Positions 1 to 64,000 of a stretch of DNA of 64,000 nucleotides are shown in pieces. Made by a program: the position numbers and the translations under genes. Source of the DNA: Cyanobium sp. NS01 (GTDB lineage: Bacteria > Cyanobacteriota > Cyanobacteriia > PCC-6307 > Cyanobiaceae); the NCBI RefSeq assembly GCF_014280235.1, contig NZ_CP047940.1:1426001-1490000 (forward strand), written 5' to 3'. The notes beneath the pieces are model-generated. The model did not search any database and was not told the origin of the DNA. It saw only the letters and a program-made list of their open reading frames with translations. Position 1 is the stretch's first letter. Each line of letters begins with the position of its first letter.

Positions 1-1
1 G

Positions 2-436
2 TGGAGATCGACCCTGGCTGAGCGCGACGCCAGCCCCCAGGGGGAGCCCCGCTGGAGCCTGCCGCCCCACTTCGCGCGGGAGGAGCGCCAGCTCAGCGCC
101 GCCGGCATCGGCAGCTGGAGCGGGCTGGCCGGGCTCGACGACACCGCCCTGAGGCGACTGGGCAGGGCCGGTGGGGCCAGTGAAGCGCGCCTGATCCGCC
201 TGCGCGGCCAGGCGCGGCTGGTGATCGACGTGGGCCTGGAGCCTGCCGAAGCCGCCCTGCTGCTGTACGCCGGCGTGCCCGATCGGCGCGCCCTGGCAGA
301 GGCCGACCCCCAGCGGCTGCTGGTGCAGATGGGCCGCCTGCAGCGCAGCCTCACCGGCCTGGCAGCCCCGATGCTGAGCCTGGCCCGCTTGAGGCAGTGG
401 ATCCAGCGGGCCCGGGATCGCCGCACCAGAAACTGA
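2..436 (+). CDS. DUF4332-like helix-hairpin-helix protein, 3' part only
   Basis: The reading frame is open from the left edge, so the N-terminus lies outside the window and about 144 residues are visible. The visible part is alpha-helical, with short helix-hairpin-helix-like turns (AAGIGSWSGLAGLDD and YAGVPDRRALAEADPQ) in the arrangement typical of the DUF4332 family found in many cyanobacteria. No catalytic motif is visible. DUF4332 proteins have no firmly established role; DNA or protein binding through the helical hairpins is an inference. A GC-rich hairpin follows the stop codon. Family assignment is by pattern and moderately secure. Confidence 0.6.
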   Translation, partial: WRSTLAERDASPQGEPRWSLPPHFAREERQLSAAGIGSWSGLAGLDDTALRRLGRAGGASEARLIRLRGQARLVIDVGLEPAEAALLLYAGVPDRRALAEADPQRLLVQMGRLQRSLTGLAAPMLSLARLRQWIQRARDRRTRN

Positions 437-445
437 CCCCAGCCA

Positions 446-470
446 GGGGAGTGACCGCCTCACCCCCTTT
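446..470 (+). terminator. Probable Rho-independent terminator after the DUF4332 gene
   Basis: GGGG-A-GTGA pairs with TCAC-CCCC across a five-base loop, with one bulged A, and is followed by only three T. The position ten bases after the stop codon fits termination of the first gene, but the short T run makes it weak. Confidence 0.4.
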
Positions 471-503
471 CAAATGGTGGGGAGCCGGGAAATCTCCAGA
501 TCC

Positions 504-845
504 ATGGCCGTGTCCAACTTGAACCAGTCCTTCTCCCTCACCCGCCAGCCCTGGTATCGCCGTGCAGCGCCGGCGGTGGCTCTGCTGCTGGCGGCCCTGG
601 CCCTGGTGCCGCCGCTGCTGAGCCAACCCGCCCGCAGCCAGTCCCAGCTGCTCGAGAGCGTCAAGCGCAATCCAGCCAAGGCCAAGAAGCTCTGTGCCCA
701 GCTGCGCCAGATGAATGCCGATGGCGTGTCGTACACCAGCCGCAAGGCCACCCGGGTGATCGCCACACAGGAAAACCTCAGCCCCGGCGATGCCGAGGTG
801 CTCACCACCTACGTGGTGGGCCTCCATTGCCCCGACGTCCGCTGA
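504..845 (+). CDS. Small secreted or membrane-anchored hypothetical protein
   Basis: About 113 residues from the ATG at 504; an upstream in-frame ATG at 474 would add ten residues. After a short basic stretch (residues about 14-20) there is a hydrophobic segment AVALLLAALALVPPLLS followed by an ARSQ-type site, consistent with a signal peptide or N-terminal anchor. The remainder is a soluble domain of about 75 residues with a Lys/Arg-rich half and a single cysteine near the C-terminus (VGLHCPDV). I do not recognise the family. The stop codon is directly followed by the GTG of the next gene, suggesting co-transcription. Confidence 0.55.
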   Translation: MAVSNLNQSFSLTRQPWYRRAAPAVALLLAALALVPPLLSQPARSQSQLLESVKRNPAKAKKLCAQLRQMNADGVSYTSRKATRVIATQENLSPGDAEVLTTYVVGLHCPDVR

Positions 846-2549
846 GTGGTCCCCCAGGCTGAGGGCTCGGGTCCGCCTTCTCCCCAGGACCACTGGCTCA
901 CCTGCCGGGATGGCGTGCGGCTGGTGAGCCGGATCTGGGAACCGGAGGGGGAGGGCCCCTGGCCCGTGCTGTTGATGCGCCAGCCCTACGGCCGCGCCAT
1001 CGCCTCCACGGTGACCTACGCCCATCCCAGCTGGTATGCCAGCCACGGCTTCCTGGTGGTGGTGCAGGACGTGCGGGGCCGGGGCGATTCGGAGGGGGAC
1101 TTCGCCGGCTTCGCCCAGGAGGCCCGCGATGGCACAGACACGTTGCGGTGGGCCAGGCAGCTGCCTGGCAGCAACGGCCGTCTTGGTTGCTATGGCTTCT
1201 CCTACCAGGGATTGGCTCAGCTGCTGCTGGACGCTGACGGCCCCCTGCCGGACTGCCTGGCTCCCGCCATGGCCGGACTCGATGAGCGCCTGCACTGGGC
1301 CAGCAGCGGCGGCGCTCACTGGTGGGCCCTCGGCCTTGGCTGGGGCCTGCAGCTGGCGGCCGAGCGCCTGCGTCGCCGCGGCGACAGCCAGGGCTGGCTC
1401 GAGATCCGCGGCGCCCTCGACAGCGGCCAGTTTCTGAGCACGGGCCCGGAGCTGATGCAGCGCCACGACCCGGGCGGCATGGCCCTGCGCTGGTTGCGCA
1501 GCGATGCGGGCGAACCCACCGCCTGGAGCCGCCACAGCCCGCCGGATGCCCTCTGGCGCCAGCCGATGCTGCTGATCGGCGGCTGGCACGACCCCCATCT
1601 CTCAGGAGTGCTGGATCTCTGGCAGCAGGCCCGCCGTCGAGGCGGCCAGCCCCTGTTGCGCCTCGGCGCCTGGAGCCATTTGCGCTGGGACGGTGGCCTC
1701 GATGGGCTGCAACTGCGCTTTTTCCGCCACCACCTCCAGGACGCTCCCCTGGAGCCCACTGGGACGCCTGCCGTGGAGGCCGCCCAGGACCTGGCCCAGG
1801 CTGTGGCCCTCCAGGACTGCCGCGGAGGCCCCTGGCTGCGGGGCCGGAGCGAAGCGCCAGGTGGACGGGAGCAGACCCCTGGGCCTCGCAGCTGGGCGCT
1901 CGGCAGTGCCGGGCTGGCTGCCGTGGACCCGCAGGAGGGCTGGCTGGCGGCCAGCGCCCCTGGCGACGGTGGCGGTGGCGGTGGCGGGGCCCGGCCGCGT
2001 CAGCCCGTGAGCTGGGTGCACGATCCCTGGCGGCCGGTGCCGGGGCGGGGTGGGCATCTCGGCCTCGATGCCGGCCTCTGCGAGCGCAGCGACCTGGATC
2101 GGCGCACCGACGTGGCCTGCTTCAGCTCCACCCCCCTGGAGGCCCCTGAGCTGATCGCCGGCTGGCCGCGGCTGGAGCTGCAGGTTGCCGCCGATCAGGA
2201 CGGTTTCGACCTCTGCGCCGCCCTGTCGGTGCTGGAGCGCAGCGGGGCGGTGCGCCAGCTCTGTACCGGCGTGCTGCGCCAACGGGGCCCCCACTGCCGC
2301 CAGGTCCGCTGCCTGACCCTGCACCTGCAGCCCCTCTGGACCCGCCTGGAGCCGGGGGAGCGGCTGCGGCTGTCCCTGGCTGGAGCGGCCTGGCCCCAGC
2401 TGGCCGTGAACCCGGGAACGGGGGATCAACCCTGGGGCGGCGCAGACAGCCGCCACCGGGTGATCACCTACTGGCTGGCCACGGCGGAGTCCAGGCTGAC
2501 CATCGCACCCTTCGCCTGGACAGAAGCTGGGGCAAACTGTGGCCATTGA
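846..2549 (+). CDS. CocE/NonD-family alpha/beta hydrolase (X-Pro dipeptidyl-peptidase fold)
   Basis: 567 residues starting at a GTG placed immediately after the preceding stop. The N-terminal alpha/beta-hydrolase domain carries the nucleophile elbow GFSYQG (near residue 118), then GGWHDPHLSG for the acid and GAWSHLRW for the histidine, which are the expected triad positions of the CocE/NonD family. The C-terminal 200 residues form the family's jelly-roll domain (RTDVACFSSTPLEAPELIAG). Members hydrolyse esters or acyl-peptide bonds; the substrate here is unknown. A glycine run near residue 378 (GDGGGGGGGARP) is a likely flexible linker. The family call is secure, the substrate is not. Confidence 0.85.
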   Translation: MVPQAEGSGPPSPQDHWLTCRDGVRLVSRIWEPEGEGPWPVLLMRQPYGRAIASTVTYAHPSWYASHGFLVVVQDVRGRGDSEGDFAGFAQEARDGTDTLRWARQLPGSNGRLGCYGFSYQGLAQLLLDADGPLPDCLAPAMAGLDERLHWASSGGAHWWALGLGWGLQLAAERLRRRGDSQGWLEIRGALDSGQFLSTGPELMQRHDPGGMALRWLRSDAGEPTAWSRHSPPDALWRQPMLLIGGWHDPHLSGVLDLWQQARRRGGQPLLRLGAWSHLRWDGGLDGLQLRFFRHHLQDAPLEPTGTPAVEAAQDLAQAVALQDCRGGPWLRGRSEAPGGREQTPGPRSWALGSAGLAAVDPQEGWLAASAPGDGGGGGGGARPRQPVSWVHDPWRPVPGRGGHLGLDAGLCERSDLDRRTDVACFSSTPLEAPELIAGWPRLELQVAADQDGFDLCAALSVLERSGAVRQLCTGVLRQRGPHCRQVRCLTLHLQPLWTRLEPGERLRLSLAGAAWPQLAVNPGTGDQPWGGADSRHRVITYWLATAESRLTIAPFAWTEAGANCGH

Positions 2550-2563
2550 TCCCAGCGCTGCTG

Positions 2564-3376
2564 ATGCGGTTTTCCCTGCCGTCGGGCTCCCCGCGTTCCT
2601 TGCCGCTCCTGCCGGCCAGGGCCCTCACCCTCGCTGCGGGCCTCCTGCTGCTCTCCGGCACGCCCCCCCTGCTCCCTCAGCCGGCCCTGGCCGATGCTGC
2701 CGCGGCCGCGGCTGAAGCGACCAACGGGCTCACGGTGGAGGAGGCCCGCGCGGCGGCGAACCGGATCCTGAAGGCGGTGCAGAGCCGCGATCCCAACCTC
2801 CGCTTTGCCCAGTTCTCCGAAGAGCTCAAGGCCATCAGCAGCCCCCAGATGGTGGCGGAAACGATGCGCACTCAGCCGGATCTGCTGAGCTGGACCCTGC
2901 TCAGCGTGCGCGGCGGTCTGGCCTCCACCACCGTGGAGGCCAGCCTCACCACCAGTGATGGGGTACGCGACCTGTTCATCGTGCTCAACCCCGAGGGCGA
3001 GCTCACCGGCTACCACTTCGACCTCACCGATGCCAAGGCCAGCCGCGTGGCAGCGGACTTCGTGCGCTCCCTCAGCAGGGGGCATTTCATCAGTGCCCGC
3101 AGCTTCCTCTCCCTGCCGCTGCAGGAGGAGCTCACCACGGCCACGCTCCAATCGCGCTGGATGCAACTGCAGCGGAGCACCGGCAACTTCGTGCGGGTGG
3201 TGCGGGTGATCGAGGCCAGCCAATCCGACGACAGTCAGCTGGTGCTGGTCAACACGGAGTTCAACCGCCTCACCGACAACCTCTTCGTGATCCTCAACAG
3301 CAACAACGAGATCACGGGCGTGGATTTTCCCCAGGATCCCAACCCCCCGCAGAAAGCCCCGGCTCCAGCCCGCTGA
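2564..3376 (+). CDS. Secreted protein with two DUF3887-like repeats
   Basis: 270 residues from the ATG at 2564; a TTG at 2546 that overlaps the preceding stop is a weaker alternative. A signal peptide is clear (hydrophobic ALTLAAGLLLLSG and cleavage near PALADAA). The mature part holds two related units: residues about 60-155 (ending FIVLNPEGELTGYHFD) and 160-255 (ending FVILNSNNEITGVDF). Each ends in a beta strand plus a G-x-x-F/D motif as in DUF3887 proteins, which often sit beside serine hydrolases. Here it directly follows a CocE-type hydrolase, so an accessory or periplasmic role is plausible but unproven. Confidence 0.65.
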   Translation: MRFSLPSGSPRSLPLLPARALTLAAGLLLLSGTPPLLPQPALADAAAAAAEATNGLTVEEARAAANRILKAVQSRDPNLRFAQFSEELKAISSPQMVAETMRTQPDLLSWTLLSVRGGLASTTVEASLTTSDGVRDLFIVLNPEGELTGYHFDLTDAKASRVAADFVRSLSRGHFISARSFLSLPLQEELTTATLQSRWMQLQRSTGNFVRVVRVIEASQSDDSQLVLVNTEFNRLTDNLFVILNSNNEITGVDFPQDPNPPQKAPAPAR

Positions 3377-3446
3377 AGCCAGCCCGGCTGCAGGTCCTTG
3401 AGGGCGGATCGGCCGCCTAAGGTCAGGTCCCCCAAGCAGTGTCTCA

Positions 3447-5759
3447 ATGGCGGTCCCCACTGTGGAGTGGATGGTGGACGATGCCCGCCGCCTGGCGGAG
3501 TGCCGCCATGACCATCCCTTTGCCGTGCTCGGGCATCAGCCCCTGGGAGGCGGCAGCTGGGTGGTGCGGGCCTGGCTGCCGGAAGCGGAGCAGGTGAGCC
3601 TGCTGAGCGGCGAGCTCAGCCTGCCGATGACCGCACCCCACCACCCCTGGGTGTTTGAGGCGGAGCTGTCCCACGACCCCGGCCCGGCCTATCGGCTGCG
3701 GGTTCAACGGGGGGGCCTCACCCATGAGGCCCACGACCCCTGGGCCTTCCGCGACGAGTGGATGGGCGAACTCGATCGCCATCTTTTTGCCGAGGGCAAC
3801 CACCACCACATCTGGCACCGCATGGGGGCCCATCGGCTCGAGCGAGACGGTGTCGCCGGCGTGATGTTCTGCCTGTGGGCACCCAATGCCCGCAGCGTGG
3901 CGGTGCTGGGCCCCTTCAACAACTGGGATGGTCGCCACCATCCGATGCAGTCGCGGCTGGGAGGCTGCTGGGAACTGTTCATCCCGGGTCTGGACGCCGG
4001 CGCCATCTACAAGTACGAGGTGCGCTCCCAGGCCGGCCACTGCTACCAGAAGGCCGACCCCTACGGCTTCCGCCACGAGGTGCGGCCCGCCAATGCCTCG
4101 ATCGTGGAGCCGCTGGGTCACTTCGCCTGGAGCGACGACGGCTGGATGGGCCAGCGGGACAGCCGCAATCCGCTGGATCAGCCGATTTCGGTGTACGAGA
4201 TGCACCTCGGCAGCTGGATGCACGGCAGCGCCGAGCAGCCCTTTCTGGAAGAGAACGGCCGGGCCAGAACGCCGATCCAGGCCGCAGATCTCAAACCGGG
4301 AGCACGGCTTCTCACCTATCCCGAACTGGCCGACAGGCTGATTCCCTACGTGAAGGCCCGGGGCTTCACCCACATCGAGCTGATGCCGATCTCCGAGCAT
4401 CCCTTCGATGGCTCATGGGGCTACCAGGTGACGGGCTGGTACGCCCCCACCAGCCGCTACGGCACACCGGATGAATTCCGCGCCTTCGTCAACCGCTGCC
4501 ATGCCGAGGGGCTGGGCGTGATTCTCGACTGGGTGCCCGGCCACTTCCCCAAGGATGCCCATGGGCTGGCGTTCTTTGATGGGGCCCACCTCTACGAGCA
4601 TGCCGATCCGCGCATTGGTGAGCACAAGGAATGGGGCACCTTGATCTTCAACTACAGCCGCAATGAGGTGCGCAACTTCCTGGTTGCCAATCTGATCTAT
4701 TGGTTTGAGGAATTCCACATCGATGGCATTCGCGTTGATGCGGTGGCCTCGATGCTCTACCGCGACTACCTGCGCCCCGATGGGGAGTGGCTGGCCAACG
4801 AGCAGGGGGGGCGCGAGAACACCGAAGCGGTGCTGTTCCTGCAGCAGGCCAATCATGTGCTGTTCCAGCACTTCCCCGGCGCCCTTTCCATTGCTGAGGA
4901 GTCGACAACCTGGCCCATGGTGACCCAGCCCACCGACATCGGCGGCCTCGGCTTCAACCTGAAGTGGAACATGGGCTGGATGCACGACATGCTCGATTAT
5001 TTCGAGCTGGATCCGCTAGATCGCCAGTACCACCAGAACAACGTCACGTTCTCGATCTGGTATGCCTACACCGAGAACTTCATGCTGGCCCTCAGCCATG
5101 ATGAGGTGGTGCACGGCAAGAGCCATCTGCTGCACAAGATGCCGGGTGACGACTGGCAGAAGTTCGCCAACGTGCGCGCCCTGCTCGCCTTCATGTGGAC
5201 CCACCCCGGTAAAAAGACCATCTTCATGGGCATGGAGTTTGGCCAGCGCTCCGAGTGGAATGTGTGGGGTGACCTGCAGTGGGACCTGCTCAACCACGCC
5301 CCCCATCAGGGCATCCAGCACCTCGTGGACGACCTCAACGTCTTCTACCGCTCCGAGCGGGCGCTCTGGGGCGACGACTTCAACGAGTACGGCTTCCAGT
5401 GGATTGATTGCAGTGACAACCGCCACTCCGTGATCAGTTTCATGCGACGCGAGAGTGCCACGGGTCACTGGCTGGTGGTGGTGGCCAACTTCACACCCCA
5501 GAGCCACTCCCACTACCGCATCGGTGTGCCTGTGGAGGGCTACTACAACGAGGTGTTCAACACCGACGCCGAGCGCTACGGCGGCAGCAACCTCGGCAAC
5601 CTCGGCGGCCGCTGCACCGAGGACTGGGCCCTGCACGGCTACGAGCACTCCCTGGATCTGTGCCTGCCCCCCCTGGCCGTGCTGGTGTTTCAGCGGGATG
5701 AGAAGCGCAGTCAGAGGGTCTGTGACGAACGGACCGCCGAAGCCCTGCCAGCCGCCTGA
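3447..5759 (+). CDS. glgB: 1,4-alpha-glucan branching enzyme GlgB (GH13)
   Basis: 770 residues, normal for cyanobacterial GlgB with its extra N-terminal domain. It makes alpha-1,6 branches in glycogen in the cytosol. Visible domains: an N-terminal domain (residues 1-110), a CBM48 (around 130-225, [20 protein letters not shown]), the GH13 barrel, and a C-terminal beta domain. Catalytic residues fit the family spacing: nucleophile Asp431 in IRVDAVASM, acid/base Glu484 in SIAEEST, and the transition-state Asp in LSHDEVVHG. The 53-residue gap between the first two equals that in E. coli GlgB. hemE follows after 56 bases, an order I recall from picocyanobacteria. Confidence 0.97.
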
Positions 5760-5815
5760 AGCCCAGACCTGCTCAGGTAGGTTCCCCTTCAGACCCCCAT
5801 TCCAACTCTCTGCCG

Positions 5816-6874
5816 ATGGCCCCGAACGCTCCCCTGCTGCTGCGCGCCGCCCGAGGTGAGCAGGTGGAGCGGCCGCCGGTGTGGATGATGCGCCAGGCGG
5901 GGCGTTACATGAAGGTCTACCGCGACCTGCGCGACCGCCATCCGGGCTTCCGCGAGCGCTCGGAGAATCCCGATCTCTCCTACGAGATCTCGATGCAACC
6001 GTTCCGGGCTTTCCAGCCCGACGGGGTGATCCTGTTCTCCGACATCCTCACGCCCCTGCCGGGGATCGGCATCGACTTCGACATCATCGAGAGCAGGGGG
6101 CCCGTCATCGAGCCCGCCATCCGCAGCCAGGCCCAGGTGGATGCCCTGCGGCCCCTCAATCCGGCCGAGGCGCTGCCGTTCGTGGGCGAGGTGCTGGGCC
6201 GGCTGCGGGCTGACGTGGGCAACGCCGCCGCCGTGCTCGGCTTCGTGGGGGCTCCCTGGACCCTGGCCGCCTACGCGGTGGAGGGCAAGAGCTCGAAGAC
6301 CTATTCCGTGATCAAGGCGATGGCCTTCCAGGAGCCGGCGCTGCTGCACCAGCTGCTCGGCCACCTGGCCGATGCGATCGCCACCTACGTGCGCTACCAG
6401 ATCGATTCGGGGGCCCAGGTGGTGCAGCTGTTCGATTCCTGGGCCGGTCAGCTGAGCCCGATCGACTACGACCTGTTCGCCGCCCCGTACCAGAAGCGGG
6501 TGATCGATCAGGTGAAGGCCACCCACCCCGACACCCCCCTGATCCTCTACATCTCCGGCAGCGCCGGCGTGCTCGAGCGCATGGCCAGCACCGGGGTGGA
6601 CTTCATCTCCCTCGACTGGACCGTGGACATGGCCGACGGCTGCGCCCGGCTGCCCGAGCACCTCGGCGTGCAGGGCAATGTGGATCCGGGCCTGCTGTTC
6701 GGCACCCCGGAGGCGATCCGCGCGCGCATCCTCGACACGGTGCGCAAGGCCCGCGGCCGCCGCCACATCCTCAACCTCGGCCACGGCATCCTGCCGGGCA
6801 CCCCGGAAGACAACGCCCGCGTGTTCTTTGAAACCGGCAAGGCGGTGAGCGAGCTGCTCGGAGCCGCCGTTTGA
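5816..6874 (+). CDS. hemE: Uroporphyrinogen decarboxylase HemE
   Basis: 352 residues, full length for the family. It removes the four acetate carboxyls of uroporphyrinogen III to give coproporphyrinogen III, on the shared path to heme and chlorophyll. The signature [11 protein letters not shown] (residues about 22-32) and [11 protein letters not shown] (about 142-152) are present, with the conserved [10 protein letters not shown] further on. The stop overlaps the TTG start of the following SDR gene by four bases, so the two are probably translated together. hemC lies much further along on the other strand. Confidence 0.97.
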
Positions 6875-7920
6875 GCCCAGGGGTGCAGCGGCCCCAACGC
6901 ATCCTGATCACCGGCGCCAGCGGCTGCGTTGGCCAGTACATCGCAGAGCTGCTCTACCGCCAGACCGACGCCGAGCTGCTACTGCTGCTGCGTGATCCAG
7001 CCAAACTCACGGCGGTGCCCCAGGACGATCCCCGCGTGACCCTGGTGGTGACCGACCTGCGCGAGCTGGGCAAACCGGGCCAGGAGGCCGCTGCCGCCGC
7101 CATCGGCTCGGCCAGCCGGATCCTCCACACGGCCACGGCCTGGGGGGATCCCGAGCGGGCCCAGCGGGTCAACGTGGAAGCCGTCAAGATCCTGCTCAAC
7201 CTCACCGATCCGGAGCGGCTGGAGCAGCTGATCTATTTCTCCACTGCCTCGGTGCTGGATCGCCGCCTGCACCTGCTGCCCGAGGCGAGCCGCTACGGCA
7301 CCGAGTACATCCAGACCAAGGCCCTCTGCCTGCAGCAGCTGGAGCACCACCCCCTGGCAGCGCGCATCGTGGCAGTGTTTCCCACCCTGGTGTTCGGCGG
7401 CCGGCTCGATGGCGGCGGCCCGTTCCCCACCAGCTACCTCACCGCGGGCCTGGGGGAGGCGGCCCGCTGGCTTTGGCTGGCCCGCTGGCTGCGGGCTGAC
7501 GCCTCCTTCCACTTCATCCATGCGGCCGACATCGCCCGGGTGTGCGTGCACCTGGCCACCCAGCCCCACCAGGCCAACCCGGAACCGGCCCAGGGGCCGC
7601 TGCGCCGCCTGGTGCTGGGCCAACCCGCCGTCACCGTGAATGAGACCGTGCGGCAGCTGGGCCGCTGGCGGGGCACCTGGATCCCGGCCTTCGGCCTCGA
7701 CCTGCGTGGCTGGCTGGTGGAGGGCCTGATCAAGCTGCTGCGGATCGAGATGACGCCCTGGGACCGCTTTTCGATACGGCAGCGCCATTTCGTGCACCAG
7801 CCGATCAGCCCGCCGGAGCGCTTCGGCGAGGTGAGCCACGCGCCCAGCCTGGAGGCGGTCTTCGCCGATGCGGGCCTGCCGCAGCGGGGCCCGCTGCCGC
7901 CGCCGCCGGGGCGGGAGTAG
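6871..7920 (+). CDS. NAD(P)-dependent epimerase/dehydratase-like protein (extended SDR)
   Basis: 349 residues starting at a TTG that overlaps the hemE stop. The N-terminal Rossmann motif TGASGCVGQ is at residues 14-22, and the extended-SDR catalytic pair is seen as YIQTK near residue 148, after FSTASVLDR where the serine would sit. The C-terminal third carries basic and proline-rich stretches and ends in PLPPPPGRE. Coupling to hemE could suggest a tetrapyrrole or photosynthesis-related role, but nothing in the sequence fixes a substrate. The fold is certain, the function is not. Confidence 0.75.
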
Positions 7921-8027
7921 GGGGATGCGCTGCCATGTCGCAAATGTTTCGAAGCTCGGCGTCGCCAAGCACAGCCGCCCCTGCGGCGCTTAAGTTTTCG
8001 GGTAGCCCATGCCTGATGCGCCCCTCC

Positions 8028-8369
8028 ATGCGCCGTCTCTTTTCCCTGATCGCTCTCTGCCTCGCCCTGGTGCTGGGCGCTGCCCCCAGCTATGCCGCTG
8101 ATGTCGCCCACGGCGGCCAGCTCTTCTCCGCCAACTGCGCTGCCTGCCACATGGGCGGCGGCAATGTGGTGAACGCGGAGCGCACCCTCAAGCAGGACGC
8201 CCTTGAGGCCTACCTGGCTGATTACAGCAGCGACCACGAAGCCGCCATCGCCTACCAGGTGACCAACGGCAAGAACGCCATGCCCGCCTTCGGCGGCAAG
8301 CTCAGCGAAGGCGACATCGCCGACGTGGCCGCCTACGTGGAAGACATGGCCGGCAAGGGCTGGGCCTGA
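8028..8369 (+). CDS. petJ: Cytochrome c6 (cytochrome c553), soluble electron carrier
   Basis: 113 residues from the ATG at 8028; the frame stays open back to 7935 and an ATG at 8016 is a near alternative, but the signal peptide MRRLFSLIALCLALVLG...SYA begins naturally at 8028 with cleavage before ADVAHGG. The mature protein has the c-type heme site CAACH (in NCAACHMGG) and the axial methionine in KNAMPAFGGKL. It carries electrons in the thylakoid lumen from cytochrome b6f to photosystem I or an oxidase. A strong terminator follows about 50 bases after the stop, so the gene is probably monocistronic. Confidence 0.96.
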   Translation: MRRLFSLIALCLALVLGAAPSYAADVAHGGQLFSANCAACHMGGGNVVNAERTLKQDALEAYLADYSSDHEAAIAYQVTNGKNAMPAFGGKLSEGDIADVAAYVEDMAGKGWA

Positions 8370-8420
8370 GTTCCCGGCCTGGCCAACCCTGAAAGGTGGG
8401 CCAATCACCGAACAGCAAGC

Positions 8421-8446
8421 GCCCCGGTCTAGGCCGGGGCTTTTTT
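8421..8446 (+). terminator. Rho-independent terminator of petJ
   Basis: A seven-base-pair stem GCCCCGG / CCGGGGC with a six-base loop is followed directly by six T. It is the clearest intrinsic terminator in the window. Confidence 0.85.
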
Positions 8447-8494
8447 CATGTCTTCCTGGTGGTGCTGACCTCGGCTCAGCCTGAGGGTCGTCCT

Positions 8495-8725
8495 TCAGGA
8501 CGCAGCCGAATTCTGTTTGCGGAGCGCAAGAACGGCCAGATACAGATCCTCGGGTACCTCGCGGATGTCGTATTCACTCGGCGGCACCCCGTGCACATGG
8601 CGATGCACCGCCATCCAACAGTTGCGCTCAGGGTCACGCCCGGTGGCGTCAAATTCCCTGGAAGCCTCGACAAGCTCGGCGATCAACTCCTGGGGGTAGA
8701 CGGGTGCTTCCATACCGATCTCCAT
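8495..8725 (-). CDS. Small hypothetical protein
   Basis: 76 residues, acidic and soluble, with a conserved-looking core (ERNCWMAVHRHVHGVPP followed by EYDIREVPEDLY). There is no signal peptide or membrane segment. I do not recognise the family. It converges on petJ with the petJ terminator between them and is divergent from the next small gene, so a bidirectional promoter should lie in 8726..8796. Protein-like composition makes a real gene likely. Confidence 0.55.
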   Translation of the reverse strand: MEIGMEAPVYPQELIAELVEASREFDATGRDPERNCWMAVHRHVHGVPPSEYDIREVPEDLYLAVLALRKQNSAAS

Positions 8726-8796
8726 GGCGGGTCACTGCAGCGCCACGGTACCGGCGTCGAAACCGGGTCAGAGTAGGAGCGATTGCTGGAGCCACG

Positions 8797-9078
8797 ATGG
8801 CCAACCACTATCGGGCCTTGATGCTGGGCCTGGCCGTGAGCCTGGTAGGGCAGTTGGGCCAGGCGGCCCGCGCCCAGAGGGTGATCACGGGTGGTTGCCC
8901 CATGCTGGTGCCGGAGAGCCAACGGGAGCTGCAGCCCAAGCGGCTGCCGGCGAACCAGGTGAGGGGCAAAAACGAACTCGGCTGTCTGTCACCCCATGAC
9001 GCGGTCTATGGGGCCGACGGCTGCCCGCTGCGACTGTGTGGGCCCAACGCCGGGGTGATTCAGCTGCCAGAGCCGTAG
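8797..9078 (+). CDS. Small secreted cysteine-containing hypothetical protein
   Basis: 93 residues from the ATG at 8797 (the frame is open further upstream). The N-terminus is a signal peptide (hydrophobic LMLGLAVSLVGQLGQ then AARAQ). The mature part has four cysteines in pairs (GGCPML, LGCLSP, DGCPLRLCG), suggesting disulfides in the periplasm or lumen. Family unknown. The 3' end overlaps by 19 bases the original stop of the broken gene running in from the right. Confidence 0.5.
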   Translation: MANHYRALMLGLAVSLVGQLGQAARAQRVITGGCPMLVPESQRELQPKRLPANQVRGKNELGCLSPHDAVYGADGCPLRLCGPNAGVIQLPEP

Positions 9079-9492
9079 GCCACCTGGCAGACGGCATTGA
9101 GCAGCTGAGCTGACCGCTGCCCTCCAGGTTGTAGTTGAAGCTCACCCCGCCGGTGCCCACACTCTCCACGGAGCCATAGTCAAGCTGGATGTCGGTCTCG
9201 GGCACCACGATCAGCGTGGACTGCTGGTCTGCCGCAGCATTCACGAGGGAGCCGATCGCGGCCCCCGTGGCCAGGCCCGCCACACCCCAGGCCGCAGCGC
9301 TGGCCCCCCACCAGCTCCAGCCGCCCCAGCCGCCATACCAGCCATGGTTCCAGGGCCGGCTGTTCCAGTAGCCGCCACCGCGCCAGTTGTCGTTCCAGCC
9401 GTGGATGTCACGGCTGTAGAAGTTGTTGTTGATGGTCACCCGATTGAAGCGATCACCCTCCACGGCGGGCCTGGCCCCGGCGCCATAGAGCG
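9060..9492 (-). pseudogene. 3' part of a Gly/Trp-rich glycine-zipper-like protein gene interrupted by IS21
   Basis: This is the C-terminal piece of a gene whose N-terminal piece lies beyond the insertion at 11970..12230. The protein is rich in Gly, Trp and Asn (INNNFYSRDIHGWNDNW) and has a hydrophobic AAAWGVAGLATGAAIGSLV glycine-zipper-like segment, then a beta-like tail. Near 9100 the frame read from the insertion runs off into proline/arginine-rich sequence, whereas a one-base shift gives QLLNAVCQVAYGSGS and a stop at 9060, a much more natural end. A second lesion, a frameshift, is therefore likely. Function unknown; an envelope protein is an inference. Confidence 0.65.
9488..9492. repeat. 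Left copy of the 5-bp target duplication of the IS21 element
   Basis: The bases GAGCG directly left of the element recur at 11970..11974 directly right of it. IS21-family elements make short target duplications, so both copies fix the element ends to the base. Confidence 0.85.
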
Positions 9493-9541
9493 TGTCAAGC
9501 GACATCCGGAATTGGTCCTCCGGCGACACGAAATCTGGCCC
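9493..9541 (+). repeat. Left terminal inverted repeat of the IS21 element
   Basis: 49 bases matching the right end at 39 positions in inverted orientation. It lies downstream of istB with about 110 bases of non-coding DNA between. The ten mismatches are confined to the outer 30 bases. Confidence 0.88.
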
Positions 9542-9651
9542 ACCCTGTGGGGCTTGAACCCCAGCTTGTTGACGCCGTAGCCGGCGCCGGTAGGTCTTGC
9601 TCATCAGTCGTTGGGTATGTGGATGGGGGTGGATCGGGAGGAACGGGATGC

Positions 9652-10515
9652 TCATGGGCCCCCTCCGTCCCCAGTGGCGGGGACGGTGCTCACCGCACTG
9701 CTGCTCTTGATCAGACCGGAGCGGCGCTTCTCGCGCAGGCGGTAGCTGTCGCCCCGAACGGTGAGCACATGGCTGTGGTGCAACAGCCGATCGAGGATCG
9801 CGGTGGCAACGACCTGATCGCCGAACACCTCGCCCCATTCCATGACGGGGCGGTTGGAGGTGATCAGGACGCTGCCGCGCTCGTAGCGGCGGGAAATTAG
9901 TTGGAAAAACAGGTGTGCCGCATCGGGCTCCAGTGGCAGGTAGCCCAGCTCGTCAATGATCAGCAGCTTGCTCTTGCCGTACTGGCTCAGCCGGCTCTCC
10001 AGCGCCGTCTGGTTATGGGCCCGGGCGAGAGTGGAGATCAGCTCCATCGCCGAGACGTACTGAACGGTGTAGCCCTTGCTCACCGCCTCACGCCCCAGAG
10101 CGACCGCCAGGTGTGTCTTGCCTACTCCAGGCGGACCGAGCAGCAGCAGGGTATCGCCGTTGGCCACCCAGCGACAGGTGGCAAGTTCCCGGATCTGGCC
10201 CGGATCGAGCGAGGGCTGGGCCTCGTACTCGAACCCTTCCAGGGTCCGCACGAACGGGAACTTGGCGATGCTCATCGCCATCGCGATTCGCCGCTGGTCC
10301 TTGCGGGCGATCTCCGCCGCACACAGCCAGGTCAACGCCTCACGCAGGTTCAGCTCCTTGCGGGCCGCTTCCTCAAGCAGGTTGTCGAGCTGATCCCGAA
10401 TAGCAGTCAGTCGCAGGCGGCTGAGCATGTCGTCGAGATCCTCGATGGGGACAGGCGGCATCGTGGCCATCGGCTGCAGGCGACGATCTGGTTGACCGGT
10501 TTTGGCGAGGCTCAT
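9652..10515 (-). CDS. istB: IS21-family helper ATPase IstB
   Basis: 287 residues. IstB is the AAA+ ATPase, related to DnaC, that assembles on target DNA and activates the IstA transposase. Walker A GPPGVGKTHL (about residues 128-137) and Walker B LLIIDELGYLPL are intact, with sensor residues in ITSNRP. The ATG overlaps the istA stop (ATGA), the normal coupling in this family. The C-terminus (RLREKRRSGL) is also family-typical. No lesion is seen. Confidence 0.95.
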   Translation of the reverse strand: MSLAKTGQPDRRLQPMATMPPVPIEDLDDMLSRLRLTAIRDQLDNLLEEAARKELNLREALTWLCAAEIARKDQRRIAMAMSIAKFPFVRTLEGFEYEAQPSLDPGQIRELATCRWVANGDTLLLLGPPGVGKTHLAVALGREAVSKGYTVQYVSAMELISTLARAHNQTALESRLSQYGKSKLLIIDELGYLPLEPDAAHLFFQLISRRYERGSVLITSNRPVMEWGEVFGDQVVATAILDRLLHHSHVLTVRGDSYRLREKRRSGLIKSSSAVSTVPATGDGGGP

Positions 10516-11888
10516 GCCGCCACCTCCTCGCCCACCTCGGCGGCATAGACCGCCAGTGAGCGGGCCAGTTCTGAGCTGCGCATCACGCCGGTCCGCCGCC
10601 GCGTTCCGCCCCTACAGGGTGGGGACGCGGCTGAGGCGGACCCAACGCAGCTGGCGCCATCGGCTGAGGGCAGTGACCGTTCGGCCAAGTCCTGCTGCGG
10701 CGCTGGCACCAGACCATCCCAGTGCCCCCGCAGCACGGAGCGATGGCGCCGATTGGCCACCACGCGCTCATGTCGGGCGACGACACGGCCGCCATAGCGG
10801 ATCAGCACTTGCTGATCCCGCAGCAGAACACTCACCCGCTGCTTGAGCAGCTTCCAGGGGACGCTGTACCAGTTGCCCTCCACCTCGACGCAGGCGTCGT
10901 TGTGGACCACCCGCACCAGCTCCCGCTCCGCCAGGAACGACGGCTTATGGGGCAACGGCTGCAGGGCAGTTGCCTCCTCCCGCTGGAAACGCACCAGCGG
11001 CTGTTCACCGGTCGTTCCGTGGATGCGAACGTCGGCCACCTCCCGGCTCCAGTGCTCCAGGTGCGCTTCCAGCGCCTGCCAGCTGGCGAACTCCCGGCCG
11101 GCCACCGCATTCGTCTTGACGTAGCCGACGCCGCGCTCGTCCTTTCCCTTGGTCCTGGCCCGGTAGGGCCGGCAGGCTTTGGGAAGGAATCCCCAGTAGC
11201 GGGCAAAGGCATCGAGCCGTTCGTTGAACACCAGCACCTGGCAAGACGGATCGTGCTCCTTGACCAGGGCACGGGCGTTGTCGAACAACACTTCGGCCGG
11301 CACGCCCCGCCAGTGGCGGAAGGCCTCCTCCATGGTGAGTAACCAGTTGGCCTGGCGCTCATGCCGGTAGGCCCGCACCACCAGCCGCCGCGAGTAGCCC
11401 AGGGTCAGCACGCACAGGTGCACCTTGACCCTCTCGCCGGCGATGCAGCTGTAGGTCTCACCGAAATCGGCCTGCAGCTGCTTACCGGGAGGCGTCTCAA
11501 ACCGGACTGTCGCCAGCACTGCAGCCCGCAGCTCCTGCCGCCACTGCCCCACCGCCCGCTCCACGGTGCGCAGTGACACGGCGATGCCCTTCTCGCTGGC
11601 CAGCTCCTGGCGCACCACATCGGCATTGCCTTTGTGGGCAAGGAACCGCTCCCTGAGCCAGTCGCACTGACCATCGAGAACGCCGATCCGCCGGGGTTTG
11701 CCGTAGGCCTCCCAGCCTCCCTGCCGCCGGTACTTACGGACGGTTTCAGGCGAGCAGCCCAGCTCCTTGGCGATCCGCCTGCGGCCACACCCAGCTGCGG
11801 TGAGGCCAAGGATCATCTGGACATCCTCTGGTGTTTCCAACGCCGCATCCCGGGAGCTCTGCTCCAGAGGTGACAGCACCGCGGTCAT
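10512..11888 (-). CDS. istA: IS21-family DDE transposase IstA
   Basis: 458 residues from the ATG at 11888; the frame stays open upstream into host DNA, but the start must lie inside the element. An N-terminal helix-turn-helix region (GRRRIAKELGCSPETVRKY) recognises the ends. The catalytic core shows the first Asp in LQADFGETY, the second in EVLFDNARALV and the Glu in TKGKDERGVGYVK, as expected for the rve/DDE fold of IstA. The C-terminus is Ala/Ser-rich. It is coupled to istB by overlapping stop and start codons. Confidence 0.94.
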   Translation of the reverse strand: MTAVLSPLEQSSRDAALETPEDVQMILGLTAAGCGRRRIAKELGCSPETVRKYRRQGGWEAYGKPRRIGVLDGQCDWLRERFLAHKGNADVVRQELASEKGIAVSLRTVERAVGQWRQELRAAVLATVRFETPPGKQLQADFGETYSCIAGERVKVHLCVLTLGYSRRLVVRAYRHERQANWLLTMEEAFRHWRGVPAEVLFDNARALVKEHDPSCQVLVFNERLDAFARYWGFLPKACRPYRARTKGKDERGVGYVKTNAVAGREFASWQALEAHLEHWSREVADVRIHGTTGEQPLVRFQREEATALQPLPHKPSFLAERELVRVVHNDACVEVEGNWYSVPWKLLKQRVSVLLRDQQVLIRYGGRVVARHERVVANRRHRSVLRGHWDGLVPAPQQDLAERSLPSADGASCVGSASAASPPCRGGTRRRTGVMRSSELARSLAVYAAEVGEEVAA

Positions 11889-11920
11889 GGCGCTGGGCCT
11901 GGTCAGTGGCTCGCAGAGGG

Positions 11921-11969
11921 GGGCCAGATTTCGTGTCGCATCTGGACCAGTTTTCGCTGTCGCCTGACA
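11921..11969 (-). repeat. Right terminal inverted repeat of the IS21 element
   Basis: 49 bases, the inverted partner of 9493..9541. It lies 32 bases upstream of the istA start codon, so it probably overlaps the istA promoter and allows the transposase to repress itself; that regulatory reading is an inference. Confidence 0.88.
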
Positions 11970-12230
11970 GAGCGGATGCTCTCCCCGGTAACCGCCACGC
12001 CAGGCGTCGCCGCCCCCGCCTGAGAAGCGGTACCCGTCCCTGGCCAGGGCATGGCTGCTGAGCCAGGCACCGGCACCCTGGGAGATGGTCAGAAACCTGC
12101 CGCGGGCCGCTCTGCAGCCAGGGTTGAAGCAATCACTGATGGGCCTCGCAGGCCAACCCTGGCCCTGGCCCAACGGCCAGCCTCCCTGAGGCCACTGCTG
12201 CTGGAGGTGCCCGGGGGACGGCTTCCCCAC
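11970..12230 (-). pseudogene. 5' part of the Gly/Trp-rich protein gene interrupted by IS21
   Basis: Reading down the minus strand, this piece encodes DGYRFSGGGGDAWRGGYR and then GEHPL. Joined to 9492 after removing the element and one GAGCG copy it continues in frame as YGAGARPAVEGDRF, with the same Gly/Trp/Arg-rich style. The true start is unclear: the frame is open to a GTG at 12230, and no convincing signal peptide is seen, so the N-terminus may also be damaged. The GAGCG at 11970..11974 is the right target-duplication copy. Confidence 0.6.
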
Positions 12231-12320
12231 CCGTGAGCGACGGAGATCCCTCCAGCTGCCGGAGCGCCGTACCGATCGGTTCGGCTCCCAGGGGTTTCAA
12301 CCGCTACCGCCGTGCATAGC

Positions 12321-12341
12321 GTGATCACAACGCAAGATCAC
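12321..12341. promoter_or_regulatory. Inverted repeat upstream of clpB, possible operator
   Basis: GTGATC, nine bases, GATCAC: a perfect six-base inverted repeat whose spacing matches the nine-base spacer of CIRCE heat-shock operators, although the arms are not the CIRCE sequence. It ends 14 bases before the clpB ATG. A regulatory role is a guess from position and symmetry. Confidence 0.3.
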
Positions 12342-12355
12342 AGGGAGAGTCGTCC

Positions 12356-15019
<2,664 letters not shown>

Positions 15020-15021
15020 GC

Positions 15022-15108
15022 TCAGGCGGCCAGGGCCAGGTCAGCCAGATCGAGAAACTGCTGGATCGACTCGGCGCTGGCGACCCGATCGAGATAGCGG
15101 AAGCTCAT
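15022..15108 (-). CDS. 28-residue candidate small protein coupled to the SDR gene
   Basis: The ATG overlaps the stop of the SDR gene (ATGA) and opens a 28-codon frame, MSFRYLDRV then ASAESIQQFLDLADLALAA, ending just before the clpB stop on the other strand. The second half would form an amphipathic helix. It could be a genuine coupled micro-protein or the remnant of a longer gene. Only the overlap geometry and plausible composition support it. Confidence 0.25.
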   Translation of the reverse strand: MSFRYLDRVASAESIQQFLDLADLALAA

Positions 15109-15947
15109 GCCTGGGCCGTTGGGCCCGCAACGTTACGTGGCTTCGGCACGCCCAGGGCCAGCAGGCCCGTGTTGCGAATGCGCCGGTTCGCGGCCGGGGT
15201 CTGTTCGGAGCCGCCGGTCCACTGCACAGGCTCCAGCCCCTGGCTGGAGCAGACCCGATCCATCAGCTGACGCAGGGTGACCGGCTGGCCATCCACCACG
15301 TTGAGCGTGCCGCTGAAGCCGCTCTCCAGCACCCGGTCGATGGCGGCCACGGCATCGTCGCGGTGGATCCAGTTGCTCCAGGTGCTGCCATCCCCGGGCC
15401 GGCGGCTGCCCGCAAGCCTGGCCAGCCGTGGGGCCAGCTCCCGGCCTGGACCGTGCAGGGCGCCGAGGCGCAGCAGGGCCACCGGCTGGGCGGTCTGCCC
15501 CAGCAACGCCTCGGTCTGCAGCAGCACCGCGGCATGGTCATCGCGGGGCTGGGGCGGCGTGGATTCGTCGATCCAGTCGCCCCCCGCATCGCCATAGACG
15601 CCGCAGCTGCTCGTGTAGATGATCTGGCGCAGCAGGGGCAGCTGCGGCAGCAGCTCCAGCAGGGAGCGGCAGGTGGGGAGGTAGGTGGAGGCGTAGGCGT
15701 CCGCATCCACCTGGCGATCGCCCCCGGGCGCCAGGGTGAGCACGACCACCTCCGCCTCCGCCAGGGCGTCGGCCATCGCGGCGGTGTCACCGCCCCGGAG
15801 CAGCCGTGCCTGCAGACCCAGGGCCTGAAGCTCGGCCAGGCGCTCGGGGCGGGTGGTGGTGACCAGCAACTCATGCTGGCCGCGGGCCTGCCAGACGCCG
15901 GCCAGGGCTGTGCCCAACCAGCCGCAGCCAATGATGCTGATGCGCAC
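15105..15947 (-). CDS. NAD(P)-binding SDR/epimerase-like protein (YeeZ-like)
   Basis: 280 residues from the GTG at 15947, which puts the nucleotide-binding motif IIGCGWLGTAL near residue 5 as usual; an ATG at 15992 would add 15 residues without family features. The GxGxxG is followed by TTRPERLAEL and later YTSSCGVYG, where the tyrosine of the active site would be expected, and GPGRELAP. Proteins like this are atypical extended SDRs of unknown substrate. The gene converges on clpB. Confidence 0.75.
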   Translation of the reverse strand: MRISIIGCGWLGTALAGVWQARGQHELLVTTTRPERLAELQALGLQARLLRGGDTAAMADALAEAEVVVLTLAPGGDRQVDADAYASTYLPTCRSLLELLPQLPLLRQIIYTSSCGVYGDAGGDWIDESTPPQPRDDHAAVLLQTEALLGQTAQPVALLRLGALHGPGRELAPRLARLAGSRRPGDGSTWSNWIHRDDAVAAIDRVLESGFSGTLNVVDGQPVTLRQLMDRVCSSQGLEPVQWTGGSEQTPAANRRIRNTGLLALGVPKPRNVAGPTAQA

Positions 15948-16008
15948 ACCGCTCTGCCGCTGTGGTGACCCTACGAGCGACCCTCGATCCATCAGCCGGA
16001 ACCTGTGC

Positions 16009-17196
16009 TCAGGCCTTCACGGCTGCCCGAGCGATGCGTTTTGCAGCTTCCAGCCCCCCGAACAGGTTGCGGGCGGCGGGGCCGAGCTGCAACGCGCTCA
16101 GACCTCCCATCAGGTGCACGTTGGTGCCGGGCCAGCGCAAGTCGCTGGTCAGCACAGGGAAGTCGTTGATCAGCTCAATGGGCTTCTGATCCAGCAGCTG
16201 GCGCAGCAGCGGATGCTGGCTGACGCCCTGACGGTGGCCCGTCGCCAGCCAGAGGCGATCGGCCCGATGCCGGCAGCCATCAAGGCAGTCAACCTGCCAG
16301 CCGCCCACCTGCCAGCAGGCCGACTGCACCTGGCCCTGCTCGTGAAGCTGCAGGCGGCCCCGGCGGCGCATCTGATCGAGTTGAGCAGCCAACAGGGGCG
16401 TGATCGAGCCGCCGTCACGCGCCGCCACCACTTGCCTGTGGCGTCGACGCCAACAGGCTTCGGCGTGAAATGCCTTGAGATACTTCGGGCCCAGCCAGCC
16501 CGGGTCCGCATCAAACGGCCTGCTCCGGAGCGTCCGCCGGCAGAGCATCGTGACCTGGGCACCTCGCCTGAGCGCGCCGAGGGCAAGGTGGGCGCTGGTG
16601 AGCCCAGCACCCACGATCAGGATGTGCTGGGCCAGCAACCCATGGCACGTGGCCAGATCAAGCGTCTGGCTGTGTTGCAGGGCCTCGGCCGGATAGGGCG
16701 AAGCGATGCGCGTCACCCAGCTGGGCAGCACGGGCTCACCCATTCCCGTGGCCAGCACCAGTCGGCGCGGTTGGATCAGCGCCCCATCGCTGAGGGTCAC
16801 CTGCAGCGAGGCAGGACGAGCCGGACCCAGCTGGATCTGGGCTACTGACGCCGCCTGCACCCGCTCAGCCAGCTGAAACTCCTGAACGACGCCGCGGCAG
16901 AAGTCGGCAAACAGGCCTGTGTGGGGGAGGCCGTAGGGCCCTTCCAGCTCCCGCATGCGCTGCTGATCCTGGGCATAGCGGCGCAGGGCATGGGGATTGG
17001 GGTGGGGGTGATGGGGGGAGGGAGACCGCAGCCAGGGAATCTCGTAGGCCTGCATCTGCCGCTGCCAGCGCACCATCCAGGCACCGGTGGGATCCACCAC
17101 GCGCAGATGGCGGCGCCACTGGGGCCGCTTCTGCAGCAGCTGGCAGCTGAGCGCCAGGGCCTGGGGGCCGGCTCCAGCGATCAGCAGCTCAGCCAT
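16009..17196 (-). CDS. FAD/NAD(P)-dependent oxidoreductase, possibly an N-hydroxylating monooxygenase type
   Basis: 395 residues from the ATG at 17196, which places the FAD-binding motif IAGAGPQALA at residues 6-15. A second Rossmann motif, ILIVGAGLTSAHLALGALR, lies mid-protein, and the ATG motif VLATGMGEPVLPSW precedes it, the layout of two-dinucleotide flavoproteins including lysine/ornithine N-monooxygenases. The closing WLATGHRQGV is the usual third ATGH-type motif. The gene is divergent from the zinc chaperone gene, with a Zur-like box in the shared 136-base gap, so zinc-dependent expression and a metal-related role are possible. The substrate is unknown. Confidence 0.75.
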   Translation of the reverse strand: MAELLIAGAGPQALALSCQLLQKRPQWRRHLRVVDPTGAWMVRWQRQMQAYEIPWLRSPSPHHPHPNPHALRRYAQDQQRMRELEGPYGLPHTGLFADFCRGVVQEFQLAERVQAASVAQIQLGPARPASLQVTLSDGALIQPRRLVLATGMGEPVLPSWVTRIASPYPAEALQHSQTLDLATCHGLLAQHILIVGAGLTSAHLALGALRRGAQVTMLCRRTLRSRPFDADPGWLGPKYLKAFHAEACWRRRHRQVVAARDGGSITPLLAAQLDQMRRRGRLQLHEQGQVQSACWQVGGWQVDCLDGCRHRADRLWLATGHRQGVSQHPLLRQLLDQKPIELINDFPVLTSDLRWPGTNVHLMGGLSALQLGPAARNLFGGLEAAKRIARAAVKA

Positions 17197-17282
17197 CGCC
17201 AGCCCCCGGCGAGGGATTGAGGTGGACAACACGAGCGGTTTGAGAACGATCCATGCGGGCCGGCCGGAGCTGGTGCTCTTAC

Positions 17283-17302
17283 TAGAATGACAACCATTCT
17301 CA
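17283..17302 (-). promoter_or_regulatory. Zur-like operator upstream of cobW
   Basis: On the minus strand this reads TGAGAATGGTTGTCATTCTA, which matches the 20 bases upstream of znuA (19495..19514) at 17 positions and is an imperfect palindrome of the Fur/Zur type. It overlaps a good -10-like TAGAAT at 17283..17288 on the plus strand, 45 bases before the cobW ATG, the place for a zinc-dependent repressor. A weaker half-site TGAGAA lies at 17241..17246. Confidence 0.7.
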
Positions 17303-17332
17303 CACCAGAGGCTTCGGCTTCCTGCCCCTGCC

Positions 17333-18316
17333 ATGGCCTTCTCCAGTGCGGTTCCCGCCTCCCAGCGCCTGCCGGTCACGGTGCTCACCGGCTACCTCGG
17401 TGCCGGCAAAACCACCTTGCTGAACCGCATCCTCACCCATGAACACGGCCTGAAGGTGGCCGTGATCGTCAACGAGTTCGGCGAAGTGGGCATCGACAAC
17501 CAGTTGGTGGTCAACGCCGATGAAGAGATCTTCGAGATGAACAATGGCTGCATCTGCTGCACTGTTCGTGGCGATCTGATCCGCATCATCGGCAACCTGA
17601 TGAAGCGCCGTGATCGCTTTGATCACCTGGTGATTGAAACCACTGGCCTGGCCGATCCGGCCCCGGTGATTCAGACGTTCTTTGTGGATGAGGACCTACG
17701 CGATGAGCTCAGGCTCGATGCGGTGGTCACCCTGGTGGATCTCAAGCACGTGCTCCAGCACTGGGAGGCGGAGGAGGTGCAGGAGCAGCTGGCCTTTGCC
17801 GATGTGCTGCTGCTCAACAAGAGCGACCTGGTGGACGAGAGCGAGCGTCGTTCGATCGAGCAGCGGATCCGGGCGATCAACCCGGTGGCCAGGCTGCTCA
17901 CGGCCACCGGCGCCGCTGTGCCCATGGAGCAGATTCTCGGGGTGGAAGCCTTTGAGCTGGAACGGGCTCTCAGCCTTGATCCTGGCTTCCTGGTGGAAGA
18001 GCACGAGCACGAACACGACGCCGCCGTGGGTTCGCTGGCGCTGGCGGAGGAGCGGCCCATGGATCTGGACAGGCTGGGGAGCTGGCTGGCGGATCTGGTG
18101 GCCGAGCGGGGTCCCGATCTGTTTCGGATGAAGGGAATCATCCAGCTCAAGGGAGAGGGCAGGCGCTATGTGTTCCAGTCGGTACACATGCTTCTGGACG
18201 GCGATTTCGACCGTGCCTGGCACGACGGCGAGCAGCGCGCAACGCAGTTTGTGATCATCGGCCGCAACCTTGATCCGGAAGCCTTGCGCTCTGGCTTCCA
18301 CGCCTGCGTGGCCTGA
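17333..18316 (+). CDS. CobW/ZNG-type GTPase, zinc metallochaperone family
   Basis: 327 residues of the G3E/COG0523 family. Walker [12 protein letters not shown] (about residues 20-30), the metal-binding GCICC motif, the switch region ETTGLADP, and the guanine-specificity NKSD are all present. A His-rich loop [11 protein letters not shown] and the C-terminal CobW_C domain follow. Members with this GCICC motif under Zur control deliver zinc to client proteins when zinc is scarce. That fits the Zur-like box upstream and the znu genes downstream. The exact client is not visible. It starts a run of five same-strand genes. Confidence 0.9.
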
Positions 18317-18322
18317 GCGGCG

Positions 18323-19423
18323 ATGGCAACACCTGCGGCTCTGGTGTGTGAGCGACTCTGCGGCGAGCTGCAGCAGGCGATCACCTGCCTGAGCTGGTCG
18401 AGCGATGGCGCGTTCCTTGCCATCGCGAGCGCCGGTGGTGAACTGGTGCTGCTCGATTTTGGCGCCGGTTGTGAAGAGCAGCTGCGGGGGGATCGCGACA
18501 GCAGTCTCGATGCGATCGGCTTCAGTGCCGATGACCAGTTCCTGATGGCAGTGGGCCAGGCGGGAGAGCTGCTGCTCTGGGAGCTGGGCGGCAGCGGCAT
18601 CCGGCCCATGGCTCTGGAGCCGATGCCACTGGGGGCCGGTTGGCTCGATGCGGCGGCCTGGCAACCCCACGGCCTGGTGCTGGCTGTGGCCGCTGGCCGC
18701 CAGGTGCGCCTCTGGGATGGGGCCGTGCGCCAGTGGCGCCCGGATCGCCTGGATCTGCCGGGCACAGTCCAGGCCCTGGCCTGGAGCGCCGACGGCAGAC
18801 AACTGGCCGCCAGTTGCCAGGGCGAGGTGGCTCTCTGGCAACCCGATGCAGCTCCGGGAGCCCAGCCCCTGCGCGCCCCCACCGGCTCGGTGGGCCTGGT
18901 GCTGGCCTACGCGCCGTTCGTTGACCTGCTGGCCAGTGGCCAGATGGATCGCTCGCTGCTGCTCTGGCCTGAAGCGGGCCAAGGTCGGCCCTGGCAATTC
19001 AGCGGCTTCCCGGCCAAGGTGAGGGCGCTGGCCTGGAGCGATCAGCCCGGGCGACTGGCACCGGCCCTGGCGGTGGCTTCTGCCGACACGGTGGTGCTGT
19101 GGCAGCAGCGCGATCGAGGCGAACAGGGCTGGAAGCCCGAGCCCCTGCTGTGGCATCAACGCAAGGTCCAGGCCCTGGCCTTCGCACCCGGCCGCCCCCT
19201 GCTGGCCAGCGCGTCCGCCGATGGCAGCGTGGCTCTCTGGGACAGCCGGGGCCGCCTGCTGCAACCCCTTGAAGGCGAAGGCCAGGGGTTCCAGGCTCTG
19301 GCCTGGCGGCCGGATGGGCTGCACCTGGCGGCCGGCGGCGACCAGGGCCGCTGGTGGCTGTGGCCTGTTGCCGGGCCTGGCAGGGAGCGGGAACGCCGCT
19401 CGGGCGGAGCCGGTTTCGGCTAG
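18323..19423 (+). CDS. WD40-repeat protein in the zinc cluster
   Basis: 366 residues beginning six bases after cobW, so almost certainly co-transcribed with it. Five to seven WD40-like blades are visible, with tails such as GELLLWELG, RQVRLWDGA, GEVALWQPD, RSLLLWPEA, TVVLWQQRD and GSVALWDSR at about 40-50-residue spacing and the DGxxLA turns between them. No signal peptide is seen, so it is cytosolic. A scaffold for cobW or zinc-dependent partners is an inference from position alone; the fold is certain. Confidence 0.85.
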   Translation: MATPAALVCERLCGELQQAITCLSWSSDGAFLAIASAGGELVLLDFGAGCEEQLRGDRDSSLDAIGFSADDQFLMAVGQAGELLLWELGGSGIRPMALEPMPLGAGWLDAAAWQPHGLVLAVAAGRQVRLWDGAVRQWRPDRLDLPGTVQALAWSADGRQLAASCQGEVALWQPDAAPGAQPLRAPTGSVGLVLAYAPFVDLLASGQMDRSLLLWPEAGQGRPWQFSGFPAKVRALAWSDQPGRLAPALAVASADTVVLWQQRDRGEQGWKPEPLLWHQRKVQALAFAPGRPLLASASADGSVALWDSRGRLLQPLEGEGQGFQALAWRPDGLHLAAGGDQGRWWLWPVAGPGRERERRSGGAGFG

Positions 19424-19494
19424 GAGCAGCCCCGGCGCGGCGGTGACACGGCCTGGCTGGCGGCACCGAAGAGGCCCCACCATCTCCTGTAGGG

Positions 19495-19509
19495 TGAGAA
19501 TGGTTCTCA
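19495..19509 (+). promoter_or_regulatory. Zur-like operator upstream of znuA
   Basis: TGAGAATGGTTCTCA: six-base arms around a three-base centre, a near-perfect Fur/Zur-type palindrome ten bases before the znuA ATG. It shares its first eleven bases with the box upstream of cobW. At this position a bound repressor would block initiation directly. Confidence 0.75.
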
Positions 19510-19519
19510 ATCCATCCAG

Positions 19520-20491
19520 ATGAGCGTTCTGTTGTCCTGTCTGCGGCGCTCGGGCCTGCTGGGATTAGCTCTCCTGCTTGTGGCCTGTGGAGCCCCACAG
19601 CAAACCGCCGATTCCGAGAGCGGCGAGCCGGGGCTGAAGGTGGTCACCACCTTCCTGCCGATCACGCTGTTCACCCGTGCTGTGGCGGGGGATTGCGCCG
19701 AAGTCAATGCGCTGATCCCCCCCAGCAGCAGCCCCCACGATTTTCAGGCCAAGCCTGGGGATCTGGCTTCCCTGCGGGAGGCCCAGGTGCTGGTGAAGAA
19801 CGGTCTGGAAATGGAGAGCTTTCTCGACAAGCTCGTGGCTTCCGCCGAAAACCCCGACCTGGTCGTGATCGATTCAAGCCAGGGGGTCACCACGATCGCG
19901 TCCCAGGAGGAGCACGACCACAACGAGGCTGACCACGCGGAGGAGCATGGACACGGCCACGCCCACGGTGAGGTGAACCCCCACATCTGGCTGGATCCAC
20001 TGCGGGCCGTGCAGCAGGTGGAGACGATTCGCGACGGCCTCGTGAAGGCCGACCCCAGTTGCGCAGAGGGTTATCGCCGCAACGCAGAGGCCTACACTGA
20101 AGAGCTGAAGGGCCTCAACACCGAGATCGCCAGCCAGCTCAAGCCCTTCGAGGGGAAAACCTTCGTGGCCTTCCACGATTTCGCGCCCTACTTTGCGGAG
20201 CGCTATGGCCTGAAGGCAGAGTATCTGGTGGATGTGCCCGAGATGAACCCCTCCCCCGCTGACCTGCAACGCGTGAGCGAGATCGTGGAACAGACCCAGC
20301 TGCGGGCACTGCTCTCTGAACCCCAGGAAGGAGACCGCTCCTTCAACGCCCTGGCCAAAGATCTGGGGGTGCGGATCAGCGTGTTTGACCCGATGGAAAC
20401 CTCCAGCGAGCAAGCTGCCCTTGACCCCGGCACGTACTTCAACGTGATGCGCGGCAACGCAACCAACCTGCGACAGGCCTTCAGCCAATGA
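19520..20491 (+). CDS. znuA: Zinc ABC transporter substrate-binding lipoprotein ZnuA
   Basis: 323 residues. The lipobox LLVACG at about residues 19-24 predicts a lipid-anchored periplasmic protein. The three zinc-ligand histidines lie in SSPHDFQ, NPHIWLD and FVAFHDFAPYF, and between them is a His/Asp/Glu-rich mobile loop (EEHDHNEADHAEEHGHGHA) typical of zinc-specific cluster A-I binding proteins. It hands zinc to ZnuB/ZnuC. The stop overlaps the znuC ATG by four bases. Own Zur-like box upstream. Confidence 0.95.
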   Translation: MSVLLSCLRRSGLLGLALLLVACGAPQQTADSESGEPGLKVVTTFLPITLFTRAVAGDCAEVNALIPPSSSPHDFQAKPGDLASLREAQVLVKNGLEMESFLDKLVASAENPDLVVIDSSQGVTTIASQEEHDHNEADHAEEHGHGHAHGEVNPHIWLDPLRAVQQVETIRDGLVKADPSCAEGYRRNAEAYTEELKGLNTEIASQLKPFEGKTFVAFHDFAPYFAERYGLKAEYLVDVPEMNPSPADLQRVSEIVEQTQLRALLSEPQEGDRSFNALAKDLGVRISVFDPMETSSEQAALDPGTYFNVMRGNATNLRQAFSQ

Positions 20492-21297
20492 GCGCCCCCG
20501 TGTCCCCAGTGGTGCTCGAGGTGCGGGGCCTGACCGTCCAGCGTGCTGGGGCTCTGGCTGTGGATGCTGTGGACTTTCAGCTGGCCAGGGAAACGGACAC
20601 AGCCCTGGTTGGTCCCAATGGAGCAGGCAAGAGCACGTTGGTGGCCGCCCTGCTGGGCTTGCTGCCCAGGCAGGCGGGCACCGTGCGGATCCTCGGCCAC
20701 GCCCTGGGGCCGGCAGGGGAGCTGCCCCGCTCGATTCGGGCCCAGGTTGCCTATCTGCCGCAGACCCTCGCCCTGCAAGGGCGGTTTCCGCTCAGCGTGG
20801 CGGAATTCGTGGGCTTCGGCTGCGATTCCCCCGGCTTGAGCCTGGCCTGGACTGGCGGCCGACGCCGCCGGGAGGCGGTGAGGCGGGCCCTGGAGCGCAC
20901 CGGATGCAGCGAGCTGGGTGAGCGTCTGCTGAGTGAGCTTTCGGGCGGTGAACTGAAAAGGGTGCTGCTGGCGTTTTGTGTCGTGCGGCCCCGGCAGCTG
21001 CTGGTGCTCGACGAAGCCCAGGCGGGTCTTGATGGGCTTGCCTGCGAGCAGTTCTATCAGCTGCTGCTGGAGCTGCGCCGCCAGGAAGGCTGGACCGTTC
21101 TCCAGGTGTCGCACGATCTCGACATGGTGCGACGCACCTGTGACCAGGTGCTCTGTCTGAACCGTCGACTGCGCTGCAGCGGGGCTCCTGACCATGCCCT
21201 GAGTCCGGCTCGGCTGGCTGAGCTCTATGGCCCGAATGTGGTGCCTTATCAGCACAGTCACGCCTGCAATCGGAAGGAGCTGGGCAGGCTTGGCTGA
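20488..21297 (+). CDS. znuC: Zinc ABC transporter ATPase ZnuC
   Basis: 269 residues. Walker A GPNGAGKST (about 47-55), signature LSGGELKRV, Walker B LLVLDEAQAGLD and the H-loop VSHDLDMV are intact. It powers zinc import with ZnuA and ZnuB at the plasma membrane. It overlaps znuA by four bases and the likely znuB start by eight. A divergence from the norm is the short Gly-Gly-Arg-Arg insertion before the signature (TGGRRRREAVRR), which is not expected to matter. Confidence 0.93.
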   Translation: MSAPVSPVVLEVRGLTVQRAGALAVDAVDFQLARETDTALVGPNGAGKSTLVAALLGLLPRQAGTVRILGHALGPAGELPRSIRAQVAYLPQTLALQGRFPLSVAEFVGFGCDSPGLSLAWTGGRRRREAVRRALERTGCSELGERLLSELSGGELKRVLLAFCVVRPRQLLVLDEAQAGLDGLACEQFYQLLLELRRQEGWTVLQVSHDLDMVRRTCDQVLCLNRRLRCSGAPDHALSPARLAELYGPNVVPYQHSHACNRKELGRLG

Positions 21298-22144
21298 TCC
21301 CTCGGCACTGCTTGGGGTTATCGCCCAGCCCTTCATGCAGCGGGCCATGCTGGGCGGCCTGCTCACGGGCAGCCTGGGCGGGCTGCTGGGCAGCTTTGCC
21401 GTGTTGCGTCAGCTCTCCTTCTTCAGTGATGCCCTGGGGCACTCGGCCCTGCTCGGCATCAGCATCGGCATTCTGCTGGGGGTCAACCCAACCCTGGTGC
21501 TGATTCCCTTTGCGGTGATCTTTGCACTGCTGATCAACCAGCTGGTGCAACGCAGCCAGCTGCCGGCTGATGCCCTGCTCAACATCGTTTACTCCACATC
21601 CCTGGCCTTCGCCGTGGTGGCTCTCAGCCTGGTGGACACCTACCGGGGCGGAATCCAGCAGCTGCTGTTCGGCGACATCCTCGGGATCGGCTGGTTGGAT
21701 CTGGCCGTCATCGGCACACTCCTGCTCGGCGCGTTGGTCTATCTCAGCCTGAGTCTGCGGGCCCAGGTGCTGCTCACCCTCAGCAACGACCTGGCCGGGG
21801 CGTTCGGGGTTCGCGCCCACTGGCACCGCCTGGCCTTCATCGTCTTGCTGGCGGTGGTGGTGGCCGTGTCCATCAAGGCGGTGGGGGTGCTGCTGATCAG
21901 CGCCTTCGTGGTCATTCCTGCCTGTGCCGGCCGGCTTCTGAGCCGCCGTTTCCCGACCTACATGATCGTCTCAGCGATCCTAGGCGGGGGATGTGCGCTG
22001 ATCGGGCTGCTTCTGTCAGGCCTCGCCAACCTGCCCTCAGGGCCTTGCGTGGTGATCGTTCAGTTCACCGGTTTTGCCCTGGCGCTGCTGTTCAGTCCGA
22101 TGCGTCGCCGGCCTTCAGCAGCAGCCGAGCCCGCACCGATCTGA
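21290..22144 (+). CDS. znuB: Zinc ABC transporter permease ZnuB
   Basis: 284 residues from the TTG at 21290, preceded at the right distance by a good Shine-Dalgarno AAGGAG (21274..21279); the next ATG is at 21334 and would cut into the first helix. Seven to nine hydrophobic segments are visible (GGLLTGSLGGLLGSFAVL first), together with the family's FFSDALGHSALLGI. The EAA-like loop contacts ZnuC. The C-terminus is basic. This completes a full znuABC set. Confidence 0.92.
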   Translation: MADPSALLGVIAQPFMQRAMLGGLLTGSLGGLLGSFAVLRQLSFFSDALGHSALLGISIGILLGVNPTLVLIPFAVIFALLINQLVQRSQLPADALLNIVYSTSLAFAVVALSLVDTYRGGIQQLLFGDILGIGWLDLAVIGTLLLGALVYLSLSLRAQVLLTLSNDLAGAFGVRAHWHRLAFIVLLAVVVAVSIKAVGVLLISAFVVIPACAGRLLSRRFPTYMIVSAILGGGCALIGLLLSGLANLPSGPCVVIVQFTGFALALLFSPMRRRPSAAAEPAPI

Positions 22145-22170
22145 CTCCCTCGCGACTGACTCCCTCGCGC
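22141..22170 (+). repeat. 15-bp tandem repeat at the end of znuB
   Basis: CTGACTCCCTCGCG(A/C) occurs twice head to tail, differing only in the last base; the first copy includes the znuB stop codon. It lies at the beginning of the accessory island. No function is evident. Confidence 0.7.
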
Positions 22171-22253
22171 TGCCCTGGTTGTGGCCACTGGCCGATCCAG
22201 CGCAGCGCCGCCGGCGCCAGAGTGGGTGCAGATGAGCTGACCAAGCAGAGGCC

Positions 22254-22439
22254 ATGACCACAACCATGGGGAGACCAACCGCGTTGAACTGCGCCTGTCC
22301 TGGGTGCAACTGCACGGTGAAACCGGAGACGCCCTTCCGCAGCGGCGCCTTGCTGTTCTGCAGCGACGCCTGCGCCATGGGGCACCCCAACGGTGAGCCC
22401 TGCCACGCCGGCTGTGGCTGCGAATGCCATGCCTGCTGA
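22254..22439 (+). CDS. Bacterial metallothionein (SmtA/BmtA family), full length
   Basis: 61 residues with 11 Cys and 3 His. The N-terminal CACPGCNC, the middle CSDAC and the C-terminal CHAGCGCECHAC follow the plan of cyanobacterial SmtA-type metallothioneins, which hold zinc or cadmium in a Cys/His cluster with a zinc-finger-like fold. It lies 109 bases after the zinc importer operon and is on the same strand, though no Zur-like box is visible in the gap. A second, shortened copy lies at 43180..43365. The end overlaps the next frame by 11 bases. Confidence 0.93.
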   Translation: MTTTMGRPTALNCACPGCNCTVKPETPFRSGALLFCSDACAMGHPNGEPCHAGCGCECHAC

Positions 22440-22647
22440 AGTGGTGATCGGGGGGGAAATGCTGCGATTAGCAAGGCGCAGCGATGTGGCCGTCGCTCAG
22501 CGCGTGGCGGCCCATCTGCAACGCCGCATCGCTGAGGACGACTGGCGCCCCTACCGGAGCAGAGAAGACGCGGTGCGGGCCTGGACCCCTCTGGGCGGCA
22601 TCCGACTCCAGGTGATGGAGGCGCTGAGCCTGCTGAACGAGGCCTGA
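22429..22647 (+). CDS. Small hypothetical protein overlapping the metallothionein end
   Basis: 72 residues from the ATG at 22429, which lies inside the last metallothionein codons in another frame; a GTG at 22441 just after the metallothionein stop is an alternative. The sequence is basic and helical (MLRLARRSDVAVAQRVAAHL and RIAEDDWRPYRSREDAV). No membrane segment or known motif is seen. Overlap with the metallothionein suggests translational coupling. Function unknown. Confidence 0.5.
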   Translation: MPAEVVIGGEMLRLARRSDVAVAQRVAAHLQRRIAEDDWRPYRSREDAVRAWTPLGGIRLQVMEALSLLNEA

Positions 22648-23127
22648 ACCTCTGCTTCACCTCAGGCACCAGCCGCAACCGATCATGCAGGTGATGTTGC
22701 AGGAGCAGGCTGCTGGCGGGAAGGGGAGGCGAGGGATGCCATCTGGAGGACGGCGGTGAACCCCACCCCCCACCGGCTGTCCGCGGGCCGATCACTGGCG
22801 CTGGGCATCGGTGATGCCGCGGTTGAAGAGGCCCAAAGAGTGAAGGGATCGATCTCCTGGATGAAGCCCTTGCGGCCAGCGGCAACCTACCCATGGTTCC
22901 TGGCAGGGCAAGGGCTGTGCCAGTCGGCCAAGCCGCTGGGCGGCGGCCACCCCTTGCATACCCCGCTGGCGAGGAGGAGATCATTCATGCCGGGGCCAAT
23001 CGTGATGGCACCGTTACGCGCCCGGACGCGCCCTCGAGGAGCCCCTGGTGGACGACCCGCTGCTGTGAGCAGGACACGCCCTTGGCCATTTCACTGCTGA
23101 TTCCCACTCATACTGGCTATATTTGAT
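22648..23127. other. 480-bp stretch without a supportable gene
   Basis: Frames here are short and Arg/Pro-rich, the signature of GC-rich non-coding sequence; I found no recognisable protein or RNA. It links the metallothionein end of the island to the IS3 element and may be remodelled insertion debris. The four bases TGAT at 23124..23127 are the left target duplication of that element. Confidence 0.4.
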
Positions 23128-23201
23128 TGATGTGGACCCCGGAAACCGGTCCAGGGTGAATGAGAGTCTTCAGCCGGCCAAACTGGGCCGGGGACTCGAC
23201 C

Positions 23202-23480
23202 ATGAAACGCACCAGGCACACAGCCGAGCAGATCATCCGCAAGCTCAAGACGGCCGAGCAGTTGATCGCCCAGGGAAAAACCGTCGCCGACGTCTGCCGC
23301 GTCATCGAGGTCACGCAACCGACCTACCACCGCTGGAGGCAGCAGTACGGGGGCATGCAGGCCGAGGAGGCCAGACGGCTGACCCAGCTGGAGAAGGAGA
23401 ACGCCCGGCTCAAGAAGCTTTTGGCGGAAGCAGAGTTGGAGAAGGCCATGCTCAAGGACCTCGCCGAGGGAAACTTCTGA
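23202..23480 (+). CDS. IS3-family OrfA, helix-turn-helix and leucine zipper protein
   Basis: 92 residues from the ATG at 23202. A helix-turn-helix ([14 protein letters not shown], then [19 protein letters not shown]) is followed by a leucine-zipper-like coiled coil ([20 protein letters not shown]). OrfA binds the element ends and, without frameshifting, tends to inhibit transposition. Its last codons contain the slippery heptamer, so part of translation continues into orfB to make the OrfAB transposase. Confidence 0.9.
23468..23474 (+). promoter_or_regulatory. Slippery heptamer for -1 frameshift between orfA and orfB
   Basis: G GGA AAC in the orfA frame is a textbook X XXY YYZ motif. Slipping back one base moves reading from ...AEGN into LLSPERRR, the orfB frame, and bypasses the orfA stop six bases on. 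IS3 elements make their transposase this way; most use A-rich heptamers, so the G-start form is less common. Confidence 0.75.
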
Positions 23481-24316
23481 GCCCGGAGCGTCGCCGCAGG
23501 GCCGTCACGGTCCTGCAGGAGCGTTACCGGGCCTCTGAACGCCTGGCCTGCCGAGTGGTGGGCCAGCACCGCAGCACCCAGCGCCATGGCGGCAAGGTCG
23601 TCTCGATCGAGGAGGCCAAGCTCCGGCAGCGTCTCCGCGAGATCGCCGCGGACCACATCCGTTGGGGCCGCCGGATGGCCTACCGCCTGCTGCGGCGGGA
23701 GGGCTGGACCGTGAACCACAAACGGGTGCAACGGCTCTGGCGCGAGGAGGGGCTGCAGCGGCCCACTCCCAGGAAGCGAAAGCGGGCACGGCCCGCGGAC
23801 GGCTCGGTGCGGCGTCATCGGGCTGAGCATCCCCACCAGGTGTGGGCCATGGACTTCCAGTTCGACGCCACCGCTGATGGGCGCAGGCTCAAGTTCCTGA
23901 ACGTGATCGATGAGCACAGCCGCCTCTGCCTGGCGATCCGGGTCGGCAGGCGCTGCAAGGCCAAGGACGTGGTGGCCGTGCTGGAGGAACTCACCAGCCT
24001 CTACCCAGCACCGGCGTACATCCGATCGGACAACGGGCCGGAGTTCATTGCCCAGGCCCTACGGGACTGGTGCGAGGCCAGCAGCACTACCAGCACGGCC
24101 TACATCGAGCCAGGATCCCCGTGGGAGAACGGATTCGCCGAGTCGTTCAACGGCCGGTTCCGGGATGAGTTCCTCAACACCGAGCTGTTCACAACAGCCC
24201 CCGAGGCGCAGATCCTGGCCGATCGTTGGCGCTGGGAGTACAACTCACTCAGGCCGCACTCGGCCCTCCAGGGGCGTACGCCCCTGGAGGCAGCTCAACA
24301 GGGAGCTGCAGCATGA
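23475..24316 (+). CDS. IS3-family transposase catalytic part (OrfB, made as OrfAB)
   Basis: About 280 residues in the -1 frame relative to orfA. After the HTH_21 region ([21 protein letters not shown]) comes the rve DDE domain with Asp in [10 protein letters not shown], Asp in [10 protein letters not shown] and Glu in [16 protein letters not shown], all intact and at normal spacing. The end [14 protein letters not shown] is typical of the family. No independent strong start is evident, in keeping with expression by frameshifting. Confidence 0.9.
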
Positions 24317-24388
24317 CCACAACCACCCACTCTCATAAGCCCTGGACCGATAAAGGGGGTCACGTCATGATGCAAATGCATCAGGTTG

Positions 24389-24775
24389 ATGGCCGTTGTT
24401 GATCGCTCGCCCCCGCTCGCCGCATCAACGGCTCCGTTCACGGATGCCCAGCTGCTGATCCAGGCGGTGCTGCGGGCCTCAGATGAGCTGGACCTGAGCC
24501 GCTCGGCCCTGGCGCGGGTGCTGGGTCGCGATCGCTCTCTCTTTGCCCGGGGCAAGGGCATCGAGCCGGCCTCCAAGACCGGTGAGCTGGCCCTGTTGGT
24601 GGTGCGTCTTTACCGGAGCTTGGCGGTGCTGGTGGGCAATGACCGCGAGCAGATGCGCCACTGGTTTCACACAGCCAACCGCCACACCGGCGGCGTGCCG
24701 GCTGAACAGGTGCAGCGAACCGAGGATCTGGTGGAGATCGTGCACTACCTCGATGCCATGCGCGCCCGAATCTGA
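24389..24775 (+). CDS. Xre/MbcA/ParS-type antitoxin of a RES toxin pair
   Basis: 128 residues from the ATG at 24389; a TTG one codon upstream is not preferred. An N-terminal Xre-like helical part (SALARVLGRDRSLFARG) precedes the toxin-binding DUF2384 segment (LVVRLYRSLAVLVGNDREQMRHW, read from about residue 70 in two parts) with the usual HTGGVPAEQVQ motif. Such antitoxins bind and silence RES toxins and repress their own operon. Only five bases separate it from the toxin start, the normal order. It begins 21 bases after the IS3 element ends. Confidence 0.85.
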   Translation: MAVVDRSPPLAASTAPFTDAQLLIQAVLRASDELDLSRSALARVLGRDRSLFARGKGIEPASKTGELALLVVRLYRSLAVLVGNDREQMRHWFHTANRHTGGVPAEQVQRTEDLVEIVHYLDAMRARI

Positions 24776-24780
24776 CGGCG

Positions 24781-25530
24781 ATGGATCTGCTCGCCATCGT
24801 GCAGGCCGCAGCGGAGGTCCCCTTGGCGGGAACGGTGCTGCGGCTTGTGCAGCAGCAGGGCATCGATTCGCTTGGACCCCTGGTGGATGACCTGGACCAG
24901 CTGGCGCGGCTGGAGGCCCTGGTGGAAAGCAGCAAGCCGCCGATGCCCTCCCTGCCGGCGCCTGCAACCAGCCATCCGCTGCTCACCACCGCGTTCCGCT
25001 ACCCGCCGCTGCGGCATGGCTCCCGCTTCGGGGGTCGAGAGAATCGGGGGATGTTCTATGGCTCCCGCACGCGCATCGGTTCGTTGGTGGAGGGGGCGTA
25101 CGACGCGCTGCTGTTCTGGGAAGGATTCAGCGACCCCCCCAAGGCACCGATCCGTCGCCGGCAGACCCTGTTCTCGGTGTTGCTTCAAACCAGCCGAGGC
25201 CTGCAGCTTCAGGTTGTGGCTGACGCCGCCGCTCAGGCCGCCCTACGGGACCCACTGCACGACGGACCCACCCAAAGGCTGGGGACTTGGATGAGGGAGG
25301 TGGGACTCGAGGCGTTTGAGTACCTGAGCGCCCGCACCAGTGAGTCGCTTGTCCAGGTGGGGGTGTTCACGCCGGCGGCACTGGTCTCCACGCCTTTTGA
25401 TCAGGTGGAGATCACCGGCGAGGTCAACGGCGATCACGCGTCCTTCCTGAGTCATGACGATGGGACGGTGCATCGCTTCCCCCGGGAGCTGTTCCTGGTG
25501 GAGGGGGAACTGCCGCAGGCCGCAGCCTGA
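24781..25530 (+). CDS. RES-domain toxin, NAD+-depleting family
   Basis: 249 residues. The RES domain is seen at about residues 75-235: an Arg in FRYPPLRHGSRFG, the GMFYGSR motif and the Glu of SLVEGAYDALL, matching the Arg-Tyr-Glu type active site of the family. Known RES toxins degrade NAD+ and arrest growth when the antitoxin is lost. The N-terminal 70 residues are family-variable helices. It pairs with the upstream Xre-like protein. Full length and apparently intact. Confidence 0.87.
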   Translation: MDLLAIVQAAAEVPLAGTVLRLVQQQGIDSLGPLVDDLDQLARLEALVESSKPPMPSLPAPATSHPLLTTAFRYPPLRHGSRFGGRENRGMFYGSRTRIGSLVEGAYDALLFWEGFSDPPKAPIRRRQTLFSVLLQTSRGLQLQVVADAAAQAALRDPLHDGPTQRLGTWMREVGLEAFEYLSARTSESLVQVGVFTPAALVSTPFDQVEITGEVNGDHASFLSHDDGTVHRFPRELFLVEGELPQAAA

Positions 25531-25743
25531 GGGCAACCACTGTTTGGGTCTGTTCAGTCAGGTGCTCTCGGTCCTGACGCTTCATGCCCAACCCCAGCCA
25601 AAAACAGCTGTTGCCAGGAAGGGTGCGTCGCGCGGGCTTCCTCATGGTCGCCCCACGGGCAAGGGCTGAAGCGTGCGGCTCGGCGACAGCCGCCGCCCTT
25701 GCCATCGCGGGGCACGACTCTGGCGTCCCGCGCTTTGCCGGCC

Positions 25744-26683
25744 ATGGCCGCGTCCAAGTCCCGCTCTCGCAAATCCTTCGCTGGCCCCACAGCAGAAGAA
25801 AAGGTCGTCGCCTCCTTGATCGAGCTGCTGGAGGCCGGCTGCGCCCCCTGGCGGCGGCCCTGGGATGGCACCGGCGGCGGCCACCACGTCAACCTGCTCT
25901 CGGGCCATCGCTACCGCGGCGCCTATCCGATCCTGCTCACCCTCGGCATGAACATCCGGGCTTCGGCTCTGCCGTTCTGGTGCGGCTTTGCCTAGGCCAA
26001 AAGGCTCGGCATCTTCCCCCGCAAGGGCAGTAAGGCGTTCCACATCCTGCGGCCCCAGCTGCACAGCCGCGAGGAGCCCAGCGAAGGCGGCGAGGTCACT
26101 CTGCGCAGCTGGGCCAGCTACCGGCCAGTGGCGGTCTTCAATGCCGATGGTCTGGAGGGCGTGCACTCCCCGGCCTGGTGGAAGCCCGCCAGGCAGCAGA
26201 GGGCGTGGAGCGCAAGCCGGAGCCCGAGCGCCTTGATGCGGCAGAAGCCGTGCTGGGCGCCTGGCCGGTACCGGTCAGCTTTGGGGGAACCGCGCCTGCT
26301 ATCTGCCCGCGATCGATCGAATCCAGTTGCCCGATCACGCCAGCTTCCACTCATCCGCCGCGTTCTATGCCACCTGGGCCCATGAGCAGATCCACTCCAC
26401 CGGCCATGAATCCCGCCTGAAGAGGGATCTGGGCGGTGCCTTTGGCAAGCGGCGCTATGCCCCTGAGGAGCTGGTCGCCGAATTAGGAGCAGTGCTGCTG
26501 GGTGATCGGCTGGAGATCGGTAGCGAGATCGAGGGCCATGCCGCCTATCTGGGCCACTGGATCGAGCTGCTCAAGGAATCACCCAAGGTGCTCTTCCAGG
26601 TGCTCAGCGAGGCGCGGCAGGCGGCGGATCTGATCTGTCCTGAAGCCTCCCGCGATGATTCCGCTGGGGTAAGTGCGGACTGA
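25744..26683 (+). pseudogene. Broken ArdC-type antirestriction protein gene
   Basis: An ArdC-like protein can be followed across three frames. The N-terminal single-strand-DNA-binding domain (LIELLEAGCAPWRRPWDG) runs to an in-frame TAG at 25993..25995 in GFA*AKRLGIFPRKGSKA, where Gln is expected. A first frameshift near 26185 and a second near 26290 are needed to join it to the C-terminal zincin-like domain, with its HEQIHSTGHE metal site. ArdC proteins protect incoming plasmids from host restriction. At least three lesions mean it is dead. It marks DNA that once arrived on a plasmid or conjugative element. Confidence 0.85.
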
Positions 26684-26849
26684 GGTGGCAAGCCTTCCAG
26701 CGCCCCATCCAGCTGAGGTTGAGCATCAACAGCAGATGGTGGCCATGACTGCTGGCAGCAGGTATCTGGTACTTCGCAGGAAACCCTGAGCAATTTCCGT
26801 TGAACGCCCATAGCTTGCGTGGGCGCGAAAAAGCAATGGGGAGCTTGAC

Positions 26850-27596
26850 TTGTTCGATGAGGTGGTTGCCCTGGCGATGCCAGGATCAGGCCAGAGGTGC
26901 CTGGTGGTGACGTTGGCGAGCGCGGCTTCAAGGTCAAGCCGCTACTGCCTGAGCTTCACCGCCGCCAGCCTGCGGCCAGAGCTCGCCGCCGTGATCGCTG
27001 GCATCCACAAGGAGCAGGGCGACTGGAAGCGCACCAAGGCCGCCGTGCTGGAGCGCAATGCCCTGCAGGCGCGATCCGCCAGCACGGCCAAGCGGCTGGA
27101 GTCGGAATTGCGGCAGCGGCTTCAGACCCTCACCCCAGCGCAGCTGGAGCTGCTGGCCACGGGGTCGAGCGACGACCGCACGGCCATGGCCTGGCTGGCG
27201 GCCCTCAAGCGGATCCAGCTGGCCTTTGATGTGGTGCAGAACGTGCTGGCCGAGAAGCTGGCGGGGATGGATCCGGTGCTACGCCGCTCGGACATGGTGG
27301 CGTTCTATGAGATGCAGGAACGCATCCACCCCGAACTGGCCAAGGTGTCGCCCACGTCGGAGCAGAAGATCCGCTCCACCCTCCTGCACATGCTTCGTGA
27401 CGCGGGATTGCTGGCAGGAAAGGCGGGCAAGGGCAGCAGCCTGGGAACGGTGCAACGCGCGCTGCTCAACCCGGAGGCCCTGCAACGGGTGAGCGAGGAC
27501 GACCCGCTCTGGCTGAAGGGCTTTCTGGTTGAAGCTCCGAATCGGGCTGGAGCCTCCGGTACCCGCCGCACCGCCAACAGGAGGGCTGCCCCATGA
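26850..27596 (+). CDS. brxA: BREX protein BrxA (DUF1819 family)
   Basis: 248 residues from the TTG at 26850, six bases after a GGGGAG ribosome site; an ATG at 26877 is an alternative, and the conserved part starts at YCLSFTAASLRPELAAVI. The DUF1819 pattern continues with DWKRTKAAVLERNALQ, RSASTAKRLESELRQRL and IRSTLLHMLRDAGLL. BrxA is a small DNA-binding protein present in type 1 BREX operons. It heads the six-gene operon and overlaps brxB by ATGA. The upstream 166 bases (26684..26849) must hold the operon promoter, which I could not place. Confidence 0.88.
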   Translation: MFDEVVALAMPGSGQRCLVVTLASAASRSSRYCLSFTAASLRPELAAVIAGIHKEQGDWKRTKAAVLERNALQARSASTAKRLESELRQRLQTLTPAQLELLATGSSDDRTAMAWLAALKRIQLAFDVVQNVLAEKLAGMDPVLRRSDMVAFYEMQERIHPELAKVSPTSEQKIRSTLLHMLRDAGLLAGKAGKGSSLGTVQRALLNPEALQRVSEDDPLWLKGFLVEAPNRAGASGTRRTANRRAAP

Positions 27597-28210
27597 CTAA
27601 GGGCTCCACTGCTGGCCTGGATCAGCGCCTCCGCCAGATCCTGACGCGCCCGGAGTTCCTGGCGATGCGGGGTGTGGCCAAGGAAGTGCCGATCTTCATC
27701 CAGACCTACGACCCTGCCGAGGAGGACCAGCTACGGCTGGTGGTGAAGGGTGTGGACCAGTACCTGCGTCAGCAGGGTCTGCGGGTGAAGCAGGTGGACC
27801 TGTTCGAGCTGGTGCTGAACCTGCTCGAGGAGAAGGGCTACCTGGACGTGGTGCTTGAGGAGGAGGCCAGTTGGAGCAAGGGCGATCTGTTCGACACACT
27901 CCAGAACGTGGCGGATCCCACCACGGCCCTGGTGCCCCGGCTGATGGCGGAACTGGGGGCCGACTGCCAGATCAGCCTGATCACCGGATCAGGGCGCGTC
28001 TACCCATTCCTGCGAACCCACACGATCCTGGAAGCGCTCCAACCGGCGATGGTGCGTCACCCGGTGGTGATCTTCTTCCCCGGCGAGTATTCGCAGGATG
28101 CCGATGGGGGCTCCTACCTGCGGCTGTTCGGCACCAGTGCCACCAGCAGGATCGAAAACCCGCATTACCGCGCCACCAACCTCGACTACTACGACATCCA
28201 GAGCGCATGA
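27593..28210 (+). CDS. brxB: BREX protein BrxB (DUF1788 family)
   Basis: 205 residues, typical length. A good Shine-Dalgarno (ACAGGAGG) lies before the ATG, which overlaps the brxA stop. The DUF1788 features are the RLRQILTRPEFL start, VPIFIQTYDP, the middle VDLFELVLNLLEE, and RVYPFLRTHTILEALQP with VVIFFPGEY near the end. Its biochemical role in BREX is not established, though it is needed for defence in studied systems. It overlaps brxC by ATGA, so brxA, brxB and brxC are translationally coupled. Confidence 0.9.
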   Translation: MTKGSTAGLDQRLRQILTRPEFLAMRGVAKEVPIFIQTYDPAEEDQLRLVVKGVDQYLRQQGLRVKQVDLFELVLNLLEEKGYLDVVLEEEASWSKGDLFDTLQNVADPTTALVPRLMAELGADCQISLITGSGRVYPFLRTHTILEALQPAMVRHPVVIFFPGEYSQDADGGSYLRLFGTSATSRIENPHYRATNLDYYDIQSA

Positions 28211-31200
28211 CTGCCACCGCTGCTCACCGCACCATCCGCGAGCTCTTTGCCAAGCCCGTCGATCGGCCGATCGAAGGCGTGATCAAGGCCGATGACGAGC
28301 GCCACCTGGAGGTGGAGCTGGAGGAATACGTGGTCACCCGGGAGGTGAGCAAGGGGCTGGGCGCCTTCACCGACACCTACCTGCACAACCCCACCGCCAA
28401 TGGGGTGTGGATTTCGGGGTTCTTCGGATCGGGCAAGTCGCACCTTTTGAAGATGCTCTCGCTGATACTCGATGGCGACAAGCGCATCGGAGCCCAGGGG
28501 CTTAGGCCAGCGGAGATCCTGCTGCCGAAGGTCGAGGATGAGATCACCCGCGCCGACCTCAAGAAGGCCGCCGCCATGCCGGCACGCAGCCTGCTGTTCA
28601 ACATCGACCAGAAGTTCGACGGCATCGGCGGCAACCACGAGGCACCGATCCTCGAGGTGTTCATGAAGGTGCTCAACGAGCTGCAGGGCTACTACGGCAA
28701 CCAGGGCTATGTGGCCCAGTTCGAGCACGACCTCGACAAGCGTGGGCGGTTTCAGGACTTCAAGGAGACGTACCAGCGCATCAATGGACGGAGCTGGGAG
28801 AACGACCGGGATGCCGTGGCGACGGTGACGAAGCGTTCGTTTGCCAAGGCCTACGCCGACCTGTTCGGGGGCAGCGAGGACGATGCCGCCAAGGTGATCA
28901 ATGACGCCAAGGACAGCTACCGCCTCTCGATCGAGGGCTTTGCCTCCCGCGTGAAGGACTATCTCGAAGGCCAACCCCCCGGCTTCCGGCTCAACTTCTT
29001 TGTGGATGAGGCGGGACAGTTCATCGGTCAGGAACGAAGTCGGCTGCTGAATCTGCAGACGGTGGTGGAAAGCCTGGCCACCGCCACCGATGGGCGTGCC
29101 TCGGTGTTCATCACCTCCCAGGCCGATCTGGAAGGGATTCTGGGCCAGGTGAAGTTTGAGCAGGCGGATGATCTGAGCAAGATTCAGGGCCGCTTCAAGA
29201 CCAAGCTCACCCTGGCCAGCGCCGACGTGCAGGAGGTGATCCAGCGCCGGCTGCTGGCCAAAACGCCGGAGGAACCGGAGCAGCTGATCGACATCTACGA
29301 GCGAGAAAAAGACAACTTCGCCACCCTGTTCCGCTTCGGCGACAACTCCATTCACCTCAAGGGCTGGAGTGATTGCCAGAGCTTCTGCGGCCTCTATCCC
29401 TTCCATCCCTACCAGCTGAGTCTGTTCCAGCAGGCGATCCAGAGCCTGGCCTCCCACAACGTGTTCGAAGGCCGCAACATGGCGGTGGGGGAGCGCTCGA
29501 TGCTCTCGGTGTTCCAGGAGGTGGCCAAGGCGATCAAGGAACTGCCGGTGGGCAGGCTGGCCAGTTTCGATCAGCTGTATGACGGCATCCGCGATGTGAT
29601 CCGCGCCGACAAGCAGCAGACGATGGTGCTGGCCCAGAACCAGGTGGGTCCGCTGGAGTTGCGGATCCTCAAGGCCCTGTTCCTGCTCAAGTGGGTGCCC
29701 CAGTTCAAGAGCACCCCGCGCAACATCTCGATCCTGCTGATCAGCGAGCTGGATTTCGACATCCGCGCCCACGAGCAGGACGTGAAGGATGCTCTGATCA
29801 ACCTGGAGGCGCAGTCGTACCTGCAGCGCAGCGGTGAGGTGTATGAGTTCCTCACCGACAAGGAAAAGGATGTGGAGCAGGAGATCAAGCGCACCGAGGT
29901 GGCCGACTCCCAGGTGATTGGCAGGCTGCACGGCACCGTGTTCAGTGATGTGCTCCGCACCAGCAAGATCCGCTTCGAGGAGAACGGCAACGACTACCCC
30001 TTTGCCCAGAAGATCGACGACGGCCTGATCAAGGGCAAAGAGAACGATGTGGCGGTGAATCTGATCACGCCGGAGCATCAGCACTACGGCCAGGAAGCGG
30101 TGCTTCACAGCCGCAACTTCGGTGGCACGGAGCTGATGGCGATCCTGCCGGCCAAGGGCCGCCTCACCGATCTGATCCGCACCTGGCTGAAGACGGATCT
30201 CTACATCCGCCAGAACAGCGGCGGCGAGGATGAAACACTGAACGCGATCCTCTCGATCCGCGCCAAGCAGAACAGCGCTCGGCAGCAGGAGATCATCCAG
30301 CTTGCAGCCGACTCGCTGCGCAAGGCCACGCTGGTGCTCAACGGCCAGACCCTCTCGATGGGGGAGGGAGAGCCCACAACCCGCTTCAGCAAGGCCTACC
30401 AGGAGCTGATCCGCTCGGCCTACCCCAACCTCAAGATGATCCACGGCAGCTTCAGCGAAGCCACCGTGGCCAAGGTGGTGGAGGAGCAGGACGATCTGCT
30501 CGACGGGATGGACCTGCAGCTTTCGGAGGCCGAGCAGGAGGTGCTGGTGGAGGTGGAGCGGCAGCAGAAGCTGGGCGAGCAGCTCACCGCCGCTGATCTG
30601 GTGAACCGCTTCGAGGCCCGCCCCTACGGTTGGGGCCCCTGGGCCACGCTCACCTTTGTGGCGCGGCTGTACCGGCTCGGGAAGCTGGAGCTGCGGGAAA
30701 AGGAACTGCTGAGCAGCACGGGGGTGATCGACGCCCTCACCAACAGCCGCCGGCTGCCTGGGGTGAGGGTGCGCAAACAGGAGCAGTTTGACGCCAGTGC
30801 GGTGAATGCCCTCAAGCGTTTCCACCAGGAGCTGTTTGGTGTGCAGAACAGCGGCACCGATGCGCGGACAACGGGCGAGGCGTTCCGCACCGCGATGGCG
30901 GCCGAGGCCAGGGACCTGGCTGCCATCGCCAGCAAGGCGGAGACCTATCCCTTCACGGCGGCTGTGGCTCCATGGGTGCAGAAAGCGGAGGAGTTAAGCA
31001 AGAAAGACGACGGCTTTCTGCTCAACCAACTCAGCACCTTCAAGAACGAGTGGCTCGATGCCGAGGAAGACCTGCTCACGCCGATCAAGCAGTTCCTGAA
31101 GGGCAACCAGAAAACGGTGTACGACCAGGTGAAGGTCTTCGCCACCCGCTACAGCGATGAGTTCCCGGACTTGCCGGTCGAGCTGGTGCAACGGCTCAGC

Positions 31201-31701
31201 GCCGTGCTGCAGAGCGAGGCGCCCTACAGCGGCGGATTACTCCCCCAGGCCGCGGAGGCGATGACCCAGCTTCAAAACGAGCTGGAGCAACGCCTGCAGC
31301 AGCTGCAGGCCGAGGCGGTGGGCCAGATCGAGGAGCAGGAGGCGAAGTTCCGGGCGGATGCGGCGTTCCGGCAGCTGGCGGCAAAGCAACAGGCCCAGGT
31401 GCTCGAAACCACCACCAGGGCGAAGGCGGATGTGAAGGCCGCCGCCCAACCCGGCCGGGTGCGCCTGCGCCTGAGTCGCTACCGCCAGGAGGATGTGCCG
31501 AAGCAGCTGCAGCGGATCGCGGCCCTGGCGGCACCGGCAGACAGCCCAACCCATTTGGTCACCGTGGTGCCGGCTTCTGGGTTGGCAGTGCAATGCCCCC
31601 TGAGCCAGATCACCACCAGCGCGGAGCTGGAGCAGTGGCTCGGCGCGCTGCGCGCGGCGGCTCAGGCCGAGCTGGACCGGGGCCATCGGATCAGCCTGTG
31701 A
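28207..31701 (+). CDS. brxC: BREX ATPase BrxC
   Basis: 1164 residues from the ATG at 28207, which overlaps the brxB stop; the frame is open upstream but that part is a shadow of brxB. Walker A GFFGSGKSHL is at residues 71-80, and FFVDEAGQFIG near residue 262 is the likely Walker B. The C-terminal third is a long helical, Gln/Glu-rich region (about 1030-1100, coiled coil). BrxC is the large P-loop ATPase needed for both methylation and phage exclusion in type 1 BREX. No lesion. Confidence 0.93.
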   Translation: MTATAAHRTIRELFAKPVDRPIEGVIKADDERHLEVELEEYVVTREVSKGLGAFTDTYLHNPTANGVWISGFFGSGKSHLLKMLSLILDGDKRIGAQGLRPAEILLPKVEDEITRADLKKAAAMPARSLLFNIDQKFDGIGGNHEAPILEVFMKVLNELQGYYGNQGYVAQFEHDLDKRGRFQDFKETYQRINGRSWENDRDAVATVTKRSFAKAYADLFGGSEDDAAKVINDAKDSYRLSIEGFASRVKDYLEGQPPGFRLNFFVDEAGQFIGQERSRLLNLQTVVESLATATDGRASVFITSQADLEGILGQVKFEQADDLSKIQGRFKTKLTLASADVQEVIQRRLLAKTPEEPEQLIDIYEREKDNFATLFRFGDNSIHLKGWSDCQSFCGLYPFHPYQLSLFQQAIQSLASHNVFEGRNMAVGERSMLSVFQEVAKAIKELPVGRLASFDQLYDGIRDVIRADKQQTMVLAQNQVGPLELRILKALFLLKWVPQFKSTPRNISILLISELDFDIRAHEQDVKDALINLEAQSYLQRSGEVYEFLTDKEKDVEQEIKRTEVADSQVIGRLHGTVFSDVLRTSKIRFEENGNDYPFAQKIDDGLIKGKENDVAVNLITPEHQHYGQEAVLHSRNFGGTELMAILPAKGRLTDLIRTWLKTDLYIRQNSGGEDETLNAILSIRAKQNSARQQEIIQLAADSLRKATLVLNGQTLSMGEGEPTTRFSKAYQELIRSAYPNLKMIHGSFSEATVAKVVEEQDDLLDGMDLQLSEAEQEVLVEVERQQKLGEQLTAADLVNRFEARPYGWGPWATLTFVARLYRLGKLELREKELLSSTGVIDALTNSRRLPGVRVRKQEQFDASAVNALKRFHQELFGVQNSGTDARTTGEAFRTAMAAEARDLAAIASKAETYPFTAAVAPWVQKAEELSKKDDGFLLNQLSTFKNEWLDAEEDLLTPIKQFLKGNQKTVYDQVKVFATRYSDEFPDLPVELVQRLSAVLQSEAPYSGGLLPQAAEAMTQLQNELEQRLQQLQAEAVGQIEEQEAKFRADAAFRQLAAKQQAQVLETTTRAKADVKAAAQPGRVRLRLSRYRQEDVPKQLQRIAALAAPADSPTHLVTVVPASGLAVQCPLSQITTSAELEQWLGALRAAAQAELDRGHRISL

Positions 31702-31742
31702 TTCGCACCGCCTCGTTTTCTGATCTCTCCTTGCCCTGATCC

Positions 31743-34700
31743 ATGACTGTGAACACCGCCGCCCTGAAAACTTTCGCCCCGGCGATGCGGCGGCAGCTGA
31801 TGGAAGCAGTGGGCCGCAAGCTGGATCTGCTGCTTCACAGCCAGACGCCCGACATCCTGGCCACCTACGCCAGCCAGATCGCAGAGCTGCGGCAGCGGGA
31901 GACAGAGAACCGAGCGGTGCTGCTGGAGCGGGTGGCCTACAGCTGGTTCAACCGGCTGGCGGCGCTGCGCTACCTCGATGCCAAGGGCTGGCATCCGTTT
32001 GGCTGCAAGGTGCTGATGCCAGCCACGGAAGGGGAAACCCAGCCGGGGCTGCTTAAGCTGATGCGCTCAGGCAGCCTGCCGCAGGAGCTCAAGGAGCACT
32101 GCAACGAAACGCGGCTGAACGGGTTGCTGGATGGCCAGATCCCCACGGCCATCGCGGGCGGTGATCCTCAGGGGGAGGTGTACCGCGAACTGGTGCTGGC
32201 GGTCTGCCGCTCGTACCACCAGCTGCTACCGAACCTGTTCGAGGGCCTCGATGACGCCACCGAACTGCTGCTGCCCGACGACCTGCTCACCGACGGCTCG
32301 ATCGCTGCAGGTTTCCGCAGCCAGATCAGCGACGCTGACTGCGAGGACGTGGAGATCATCGGCTGGCTCTACCAGTTCTACATCTCGGAGAAGAAAGACC
32401 AGGTGATCGGCAAGGTGGTGAAGTCGGAAGACATCCCGGCCGCCACGCAGCTGTTCACGCCCAACTGGATCGTGAAGTACATGGTGCAGAACTCGCTGGG
32501 GGCGCAGTGGCTGGCCACGTACCCCGATTCAGCGATCAAGGGGCAGATGGAGTACTACATCGAGCCTGCCGAACAGACCGAGGAGGTGCAGGCCCAGTTG
32601 GCGGCCATCACGCCGGACTCTCTCAACCCTGAGGAGCTGACCCTGATCGATCCAGCCTGTGGCTCAGGGCACATCCTGGTGGAAGCCTATGACCTGTTCA
32701 AGGCTATCTATCTAGAACGTGGCTATCAACAACGGGAGATCCCGCAGTTGATCCTGGAGAAGAATCTGTTTGGGCTTGAGATCTGTCCGCGAGCGGCTCA
32801 GCTCACGAGCTTTGCGCTGATGATGAAGGGTCGGGCGGATGACCGCCGGCTGTTTGAGCGCGGTGTGAAGCTCAATGTGATGGCGCTGGTGGATAGCGGG
32901 GACTTTGATGCCGTTGGCTTAGCGAATGCGGTGCAGCTGGCGGACTATGGGCTGAAGCTCGCGGACCTTACGGAGCTGAAGCGGCTGTTCGAACAAGCGA
33001 CGACGTTTGGGTCGCTGATTCAGGTGCCGGAGAGGCTGGCGGAGAAGCTGCCAGCGCTGAAGCGGCTGAGTGAGGCATCCTGCCAGGACATGCTTGTGTT
33101 GGAGGCGCTCGAGCGGCTGAGACCTCTAGTGCAGCTGGCCGAGTTGCTGGCGGCGCAATATGACGCGGTGGTGGCGAACCCTCCGTACATGGGAAGCAAG
33201 TATCACGTCTCCGCTATCAAGGCCTTTCTTGGAGAGCTGTACCCGGCTGTTAAGTCTGATCTTTTTGCAGCTTTTGTCGCGAGATCTGCCTTGATTGGAA
33301 ACAGTACATCCCGGATTGGAATAATGAGTCCAAACGTATGGATGTACATCTCGACCCACCAGAAGCTTCGCGATCTAATTGCCAGCAGGATGACATTGGC
33401 GAGCCTTGTCGAGCTTCCTCTTTCCGGATTTAAGGGCGCGACTGTTCAGATATGCACATTCACACTTTGGAATTATCGTTCTCATGGTTTCAATGGGAGC
33501 TTCGTTCGTCTTGTAGACCTAAAGGGTGGCGACGCTGAAATGGCCGCTTGTACCCAGCAAGCTATATCTCGTCGCGCATGCGGAAGGATTTTTATTTGTA
33601 GCGTAGACGACTTTAAGTGTATCCCGGGCTCTCCCGTCGCATATTGGGTAAGCAGTAGACTGCGCTCAGCATTTCAGCTGCCAACAAAGCTTAAGAATGT
33701 AGCAAGGCCTAATCAAGCGCTTGTCACTGGCAATACAGAACGCTATATTCGGAGGTGGCAGGAAGTCGACTTGGATAATGTTGGATTTGAGATGAAAAGC
33801 CGTCAACAGGCGATAGACAGCGGCAAGACATGGTTCCCATATAACAAAGGGGGGGACTTCAGGAAATGGTATGGGAATAACGAGCACCTTGTAAATTGGA
33901 AAAACGATGGTGAGGAGCTTCGTACAACGATGCACCCGACGGGGAAGCGCATCTGGGCCCACAACTTTGTGCTCGACTTTATTTTTAGAAGGGCTATTGT
34001 ATGGAGTAAGATTACGTCTGCTATTCCATGCTATCGCCTCTCGGACGATGGATTCCTGTATGACGACGCATCTGGAGTGTGTCAAGTAGAAGCAGGCCTC
34101 GAATACTTCCTCCAAGGCTTTCTTGCTAGCCAGGTAAGTCTGCTTATGATAGCGCTAATCAATCCAACTCTGAATATTCAGCCTGGCAACCTCGAGGTTC
34201 TTCCCTTGACTTTTCCGCCTGAGGATGTCGATCAAGTAGTCAAAGATCTGCTATCCCTATCGCGTGTTGACTGGGATAGCTTTGAGACCTCCTGGGGCTT
34301 TCATGAATCTCCACTACTCAAGCACGAGTCGGATTGCTTATCTTTAGAGACTGGGTGGCGTAGTTGGAAGTCCGAGAGTCAGGCTGTCATCGGCCGAATG
34401 CGGGAGTTAGAGACAGAGAATAACCGCATCTTCATCAACGCCTATGGTCTGCACGATGAGCTCACCCCGGAAGTGCCCATTGAGCAGATCACCATTAAGG
34501 CAAACCCCGCCTACCGCTACGGCGGCAAGCTCAGCGAAGAGGAGCAGTGGTCCCGGTTCCGCGCCGACACCATGGAGGAGCTGCTCTCCTATGCCGTGGG
34601 CTGCATGATGGGTCGCTACAGCCTGGACAAGCCTGGCCTGATTCTGGCCGATTCCCGCAGTAGCCAAGACGAGCATCTGGCTGCCTATCAGGAGAAGATG

Positions 34701-35321
34701 GGCAAGCCTATGGCATATCTGCGCTTCAGGCCTGATGACGACGCCATCCTCCCCGTGCTCGATGGCGAGTGGTTTCAAGACGACATCGTAGCCCGCAGCC
34801 GGGAATTCCTGCGGGTCGCCTTTCCGGGAAGCAACATCATCGACAACCTGCGCTTCCTGGAAGAGGCGATCGGCAAGGACCTTCGGAAGTACTTCTGCAC
34901 TGACTTCTACAAATCCCACCTGCAGACCTATAAGAACCGGCCGATCTACTGGATGGTGCAGAGCCCTAAGAGGGGCTTCGCCTGCCTGATTTACCTGCAC
35001 CGCTACACCAAGGACACCCTGCTCCTGGTGCTCAACAACTACTTCCGCCCCTACCTGCAGAAGCTGGAAGCCCGCCTCGCCCAGCTCGACTTGGATCAAG
35101 CCAACGACGACCTCCCCACTCGTGAGCGCACCGCTGCCCGTAAAGAGGCCGAGAAGATCACCAAGGTGCTGCGCGAATGCCAGGAGTGGGAGCAGGATGC
35201 CCTGTTGCCCCTGGCCCAGCAGCGCATCGAGCTGGATCTCGATGATGGCGTGAAGGTGAACTACCTGAAGCTGCAGGACGTGCTGGCCAAGATCCCCGGC
35301 ATTAAGGCGAAGGAGGAGTGA
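31743..35321 (+). CDS. pglX: BREX adenine-specific DNA methyltransferase PglX
   Basis: 1192 residues, normal for type 1 PglX. It methylates adenine in a non-palindromic site, marking host DNA. Motif I DPACGSGHIL is at 303-312 and motif IV NPPY at 479-482. From about 33190 to 34430 (residues about 483-896) the DNA becomes clearly AT-rich with different codon choice, then returns to the GC-rich host style at NNRIFINAYGLH. That segment covers the target-recognition part. A run of seven G at 33849..33855 lies inside it. The gene is open throughout. The stop overlaps the pglZ GTG. Confidence 0.94.
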   Translation: MTVNTAALKTFAPAMRRQLMEAVGRKLDLLLHSQTPDILATYASQIAELRQRETENRAVLLERVAYSWFNRLAALRYLDAKGWHPFGCKVLMPATEGETQPGLLKLMRSGSLPQELKEHCNETRLNGLLDGQIPTAIAGGDPQGEVYRELVLAVCRSYHQLLPNLFEGLDDATELLLPDDLLTDGSIAAGFRSQISDADCEDVEIIGWLYQFYISEKKDQVIGKVVKSEDIPAATQLFTPNWIVKYMVQNSLGAQWLATYPDSAIKGQMEYYIEPAEQTEEVQAQLAAITPDSLNPEELTLIDPACGSGHILVEAYDLFKAIYLERGYQQREIPQLILEKNLFGLEICPRAAQLTSFALMMKGRADDRRLFERGVKLNVMALVDSGDFDAVGLANAVQLADYGLKLADLTELKRLFEQATTFGSLIQVPERLAEKLPALKRLSEASCQDMLVLEALERLRPLVQLAELLAAQYDAVVANPPYMGSKYHVSAIKAFLGELYPAVKSDLFAAFVARSALIGNSTSRIGIMSPNVWMYISTHQKLRDLIASRMTLASLVELPLSGFKGATVQICTFTLWNYRSHGFNGSFVRLVDLKGGDAEMAACTQQAISRRACGRIFICSVDDFKCIPGSPVAYWVSSRLRSAFQLPTKLKNVARPNQALVTGNTERYIRRWQEVDLDNVGFEMKSRQQAIDSGKTWFPYNKGGDFRKWYGNNEHLVNWKNDGEELRTTMHPTGKRIWAHNFVLDFIFRRAIVWSKITSAIPCYRLSDDGFLYDDASGVCQVEAGLEYFLQGFLASQVSLLMIALINPTLNIQPGNLEVLPLTFPPEDVDQVVKDLLSLSRVDWDSFETSWGFHESPLLKHESDCLSLETGWRSWKSESQAVIGRMRELETENNRIFINAYGLHDELTPEVPIEQITIKANPAYRYGGKLSEEEQWSRFRADTMEELLSYAVGCMMGRYSLDKPGLILADSRSSQDEHLAAYQEKMGKPMAYLRFRPDDDAILPVLDGEWFQDDIVARSREFLRVAFPGSNIIDNLRFLEEAIGKDLRKYFCTDFYKSHLQTYKNRPIYWMVQSPKRGFACLIYLHRYTKDTLLLVLNNYFRPYLQKLEARLAQLDLDQANDDLPTRERTAARKEAEKITKVLRECQEWEQDALLPLAQQRIELDLDDGVKVNYLKLQDVLAKIPGIKAKEE

Positions 35322-37867
35322 TCAAGAAAGCCATGACCACCTCACCCACCCGAATCCGAATCCAGGACAGCCTTGACGCTGCTCTCGCGCGCAAGCGGGT
35401 GGTGCTCTGGTACGACCCCACCGGCGAGTGGGCGGAGGACTTCGACAGCTACCAACCCAAAGCCGCCGAGAAGCGGCGCGTGGTTGGCAATGAGTTCACC
35501 ATCAAGGTGGCCATCAGCCGTGCTCCCCTGCACCACCGCTTTCTGCTCTACATCCCCTCTGAGAAGCCCCCAGAACCCGACAACTGGCTGCTCGATCTGC
35601 TTCTGGCGGGCCATGAATTCAAGGCCGACCGCGCCTCTCTCGACATCCAGGAGGCCGGCCTGACGCTGGAGTTCAAGGCGTTGGCCCAGCAGCACGAGGC
35701 CTTCTTCCGCTCCCCCTTCCACACCCAGCACCTCAAGGATCTGCTGCGCCCCAACGAGGACGAGAACGCCGTACGTCTCAAGATGCTGGCCGTGTTGGCC
35801 AAGCAGCCGCCGGACATCGACAAGTTGCTGCTCCGTGCCTTCAGCCAACTGGATCCCACCGATGCCGAGGCCGACGATCCGGTGGAGGCGACCTACGGCA
35901 GCGCGCAACTCAGCGGGCACTTCTGGAAAACCGTGGCCAGCAAATTCGGCTATCGCAGCCCGGCTCCCAGCCTGCGCGACTTCGCCGTGGCGTTGTTCCG
36001 GAGCGCCAGTCCGATCGGCCCCCAGGGTGATCTGCAGCCCCACAGCCGGGTGTTCCTCAGCTTCTGGAAAGACAGCCTCACCAACCGGCCGGCTTTTGTG
36101 GCCTGGTCGGAAGCCATGGCCCAGCTCCTGGCCATCGAGCCGCAGCTCAACGACGCGCCTCCAGAGTTCGACCCCGGAGAAGAAGACAGCTTCGAGCTGA
36201 TCGAACGCTTCGTGCTGCATCGGCTCGTGCAGGGGTTTGCCGCCGGTGATCCCGAGGAGCAGCTGCTGCAGACCATCCGCAACCGCCGCCACTCCACCTG
36301 GTACGAGAAACACCAGCACGGCTATCAAGCGATCGAGCAGGCCATCAGCCTGCGCAGCCTCCTGCAGAAGGCCGCGCTGCAGGTGGAGAGCTTCGAGGCG
36401 GGCTTGCAGCATTACACCAACAGCTGGTGGCGCATCGATGCGGCCTACCGCCGCTGCACCTTTCACGCCCGCGCCTATCAGCAGCCCGGCCTGCTCCAGC
36501 AGCTCCGCCACTGGGTGGAGAGCCACTACGTGAACAACTTCCTGCTTCCCCTCACCAACCACTGGAGTGATCACGTGGCCGGCCTCACCCAGTGGCGTTC
36601 CGACGCCCTACCCCGGCAGAAGGAGTTCCACATGCGCTATGTGCATGCACCCCTGAGTTCCAGGGGCCTGAAGCGGCTGTTTGTGGTGATCTCCGATGCC
36701 CTCCGTTACGAGGCCGCCCGCGATTTCGCCGAGCGCCTGCAAAACCAGCCCGGCAAGGGCTGGCAGGTGGAGATGCAGGCACTGCTGGGTTCACTGCCCT
36801 CCTACACCCAGCTGGGCATGGCCTCTCTGTTGCCCGGCGCCCAGGTGAGCCTCAACCCCGCCGACGGCTCGGCCATGGTGGATGGTGTGAGCGCCACCGG
36901 CACCGACAACCGCGACAAGATCCTCAAGGCCTACGCCGATGGTCGCGCCAAGGCTCTGCTGGCCGAAGACTTCCTCAATCTCCCCACCAAGACCGCTGGA
37001 CGGGAGCTCACCCGTGACCACGACCTGATCGTGATCTACCACAACCGCATCGATCAGGTGGGCGACAAGCTGGCCACCGAAGTCCAGACGTTCCAGGCGG
37101 TGGAGCAGGCGTTTGAGGACCTGGAGCAGATCCTGCGCAAGATCGGCAGCCTCAAGGGAAGCCAGGCGCTGATCACCGCCGACCATGGCTTTCTGTTCCA
37201 GCAGAAACCTCTGGATGCCAACGACAAGGCCGTGTTCCCCCCAGCGGATCAGCTGCCCACCAAGAGCCGGCGATTCGCGCTCGGCGATGGCATCGAGCCG
37301 AGGCCCGGCCAGAAGATCTTCGCGGCCCAGGCCCTCGGGTTCACCGGCAGCTGGAGTGCCGTCTTCCCTCTGGGCCTCGATCGCTTCCCGATCAAGGGCT
37401 CGGGGGCCCGCTTCGTGCATGGCGGCACCTCCCTGCAGGAGGTGGTGGTGCCGGTGATCAAGCTCAGACGCGAGACCAAGGAGGAGAGCCGCCTGGTGGA
37501 GGTGGACGTGCTGCGGCTGCCCGCCAAGATCACCACCACGCGCCTGAAGGTGTCTCTGTTCCAGCGCGACCCCGTGGAGGCCAAGAACGTACTGCCCCTG
37601 CAGCTGCGCATCGGCCTCTATGCCAAGGCCGATGACGCCCCCCTCTGCGCCCCCCGTACCTTGCTGTTTGATTCGGCCGCCTCCGATCCCCGCGAGCGGG
37701 AGCAACAGCTCACGCTGGAGCTCTCCAATGCCGCCGATGCCTACAACAACCAGCCGGTGGAGCTGCGTCTGGAGCGGGTGGTGGAGGGTGTCGCCACCCC
37801 CGTTCCCTACAAGACTGAGGAGCTGAAGCTGCAGCGGCCCTTCGGCAGCGATTTCGAAGACTTCTGA
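35318..37867 (+). CDS. pglZ: BREX alkaline-phosphatase-fold protein PglZ (type A)
   Basis: 849 residues from the GTG at 35318, which overlaps the pglX stop as elsewhere in this operon; an ATG at 35333 would lose five residues. The N-terminal half (KRVVLWYDPTGEWAEDF) is the type-A PglZ region. The phosphatase-like core shows metal-ligand candidates Asp in VVISDALRYEAAR and His in LITADHGFLFQQ. PglZ is essential for BREX modification and defence, though its substrate is unclear. It lies nine bases from brxL. Confidence 0.93.
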   Translation: MIKKAMTTSPTRIRIQDSLDAALARKRVVLWYDPTGEWAEDFDSYQPKAAEKRRVVGNEFTIKVAISRAPLHHRFLLYIPSEKPPEPDNWLLDLLLAGHEFKADRASLDIQEAGLTLEFKALAQQHEAFFRSPFHTQHLKDLLRPNEDENAVRLKMLAVLAKQPPDIDKLLLRAFSQLDPTDAEADDPVEATYGSAQLSGHFWKTVASKFGYRSPAPSLRDFAVALFRSASPIGPQGDLQPHSRVFLSFWKDSLTNRPAFVAWSEAMAQLLAIEPQLNDAPPEFDPGEEDSFELIERFVLHRLVQGFAAGDPEEQLLQTIRNRRHSTWYEKHQHGYQAIEQAISLRSLLQKAALQVESFEAGLQHYTNSWWRIDAAYRRCTFHARAYQQPGLLQQLRHWVESHYVNNFLLPLTNHWSDHVAGLTQWRSDALPRQKEFHMRYVHAPLSSRGLKRLFVVISDALRYEAARDFAERLQNQPGKGWQVEMQALLGSLPSYTQLGMASLLPGAQVSLNPADGSAMVDGVSATGTDNRDKILKAYADGRAKALLAEDFLNLPTKTAGRELTRDHDLIVIYHNRIDQVGDKLATEVQTFQAVEQAFEDLEQILRKIGSLKGSQALITADHGFLFQQKPLDANDKAVFPPADQLPTKSRRFALGDGIEPRPGQKIFAAQALGFTGSWSAVFPLGLDRFPIKGSGARFVHGGTSLQEVVVPVIKLRRETKEESRLVEVDVLRLPAKITTTRLKVSLFQRDPVEAKNVLPLQLRIGLYAKADDAPLCAPRTLLFDSAASDPREREQQLTLELSNAADAYNNQPVELRLERVVEGVATPVPYKTEELKLQRPFGSDFEDF

Positions 37868-37875
37868 AGCCAGCC

Positions 37876-40044
37876 ATGACCACAACCTCCAACACGGCCA
37901 CCAACAGCGCAGTTCAGGCTCACAGCCCCCTGGATCAGAAGATCCTCGAGCACTTCCCCGGCCTGGTGGTCCGCAAGGACCTCACCACCGAACTCAAGCA
38001 GAACGCGGTGGTGCCCACCTACGTGCTGGAGTACCTGCTCGGGCAGCACTGCGCCACCGACGATCCCACCCTGATCGCCGAAGGCCTGGAATCGGTGCGG
38101 CGCATCCTCGCCAAGCACTACGTGCACCGCAACCAGGCGGAGCTGGTGAAATCGACCATCAAGGAGCGGGGCACCCACAAGGTGATCGACAAGCTCACCG
38201 TGGAGCTCAATGACAAAGGCGGCTTCTACGAGGTGGAGTTCACCAACCTCGGGCTCAAAAAAGTCCCCATCGATGTGGACTTCATCAAGCGCTACCCCAA
38301 GCTGCTGGTGGGCGGCATCTGGGCGATCACCGATGTGGAGTACGAACTCCCCACCGACCCCAAGGCCAGCCCCTGGCAGATCTCAAGCGTCAAACCCATC
38401 CAGGTGGCTGGCGTCGATCACGACGAATTTCTCGCCGCCCGCGCCAAGTTCAGCACCGATGAGTGGATGGACGTTCTCATGCAGAGCGTGGGCTTCAACC
38501 CGGAGTTCTTCAGCCGCCGGGCCAAGCTGCTCACCTTGATCCGGCTGATCCCTTACTGCGAGCGCAACTACAACCTGCTGGAGCTCGGCCCCAAGGGAAC
38601 CGGCAAATCCCACATCTTCGCTGAGTTCTCCCCCCACGGCATGCTGATCTCAGGCTCGGAGGTCACCGCGCCCAAGCTGTTCGTGAGCAATGCCAGCGGC
38701 AAGATCGGCCTGGTCGGCTACTGGGACTGCATCTGCTTCGACGAGTTCGCCGGCAAGGACAAGCGTGTCGACAAGACGCTGGTCGACATCATGAAGAACT
38801 ACATGGCCAACCGCACTTTCTCGCGCGGCATCGAGCAGCTCAGCGCCGAAGCCTCGATGGTGTTCATGGGCAACACCCAGAAGTCGGTGGCCACCATGCT
38901 CAAGCATTCGCACTTCTTTGAGCCGCTGCCGGATAAGTACATCGATTCGGCCTTCATCGACCGCCTCCATGCCTTCAACCCCGGCTGGGAGGTGGCACCG
39001 GTGCGTCACGAGTTGTTCTGTACCGGCTACGGCTTCGTGGTCGACTACATCGCTGAGGTGCTCAAGCACCTGCGCACTGAGGACTACACCGGCCTGTACA
39101 AGCCGTTCTTTGAGATCAGCTCCGAGGTGTCGACCCGTGATCAGACGGGCTTTGAGAAGACCTTCTCTGGCCTGATGAAGATCATTCATCCCAATGGCAA
39201 GGCCAGTCAGGAGGAGATCGCTGAGCTGCTGGAGTTTGCGATGGAATGCCGCCGGCGGGTGCGGGAGCAGATCCTGCGAATCGATTCCACCTTCAAGGCC
39301 AACGACTTCATCTACCGAGACCTGGAAACCGGCAAGGCGGTGACGGTGCTCACGCCGGAAGAGAAGCAGTACCCCGCCTTTGCAGGACTTCGGCCTCTTT
39401 CCACCGAAGGAAATGAGAAGGCAGAGCCAGTTCCTGGCGAGGGAGGTCAGCCTGTTGCGTCAACAAACACATCCCCAGTCGCCTCTGACGGTGCACCCCT
39501 TCCGGCATCAACAGTCAAGGACAAAGTGGCCCCACAGCCACCTGAGCCTTCAGCTCTCAAGGAGCATCATCTGGTAGTGCCTGAAAACTCCAAGGGTTGG
39601 AGCTACCGGCGCTTGTTCGGCGACCACCTCAGTGGTGCCACCGGGATCATCATTCGGGATCCCTACATCCGGGCCTTCCACCAGATCCGCAACCTCGTGG
39701 AGTTCTTGCGCATGGTCAATGAGATCACCCCCGTGGGCGATGAGGTGACAGTGCATCTGATCACCGGTTCCGATCACGAGACGATGGAGAGGCAAGTAGA
39801 AATTCTGGGCAAAGTCCAGGATTCCTTCGCGGGAACCAGCACTCCCTTTTCCTGGGAGATCGACGCCAGCCCCAACTTCCATGCCCGTAGCCTCACCACC
39901 AATACGGGCTGGAAAATTACCCTTGACCGTGGATTGGATCTCTTCCAGAGGTTCGAGTCTTCTCCCTTCAACGCGGCAGCCGCCGTGCAGGAAGCACGAT
40001 TGACCAAGGGATGTGAGATCAGCTACATCGCCGCGAAGCCATGA
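37876..40044 (+). CDS. brxL: BREX AAA+ protein BrxL with a C-terminal MIT_C-like domain
   Basis: 722 residues. Residues 1-500 are a BrxL core: FPGLVVRKDLTTELKQ at the start, Walker A GPKGTGKSH at 238-246 and Walker B DCICFDEFAG near 285-294. The core ends near DFIYRDLETG as in short BrxL proteins. A Pro/Ser/Glu-rich linker (about 510-568) follows, then a domain of about 150 residues (SYRRLFGDHLSGATGIIIRD, then PYIRAFHQIRNLVEFLRMV) that looks like the phospholipase-D-like MIT_C domain. I see no Lon-protease Ser-Lys dyad. BrxL drives phage restriction in type 1 BREX. The gene closes the operon and converges on the Mrr gene five bases away. Confidence 0.9.
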   Translation: MTTTSNTATNSAVQAHSPLDQKILEHFPGLVVRKDLTTELKQNAVVPTYVLEYLLGQHCATDDPTLIAEGLESVRRILAKHYVHRNQAELVKSTIKERGTHKVIDKLTVELNDKGGFYEVEFTNLGLKKVPIDVDFIKRYPKLLVGGIWAITDVEYELPTDPKASPWQISSVKPIQVAGVDHDEFLAARAKFSTDEWMDVLMQSVGFNPEFFSRRAKLLTLIRLIPYCERNYNLLELGPKGTGKSHIFAEFSPHGMLISGSEVTAPKLFVSNASGKIGLVGYWDCICFDEFAGKDKRVDKTLVDIMKNYMANRTFSRGIEQLSAEASMVFMGNTQKSVATMLKHSHFFEPLPDKYIDSAFIDRLHAFNPGWEVAPVRHELFCTGYGFVVDYIAEVLKHLRTEDYTGLYKPFFEISSEVSTRDQTGFEKTFSGLMKIIHPNGKASQEEIAELLEFAMECRRRVREQILRIDSTFKANDFIYRDLETGKAVTVLTPEEKQYPAFAGLRPLSTEGNEKAEPVPGEGGQPVASTNTSPVASDGAPLPASTVKDKVAPQPPEPSALKEHHLVVPENSKGWSYRRLFGDHLSGATGIIIRDPYIRAFHQIRNLVEFLRMVNEITPVGDEVTVHLITGSDHETMERQVEILGKVQDSFAGTSTPFSWEIDASPNFHARSLTTNTGWKITLDRGLDLFQRFESSPFNAAAAVQEARLTKGCEISYIAAKP

Positions 40045-40048
40045 CGGC

Positions 40049-41098
40049 TCAGTCGCTCTGGCTTGCCACCATCCATACCCGCTTTAGTGGCAACTCCAAT
40101 CTGATCCCCTCCGGCAGCCGTTCGTAGTTGGCGTAGAGCTTCACCAGCAGATCTTTACGGCTCCAGAGGCGCACCTTGAAGAAGCTGGCGGCCAGTTCCT
40201 TCTGCACATTGGGCTTGAACCCACTCCAACTCACGAACAGGCACTTTTCAGCGCCGAACTTCTGCCCGGCCCCGATCAACTTGTCCACCGTGGGGCGATC
40301 AACCGGCCCATCGCCAGACTTCACCTCGACGCAGATCGAAGGCTTCCCGAATCCCAGTTCACCCCCTCCGGCCAGGATGTCGGCACCACCATCGGCACCC
40401 TCCGGGCTGCGATAGGTGCTGTACCCCTCAGCTTTGAGGATCGCCTCCACCAGCTCGGTGAGGCCATGCCCCTTGAACCTGGCCTCGATCAGCCGCTCTA
40501 CCTGATCGGCTGCAAGTTCCTCCAGGTTGACGCTACCGGCTTCGGTGGCGTCGATCGTTTCACCCATACTCGTGGGCTCAGGGACAGCCAGCACCGCCGA
40601 GACGGTCTCGGGCTGCCATTGGTTGGCCCCCATGGCCCTCACCCTGGCTTCGGCGTCGTTCCGCTGCACGCGGCAGATGGTCAGGAACGCGCCAAAGGAA
40701 TAGAGGATGTCTTGCGGGAAGCTGCTCCTGGGGATCAGGCCACTGAACCAGTGGATGCTCCGCCAGTGGAAGTAGGGATCAGGGCCCTCAGGCTCAAAGT
40801 GATAGCAGCTGGTGATCTCCCCGAAGTACAGACCTGACTGCAGCTTGGAGGGCATCACGACCCAGTCGCCAGGTTGCATGTCATGGCCAAAGGCCCAGAT
40901 CTGCGACGACCAGTTGATCAACGCTTTCTGCTTCTCATCCGGGTAGCGCTGAGCCAAGGCAGCGATCAGGGCCTGCCGGTCGCCCAGGCCGAGCAGATCC
41001 ACGGTCAACTCCTCCCAGCAGACATAGATCCGGCTCTCGTCCAGAAACTTCTGCTCCTGCTCGCCATGGGAGCCGGCTCGGACCATCCAGAGGGTCAT
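40049..41098 (-). CDS. Mrr-type restriction endonuclease with EVE/PUA-like N-terminal domain
   Basis: 349 residues from the ATG at 41098; the frame continues to 41149 but the usual start of such proteins is MTLWMVRAG. The N-terminal half (MVRAGSHGEQEQKF then VVMPSKLQSGLYFGEI) has the layout of an EVE/PUA-like reader of modified bases. The C-terminal half is the Mrr catalytic domain, with the Asp in EGADGGADILAG and the ExK in ICVEVKSGDG, about 20 residues apart. Such proteins cut DNA carrying foreign modification, so it would complement BREX, which attacks unmodified DNA. Its tail converges on brxL. Confidence 0.85.
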   Translation of the reverse strand: MTLWMVRAGSHGEQEQKFLDESRIYVCWEELTVDLLGLGDRQALIAALAQRYPDEKQKALINWSSQIWAFGHDMQPGDWVVMPSKLQSGLYFGEITSCYHFEPEGPDPYFHWRSIHWFSGLIPRSSFPQDILYSFGAFLTICRVQRNDAEARVRAMGANQWQPETVSAVLAVPEPTSMGETIDATEAGSVNLEELAADQVERLIEARFKGHGLTELVEAILKAEGYSTYRSPEGADGGADILAGGGELGFGKPSICVEVKSGDGPVDRPTVDKLIGAGQKFGAEKCLFVSWSGFKPNVQKELAASFFKVRLWSRKDLLVKLYANYERLPEGIRLELPLKRVWMVASQSD

Positions 41099-41172
41099 GG
41101 ACTGTTGCCTGCAACCTTGAGCATGATCGAACCATTGGGTTGTGTCCATAACAACCCACCCACGAGTCCTCG

Positions 41173-41763
41173 ATGGGTTTCCGCTTCCGCCGCTCTACCC
41201 GCCTGGGCCCCCTGCGCTTCAATTTCGGGAAGAGCGGCCTCAGCTCGATTTCGCTTGGGGGTCGGGGAGGGTCCTTCAACATCCCGGTGGCCAGGTCCGG
41301 TGGCCCCCGTACCACTGTGGGGCTGCCTGGCACCGGCCTGAGCTGGAGCATCGAGCACAGCGAGGAGCCCATCACCCGGCCAGCGGCGATCCCAGCTGGC
41401 CCCGCCGCAGGTCTGCCCAACAGCCGTCGCCTCAAGCCCGGTCAGCTCGATGCGCTCAAGCAGGGCTGCCTGACCATGCTGCGTGAGCAGCTTCTGCAGC
41501 GAGGCAGCAGCACCCAGCAGCTCTGGGAGCTCGGCCTGGTGAGCCGCCTGCTGGCGGATCCTGCAATCGGTGGTCGCACCACAGGCCTGCTGGCCGTGAT
41601 CGAAACACCAGAAGCGATGCAGGCCTATCTGCTGCGGGCCCAGGGTCAGGACGATCTCAAGCGCCGGGCCCATCGCTGCATCGAGGCAGCCCAGGAAGCA
41701 GTCCGCCTGGCCCGGGGGCGGAGCTGGCTGAAGGCAAAGGCAGCAGAAGGGCTCAGCAGTTGA
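41173..41763 (+). CDS. DUF4236-domain protein
   Basis: 196 residues. The N-terminal 55 residues (MGFRFRRSTRLGPLRFNFGK, then SGLSSISLGGRGG and TTVGLPGTGLSW) are a DUF4236 domain, a short beta-rich module of unknown function. The rest is helical and ends in Lys/Arg-rich sequence (RRAHRCIEAAQEAVRLARG). It is divergent from the Mrr-type gene with 74 bases between, and its last 11 bases overlap the hydrolase gene on the other strand. Placement inside a defence island is suggestive only. Confidence 0.8.
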   Translation: MGFRFRRSTRLGPLRFNFGKSGLSSISLGGRGGSFNIPVARSGGPRTTVGLPGTGLSWSIEHSEEPITRPAAIPAGPAAGLPNSRRLKPGQLDALKQGCLTMLREQLLQRGSSTQQLWELGLVSRLLADPAIGGRTTGLLAVIETPEAMQAYLLRAQGQDDLKRRAHRCIEAAQEAVRLARGRSWLKAKAAEGLSS

Positions 41764-42421
41764 GCAGCTGCCGCAGGAATTGATCGGTCAAGGCCACAGC
41801 TGTGGCCCAGTTCTCGGCCTCGCTGAGGCCGGAGCTGAGGGTGGGCTTGAAGCTGTGGTCCCCACTGGGGATCCAGCGCAGCTGCACCTGCGGCGAGAGG
41901 TTGTAGGTCTCCACCTCCCCCCGCCGCCCGAAGCTGTCGCGCTCCCCCTGCAGGATCAAGGTTGGAGTGCGCAAGGCGGCCAGGTGCTCGGTGCGCAGCT
42001 TCAGCGGCTTGCCTGGAGGATGGAAGGGATAACCCAGGCAGAGACACCCGCGCACCCCATCGCTGGCGGCCAGCTCATCGACAAGCAGGCTGGCCACCCG
42101 ACCACCCATCGACTTGCCAGCGATGAAAAGCGGTCGCCCTGGGCTGTCGCGCCTCACCAGATGCACCTGTTGGCGGAAAGCTTCCTGCAACACCGGCATC
42201 CGATCAGGACCCTGGCGGCGGCCAGTGTCTCGCATCCGGGCCATGGAGGCGAACTCGAAACGGATCACCCGCCAGCCCGACTCGGCCAGTCCGCTGGCGA
42301 TGGCCGCCATGAACGGGCTGTCCATCGGCGCTCCAGCCCCATGGGCCAGCAGCACGGTGGCCGGCGCGGCGTCGGGACCGTCGATCAAGCGCGGGGCGGT
42401 GGTGGTGGCCTCAGCCGTCAT
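41753..42421 (-). CDS. Alpha/beta hydrolase of the KANL3/Tex30 (dienelactone hydrolase-like) type
   Basis: 222 residues from the ATG at 42421; an upstream in-frame start at 42490 is less likely. LLAHGAGAPMDSPFM opens the fold, the nucleophile elbow is AGKSMGGRVAS, the acid is in LQGERDSFGR and the histidine in PSGDHSFKP. The pattern HGAG...GKSMGGR is typical of this small hydrolase group found across cyanobacteria. Substrate unknown. It converges on the DUF4236 gene. Confidence 0.85.
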   Translation of the reverse strand: MTAEATTTAPRLIDGPDAAPATVLLAHGAGAPMDSPFMAAIASGLAESGWRVIRFEFASMARMRDTGRRQGPDRMPVLQEAFRQQVHLVRRDSPGRPLFIAGKSMGGRVASLLVDELAASDGVRGCLCLGYPFHPPGKPLKLRTEHLAALRTPTLILQGERDSFGRRGEVETYNLSPQVQLRWIPSGDHSFKPTLSSGLSEAENWATAVALTDQFLRQLLNC

Positions 42422-42459
42422 GGCCCGATCCTGACCGAGGTCGAACGGGTGGGATGGGA

Positions 42460-42746
42460 TCAAACGGGGCGGTTCAGGCGTTGCAGCCACAGCTCGCTCA
42501 CCGAGGCGATCGCCTCGAAGTCGGCATCGAAGCTCACCAAAACCGCGTTGTGGTGCAGGGCCACGGCGGCCACCAGCAGATCGAGGCTCAGCACCGTGCG
42601 GCGGAGCGCAGCAGCTCGAAGCGCACCGGTTCGGCCAGATGGGCCTCGGGGTCCAGCACGAAGGGTGCGATGAACTGCTTCAGCGAGGCCGGGCTGCGGG
42701 CCCGGGTGAAGTCGATCCAGAGGCTGGTGTCGAGCAGCAAGGTCAT
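42460..42746 (-). pseudogene. VapC-like PIN-domain toxin with an internal deletion
   Basis: The gene starts as a PIN toxin (MTLLLDTSLWIDFTRA, with the first catalytic Asp) and runs to FELLRSAARC and a stop at 42588..42590, 52 codons. In another frame from about 42605 the sequence carries on as SLDLLVAAVALHHNAVLVSF then DADFEAIASV, which is the C-terminal half of a PIN domain. The middle 40-45 residues are missing, so a deletion that shifted the frame is the simplest reading. The toxin is almost certainly inactive. Confidence 0.75.
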
Positions 42747-42973
42747 GAAGCGAACTCCTGGGCCTGCTGGCGCTCACGCTCCTGGTCGGCCTCGTAGCTC
42801 TCCAGCTCCACGCCCCATTCGCCGCTGAGGAAGCGCTGGGCGATCTGGGCGCGGCGGCGCTGCTGCAGGGCCTCCTCCATCAGGCGGCGGATGGCAGGGC
42901 CCTTCTTGCGCTCACCCGTGAGATCCAGGATTTCAGCCATCTCCTTTTCGCTTAGTTCGACAGTCACTTTCAT
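42743..42973 (-). CDS. VapB-like antitoxin, ribbon-helix-helix type
   Basis: 76 residues. The first 35 (MKVTVELSEKEMAEILDLTG then RKKGPAIRRLMEEAL) fit a ribbon-helix-helix DNA-binding domain; the tail is acidic and Gln/Arg-rich and would bind the toxin. The stop overlaps the vapC-like ATG by two bases (ATGA), the usual operon form. As the toxin is broken the antitoxin is probably on its way to loss. Confidence 0.75.
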   Translation of the reverse strand: MKVTVELSEKEMAEILDLTGERKKGPAIRRLMEEALQQRRRAQIAQRFLSGEWGVELESYEADQERERQQAQEFAS

Positions 42974-43179
42974 GGTTTAAAGGCTGCCCCCTCAGACTTT
43001 GAGCCAGCAGTTCGTCGAGGCGCATAGCAGCCCAGAGGCCACGGGCAGCCTAAGAGAAGCGGCTCTGCTCGGCTTGCTTCCCCGGTCGTGTTCACCGCTG
43101 GACTCGTCCCGAAGCAGAAGCCAAGGGCTAGGGCCGGTTGCAAGGTCTCGGCTCGCGCTGCCCTGAGCAAGGAGAGGCC

Positions 43180-43365
43180 ATGACCACGACCCTGGAGAGA
43201 CCAACCGCGTTGAAGTGCGCCTGCGCCAAGGGGCACACCAATGGTGAACCCTGCCACGCCGGCTGCGGCTGCGAATGCCATGGCTGCCGCTGTGGCAGCA
43301 GCCAGCGCTCCGCGTTGCAGATCAACGCACCGGCCTCGCCCGCGCGCGGTGCTCCTGCGGGCTGA
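43180..43365 (+). CDS. Shortened second metallothionein-like protein
   Basis: 61 residues. The first 15 match the full-length copy except for four changes (MTTTLERPTALKCAC), then AKGHTNGEPCHAGCGCECHGC follows directly: residues 16-40 of the full copy, including four Cys, are missing with the frame kept. In the full-length copy CGCCTG occurs at 22292 and again at 22367, 75 bases apart, so slippage between such repeats would give exactly this loss. After CRCGSS the frame runs on into DNA belonging to the convergent AraC gene. Eight Cys remain. Function uncertain. Confidence 0.75.
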   Translation: MTTTLERPTALKCACAKGHTNGEPCHAGCGCECHGCRCGSSQRSALQINAPASPARGAPAG

Positions 43366-44266
43366 TGCCGCGCACCCGCTTGAACGCCGTGCTGAGCGCG
43401 AAAGGCGTGCTGTAGCCGAGCGCGTGGGCCACCGTGCCGACGCTCGCCTCCGGATCGCAGAGCATGTCGGCGGCGAGGGCGAGTCGCCAGCTGGTCAGGA
43501 ACTTCATCGGAGACTCCCCGACAACGTCCTGGAACCGCCGTGAAAGCGCGGCGCGCGAGGCGCCGACCTCCCGCGAGAGCTTCGCCAGCGTCCAGGGACA
43601 CGCCGGGTCGTCGTGCATCGCCTGCAGCGCACGACTCACCACCGGGTCGCTCTGCGCCCGGTACCAGGTCGGGCTGTGGGCGTCGGGTCGCGTGAACCAG
43701 GCGCGCAGGATCGCGATCAGCAGGAGGTCGATCAGACGGTCCAGCACGGCGGCCTGGCCAGGACCCTCCTTGGCCATCTCGTCGCACAGCAGGGCGATGA
43801 GCGGCGAATTCCACGTGTCGTTCGACAGCGACAGAAGCGGCGGCAGGGCGCGCAGCAGGCGGTCGCTGATGTCGCTGGTCGACTCGTAGGCGCCGACGAG
43901 CATCAGCGTCGAACCGTTCGGGTCGTTGCCCCAGGTCCGGGCGCCGTGCATCAGCTCAGCCTCGATCGACTCGCCGTCGCGGTTGCAGCAACGCTGGCCG
44001 GGGTGGATCACAATCTCGGGCACCGTCGCCGGATCGTCCGCAACGTTGTAGTGAGCCGGTGCGCGGGTCACGGCGACATCACCGGCGTCAAGGCGCACCG
44101 GCTGGCCGTCGTCGGGGACGACCCAAGCGTGTCCGCGCACGATCGCCAGCACCGTGATGGGGGACTCGGCGAGGATCCGCAGCGACCACGGCGGCGTCAT
44201 CACGGTGCGGAGCGAGAAGGCGCCCCGCGCGCGCGGACCGTCGAGCAGACCTGCGAATGGATCCAT
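43322..44266 (-). CDS. AraC-family regulator with cupin-like sensor domain
   Basis: 314 residues from the ATG at 44266. Residues 1-190 form a cupin-type sensor (MDPFAGLLDGPRARGAFSLR at the start, VRGHAWVVPDDG, and IHPGQRCC), as in the AraC_binding_2/cupin_6 group. The C-terminal 100 residues hold two helix-turn-helices (LAKLSREVGASRAALSRRFQ and VGTVAHALGYSTPFALSTAF). Codon use is GC-rich in a different style from the flanks. It is divergent from the NmrA-type reductase, which it probably controls. The last 44 bases overlap the metallothionein frame. Confidence 0.9.
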   Translation of the reverse strand: MDPFAGLLDGPRARGAFSLRTVMTPPWSLRILAESPITVLAIVRGHAWVVPDDGQPVRLDAGDVAVTRAPAHYNVADDPATVPEIVIHPGQRCCNRDGESIEAELMHGARTWGNDPNGSTLMLVGAYESTSDISDRLLRALPPLLSLSNDTWNSPLIALLCDEMAKEGPGQAAVLDRLIDLLLIAILRAWFTRPDAHSPTWYRAQSDPVVSRALQAMHDDPACPWTLAKLSREVGASRAALSRRFQDVVGESPMKFLTSWRLALAADMLCDPEASVGTVAHALGYSTPFALSTAFKRVRGISPQEHRARARPVR

Positions 44267-44417
44267 GGCCGGCACGGTATTGGCTGGACGCTCGGATATG
44301 GAACTGAGCATCTCGGCGATGGCCCAGGCGGCGCTCCCCGCAGAGGATTCAGAGGCGCCCTCAACAGGCTCGGCAGGCCGGGCTGGGGGTGAGACCCACG
44401 ACCACCCCATCCACCTC

Positions 44418-45266
44418 ATGCAGAACACAAACTTCAACGGCACGACCCTGGTGATCGGAGCGAGCGGCAAGACCGGCCGTCGCGTCACGGACCGCCTCAT
44501 CGCAGAAGGACGGCGGGTCCGGCCCGTCTCCCGCTCCACGCAGCTGCGCTTCGACTGGCAGGACGACAGCAGCTGGGCCCCAGCCCTCGACGGCGTCGAG
44601 GCCGCCTACATCACCTACTTTCCCGACCTGGCGCTGCCCGGGGCGGCCGAGACCGTCGATGCGTTTGCGCGCCTTGCCGTCGCGCGCGGCGTCCGGCGCC
44701 TCGTTCTGCTCTCCGGCCGCGGCGAGGCGGGTGCCCAGCGGGCCGAGCGCTACCTGCAGAACTCCGGCGCCGATTGGACGATCGTCCGCTGCGCCTTCTT
44801 CAACCAGAACTTCGACGAGAATTTCGTCGACTCCGTGCGGCACGGGATCGTTGGGATGCCGGCGGGCGACACCGCCGAGCCATTCGTCGACGCCGACGAC
44901 ATCGCCGACGTCGTCGTCGCGGCGCTCACCGATGACCGCCACATCGGCGAGCTCTACGAGCTGACGGGCCCGCGCCTGCTCACCATCGCCGAAGCCGCCC
45001 ACGCGCTCGGTGTCGCCATCGGCCGCGAGGTGCGCTACATCCCGCTGACCGCCGAGCAGTTCGGCGCCGAGCTGGGCGCGCACGGGATGCCGGAAGCGGA
45101 CGCCACGCACCTCGCCGAGCTGCTCAGCGAGGTGCTCGACGGCCGCAGTTCCCACCTCGGCGATGGCGTGCAGCGGGCGCTGGGACGCCCGGCCCGCGAC
45201 TTCGCCGACTACGCGAGGGACACCGCCGCGACGGGCGCGTGGAACCCTGAGGCCGTGGCGGCGTGA
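44418..45266 (+). CDS. NmrA-like NAD(P)-binding reductase
   Basis: 282 residues from the ATG at 44418. The motif TLVIGASGKTGRRVTDRL near the start is the NmrA/atypical-SDR nucleotide-binding loop. The expected HSCARG-like helix (FARLAVARGVRRLVLLSG) and VRCAFFNQNFDENF follow. The pair AraC-regulator/NmrA-reductase is a familiar unit in actinobacteria and proteobacteria, and the codon style here fits import. The stop overlaps GTGA with a short truncated frame. Confidence 0.87.
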   Translation: MQNTNFNGTTLVIGASGKTGRRVTDRLIAEGRRVRPVSRSTQLRFDWQDDSSWAPALDGVEAAYITYFPDLALPGAAETVDAFARLAVARGVRRLVLLSGRGEAGAQRAERYLQNSGADWTIVRCAFFNQNFDENFVDSVRHGIVGMPAGDTAEPFVDADDIADVVVAALTDDRHIGELYELTGPRLLTIAEAAHALGVAIGREVRYIPLTAEQFGAELGAHGMPEADATHLAELLSEVLDGRSSHLGDGVQRALGRPARDFADYARDTAATGAWNPEAVAA

Positions 45267-45319
45267 CAGCGCTGTTCGCGCTGCTGCTGTTCGGCAGCGG
45301 TGCCGCCTTCCTGGCGTAG
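45263..45319 (+). pseudogene. 18-codon hydrophobic remnant of a gene after the NmrA-type reductase
   Basis: A GTG overlapping the reductase stop (GTGA) opens a frame encoding VTALFALLLFGSGAAFLA followed by TAG. This looks like the first transmembrane helix of a third operon gene cut off where imported DNA meets host DNA. Only overlap geometry and hydrophobicity support it. Confidence 0.3.
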
Positions 45320-45365
45320 CTGAGGATCCCGAGCTGCTTGACCACAAGGATGCGGAGGCCGGAGT

Positions 45366-45503
45366 TCAGCAGGATCTGACTCTTCGTGCCACCACCCAGG
45401 TGTCGCGGGGAGTGCCCTCGGGCCAGTGGGAGTGATCGATGCTGACGCGTTTGCCGCAGACGTGACACAGACGGCGGCACTGGCCTTCACCACAGCAGAG
45501 CAC
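45366..45503 (-). CDS. 45-residue candidate Cys/His-rich small protein
   Basis: A GTG at 45503, preceded by a GGGGG-rich stretch, opens 45 codons: LCCGEGQCRRLCHVCGKR, then VSIDHSHWPEGTP. Six cysteines and three histidines in the first half form a plausible zinc site. It reads like a small zinc-ribbon or HNH-like fragment, but could be the remains of a longer gene. The 204 bases 45320..45538 otherwise hold no gene. Confidence 0.35.
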   Translation of the reverse strand: MLCCGEGQCRRLCHVCGKRVSIDHSHWPEGTPRDTWVVARRVRSC

Positions 45504-45510
45504 CCCCCTT

Positions 45511-45528
45511 GAAACGGAACACCGTTTC
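45511..45528. promoter_or_regulatory. Hairpin between the pterin dehydratase gene and the Cys-rich ORF
   Basis: GAAACGG-AACA-CCGTTTC forms a perfect seven-base-pair stem with a four-base loop. It lies ten bases after the dehydratase stop on the minus strand but lacks a T run on either side, so its role is open: RNA stabilisation, attenuation or an operator. Confidence 0.35.
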
Positions 45529-45538
45529 GGGGAGCTGG

Positions 45539-45832
45539 TTACTGACCCCCCGCCAGCGCGTCAATGCGCTGGGCGAGCTGCAGGTCGAGGTTCGAGAGGC
45601 CGCCGGTGTCATGGGTGGTGAGATCCACCGTGACCCGGTTCCAGACGTTGCTCCACTCGGGGTGGTGACCCATGGACTCCGCCACCAGGGCCACCTGGGC
45701 CATGAAGCCGAAGGCGGCCACGAAGTCTGTGAAGCGGAATTCGCGGTGCAGCTTGCCGTTCACCAGGCTCCAGGCCGGCAGGGTGCTGGCGAGATCGGCA
45801 GTCTGCTGGGGGGTGAGGGGAATGGCGGCCAC
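45539..45832 (-). CDS. 4a-hydroxytetrahydrobiopterin dehydratase (pterin carbinolamine dehydratase)
   Basis: 97 residues, standard for PCD. The active-site motif is present as ESMGHHPEWSNVWNRV followed by DLTTHDTGGLSNLD. The enzyme recycles carbinolamine pterins; in cyanobacteria without phenylalanine hydroxylase it may instead act in pterin metabolism or molybdopterin-related quality control. It is the first core gene right of the island. Confidence 0.93.
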   Translation of the reverse strand: MAAIPLTPQQTADLASTLPAWSLVNGKLHREFRFTDFVAAFGFMAQVALVAESMGHHPEWSNVWNRVTVDLTTHDTGGLSNLDLQLAQRIDALAGGQ

Positions 45833-45869
45833 GGCTCAGTCACAGAACTGAGGCCATGTTGGCGCAGGC

Positions 45870-46226
45870 TCAGGCGCTGGGGCCGAACAGGATCGGACGC
45901 CGGGTGGGAACGGCGTCTTCGGCATCGCTCCAGTGGATGCGGCAGCTGATGCTTCGCTGGCCCTCCTCGCCGGAGCGCCAGAAGTGCATCCCGGTGACGA
46001 TCGAATCGGCGGGCCTCAGCATCTGGGCACGGTTGCAGGCGTCCACCTCAGAGATCGAAGAGGTGTAGGTCTCGCTGCCCCTCAGCGGTTGGGCGATCGG
46101 CTCGGCGACGGCCTCCGGGGCGGTGCTGGGCTCAGCCTCGGCCGGCTGGGCCCTGAGGGGAGCGCCGGCCAGGCCCCAGCAGCACAGCACGGACATCAGG
46201 GAAGAGGACAGGAGGGAGCGGATCAT
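45870..46226 (-). CDS. Secreted hypothetical protein
   Basis: 118 residues from the ATG at 46226. A signal peptide (MIRSLLSSSLMSVLCCWGLA then APLRAQ) precedes a Pro/Ala/Glu-rich linker and a C-terminal globular part with two Cys (VDACNRAQM, ISCRIHWSD) that could form a disulfide. Family not recognised. It is on the same strand as, and 37 bases upstream of, the pterin dehydratase. Confidence 0.55.
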   Translation of the reverse strand: MIRSLLSSSLMSVLCCWGLAGAPLRAQPAEAEPSTAPEAVAEPIAQPLRGSETYTSSISEVDACNRAQMLRPADSIVTGMHFWRSGEEGQRSISCRIHWSDAEDAVPTRRPILFGPSA

Positions 46227-46316
46227 GGACCGAAGCGGCGGCAGGCCTGGGTGGGCTGGGGGCAACGTAGGTCCAATGGCCGGCAGGACAACGCCAAACC
46301 TGGAACCCAGGCACCT

Positions 46317-46820
46317 TCAGGCCCCGATCAGATGCAGGCTCAGCCGCCGCCGCTGCCCGGCCCGTCGGTGCTCCCAGAGGTACACGGCCTGCCAGGTGCC
46401 GAGCAGCAGGCGCCCCTGCTGGAAGGTGAGGCTGAGGCTCGTGGCGGTGAGGGCCGTGCGGATGTGGGAGGGCATGTCGTCGGGCCCCTCGTCGTTGTGG
46501 CGGTAGGGCTGCCAACCGCTCTGGCCGGGCAGAGGGGCCACGCCCGCCTCCGGTGCCAGGGCGGCAAAGGCCGCCGTGAGGTCGTGCAGCACCCGGGGAT
46601 CGGCGTTCTCATTGATGGTGAGCGAGGCACTCGTGTGCTGGCACACCAGGGTGGCGGTGCCCAGCTGCAGACCGCTGGCGGCGATCTCGCGGTTGAGGCT
46701 GCCGGTGAGGTCGGTGAAGCCGGCGCCGGCGGTGTCCACCTCAAGCACCTGCAACGACTGGCTCAGCATCGGGACCCGCAGCGCAATCTCCCTAGCATCG
46801 CGCCACTGCCACCAGCCCAT
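46317..46820 (-). CDS. YjbQ-family protein (UPF0047)
   Basis: 167 residues. The family motifs are clear: VCQHTSASLTINENADPRVL in the middle and DMPSHIRTALTATSL, then GRLLLGTWQAVYLWEHR near the end, with the metal-ligand histidines. YjbQ proteins have been reported to have thiamin phosphate synthase-like activity, but the physiological role is unclear. The ATG at 46820 shares its last base with the start codon of the divergent DCC gene; an internal ATG at 46769 (MLSQSLQVLEV) would remove that clash and fits the family start. Confidence 0.88.
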   Translation of the reverse strand: MGWWQWRDAREIALRVPMLSQSLQVLEVDTAGAGFTDLTGSLNREIAASGLQLGTATLVCQHTSASLTINENADPRVLHDLTAAFAALAPEAGVAPLPGQSGWQPYRHNDEGPDDMPSHIRTALTATSLSLTFQQGRLLLGTWQAVYLWEHRRAGQRRRLSLHLIGA

Positions 46821-47293
46821 TGCGCATCCTCTACGACGGCGGCTGTCCGCTCTGCCTGCGGGAGGTGCGGCTGCTGCGGGCCCGCGACCAGCAGCGCCAC
46901 GGGGATCAGCCCGTGCTCGCCTTCATCGACATCGACGCCGCCGGCTACGACCCCAGCGCCCACGCGGGCATCACCTACCGCGACGCCATGGGCACCATCC
47001 ATGGCATCAGTGGCGACGGAGAACTGCTCAGCGGTGTGGAGGTGTTCCGCCGCGCCTACGGCCTGGTGGGCCTCGGTTGGATCTATGCCCCCACCCGCTG
47101 GCCCCTGGTGCAGCCCCTGGTGGAGAGCCTCTACCAGCTCTGGGCCCGCTGGCGGCTGCGGCTCACCGGCCGCCCTGGCCTGGAAGAGCTCTGCCGGAAC
47201 CGCTGTGCGGTCTCGAGCGTTGCGGAGCCGGCCCTCGGCGGCGTCAGAACCACCGCCGCAGCTGAGCCGCCGCCAGCTGCACCTCGCGCATGA
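46820..47293 (+). CDS. DCC1-type thiol-disulfide oxidoreductase (DUF393)
   Basis: 157 residues from a TTG. The start LYDGGCPLCLREVRLL contains the CPLC motif that defines the DCC family, related to thioredoxin folds. The middle EVFRRAYGLVGLGWIY and the hydrophobic WPLVQPLVESLYQLW are also usual. Its redox partner is unknown. The last 50 bases overlap the convergent DUF2721 gene and code for Ala/Pro-rich sequence. Confidence 0.87.
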   Translation: MRILYDGGCPLCLREVRLLRARDQQRHGDQPVLAFIDIDAAGYDPSAHAGITYRDAMGTIHGISGDGELLSGVEVFRRAYGLVGLGWIYAPTRWPLVQPLVESLYQLWARWRLRLTGRPGLEELCRNRCAVSSVAEPALGGVRTTAAAEPPPAAPRA

Positions 47294-47717
47294 ACAGCAG
47301 CACCGCCACCATCAGGCAGAGCATGGCGGCCACGAACAGGGGCACCACCACCAGCGCCAGGTCGATGGCGGTGACGACACTCACAAACACGATCGCCACC
47401 ACCAGCGCCACCAGCAGGATCGTCACGGTGCAGAGCTCGATCGCCTTGAGCACCAGGGTCATGCGCCGCTTCTGCAGCTGCAGCTCCTGCTTCGACTGCC
47501 TCGCCCTCGAGACAGTGGCATCGCCCATCTGCTCCTGCAGGCGACGGGAGCGATCGACAATGCGGGCCAATCGGTTGGTGAGCACCACCAGCAGACCGCC
47601 GATGCCGGCCAGCAGGAACACTGGCGCCACCGAGAGCTGGATGGCCCGTGCCAGGGTCTCCACCGTTGCCGTCTGCGCCGCCGCCAGGAGTGGATCAGGT
47701 GCCAGCAGCAACGGCAT
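47244..47717 (-). CDS. DUF2721 membrane protein
   Basis: 157 residues with three hydrophobic segments (SVAPVFLLAGIGGLLVVL, then TVTILLVALVVAIVFVSVV and LVVVPLFVAAMLCLMVAVLL) and a basic loop (RIVDRSRRLQEQM) that is the hallmark of DUF2721. Such proteins are common in cyanobacteria and chloroplast-lineage bacteria; function unknown. The N-terminus is short, so the first helix probably starts near residue 27. Confidence 0.87.
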   Translation of the reverse strand: MPLLLAPDPLLAAAQTATVETLARAIQLSVAPVFLLAGIGGLLVVLTNRLARIVDRSRRLQEQMGDATVSRARQSKQELQLQKRRMTLVLKAIELCTVTILLVALVVAIVFVSVVTAIDLALVVVPLFVAAMLCLMVAVLLFMREVQLAAAQLRRWF

Positions 47718-47761
47718 CGCAGGGCCACAGTGGGTGCCGTGAAGCTACCGGGCCAGGTGCC

Positions 47762-48169
47762 ATGACCAGCATCAGCTGCCACTACAGCGGCTCCCTGGGC
47801 TGCAGCGCGGTGCATGGGCCCTCCGGCGCCACCCTCCACACGGATGCTCCCGCCGACAACCACGGCCAGGGCGGTGCCTTCTCCCCCACCGACCTGATCG
47901 CCACCTCCCTGGCCACCTGTCTGCTGACGATCATGGGCCTGGTGGCCGAACGCCATGGCTGGCGCATGGAGGGGGCTTCGGCCCGGGTGGAGAAGACCAT
48001 GAGCCAGGAGCTGCCGCGCCGGATCGCCGCCCTGGAGGTGTGGCTGGTGCTGCCGGTCTCCCTGGAGGCCGGCGCGCGGGCCACCCTGCAGCGCGCCGCC
48101 GAAGGCTGCCCGGTCAAGGCCACCTTGAAGGGCGCCGTGCCGATCACCCTGCACTGGGATACGGCCTGA
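47762..48169 (+). CDS. OsmC-family peroxide reductase-like protein
   Basis: 135 residues from the ATG at 47762. The two active cysteines of the family are present: one in LATCLLTIMGLVAERHG and one in AAEGCPVKATL. The F-S-P-T-D-L motif ahead of the first is also conserved. OsmC/Ohr proteins reduce organic hydroperoxides; this one is OsmC-like rather than Ohr. Divergent from the DUF2721 gene with 44 bases between. Confidence 0.9.
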   Translation: MTSISCHYSGSLGCSAVHGPSGATLHTDAPADNHGQGGAFSPTDLIATSLATCLLTIMGLVAERHGWRMEGASARVEKTMSQELPRRIAALEVWLVLPVSLEAGARATLQRAAEGCPVKATLKGAVPITLHWDTA

Positions 48170-48193
48170 GCCACCTCACCCCGTCCAGCCGCC

Positions 48194-49759
48194 ATGCTGA
48201 GCAGCTCCTCCCCCATCCCCATGAGCGCAACGGGCACGGCCCTGGCCCAGCTGCGGGCCTATCTGCACGAAACCCGCCTGCTCGGATCGATCAGCAGCGC
48301 CCTCTATTACGACCAGAACACGGTGATGCCCGCGGCCGGCGCGGCCTGGCGCGGCGAACAGCTGGCCCTGCTCGCCACCGAGCTGCACCGGCGCCAGGTG
48401 GCGGCGCCCTACGGCGAGCTGCTGCAGGCCGCCGAGGCTGAAGCCGCCACCACAACCCCCGAGGCCGGCCAGGCCGCCGTGAGCCGCAACCTGGAACTGC
48501 TGCGCCAGGACCTGGAGCGCCAGCGTTGCCTCGACCCCGCCCTGGTGGCTGCCCTGGCGAAGGCCCGCTCGCGGGGCTATGCCCTCTGGCAGGAGGCCCG
48601 CGCCAAGCAGAACTTCGCCCTCTTCGCCCCGGCCCTGGAGGAGATGATCGGGCTGCGGCGGCATCAGGCAGGCCAGCTGGCCGCCGCCGAAGCAGCCGGC
48701 AGCAGCCCCTGGGAGATCCTGGCCCAGCCCTTCGAGCCGGACGTGCGCCAAGCCAGGCTGCAGGAGCTGTTCGTGCCGCTGCGCGAGCAGCTGCCCCGGC
48801 TGCTGGAGGCAGTGCGCAGCGCCCCTGGCCCGGCCAGCGAGGCGGTGGACATCCCAGAACCGGTGCAGGACAACCTCTGCGAGGCCCTGCTGCAGAGCTG
48901 GGGTTACGACCCCAGTCAGTGCCAGCGCTCGCGCTCGCCCCACCCCTTCTCCTGCACCCTCGGCCCCGCCGACTTCCGCATCACCACCCGGGTGGTGCCC
49001 GGCCAGCCCCTCTCCGCCTTCCTGGCCACGGCCCATGAGTGGGGCCACTCGCTCTACGAGCAGGGCCTGCCCCGGGGGGATGACCACTACTTTCCCTGGC
49101 CCCTGGGGGAGGCCACCTCCATGGGGGTGCATGAATCGCAATCGCTGTTCTGGGAGTGCCGCATCGCCAGGGGAGAATCCTTCGCCAGCCGCTGGCAACC
49201 GCGCTTCACGGCGGCCCTGGGCCGCGATCCCTGGGGCGGCAGCCGCGGCTTCTGGCGGGCCCTCAACCCCATGCAGCCGGGGATGATCCGGGTGGAGGCC
49301 GATGAGCTGAGCTATGGCCTCCACATCGTGCTGCGCTTCGAACTGGAGCTGGCCCTGCTGGAGGGGGACATGCCGGTGGCTGAGCTGCCATCCGCCTGGA
49401 ACCGTCGCCACCAGGAGCTGCTGGGCCTCACTCCGGCCAACGACGCCGAGGGCTGTCTGCAGGATGTGCACTGGAGCGAGGGACTGTTCGGCTATTTCCC
49501 CTCCTATGCCCTTGGCCACCTGATCAGTGCCCAGCTGGCCGAGGCGATGGAGCGCGATCTCGGCGGCCCCGGCGCCATCGAAGATCACGTCGCCCGGGGT
49601 GAGGAGGGGGAGCTGCGGCAGTGGCTGGGGCAGAAGGTGTGGCCGCTGGGCCGTCAACTCAACGGCGAGCAGCTGGTGCAGCGGGTGAGCGGCAGGCCGC
49701 TGAGTGCCGGGCCCTTCCTGCGTTATCTGGAACAGAAACTGGAGCGCCTCAGCGGCTGA
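48194..49759 (+). CDS. Carboxypeptidase M32 (Taq-type metallocarboxypeptidase)
   Basis: 521 residues; an ATG at 48221 is an alternative start. The zinc site is HEWGHSLYEQG, with the third ligand Glu in HESQSLFWECRI downstream, as in family M32. The DPR/TTR-like ITTRVV loop and the N-terminal YDQNTVMP are also family features. It trims C-terminal residues of peptides in the cytosol. Full length. Confidence 0.93.
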   Translation: MLSSSSPIPMSATGTALAQLRAYLHETRLLGSISSALYYDQNTVMPAAGAAWRGEQLALLATELHRRQVAAPYGELLQAAEAEAATTTPEAGQAAVSRNLELLRQDLERQRCLDPALVAALAKARSRGYALWQEARAKQNFALFAPALEEMIGLRRHQAGQLAAAEAAGSSPWEILAQPFEPDVRQARLQELFVPLREQLPRLLEAVRSAPGPASEAVDIPEPVQDNLCEALLQSWGYDPSQCQRSRSPHPFSCTLGPADFRITTRVVPGQPLSAFLATAHEWGHSLYEQGLPRGDDHYFPWPLGEATSMGVHESQSLFWECRIARGESFASRWQPRFTAALGRDPWGGSRGFWRALNPMQPGMIRVEADELSYGLHIVLRFELELALLEGDMPVAELPSAWNRRHQELLGLTPANDAEGCLQDVHWSEGLFGYFPSYALGHLISAQLAEAMERDLGGPGAIEDHVARGEEGELRQWLGQKVWPLGRQLNGEQLVQRVSGRPLSAGPFLRYLEQKLERLSG

Positions 49760-49827
49760 GCCCCACCGCTGGAGTGGGGTGGCGCGGTGCCCTCCGTAGG
49801 ATGCGCCACGCCGATCCACCTTGTTTC

Positions 49828-50415
49828 ATGGCGAACATCGACCACGCTCCGAGCCGCACGATGCTCAACCTCCTGCACGTGCTGCCGGCCTTTGCCGATG
49901 AAGCCGAACTGCGCCTCAACGCCATCGTGGAGTTGAACTCCATGACCATCAACAAATACGAGCTGATCACCGAAACCGGCCATCTCAAGCTGGATCGCGT
50001 CGGCTATTCCTCCCTGGCCTATCCCTTTGCCTACGGCTGCATTCCCCGCACCTGGGATGAGGATGGTGATCCGCTCGACATCGAAATCGTGGGCGTGACC
50101 GAACCCCTGGTGCCGGGCTCCCTGGTGGAAGCACGCATCATCGGGGTGATGAAATTCGATGACGGCGGCGAAGTGGACGACAAGGTGATTGCCGTGCTCG
50201 CCGATGACAAGCGCATGGATCACATCACCAGCTTCACCCAACTGGGCGACCACTGGCTGAAGGAAACGCAGTACTACTGGGAGCGCTACAAAGACCTCAA
50301 GAAACCCGGCACCTGCAAGGTGAATGGCTTCTTCGAGGCAGCCGAGGCCGTGGCGATTGTCAAGGCCTGCGAGGCCCGCTATACCACCAGCATCGATCCC
50401 AGTCTGGTGAACTGA
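49828..50415 (+). CDS. ppa: Inorganic pyrophosphatase (family I)
   Basis: 195 residues from the ATG at 49828; the frame is open upstream but only as a shadow of the peptidase end. The signature DEDGDPLDIEIV holds the metal-binding aspartates; YPFAYGCIPRTW, DDKVIAVL and WLKETQYYWERYKDL are also conserved. It hydrolyses pyrophosphate and so drives biosynthesis forward. Essential housekeeping enzyme. Confidence 0.96.
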   Translation: MANIDHAPSRTMLNLLHVLPAFADEAELRLNAIVELNSMTINKYELITETGHLKLDRVGYSSLAYPFAYGCIPRTWDEDGDPLDIEIVGVTEPLVPGSLVEARIIGVMKFDDGGEVDDKVIAVLADDKRMDHITSFTQLGDHWLKETQYYWERYKDLKKPGTCKVNGFFEAAEAVAIVKACEARYTTSIDPSLVN

Positions 50416-50529
50416 GGCCAGCCCGTTCTGCCGAGTTGAAACGCTGCCTGCCTGGCTTCAACCAGCAGCTCTGGCCAGCGATTCTGACCATCCGTTCTGA
50501 TCCCGCCGTCTCACCCGCAGCCTCAATCG

Positions 50530-51147
50530 ATGTCCCACCAGCGCATCCCACGCCCCGTGCTCGCCGTCAGCGATCTGCGGCCGGGGCTCGCCCTGGGAAC
50601 GGGGCTTCTGCTTGCCGCCGGGACCCTGCTGCCGAGGACGGCCCTGGCGCTGCCCCCAGTTCCACCGGCTCCCGAGGTCGCTGCAGCGGAGGAAGCACCA
50701 ACAGAGCAAGCCGCAACGGAGGAGGCACCTGCGGCGGCCGCGATTCAGCGGCAGATCGTGCTGGAACTGGGTCGACGCCAGATCAGCCTCAAGGAGAACG
50801 GCACCGTGGTGGGCAGCTGGCCGGTGGCCATCGGCGACCCCAGCACCCCGACCCCGGTGGGCAGCTTCACGGTGCAGAACAAGGTGGTCAACCCCCAGTA
50901 CCAGAGCACCCGCAGCGGCAAGATCAATGCCACCGTGGGCCCCCAGGCTCCGCTGGGTGACCGCTGGATCGGCTTCAAGCAGAGCGGCCTCAACCAGTAC
51001 GGCATCCATGGCACGCCCACGGCCTGGGCCTGGACCGTGACCTCGCGCGCCGCCGTGTCCAACGGCTGTGTGCGCATGCTCACACCCCATGTGCGCGAGC
51101 TGTTCGAGAAGGTGGAGATCGGCACGCCCGTGATCGTCAAACGCTGA
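50530..51147 (+). CDS. L,D-transpeptidase (YkuD/ErfK family)
   Basis: 205 residues. A signal peptide is followed by an Ala/Pro/Glu-rich linker (about 45-72, VPPAPEVAAAEEAPTEQA). The YkuD domain (about 75-205) ends with the catalytic motif HGTPTAWAW...SNGCVRML: the cysteine attacks the peptidoglycan stem peptide to make 3-3 cross-links or to anchor proteins. The fold's VGSWPVAIGDPSTPTPVG is also present. Periplasmic. It follows ppa by 114 bases. Confidence 0.93.
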   Translation: MSHQRIPRPVLAVSDLRPGLALGTGLLLAAGTLLPRTALALPPVPPAPEVAAAEEAPTEQAATEEAPAAAAIQRQIVLELGRRQISLKENGTVVGSWPVAIGDPSTPTPVGSFTVQNKVVNPQYQSTRSGKINATVGPQAPLGDRWIGFKQSGLNQYGIHGTPTAWAWTVTSRAAVSNGCVRMLTPHVRELFEKVEIGTPVIVKR

Positions 51148-51272
51148 ATGGCCAGCCGGAACTGAGCGGCAAGCCGGGCAGCTCAGATCCGGAAGACTTC
51201 CTGGAGATGCCTGCGGTTCGGTCAGGAAACCGCGGCTTTCACCTGTAAGTTTTCCTCTGCGTTTCCGGTTCG

Positions 51273-51524
51273 ATGGTGCCTGCTTTCCGACCTCACCCCT
51301 CCACAGGACGGCAAGCCCCAGGCTCCGAGACCCTCATCTCGAACCGTCCAGCCGCTGATGAGCCCGGCCCCACCGTGGTGGCCGAGCCCAGCACCACCTT
51401 GAAATGGTCCAGTGACGGCGAACTCTCCGCCCTCGATCTGCATCGCATCATCGACCGGCTCGTCGATGCCGATCCAGTGGCCAGCAGCCTCACGGTGAGC
51501 CAGTTCGGCATGGAGTGCCGCTAG
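51273..51524 (+). CDS. Small hypothetical protein
   Basis: 83 residues. The first half is Pro/Ser-rich and may be disordered or start later; the second half (LKWSSDGELSALDLHRIIDR then DADPVASSLTVSQFGM) looks like a compact helical domain. A GC-rich terminator directly follows the stop, which supports a real transcription unit. Family not recognised. Confidence 0.5.
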   Translation: MVPAFRPHPSTGRQAPGSETLISNRPAADEPGPTVVAEPSTTLKWSSDGELSALDLHRIIDRLVDADPVASSLTVSQFGMECR

Positions 51525-51540
51525 GCCCCAGAGGGGCTTT
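51525..51540 (+). terminator. Short terminator-like hairpin after the small gene
   Basis: GCCCC-AGA-GGGGC followed by TTT begins at the base after the stop codon. The stem is only five pairs and the T run short, so it is a moderate candidate. Confidence 0.5.
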
Positions 51541-51601
51541 CAGCTGACCGCGTTCGCCCACCCAACTGGGGCGGCCGGGGGCCGCCACGCCCGGAGCAGC
51601 G

Positions 51602-52567
51602 TCAGGCCTCGGGGCGGACGGCGGCAAAGATCTCGGCCAGGATCTCCCCGGCGCCCTGGGCCTTGAGTTTGTGGGCCAGGGCCACACCGATCGCCTCGGG
51701 GTCGTCCTGGGGGCCCTCGGCCTGATCGCGGATCAGCCGCAGCCCATCAAGGCTGGCCACCATGCCGGTGAGCTTGAGGCTGCCACTGGCCTCGGGGCCC
51801 GAGAAGCTGGTGTTGACGCCGATCGGCACCTGACAGCCTCCTTCGAGCTCCCGCAGGAAGGCCCGCTCGGCCAGGCAGCGGCGCGCGGTGGGGGTGTGCT
51901 CCAGCACCTTGATCTGATCCAGCACCGCCGTGTCGCCGTGGCGGCATTCGATGCCGAGGGCACCCTGCCCCACGGCGTGCAGCGAAATGGACGGGTCGAT
52001 CAGCTCGTGAATGCGGCCACCCAGCCCCAGCCGGCCCAGGCCGGCGGCGGCCAGGATCAGACAGTCGAAGCCGCCGGCATCGAGCTTTTCCAGGCGGGTG
52101 ATCACATTGCCGCGCACATCCTTGAAGGTGAGGTGCGGGAAGTGGTGGCGCAGCTGGGCCAGGCGGCGCAGGGAGCTGGTGCCCACCACGGCGCCTTCCG
52201 GCAGGGTGGCGAGGCTCTTGTCCTTGTGCTTCTCGTGCACCACCAGCGCATCGGCGGGGTCCTCCCGCTCGGTGATGCAGCCGAGCATCAACCCCTCGGG
52301 CAGGTGGGTGGGCAGATCCTTGAGGCTGTGGACGGCGATGTCGGCCTGGTCCACCAGCATCTGGGCCTCGAGTTCCTTGGTGAACAGGCCCTTGTCGCCG
52401 ATCTTGGCCAGGGCCACATCGAGGATCTTGTCCCCCTGGGTGGCCATGGCCTCGATCGTGATCGTGAGGTCGTCATGGGCCCTGGCCAGCTCATCGCGCA
52501 CCCAGTGGGTCTGCACCATGGCGAGCTGGCTGCGGCGGGAGGCAATGCGCAGGGTGGAGCCGGCCAT
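51602..52567 (-). CDS. hemC: Hydroxymethylbilane synthase (porphobilinogen deaminase)
   Basis: 321 residues. It joins four porphobilinogens into hydroxymethylbilane on a dipyrromethane cofactor attached to Cys in [13 protein letters not shown]. Conserved are [14 protein letters not shown] at the start, [15 protein letters not shown] with the catalytic-region Asp, and [12 protein letters not shown]. This is two steps before HemE of the same window. It is separated by 86 bases from the DUF1824 gene, on the same strand. Confidence 0.96.
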
Positions 52568-52653
52568 CGAGAACCTTCGGTTGGCAGTCAGCCTGCCGAG
52601 TAACAGCCGTCCACCCTAGGCACTGGCCCGCCGTTCTCCCTGGGGAGATGGTC

Positions 52654-53049
52654 TCAGCCGAAACACTGCAACGGCAGCGGCCCCCAGGTGTCCTGGGCGG
52701 CGGGATCCACCAGGCTGTGGCCCGTGATCAGCACCCCCTCGCCCAGACCCTGCTCCAGACGCAGCTGGTAGCGGCCGTTGTTCTGATTGGCTTTGAGAAA
52801 CACCGGGCCCTCCGGGCCTTCGAGGGCAGTAGCGCCGGGATCCAGCTCCAGCGTGGGCCAGCCACAGATCTGCTCCAGCCGGCGCAGGGCGGCCACAGCG
52901 GCTGCGGCCGTGGGGGCCATCACCCCCACCGTGAACCACTCGCAGAGGGCCATCTTCTGGAGCAGTTCCTCCAGGAGCGCAGCGGTGGCCTGCTCATCGA
53001 GGCGCGGGGCGGTGCGGAGGCCCCGCAGAGAAGCCAGGGTCTCGGCCAT
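52654..53049 (-). CDS. DUF1824 protein
   Basis: 131 residues. The mid-part CEWFTVGVMAPTAAAAVAAL and the end VFLKANQNNGRYQLR, then GLGEGVLITGHSLVDP, are typical of DUF1824, a family found in cyanobacteria and plant plastids with no known role. It lies 24 bases downstream of rpoD on the same strand and may be read through from it. Confidence 0.82.
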   Translation of the reverse strand: MAETLASLRGLRTAPRLDEQATAALLEELLQKMALCEWFTVGVMAPTAAAAVAALRRLEQICGWPTLELDPGATALEGPEGPVFLKANQNNGRYQLRLEQGLGEGVLITGHSLVDPAAQDTWGPLPLQCFG

Positions 53050-53073
53050 GCCGGTGGTGCAGCGGCTGGGAGG

Positions 53074-54453
<1,380 letters not shown>

Positions 54454-54941
54454 CGCGGGAGGGGAGACAGGACAGGGAAGGGTAGAAGCGGTTGCGGGTC
54501 ACACCCGGTAGAGAGGCCCAGCCGGGGAGCGGTGACAACGGTTGATCAGGTGCCGAGGCGTCAAAGACAGCCAGAGGGATCCACGAGCGCAGGGCCTTAC
54601 AACATCGGCAGGACAGGATCTGATTCGCCAGGCGAAACAAACCTCTGCCGTGGGACCGATGCAGCGGATGCCGTTACCGCGCTATGGAGGAGACAGGACG
54701 CTTCAACAAATCAACGGACAGCCCGGGAGCGGGTGGCGGACTGCAGCAGCAATGGAAAGGGGCCGGGGCCGGGGGCAGGGTTGTCAGGGGTGGTCGCAGA
54801 CCGTGAGAGCGCGGTGGAGGGAAACTCCGAGCCTCTCTGTACGTGTCTTCCCGCTGGACGGAACTCTGCCGTGTTCCGACGGCAGCCTGCAGCTGCCCAA
54901 CACCACCATCCTATGAATAGCTCCAGCGATGTGCAAGTTCG
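54454..54941. other. 488-bp rpoD/priA intergenic region
   Basis: Divergent genes rpoD and priA share this stretch. I see no reliable gene here: the frames are short and Arg/Pro-rich. It should contain the rpoD promoter or promoters on the minus strand and that of priA on the plus strand, perhaps with a long 5' leader, but no -10/-35 pair stood out. Confidence 0.4.
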
Positions 54942-57203
54942 TTGAGCCAGTGGCTCCAGATCTGGCTGGAGGCCGGCCGCGAGGGGCAGGTGTTCACCTA
55001 CGCCCGTCCGCCGGAGCTGGCCGTGAAGCTGGGCGACCTCGTGCGGGTCCGGCTGCAGGGGCGGCCCCACAGCGGCCTGGTGGTGGAGGAGCTCGAAGCC
55101 TTGCCGGCAGCCCTCGCAGGCAAGGCCATCCAACCCGTGGAGGCCGTGCTGCAGAGCGCCGCGGTGGACGAGCACTGGCGCGCGCTGATCACGGCGGTGG
55201 CCCGCCAGTGCCACACCAGCAGCTTCCGCACCCTCAAGAGCGCCCTGCCGCCGGGTTGGCTTGGCCAGCGCGGCCATCGAGCCGGGGCGAACCGCCAGCC
55301 GCTGCTGGCCCTGCGGGCGACCCGCCGGCCCGAACCCCACGAGCGCCTCAGTGCCCGCCAGCAGGAGCTGCTGAACCAGCTCGCTGCCGCCGCCGGCCCC
55401 CTGCCGCTGCGGCAGCTGTGCCGCCCCGGTGGCTTCAGCCGGGGCGTGGCCCAGGCGCTGGAACAGCGGGGGCTGGTGGAGCGGCTCTCCCTGCCAGCCG
55501 AGGCCTTTCCCCAGGCCTTGCTGGCGGGGCACGGAGCAGGGGCTGATCCAGAACCACCGAACGTGGGGCTCGAACCGCTCCAACGGCTCACCCCGGCCCA
55601 GGCCGAGGCCCTGGAGGCGATTCTGGCGGCCCAGCCGGGCCAGACCCTGCTGCTCTGGGGCGTCACCGGTTCCGGCAAGACCGAGGTGTATCTGCAGGCT
55701 GCCGCCGCGGCCCTGGCCCGGGGGCGCAGCGCCCTGGTGCTCACCCCGGAGATCGGCCTGATCCCCCAGCTGCTGGAGCGCTGCCGCCGCCGCTTCGGCG
55801 CTGCCGTCGTGGAGTACCACAGCGGCCTCAGCGACGGCGCCCGGGTGGCCGCCTGGCGGCGCTGCCTGCAAGGCCGACCCCTGCTGGCGGTGGGCACCCG
55901 CTCCGCCGTGTTTCTGCCCCTGGCCCGGCTCGACCTGATCGTGCTGGACGAGGAGCACGACAGCTCCTACAAGCAGGAGAGTCCGATGCCCTGTTACCAC
56001 GCCCGCGACGTGGCCCGGATCAGGGTGCGGCAGGGCGGCGGATGCCTGCTGCTGGGCAGTGCCACGCCGGCCCTGGAGACCTGGCTGGCCTGCCAGGGAG
56101 AGGCAGCCGAGCCGGTGCGGCTGTTGCGGCTGCGCGAGCGCATCGGCGGCCGCCCCCTGCCGCCGGTGCGGCTGGTGGACATGCGCCATGAGCTGGCCGA
56201 GGGGCACCGCAGCCTGCTCAGCCGGGCCCTGCTGCAGCGGCTGCAGGGGGTGCAGGCCAGGGGGGAACAGGCCGTGGTGCTGGTGCCCCGCCGCGGTTAC
56301 CACACCTTCCTGAGCTGCCGCAGCTGCGGCGAGGCGGTGCTCTGCCCCCACTGCGACGTGCCCATGACGGTGCACCGCGGCAGCGGCGGCCGGGAGTGGC
56401 TTCGCTGCCACTGGTGCGACCACCGGGCCGACATCAGCCACCGCTGCGGCCACTGCGGCTCCACGGCCTTCAAGCCCTTCGGCGCCGGCACCCAGAGGGT
56501 GCTGGAGCAGCTGGCCCAGGAACTGGAGGGCCTGCGGGTGCTGCGCTTCGACCGCGACAGCACCCGCGGCCGCGATGGCCACGGCCAGCTGTTGGCCCGC
56601 TTCGCCGCCGGGGAGGCCGACGTGCTGGTGGGCACCCAGATGCTGGCCAAGGGGATGGACCTGCCCCGGGTGACCCTGGCGGCCGTGCTGGCGGCCGACA
56701 GCCTGCTGCACCGGCCCGATCTGCGCTCCTCCGAACACTGCCTGCAGCTGCTGCTGCAGCTGGCGGGCCGGGCCGGCAGGGGCGAGCTGCCCGGCGAGGT
56801 GCTGGTGCAGACCTACAGCCCCGAGCACCCGGTGATCGCCCACCTGGTGGACGGCCGCTACGACCGTTTCCTGGCCAGCGAACTGGCCCTGCGCCGCAGC
56901 GGCGCCCAGGTGCCCTTCAGCCGCGCCTGCCTGCTGCGCTTCAGCGGCCCCAGTGCCAGTGGCACCGCCACCGCGGCGGCAGCGATCGCCGAGCTGCTGC
57001 GGCCGGCCCTCGAGGCCAGCGGCTGGTGGCTGATCGGCCCGGCCCCGGCACCGGTGGCCCGGGTGGCTGGCCGCAGCCGCTGGCAACTGCTGCTGCACGG
57101 TCCTGCCGGCGCGCCCCTGCCCCTGCCGGGTGAGGCGGAGCTGCGGCGCTCCCTGCCGGCCGCCGTGGCCCTGGCGATCGATCCCGATCCGCTCAGCCTG
57201 TAG
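54942..57203 (+). CDS. priA: Primosomal replication-restart helicase PriA
   Basis: 753 residues from a TTG; an in-frame stop just upstream excludes earlier starts. Walker A GVTGSGKTEVYL is near residue 240, the DEEH box appears as IVLDEEHDSSYKQ, and the two zinc sites of four Cys each are in CRSCGEAVLCPHC and CHWCDHRADISHRCGHC. PriA reloads the replication machinery at stalled forks. The 3' end is 15 bases from the convergent DUF3153 gene. Confidence 0.95.
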   Translation: MSQWLQIWLEAGREGQVFTYARPPELAVKLGDLVRVRLQGRPHSGLVVEELEALPAALAGKAIQPVEAVLQSAAVDEHWRALITAVARQCHTSSFRTLKSALPPGWLGQRGHRAGANRQPLLALRATRRPEPHERLSARQQELLNQLAAAAGPLPLRQLCRPGGFSRGVAQALEQRGLVERLSLPAEAFPQALLAGHGAGADPEPPNVGLEPLQRLTPAQAEALEAILAAQPGQTLLLWGVTGSGKTEVYLQAAAAALARGRSALVLTPEIGLIPQLLERCRRRFGAAVVEYHSGLSDGARVAAWRRCLQGRPLLAVGTRSAVFLPLARLDLIVLDEEHDSSYKQESPMPCYHARDVARIRVRQGGGCLLLGSATPALETWLACQGEAAEPVRLLRLRERIGGRPLPPVRLVDMRHELAEGHRSLLSRALLQRLQGVQARGEQAVVLVPRRGYHTFLSCRSCGEAVLCPHCDVPMTVHRGSGGREWLRCHWCDHRADISHRCGHCGSTAFKPFGAGTQRVLEQLAQELEGLRVLRFDRDSTRGRDGHGQLLARFAAGEADVLVGTQMLAKGMDLPRVTLAAVLAADSLLHRPDLRSSEHCLQLLLQLAGRAGRGELPGEVLVQTYSPEHPVIAHLVDGRYDRFLASELALRRSGAQVPFSRACLLRFSGPSASGTATAAAAIAELLRPALEASGWWLIGPAPAPVARVAGRSRWQLLLHGPAGAPLPLPGEAELRRSLPAAVALAIDPDPLSL

Positions 57204-57218
57204 CTGCAGTCACCAGGC

Positions 57219-58325
57219 CTAGGCCGGCAACTGGGGCAGACCAAAACCCAGCTGCTGGCGCAGCCGGCTCAGCGCGGCCACCAGCCCCAGGGCGAGCAGA
57301 ATCAGCCCCGCCCCCAGGCCCAGGGGACTCCAGCGCCAGCAGCTGAGCTCCAGCCGGTTCTCGGCGCCCAGGCGCAGCGGCCAGCGCACGCCCCTGGTGC
57401 CAGGAATGGTCTGCACCGATTCCGGACCGGCCCGGCGGATCGCCGCCAGCCTCAGCGGCTCGAGGTCGAGGCTGAAGTCGGCGCCAGGCACAGGATCCGC
57501 GCCGCGCAGATCCACCGCCACCGACAGCCGCTGCTGCACCCCCAGCAGCCAGTTGCGCTCCTGCCAGCGCAGCTGCGGCACAGGCAGCTCCACCCCCGCC
57601 AGGCGAGCAGCGTCTTCGAGGTTGGCCGCCAGCAACTCCAGGGCCTGGGCCGCCGGCATCGTGGCTCCCAGCACGTGGTCGTGACCGGGCTCACTGGCGC
57701 CGTCGGGCCTGAGGCCCGCCTGCTGCAGTGCCTGCAGCACACCCCGCTCCCAGGGGGTCACCACAGCCGTGGAGCCCCGCTCCAGCCGCTGGCCCACCTG
57801 CAGCCGGCCCGGTCCTTGGAAATGCAGCTCAGCGCGCACGCTGCCGCAGCCCCCCAGCAGCAGGCTGAGCAACAACAGCACCAGCACCAGGGCCGCGAAG
57901 CCCAGGGGCGCCCGGGTGGGGCCCACCGGCGGCGCCGGCGGCGGCGGCGGCCGTTGGGCGCGACGGCTGCGGGCCACCTGCTGCAGCCGGCCGGTGACCG
58001 ATTCGGCCTCACCCAGCTCCGGCAGGGTGATCGACCAGCGGCGCGGTCGCTCCAGGGCCGGCGCCTCCAGCACCTCCAGCAGGTCCTTGGCCTGGGCGCG
58101 AAGGGTGGCATCGGAGCAGCGTTTCACCTGGCGGCAGCAGGCGATCGCCCGCACCGCATTGCCCTGCCCCATCCAGGCCGTGGCCATCAGCAGCTGGATC
58201 TGGGCCCCCTCCGGCGTGGCGGGCGGAAAGCTCGACACCAGGGGCTCCAGAGCGCCCAGGGCCTGGCCGTAGTCGCCGCGCTCCAGGCAGCGCCGGGCCC
58301 CGGCGCACGGATCCTCGGCCTCCAT
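57219..58325 (-). CDS. DUF3153 membrane protein with N-terminal tetratricopeptide-like part
   Basis: 368 residues from the ATG at 58325. Residues 5-75 are helical and TPR-like (CLERGDYGQALGALEPLV then ATAWMGQGNAVRAIACCRQV). A Pro-rich linker leads to a hydrophobic segment ending in LLLLSLLLGGCG (near residue 150), then a DUF3153 domain and a final transmembrane segment (LGLGAGLILLALGLVAAL). DUF3153 proteins occur in cyanobacteria and plastids; function unknown. Two bases after argB on the same strand, so co-transcribed. Confidence 0.8.
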   Translation of the reverse strand: MEAEDPCAGARRCLERGDYGQALGALEPLVSSFPPATPEGAQIQLLMATAWMGQGNAVRAIACCRQVKRCSDATLRAQAKDLLEVLEAPALERPRRWSITLPELGEAESVTGRLQQVARSRRAQRPPPPPAPPVGPTRAPLGFAALVLVLLLLSLLLGGCGSVRAELHFQGPGRLQVGQRLERGSTAVVTPWERGVLQALQQAGLRPDGASEPGHDHVLGATMPAAQALELLAANLEDAARLAGVELPVPQLRWQERNWLLGVQQRLSVAVDLRGADPVPGADFSLDLEPLRLAAIRRAGPESVQTIPGTRGVRWPLRLGAENRLELSCWRWSPLGLGAGLILLALGLVAALSRLRQQLGFGLPQLPA

Positions 58326-58327
58326 GC

Positions 58328-59230
58328 TCACGGCCTGCCGTCCAGCAACTGGGGACTGCCCACCACCATCGTGCCGATGCCGGCATCGGTGAACACCTCC
58401 AGCAGCACGGCATGGGGGACACGGCCATCGATGATGTGGGCGGCGGCAACCCCCTGGGCCAGGGCCCGGATGCAGCACTCGGTCTTGGGGGTCATGCCCC
58501 CCTCCACCACGCCACTGGCGATCAGCTCGCGGGCACCGGCCAGGGTGAGCTGGCGCACCAGGGTGGAGGGATCGTGGCGGTCGCGCAGGATCCCGGGGGT
58601 GTCGGTGAGCAGGATCAGCTTCTCCGCCTGCAGGGCTGCGGCCAGCTCCCCCGCCACCGTGTCGGCATTGATGTTGTGGGCCTGGCCCTCGGGGTCGGCG
58701 GCCACACTGGAGATCACCGGCACGTAGCCGGCCTCGAGCAGGGGCAGCAGCACGGCGGGATTCACCGCAGCCACCTCCCCCACCAGGCCGTTGCGGCCCT
58801 CGCCGTAGGGCCTGGCCGTGACCAGGGACCCATCGCTGCCGCAGAGCCCCACGGCCCTGCCCCCCAGCCTGTTGAGGCCGTTGACGATCTGCTTGTTGAC
58901 CCGGCCCACCAGCACCATCTCCACCACATCCATGGTTTCGGGGGTGGTGACCCTCAGGCCTCCCTTGAACTCGGGCTCGATCTGCAGACGGGCCAGCCAG
59001 TCGTTGATCTCCGGGCCGCCGCCATGCACGATCACCGGCCGCACCCCCACCGAGGTGAGCAGGGCCAGATCGCGGTACACAGCCTGCCTCAGATCGGCGC
59101 GGGCCATGGCGGCGCCGCCGTACTTCACCACCACCCGGCGGCCCCGGAAGCGCTGGATGTAGGGAAGGGCCTCGCTGAGTACGGACACCCGCAGGGCATC
59201 GGTGTGGCTGATGGCGTTGTCGGAGCTCAC
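58328..59230 (-). CDS. argB: Acetylglutamate kinase
   Basis: 300 residues from the GTG at 59230; the frame is open further upstream but family proteins start here. It phosphorylates N-acetylglutamate, the controlled step of arginine synthesis. The glycine loops VVKYGGAAM and [12 protein letters not shown], and the C-terminal [16 protein letters not shown] and [15 protein letters not shown] are intact. In cyanobacteria ArgB is activated by PII; the N-terminal helix for arginine feedback is present ([11 protein letters not shown]). Confidence 0.95.
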
Positions 59231-59297
59231 GGCAACAGGAGGGCTGAAATCTGGAGGGGGAAAGGGGGGCCGCCAGGGGCCCGGGCAAGGGCCGAGC

Positions 59298-59843
59298 TCA
59301 GGCGGCCGGGGAGAGCAGGAGACGGAGGTTGAAGCGGCGGCCGTCCAGGGGCTCGAGCTCAGCGGTAAGGCCCTCGCCGAAGAAGCGACCCAGGCGCTCC
59401 TGCTTGGCCTGCCAGCGCTCGAAGGGCACGCCGCCGGCGTCAAAGCAGAGCCTGAGGCCATAGCGCCCCTGCTCATCCAGCTCCTGCACGGACAGCAACT
59501 GGGGCGGGGCATCCTCATCCCAGAGCTTGAGCACCTCCAGCGAGCTCTCCAGGTGGGCCTTCTGGCCGTAGCGCCAGCGCATCACATCGCCGAGCAGCTT
59601 GCGCAGGGGTTCGCTCTCGGGCAACTGACGCAGGGCGCTGTGGACAGCGGCCGGTGTGACGCGCCGTGGCGGCGGCAGCTCCGACGACTTCAGTGCCAGC
59701 CCGCCCAGCAGGATGGGGATGCCATAGAAGATCGTCGGCAGGCTCAGGTTCGGGTTGCCGGAGGCATAGCCGATCCAGCCGATCACCGAGAGGGCGGCCC
59801 CGGCCAGGGTGACCAGGCTGCCGGGCGAGAAAAGTGCTTGCAT
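59298..59843 (-). CDS. DUF2854 membrane protein
   Basis: 181 residues. Two N-terminal hydrophobic segments ([19 protein letters not shown] and [18 protein letters not shown]) with an NPNL turn between are the DUF2854 hallmark, followed by a soluble domain ([20 protein letters not shown]). The family is shared by cyanobacteria and plants. Role unknown. It is 67 bases upstream of argB on the same strand. Confidence 0.82.
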
Positions 59844-59876
59844 GACGCCATCTTCCTGTACGCCGTGGGCCCCGAG

Positions 59877-60104
59877 ATGATCAGTGATCCAAGCCGCCCC
59901 GTGGACGGCCCCGGCGAGCCGGAGCCCGCAGCCGCGATCAGCACGGCGGATCTGATCAGCCAGCTCCAGGCGGACCGCCTGTGGCTGCTGCGCCAGATCG
60001 ACGCCGGCGCCTGGCCGGAATGGCGCCTGGATCTGGCCGCCCTGGAACGCGAACTGGGCGAACTGCTGGATCGTGTCGGCCCCGACCAGGCCAACGCCGG
60101 CTGA
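59877..60104 (+). CDS. Small acidic hypothetical protein
   Basis: 75 residues from the ATG at 59877. A Pro/Ala/Glu-rich start is followed by a compact helical unit (DLISQLQADRLWLLRQIDAG then LDLAALERELGELLDRV), composition typical of small conserved cyanobacterial proteins. Divergent from the DUF2854 gene, and its stop is three bases from the convergent ssb-like stop. Family not recognised. Confidence 0.55.
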   Translation: MISDPSRPVDGPGEPEPAAAISTADLISQLQADRLWLLRQIDAGAWPEWRLDLAALERELGELLDRVGPDQANAG

Positions 60105-60107
60105 GGC

Positions 60108-60632
60108 TCAGAACGGAATGTCGTCGTCTCCCTCCGGCATGTCCGGCACCAGGGGCGAGGTGTTCCAGGTGGGGGGCTCGACGCGGGCGGGCTGAGCCGC
60201 GGCGGGCGGAGCGGAGCGGGCCGGTGTGGGAGCGGCAGGAACAGGGCGCGCTGGAGCGGCGCCCGTGCGGGTCGCCCCGGGGGCCGGAGCCCCCGCCTGG
60301 GCAGCAGCCATCGGGGCGGACGCCATCCCTGCTCCAAGGGGGTGGAGGCGCGACAGGGTGAACTCCGCCCGTTTCTCCTTGACCCCGTCCTGCCGGGTGA
60401 CCGTGCTCATGCGCAGGCGGCCCTCGATCATCAGCCGCTGACCCACCTGCACCCGGTTCTGCAGGTCCTGGGCCAGGTTGCCCCAGCCCACCACTTTGAG
60501 CTGGCCGGCCGGATCGTCAGGCCGCAGGCCGTCGAACTGCACCGCCATCTCGGCGACGGGCGTCTGGTTGTCCTGGGTGTAGCGGATCTGGGGTGCTTCC
60601 AGCACATCCACTTCCAACAGACAGTGATTCAC
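60108..60632 (-). CDS. Single-stranded DNA-binding protein (SSB-like)
   Basis: 174 residues from the GTG at 60632. The OB fold occupies residues 1-110 (NHCLLEVDVLEAPQIRYTQD, then MAVQFDGL, VVGWGNLAQDLQ and GQRLMIEGRLRM). A Pro/Ala-rich linker ends in the acidic tip PEGDDDIPF, through which SSB recruits repair and replication partners. Compared with bacterial Ssb the OB fold is divergent, as in the second, cyanobacterial-type SSB. It is divergent from the cobK-like gene. Confidence 0.85.
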   Translation of the reverse strand: MNHCLLEVDVLEAPQIRYTQDNQTPVAEMAVQFDGLRPDDPAGQLKVVGWGNLAQDLQNRVQVGQRLMIEGRLRMSTVTRQDGVKEKRAEFTLSRLHPLGAGMASAPMAAAQAGAPAPGATRTGAAPARPVPAAPTPARSAPPAAAQPARVEPPTWNTSPLVPDMPEGDDDIPF

Positions 60633-60727
60633 GCCCCAGCCAGCGGCACAGCGTGTCCATCTTGCCGGATGCCAGAGGGCTTGCCGGATGGCTTCGGGGG
60701 CAGACTGATGCAGCGAGGGGGGATTCG

Positions 60728-61570
60728 ATGCCAGGCTCCCGGGCACCGGTGCTTGCCGCGCGCGGCCGCCTCTGGCTGTTCGCCGGCACGGGGGAGGGGC
60801 CTCCCTTGGCCGCTGCCCTGCAACGGCAGGGCTGGTGCCTGCGGGTGAGCGTGGTGAGCCCCGAGGCCGGCCAGGCCTATGGAGAGCTGCCGCACCTCGA
60901 GCTGTTCAGCGGAGCCCTGGCCGGCCCCCAGGCCCTGGAGCTGGCCCTGCGGCAGGCCCGGGAGCAGGGGGATCCCTTTGCCCTGGTGCTCGATGCCACC
61001 CATCCCTTTGCGACCACGATCAAGGCCACCCTGGCCGCCGGCTGCCTGGCAGCGCGCCTGCCCCTGCTGCGGCTGCAGCGCCCCTGGTGCGATCAGCAGG
61101 AGGGCGACGGCCCCGGGGCGGACGCGGCCGGCGCCGCCCTGCTGGCCGGGTTGGCGGCACTGGAGCATGAGCCGCTGGCGGGCACCCGCCTGCTGCTGGC
61201 CCTGGGCGCGCGCCAGCTGCCGGCTGCGGTGAGCCGCAGCCCGGGGGCACGCCATCACGCCCGGCTGCTGCCGACGGCCTTCGGGCTGCAGCAGGCCATG
61301 GCGGCGGGACTGCCGGCCGAGCGGGTGGCCTGCCTGCGGCCCACGCGCTCCGGACAGGTCGAAACCGCCCTGCTGCGTCGCTGGGGGATCGAGGTGATCC
61401 TGGCGCGCCAGTCTGGCGGCGAACCGGAGCAGCGCTGGCGCCGGATCGCCCACAGCCAGGGCTGCCGGCTGTTGCTGCTGCGGCGCCCGCCGGAGGAGCC
61501 CGGCCGGACGGTTCTGGGCCAGGAGGCCTTGCTGGCCCACCTGGCCGCCTGGCCCGGGGCGACCGGCTAG
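60728..61570 (+). CDS. Precorrin-6A/cobalt-precorrin-6A reductase (CobK/CbiJ family)
   Basis: 280 residues from the ATG at 60728. The N-terminus RLWLFAGTGEGPPLAAALQ is the GTGEG nucleotide-binding loop of CobK/CbiJ, and LDATHPFATTIKATL holds the conserved DATHPFA motif. It reduces the precorrin-6A ring in corrin (cobalamin) synthesis. No cobalamin riboswitch was recognised in the 95 bases between it and the ssb-like gene. Its stop overlaps by four bases the convergent kinase stop. Confidence 0.88.
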   Translation: MPGSRAPVLAARGRLWLFAGTGEGPPLAAALQRQGWCLRVSVVSPEAGQAYGELPHLELFSGALAGPQALELALRQAREQGDPFALVLDATHPFATTIKATLAAGCLAARLPLLRLQRPWCDQQEGDGPGADAAGAALLAGLAALEHEPLAGTRLLLALGARQLPAAVSRSPGARHHARLLPTAFGLQQAMAAGLPAERVACLRPTRSGQVETALLRRWGIEVILARQSGGEPEQRWRRIAHSQGCRLLLLRRPPEEPGRTVLGQEALLAHLAAWPGATG

Positions 61571-62568
61571 GCGCCCGCGCCCAGGTGTGCGGCCGCCAGG
61601 GCCTGGAGGTCCTGCTGGGGCCTGGGGCCGAGCTGGGTCACCACCTGGCCGGCACAGAGGGAGCCGAGGCGGCCACAGCGCTCGGCGCTCCAGCCCTGGG
61701 CCAGGCCGTACAGGAATCCGGCGGCATAGAGATCGCCGGCGCCGGTGGTGTCCACCAGCGGGCCCAGCCGGAAGGGCTCGATCACGTGGCTGCTGGGACC
61801 TTCCAGCACCAGGGATCCCGCCTCGCTGCGGGTGAGGGCGGCGATGCGGCAGCGCCCCCTCACCTGCTCCACCGCCGCCTCGAAGCTCTCGCTTCCATAC
61901 AGCGACAGGATTTCCTGTTGGTTGGCGAACAGGATGTCGACATGGCCATCGACGAGCTCCTGGAAGCTGTCGCGGTGGCGCTCCACACAGAAGGCATCCG
62001 AGAGGCTGAGGGCCACCTGGCCACCGTGGGCGCGGGCCACCTCCGCCGCCGCGATGAAGGCCTGTTTGGCGGCCTCGCTGTCCCAGAGATAGCCCTCCAG
62101 GTAGAGCAGCTTGGCGTCAGCCACCATCGAGAGATCGAGATCGGCGGGGTCGAGGCCCACCGACGCGCCCAGGTAGGTGCACATGGTGCGCTGGGCATCA
62201 GGGCTCACCAGGATCAGGCAGCGGGCCGTGGAGGGACCGCCGGTGGCCGCGGGCGTGTCGAAGCGGGCCCCGGCGGCGCGGATGTCATGGGCAAAGATGG
62301 CGCCGAGTTGGTCGTCACGCACCCGGCCGATGAAGCCGGCCCGCCCGCCCAGCTGGGCCACCCCGGCCAGGGTGTTGGCGGCCGAACCGCCGGAGGTTTC
62401 CAGCCCAGCCCCCAGCCGGGCGTAGAGCTGCTCAGCCTGCTCGGCATCCACCAAGGCCATGCTGCCCTTGGTGAGGCCTTCGCTGGCGAGGAAGGCGTCG
62501 TCGGCGTGCACCAGCACATCCACGATGGCGTTGCCGATGCCGACGACATCGAGACTCTTGACGGTCAT
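61567..62568 (-). CDS. PfkB-family sugar or adenosine kinase
   Basis: 333 residues. The two PfkB signatures are present: SGGSAANTLAGVAQLGG near residue 60 and DTTGAGDLYAAGFLYG near residue 285, the latter with the catalytic Asp and anion hole. The N-terminus VVGIGNAIVDVLVHADDAF is that of the adenosine kinase-like/YdjH group. Substrate not certain; adenosine kinase or a sugar kinase are the candidates. Five bases downstream of purA on the same strand, which favours a purine role. Confidence 0.88.
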   Translation of the reverse strand: MTVKSLDVVGIGNAIVDVLVHADDAFLASEGLTKGSMALVDAEQAEQLYARLGAGLETSGGSAANTLAGVAQLGGRAGFIGRVRDDQLGAIFAHDIRAAGARFDTPAATGGPSTARCLILVSPDAQRTMCTYLGASVGLDPADLDLSMVADAKLLYLEGYLWDSEAAKQAFIAAAEVARAHGGQVALSLSDAFCVERHRDSFQELVDGHVDILFANQQEILSLYGSESFEAAVEQVRGRCRIAALTRSEAGSLVLEGPSSHVIEPFRLGPLVDTTGAGDLYAAGFLYGLAQGWSAERCGRLGSLCAGQVVTQLGPRPQQDLQALAAAHLGAGA

Positions 62569-62573
62569 GGGGT

Positions 62574-63893
62574 TCAGGCGCTGAGGAGGGCGCGTTTGGG
62601 GCCGTGGATCGGGTCTTCCATCACGATGGTCTGGTCGCGATCGGCCCCCAGGGAGATGATCGCGATCGGCACCTCCATCAGCTCAGCCAGGAAGCGCAGG
62701 TAGCTCATCGCCGTGGCGGGGAGCTCATCAAAGGTGCGGCATTCGGCCGTGGAGCTCTGCCAGCCCGGCAGGGTCTCGTAGATCGGCTTGCAGCGGGCGA
62801 ACACCTCGGCGCTGCTGGGGAAGTGCTCGATGCGCTGGCCGTCGAGTTCGTAGGCCACGCACACCTGGATGGCATCGAGTTCATCGAGCACGTCGAGCTT
62901 GGTCACCGCCAGGCAGTCGAGCCCGTTCACCTCCACGGCGTAGCGGCCGATCACACCATCGAACCAGCCGCAGCGCCGGCGGCGCCCGGTGGTGGTGCCG
63001 TACTCGCCGCCGCGATCGCAGAGGTGGTCGTTGAGGCTGCCCTCCAACTCAGTGGGGAAGGGGCCCTCGCCGACCCGGGTCGTGTAGGCCTTGGCCACGC
63101 CGATCACCCGGTCGATCAGGGTGGGGCCCACGCCGGCGCCGATGCAGGCGCCGCCGCTCACCGGATTGGACGAGGTGACGTAGGGGTAGGTGCCGTGGTC
63201 GAGGTCGAGCAGCGTGCCCTGGGCCCCCTCGAACAGGATGTTCTGCCGGGCGCGGGCCGCCTCGTGGATGGTGCGGGTGCAGTCCACCACGTGGGGGGCG
63301 AGGCGCTCGCCGTAGCCCAGGTAGTCCTCCACCACGGACTCAAAGTTCAGGGGCTCGATGCCGTAGAGCTTCTCGAGGATTTCGTTCTTCTCGGCCAGGG
63401 GACCGGCGAGGCGATCCCGCAGCCGGTCGCCATCGAGCAGGTCGATGACGCGGATGCCGTTGCGCTCGGCCTTGTCGGCATAGGTGGGGCCGATGCCGCG
63501 GCCGGTGGTGCCGATGCGCCGGTCGCCGCGACGCTGCTCCATGGCCTGATCCAGCAGGCGGTGGTAGGGCATGGTCACATGGGCCGTGGAGGCGAGCCGC
63601 AGGCCGCTCACGTCGATGCCGAAGCCCAGCAGCATGTCCAGCTCCTCCAGCATCACCCGCGGGTCCACCACGGTGCCCGAACCGATCAGGCAGATGGTGT
63701 CGGGATAGAGGATGCCGGAGGGGATCAGGTGCAGCTTCAGCACCTTGTCGTCAACGACGATCGTGTGGCCGGCGTTCACCCCGCCCTGGTAACGCACCAC
63801 CACATCTGCCGAGCGGCTCAGCAGATCGGTGATCTTGCCCTTGCCCTCGTCACCCCACTGCGCACCGATGACGACGACGTTGGCCAAGGACAC
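62574..63893 (-). CDS. purA: Adenylosuccinate synthetase
   Basis: 439 residues. It joins aspartate to IMP with GTP, the first step from IMP to AMP. The N-terminal [18 protein letters not shown], the IMP-binding [13 protein letters not shown], and the GTP motif [10 protein letters not shown] are intact. Length is typical. It is probably in one operon with the PfkB-type kinase. Confidence 0.97.
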
Positions 63894-63971
63894 GGCGGCC
63901 CGCAGCCGCTTCAGAGCACAACTGCAGAGACTCTCAGATCAAGGTCCCGTTCGTCAAAAGAACCGGCCGGC

Positions 63972-64000
63972 TCAGGCGCCGCGCACCACGTTCTTCTCGG
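63972..64000 (-). CDS. C-terminal tail of a gene cut by the window edge, possibly psb27
   Basis: Only the last eight codons (EKNVVRGA) and the stop are visible. In picocyanobacteria purA is often followed on the same strand, upstream, by psb27, whose protein ends in a basic helical tail like this, so psb27 is the guess from gene order. The sequence alone does not prove it. Confidence 0.35.

Follow-up and report, generated by a model that had tools for sequence, protein, structure and literature searches.

BREX-1 operon and brxL gene

The window, the whole stretch of 64,000 nucleotides of Cyanobium sp. NS01 that was analyzed (contig NZ_CP047940.1, positions 1,426,001 to 1,490,000), holds a complete BREX type 1 operon, with brxA, brxB, brxC, pglX, pglZ, and brxL following one another in that order (Table 1). 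The true start of BrxC probably lies near 28231, since the BrxC model begins at residue 121. The product of the last gene has both the BrxL_N and the BrxL_ATPase domains, and its TIGR02688 score is well above the cut-off of that model. Tail to tail with brxL lies a gene for an Mrr-type nuclease, which is likely an auxiliary nuclease of the BREX locus; homologues occupy the same place in loci L048 (6503 to 7594) and L052 (1387 to 2457), and a short piece of one is found in L059.

TABLE 1 Features of the BREX-1 locus, with positions counted from the first nucleotide of the window
Feature	Position	Strand	Evidence
BrxA	26850..27596	+	PADLOC, E 5e-38
BrxB	27593..28210	+	PADLOC, E 2.1e-41
BrxC (longest ORF)	27871..31701	+	NF033441, 993 bits
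PglX (BrxX) methyltransferase, BREX-1 type	31743..35321	+	NF033452, 1241 bits
PglZ, BREX-1 type A	35318..37867	+	TIGR02687, 591 bits
brxL (722 aa), final gene of the operon	37876..40044	+	TIGR02688, 570 bits (cut-off, 329); PADLOC PDLC02508 spans residues 18-720
BrxL_N domain, residues 25-156	37948..38343	+	Pfam, 156 bits
BrxL AAA+ ATPase core (BrxL_ATPase), residues 167-477	38374..39306	+	Pfam, 407 bits
Flexible Pro/Ser/Ala/Glu-rich linker, residues 497-566	39364..39573	+	Composition, pLDDT, dN
MIT_C (PLD-fold) tail, residues 574-718	39595..40029	+	Pfam, phmmer, profile, fold comparison
HARSLTTN, residues 669-676, with HxR(x4)N where PLD enzymes have HxK(x4)D	39880..39903	+	Tail alignments
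Mrr-type nuclease	40049..41149	-	PDC-S02, 482 bits

The AAA+ core is that of a normal BrxL, as the sequence-only reading had proposed. Residues 14 to 498 of the full-length model resemble the solved Acinetobacter BrxL, with which the protein shares its N-terminal and AAA+ domains (8emh; Z 27.8 over 404 residues, 37% identity), and residues 14 to 507 match 8emc. A phmmer search with the full protein matched 8emc through residues 18 to 485 only. The full-length model has a mean pLDDT of 70.5, with much of the AAA+ core (residues 231 to 339) below 50. The long Pro/Ser linker described in the same reading is likewise there, with 12 Pro and 6 Ser in 70 residues; pLDDT is below 50 from residue 505 to residue 558, and in most pairs dN (NG86) is higher in the linker than in the core or the tail. 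The linker ahead of the tail is probably disordered.

The BrxL tail is an MIT_C domain

The segment behind the linker had been claimed, from the letters alone, to be an MIT_C domain of the PLD fold rather than a Lon-like one, and both motifs quoted from it, RRLFGDHLSGATGIIIRD and PYIRAFHQIRNLVEF, are present in BrxL. The claim was borne out by profile search and by structure prediction. Pfam MIT_C (PF16565) matched the tail with 108.2 bits (E 4.3e-31) against a curated cut-off of 25 bits, and the match covered model positions 1 to 141 of 142. A search of the whole genome gave 112.2 bits for the tail as the single MIT_C match, and none of 14 control genomes contained one, so that a chance similarity is ruled out. 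With a single sequence as the query, phmmer matched BrxL residues 566 to 695 to human MITD1 (4a5z) at an E value of 5.9e-15, and a profile of five tail sequences reached the same protein at 9e-26.

The predicted structures led to the same protein. The tail modeled from 48 sequences has a pLDDT of 94 and a pTM of 0.90, and in Foldseek its first match was MITD1 (E 2.3e-15, TM 0.83/0.85), followed by Zucchini and NucT at 1e-4 to 4e-4. In the VIA comparison it matched MITD1 4a5z with a Z of 21.9 and an rmsd of 1.9 Å over 152 residues, and residues 562 to 720 of the full-length model matched MITD1 with a Z of 21.5. The next fold match was the restriction endonuclease SauUSI (Z 10.7), and the PLD nucleases NgoAVII, NucT, Nuc, and BfiI gave 9.2, 8.9, 8.4, and 7.8, respectively, where a Z below 8 may be background. 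MITD1 has an N-terminal MIT domain, where BrxL has its AAA+ core, and no MIT domain was found in BrxL among Pfam matches up to an E value of 1.

A Lon-like tail is ruled out. The match to TIGR02653, the model of Lon-related BrxL, breaks off at position 482 of the 675 in that model and, at 578 bits, falls short of its cut-off (628); a custom Lon-tail HMM found no match in the Cyanobium sp. NS01 BrxL; and the solved BrxL structures match the full-length model only to residue 498 or 507. The C-terminal domain of the Acinetobacter BrxL, in contrast, is described as Lon/RadA-like, lying far from the DNA and joining two rings tail to tail (PMC10164562). In the Cyanobium protein, this Lon-like domain is replaced by an MIT_C domain, a compact phospholipase D (PLD) fold whose homologue in human MITD1 is the C-terminal half of that protein.

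Relation to published tails

Such tails have been described before. Rakesh and Krishnan (NAR 2026; PMC12839542) report a C-terminal "HKD-endoDNase," with the Lys replaced by Arg, in 1030 of 2913 type-1 BrxL proteins; they judge the resulting HRD motif to be probably active, describe the tail as specific to type-1 and type-4 BrxL as having no C-terminal extensions, and credit an earlier Menshen paper for such tails. Another paper, PMC12715929, lists PF16565 among the BREX Pfams, citing an earlier study, and was the sole BREX-related paper found when BrxL with MIT_C, or PF16565 by itself, was sought in the open-licence literature. The tail swap itself is therefore known.

The published "HKD-endoDNase" class is in all likelihood that of the MIT_C-tailed BrxL, since each of 47 full-length BrxL proteins in our samples (two sample centers included) had either a Lon-like or an MIT_C tail. 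The two descriptions agree in the position of the tail after the AAA+ core, in the PLD fold class, and in the HxR(x4)D motif. They differ in that the Cyanobium tail has Asn for Asp, the family is named here as MIT_C, and one type-4-like BrxL carries the tail as well; the passages of PMC12839542 on the "HKD-endoDNase" mention neither MITD1 nor MIT_C. Within the open-licence literature, we found no paper that joined BrxL and MITD1, and none on MITD1 and horizontal gene transfer. The present analysis adds the kinship with MITD1, residue evidence that speaks against the nuclease reading, the type-4-like case, and the homologue sets.

Distribution of the MIT_C tail

BrxL_ATPase was sought in 339 genomes from the phylum of Cyanobium sp. 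NS01, 299 from the phylum of a Pseudomonas locus, and 198 from the phylum of a Phaeodactylibacter locus, and proteins of 640 aa or more were counted as full-length BrxL. MIT_C tails were found in 11 of 19 such proteins in the first phylum (NS01 included), 4 of 10 in the second, and 10 of 16 in the third, and all of the others (8, 6, and 6, respectively) were Lon-like. Together, 25 of the 45 proteins had MIT_C tails, 20 had Lon-like tails, and none had neither, a ratio that is rough because some rows are near-copies (L029 to L033). The 45 exclude the centers L141 and L145, which had been picked for carrying an MIT_C tail, as well as short BrxL proteins, 11 in the cyanobacterial sample and 3 in that of the Bacteroidota; L160, L176, L177, L182, and L183 were dropped as having no BrxL core by phmmer, and one place in the cyanobacterial BrxL_ATPase sample has no locus. 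The other two BrxL proteins found in the family of Cyanobium sp. NS01 itself (genomes G270 and G314) are Lon-tailed. With about half of the sampled full-length proteins carrying MIT_C, and with the "HKD-endoDNase" in print, the swap is not the unusual feature that the sequence-only reading took it for.

Searched in the other direction, PF16565 is nearly confined to BrxL in the three samples. Matches above the cut-off fell in BrxL in 11 of 13 genomes of the first, cyanobacterial sample (Cyanobium sp. NS01 included), at 11 of 13 places in the Bacteroidota sample, and at 5 of 5 in the Pseudomonadota sample, with the centers included in the latter two. A two-pattern scan of genome contigs matched 442 stretches; in 412 of them a tail relative was encoded, and the top 80 of the 412 were retained. 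The tail was also found in 25 plasmid records, with brxL annotated under the match in 17 and the name "MIT C-terminal domain-containing" given in 2; phage records gave no match to the Cyanobium tail at an E value of 0.01. A tie between the tail and the Mrr neighbor was rejected: among the sampled loci, whose flanks are often short, an Mrr homologue above 500 bits was found only in Cyanobium sp. NS01, L048, and L052, and a 62-bit piece lies behind brxL in L059. In a separate observation, the BrxL tails of a Candidatus Gracilibacteria metagenome-assembled genome and of Pseudomonas benzenivorans (L126 and L114) do not differ over 164 aa, and the contig is probably misbinned.

Pocket residues and selection

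Catalysis in the PLD superfamily depends on the motifs HxK(x4)D and GSxN. Neither is present in the Cyanobium tail, which reads HARSLTTN at the first and has Asp/Gly and Gly at the spacings expected for the second. We compared 131 distinct MIT_C sequences, consisting of 127 BrxL tails (or cut-off pieces taken as such) and 4 sequences from other proteins (L185, L188, L207, and L209). The His was kept in 130, the exception being L204 with Gln. The Lys position held Arg in 130 and Cys in one (L248), and Lys in none. The Asp position held Asp in 116, Asn in 12, including Cyanobium sp. NS01, and Ser in 3. The columns at the GSxN spacing, as placed by the general motif and not by a structure alignment, held Asp in 104, Gly in 25, Tyr in 1, and a gap in 1, and then Gly in 130 and a gap in 1. 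An alignment of 48 BrxL tails has 21 invariant positions, including DPYxR, HxR, GW, and RGLD, and 17 of these are kept by human MITD1, 17 by the Thioflavicoccus tail L187, and 19 by the type-4-like tail described below. MITD1 (4a5z, 2ymb) belongs to the same family over nearly the whole domain, with 42 identities to the BrxL tail in 150 positions, and has HxR(x4)N as in Cyanobium, whereas the Cyanobium tail has DRGLD in place of its GRGLD.

Tails without the motif Asp are under purifying selection. For the tails of Cyanobium sp. NS01 and L048, both with Asn, dN/dS was 0.056; it was 0.088 for a Ser/Ser pair, 0.043 to 0.121 for Asn/Asp pairs, and 0.043 to 0.064 for a set made up of L057/L058 and the four Asp/Asp pairs with a value. 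These are simple NG86 pairs, several with dS above 1, and one tail pair gave no value. When 25 cores from picocyanobacteria and outgroups were placed in a tree, 7 rows were without the Asp; the best tree has 3 changes, of which well-supported branches force only 1. A decaying remnant or mere spacer, functionless in the Cyanobium lineage, might be suspected from the loss of the motif Asp in the clade of Cyanobium sp. NS01, but with dN/dS held at 0.043 to 0.121 (pairs giving a value) next to a fast linker, the invariant positions intact, and a tail model at such high pLDDT, it is very improbable.

The same residues bear on the main rival to a binding or assembly module, an active DNA endonuclease in the HRD form. 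The BrxL rings would be loaded onto phage DNA that lacks the modification, and cutting by the tails would serve as a back-up to PglZ. This is the function proposed in PMC12839542 for the 1030 BrxL proteins of that class. The fold lies near PLD restriction nucleases, from SauUSI, the best match after MITD1, down to BfiI (whose Z, below 8, may be background); His and Arg are almost invariant and the Asp is present in most sequences, as in an enzyme site, and the Arg might do the work of the Lys. A kept His, Arg, and mostly Asp would fit an active site, and the tail may be an unusual enzyme. Nuclease activity is nevertheless doubtful, because Lys is found in none of the sequences and the Asp has been lost in 15 of 131, Cyanobium and other branches included, under purifying selection. 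The tails resemble Nuc, NucT, BfiI, and SauUSI in fold (Z 7.8 to 10.7, the lowest perhaps background) but not in the HxK and GSxN residues of the PLD motif, with Gly standing where the motif spacing would put the Asn. Furthermore, most of their invariant positions are shared with MITD1, for which we know of no nuclease activity. K758 of PLD2 is presumably the Lys of the HKD motif. The Lys-to-Arg mutant K758R serves as a catalytically inactive PLD2 (PMC10942622). Judged by these residues, PLD chemistry in MIT_C tails is unlikely, and we hold the endonuclease to be a tentative reading, well short of an even chance.

Acquisition of the tail

For a tree of BrxL cores, a set of 154 was reduced to 60 by an identity threshold of 82%. 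In this tree, 35 of 36 MIT_C-tailed cores formed one group (SH-aLRT 100), separate from the cores of Lon-tailed and of short BrxL. The exception, L181, grouped with BrxL proteins that are short and have no tail (100). A single gain of MIT_C shared by every BrxL was rejected for L181 (AU p 0.0004, lnL difference 103), in a test whose group was named after the tree had been seen and in which L181 is a long branch. Read from this tree, the L181 BrxL gained its MIT_C domain independently. The locus (L189, 1 to 13427, and L268, G786:C10) encodes a methylase of the Eco57I type (988 aa or longer), a DUF4007/SspB-like protein, a weak AAA match, an ATPase that is SspC-like (129 bits) and BrxC-like (45 bits), the BrxL with its MIT_C domain (148 bits), and an AIPR/AbiU-like protein, along with a PglZ match under the Pfam cut-off; of four of its proteins compared with NCBIfam, only BrxL matched a model. 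We call it type-4-like because of the SspB/SspC likeness and the core tree. The case stands against the published type-1 specificity of the tail. The same genome also has a type-1 BrxL of the MIT_C group, with PglZ (L167/L225).

A third set, designated MITB, comprises tails with HDRE...GRGLD from Thioflavicoccus (L187), Hymenobacter (L184 and L186), and contigs filed as viral (from L231 to L246). The L187 tail matched MITD1 at an E value of 1.3e-39. Identity to human MITD1 is 45% for L187, 43% for L186, 40% for L184, and highest for L236 at 47%, compared with 29% for the Cyanobium tail. In a tree of 40 tails, unrooted, with rows chosen by hand and one eukaryotic row, MITD1 and eight MITB tails formed one group (bootstrap 100, SH-aLRT 98), with the type-4-like tail next (98/91).

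The MITB cores fall with Lon-tailed systems (97) in a 58-row core tree from which further rows had been removed by hand, and the MITB PglZ proteins fall with the same systems (100) in a PglZ tree that carries a long-branch warning, leaves out L263 and L265 (36 and 19 bits), and uses 34 MIT_C rows picked by hand from 70. This agreement suggests that the MITB tail was acquired separately from that of the Cyanobium group; one acquisition for both was not rejected on the core tree (AU p 0.294). PglZ mostly follows tail type, with 4 changes in 52 rows where the minimum possible is 2. In L262 (G657), a Lon-tailed BrxL stands beside a PglZ of the kind that goes with MIT_C tails, a combination that points to the exchange of entire BrxL genes. 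The MITB form is rare in the sequences sampled. Of 24 plasmid records matched by the MITB tail, only the query's own and two Hymenobacter records reached 49% identity, and 147 genomes around Phaeodactylibacter gave 5 matches, 31 to 34% identical, none of the MITB form.

Other carriers of MIT_C

Sixteen contigs filed as viral in IMG/VR (L231 to L246) encode relatives of the Thioflavicoccus tail, 15 of them at 68 to 72% identity, and PglZ is also found on five. Ten of the 16 loci have a BrxL core above 300 bits in the frame of the tail; L242 to L245 have a 360-aa frame with a partial BrxL core (72 bits), and L246 is a fragment only. The contigs are either phage-borne BREX systems or plasmids and defense islands filed as viral. 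On L240, a 646-aa frame (2294 to 4231, plus strand) ends in a MITD1-like MIT_C domain (105 bits) and has no BrxL core match; it represents either another architecture or a broken gene. On a plasmid of Hymenobacter sp. BRD67 (L184, 7391 to 9432), the brxL annotation is split into several pieces, the MIT_C tail being listed as its own protein, and a short PglZ-domain protein is encoded nearby. It is apparently a broken copy.

MIT_C also occurs with other partners. Plasmid pTs485 of Candidatus Thiodictyon syntrophicum (L185, 6640 to 9483) encodes a 947-aa dynamin-family GTPase (Dynamin_N) that ends in MIT_C, has weak LeoA/LeoBC matches in PADLOC, and is possibly membrane-linked. A region of G803 (L223, 2410 to 12945) has a DrmMI-like methylase, an Mrr PDC-S02, a protein with MIT_C and 17 Sel1 repeats, and an HEC-07-like protein. 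It is a possible defense island, and no relative of the Sel1 protein was confirmed on viral contigs. In L188, IF2_N and MIT_C are found in one protein. We infer that these combinations with Dynamin_N, Sel1 repeats, or IF2_N fit a binding module.

MITD1 acts in cytokinesis and binds membranes through its MIT_C domain, which is described as a PLD-like fold (PMC6015221). The BrxL tail might likewise bind membrane phospholipid and so place BrxL at the membrane where phage DNA enters. The MITB tails, at 40 to 47% identity to MITD1 and in one group with it, and the fusion to a GTPase of a membrane-linked class would agree with this. However, MIT_C is also found without an evident membrane part, with Sel1 repeats beside a methylase and Mrr or with IF2_N, and the Cyanobium tail is the more distant form, so that a membrane role for it is an unlikely reading, to which we give clearly less weight than to the nuclease.

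Proposed role of the tail

We propose that the MIT_C tail is a degenerate PLD domain that serves as a phosphate-binding or assembly module in place of the Lon-like, ring-dimerizing domain, a reading that we put at a probability of about 0.5. As a degenerate PLD, the tail would keep the phosphate-binding cleft of the superfamily (DPYxR, HxR, GW, and RGLD), presumably without the catalytic Lys and Asn. It would sit where the Lon-like domain would, on a longer leash. PLD-fold domains of MIT_C size pair up, as in Nuc, BfiI, and MITD1. Since the Lon-like domain joins the rings in the solved BrxL and small PLD relatives pair, the MIT_C tail would most likely take over ring pairing by analogy. It may also grip a phosphate-bearing ligand. 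Candidates are the DNA that runs through the ring, a nucleotide or phosphoprotein, and a phospholipid. Such a tail would govern the timing of BrxL assembly on phage DNA and would leave the DNA uncut.

A bolder proposal, which we offer as speculative, is that the membrane-binding domain of MITD1 is a bacterial defense module, passed between bacteria and the eukaryotic line, whose closest sampled relatives are the tails of BREX BrxL. Both would be a non-cutting, phosphate-gripping relic of a PLD that anchors a machine forming rings or filaments to its target, and BREX would have recruited it at least twice (type-1 and type-4-like) and probably three times.

Implications

It is still not settled how BREX acts against phage. 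On the published reading, about one-third of type-1 BrxL proteins are nucleases, an assignment made by motif and fold. Should the MIT_C tail instead be a binding module that has no catalytic role, this assignment falls, and the question becomes what trait the Lon-like and MIT_C tails share, such as ring joining or ligand gripping. The close kinship of some BrxL tails with human MITD1 links bacterial immunity to an ESCRT-associated protein, and the tails provide a bacterial homologue set for testing what the conserved pocket of MITD1 binds.
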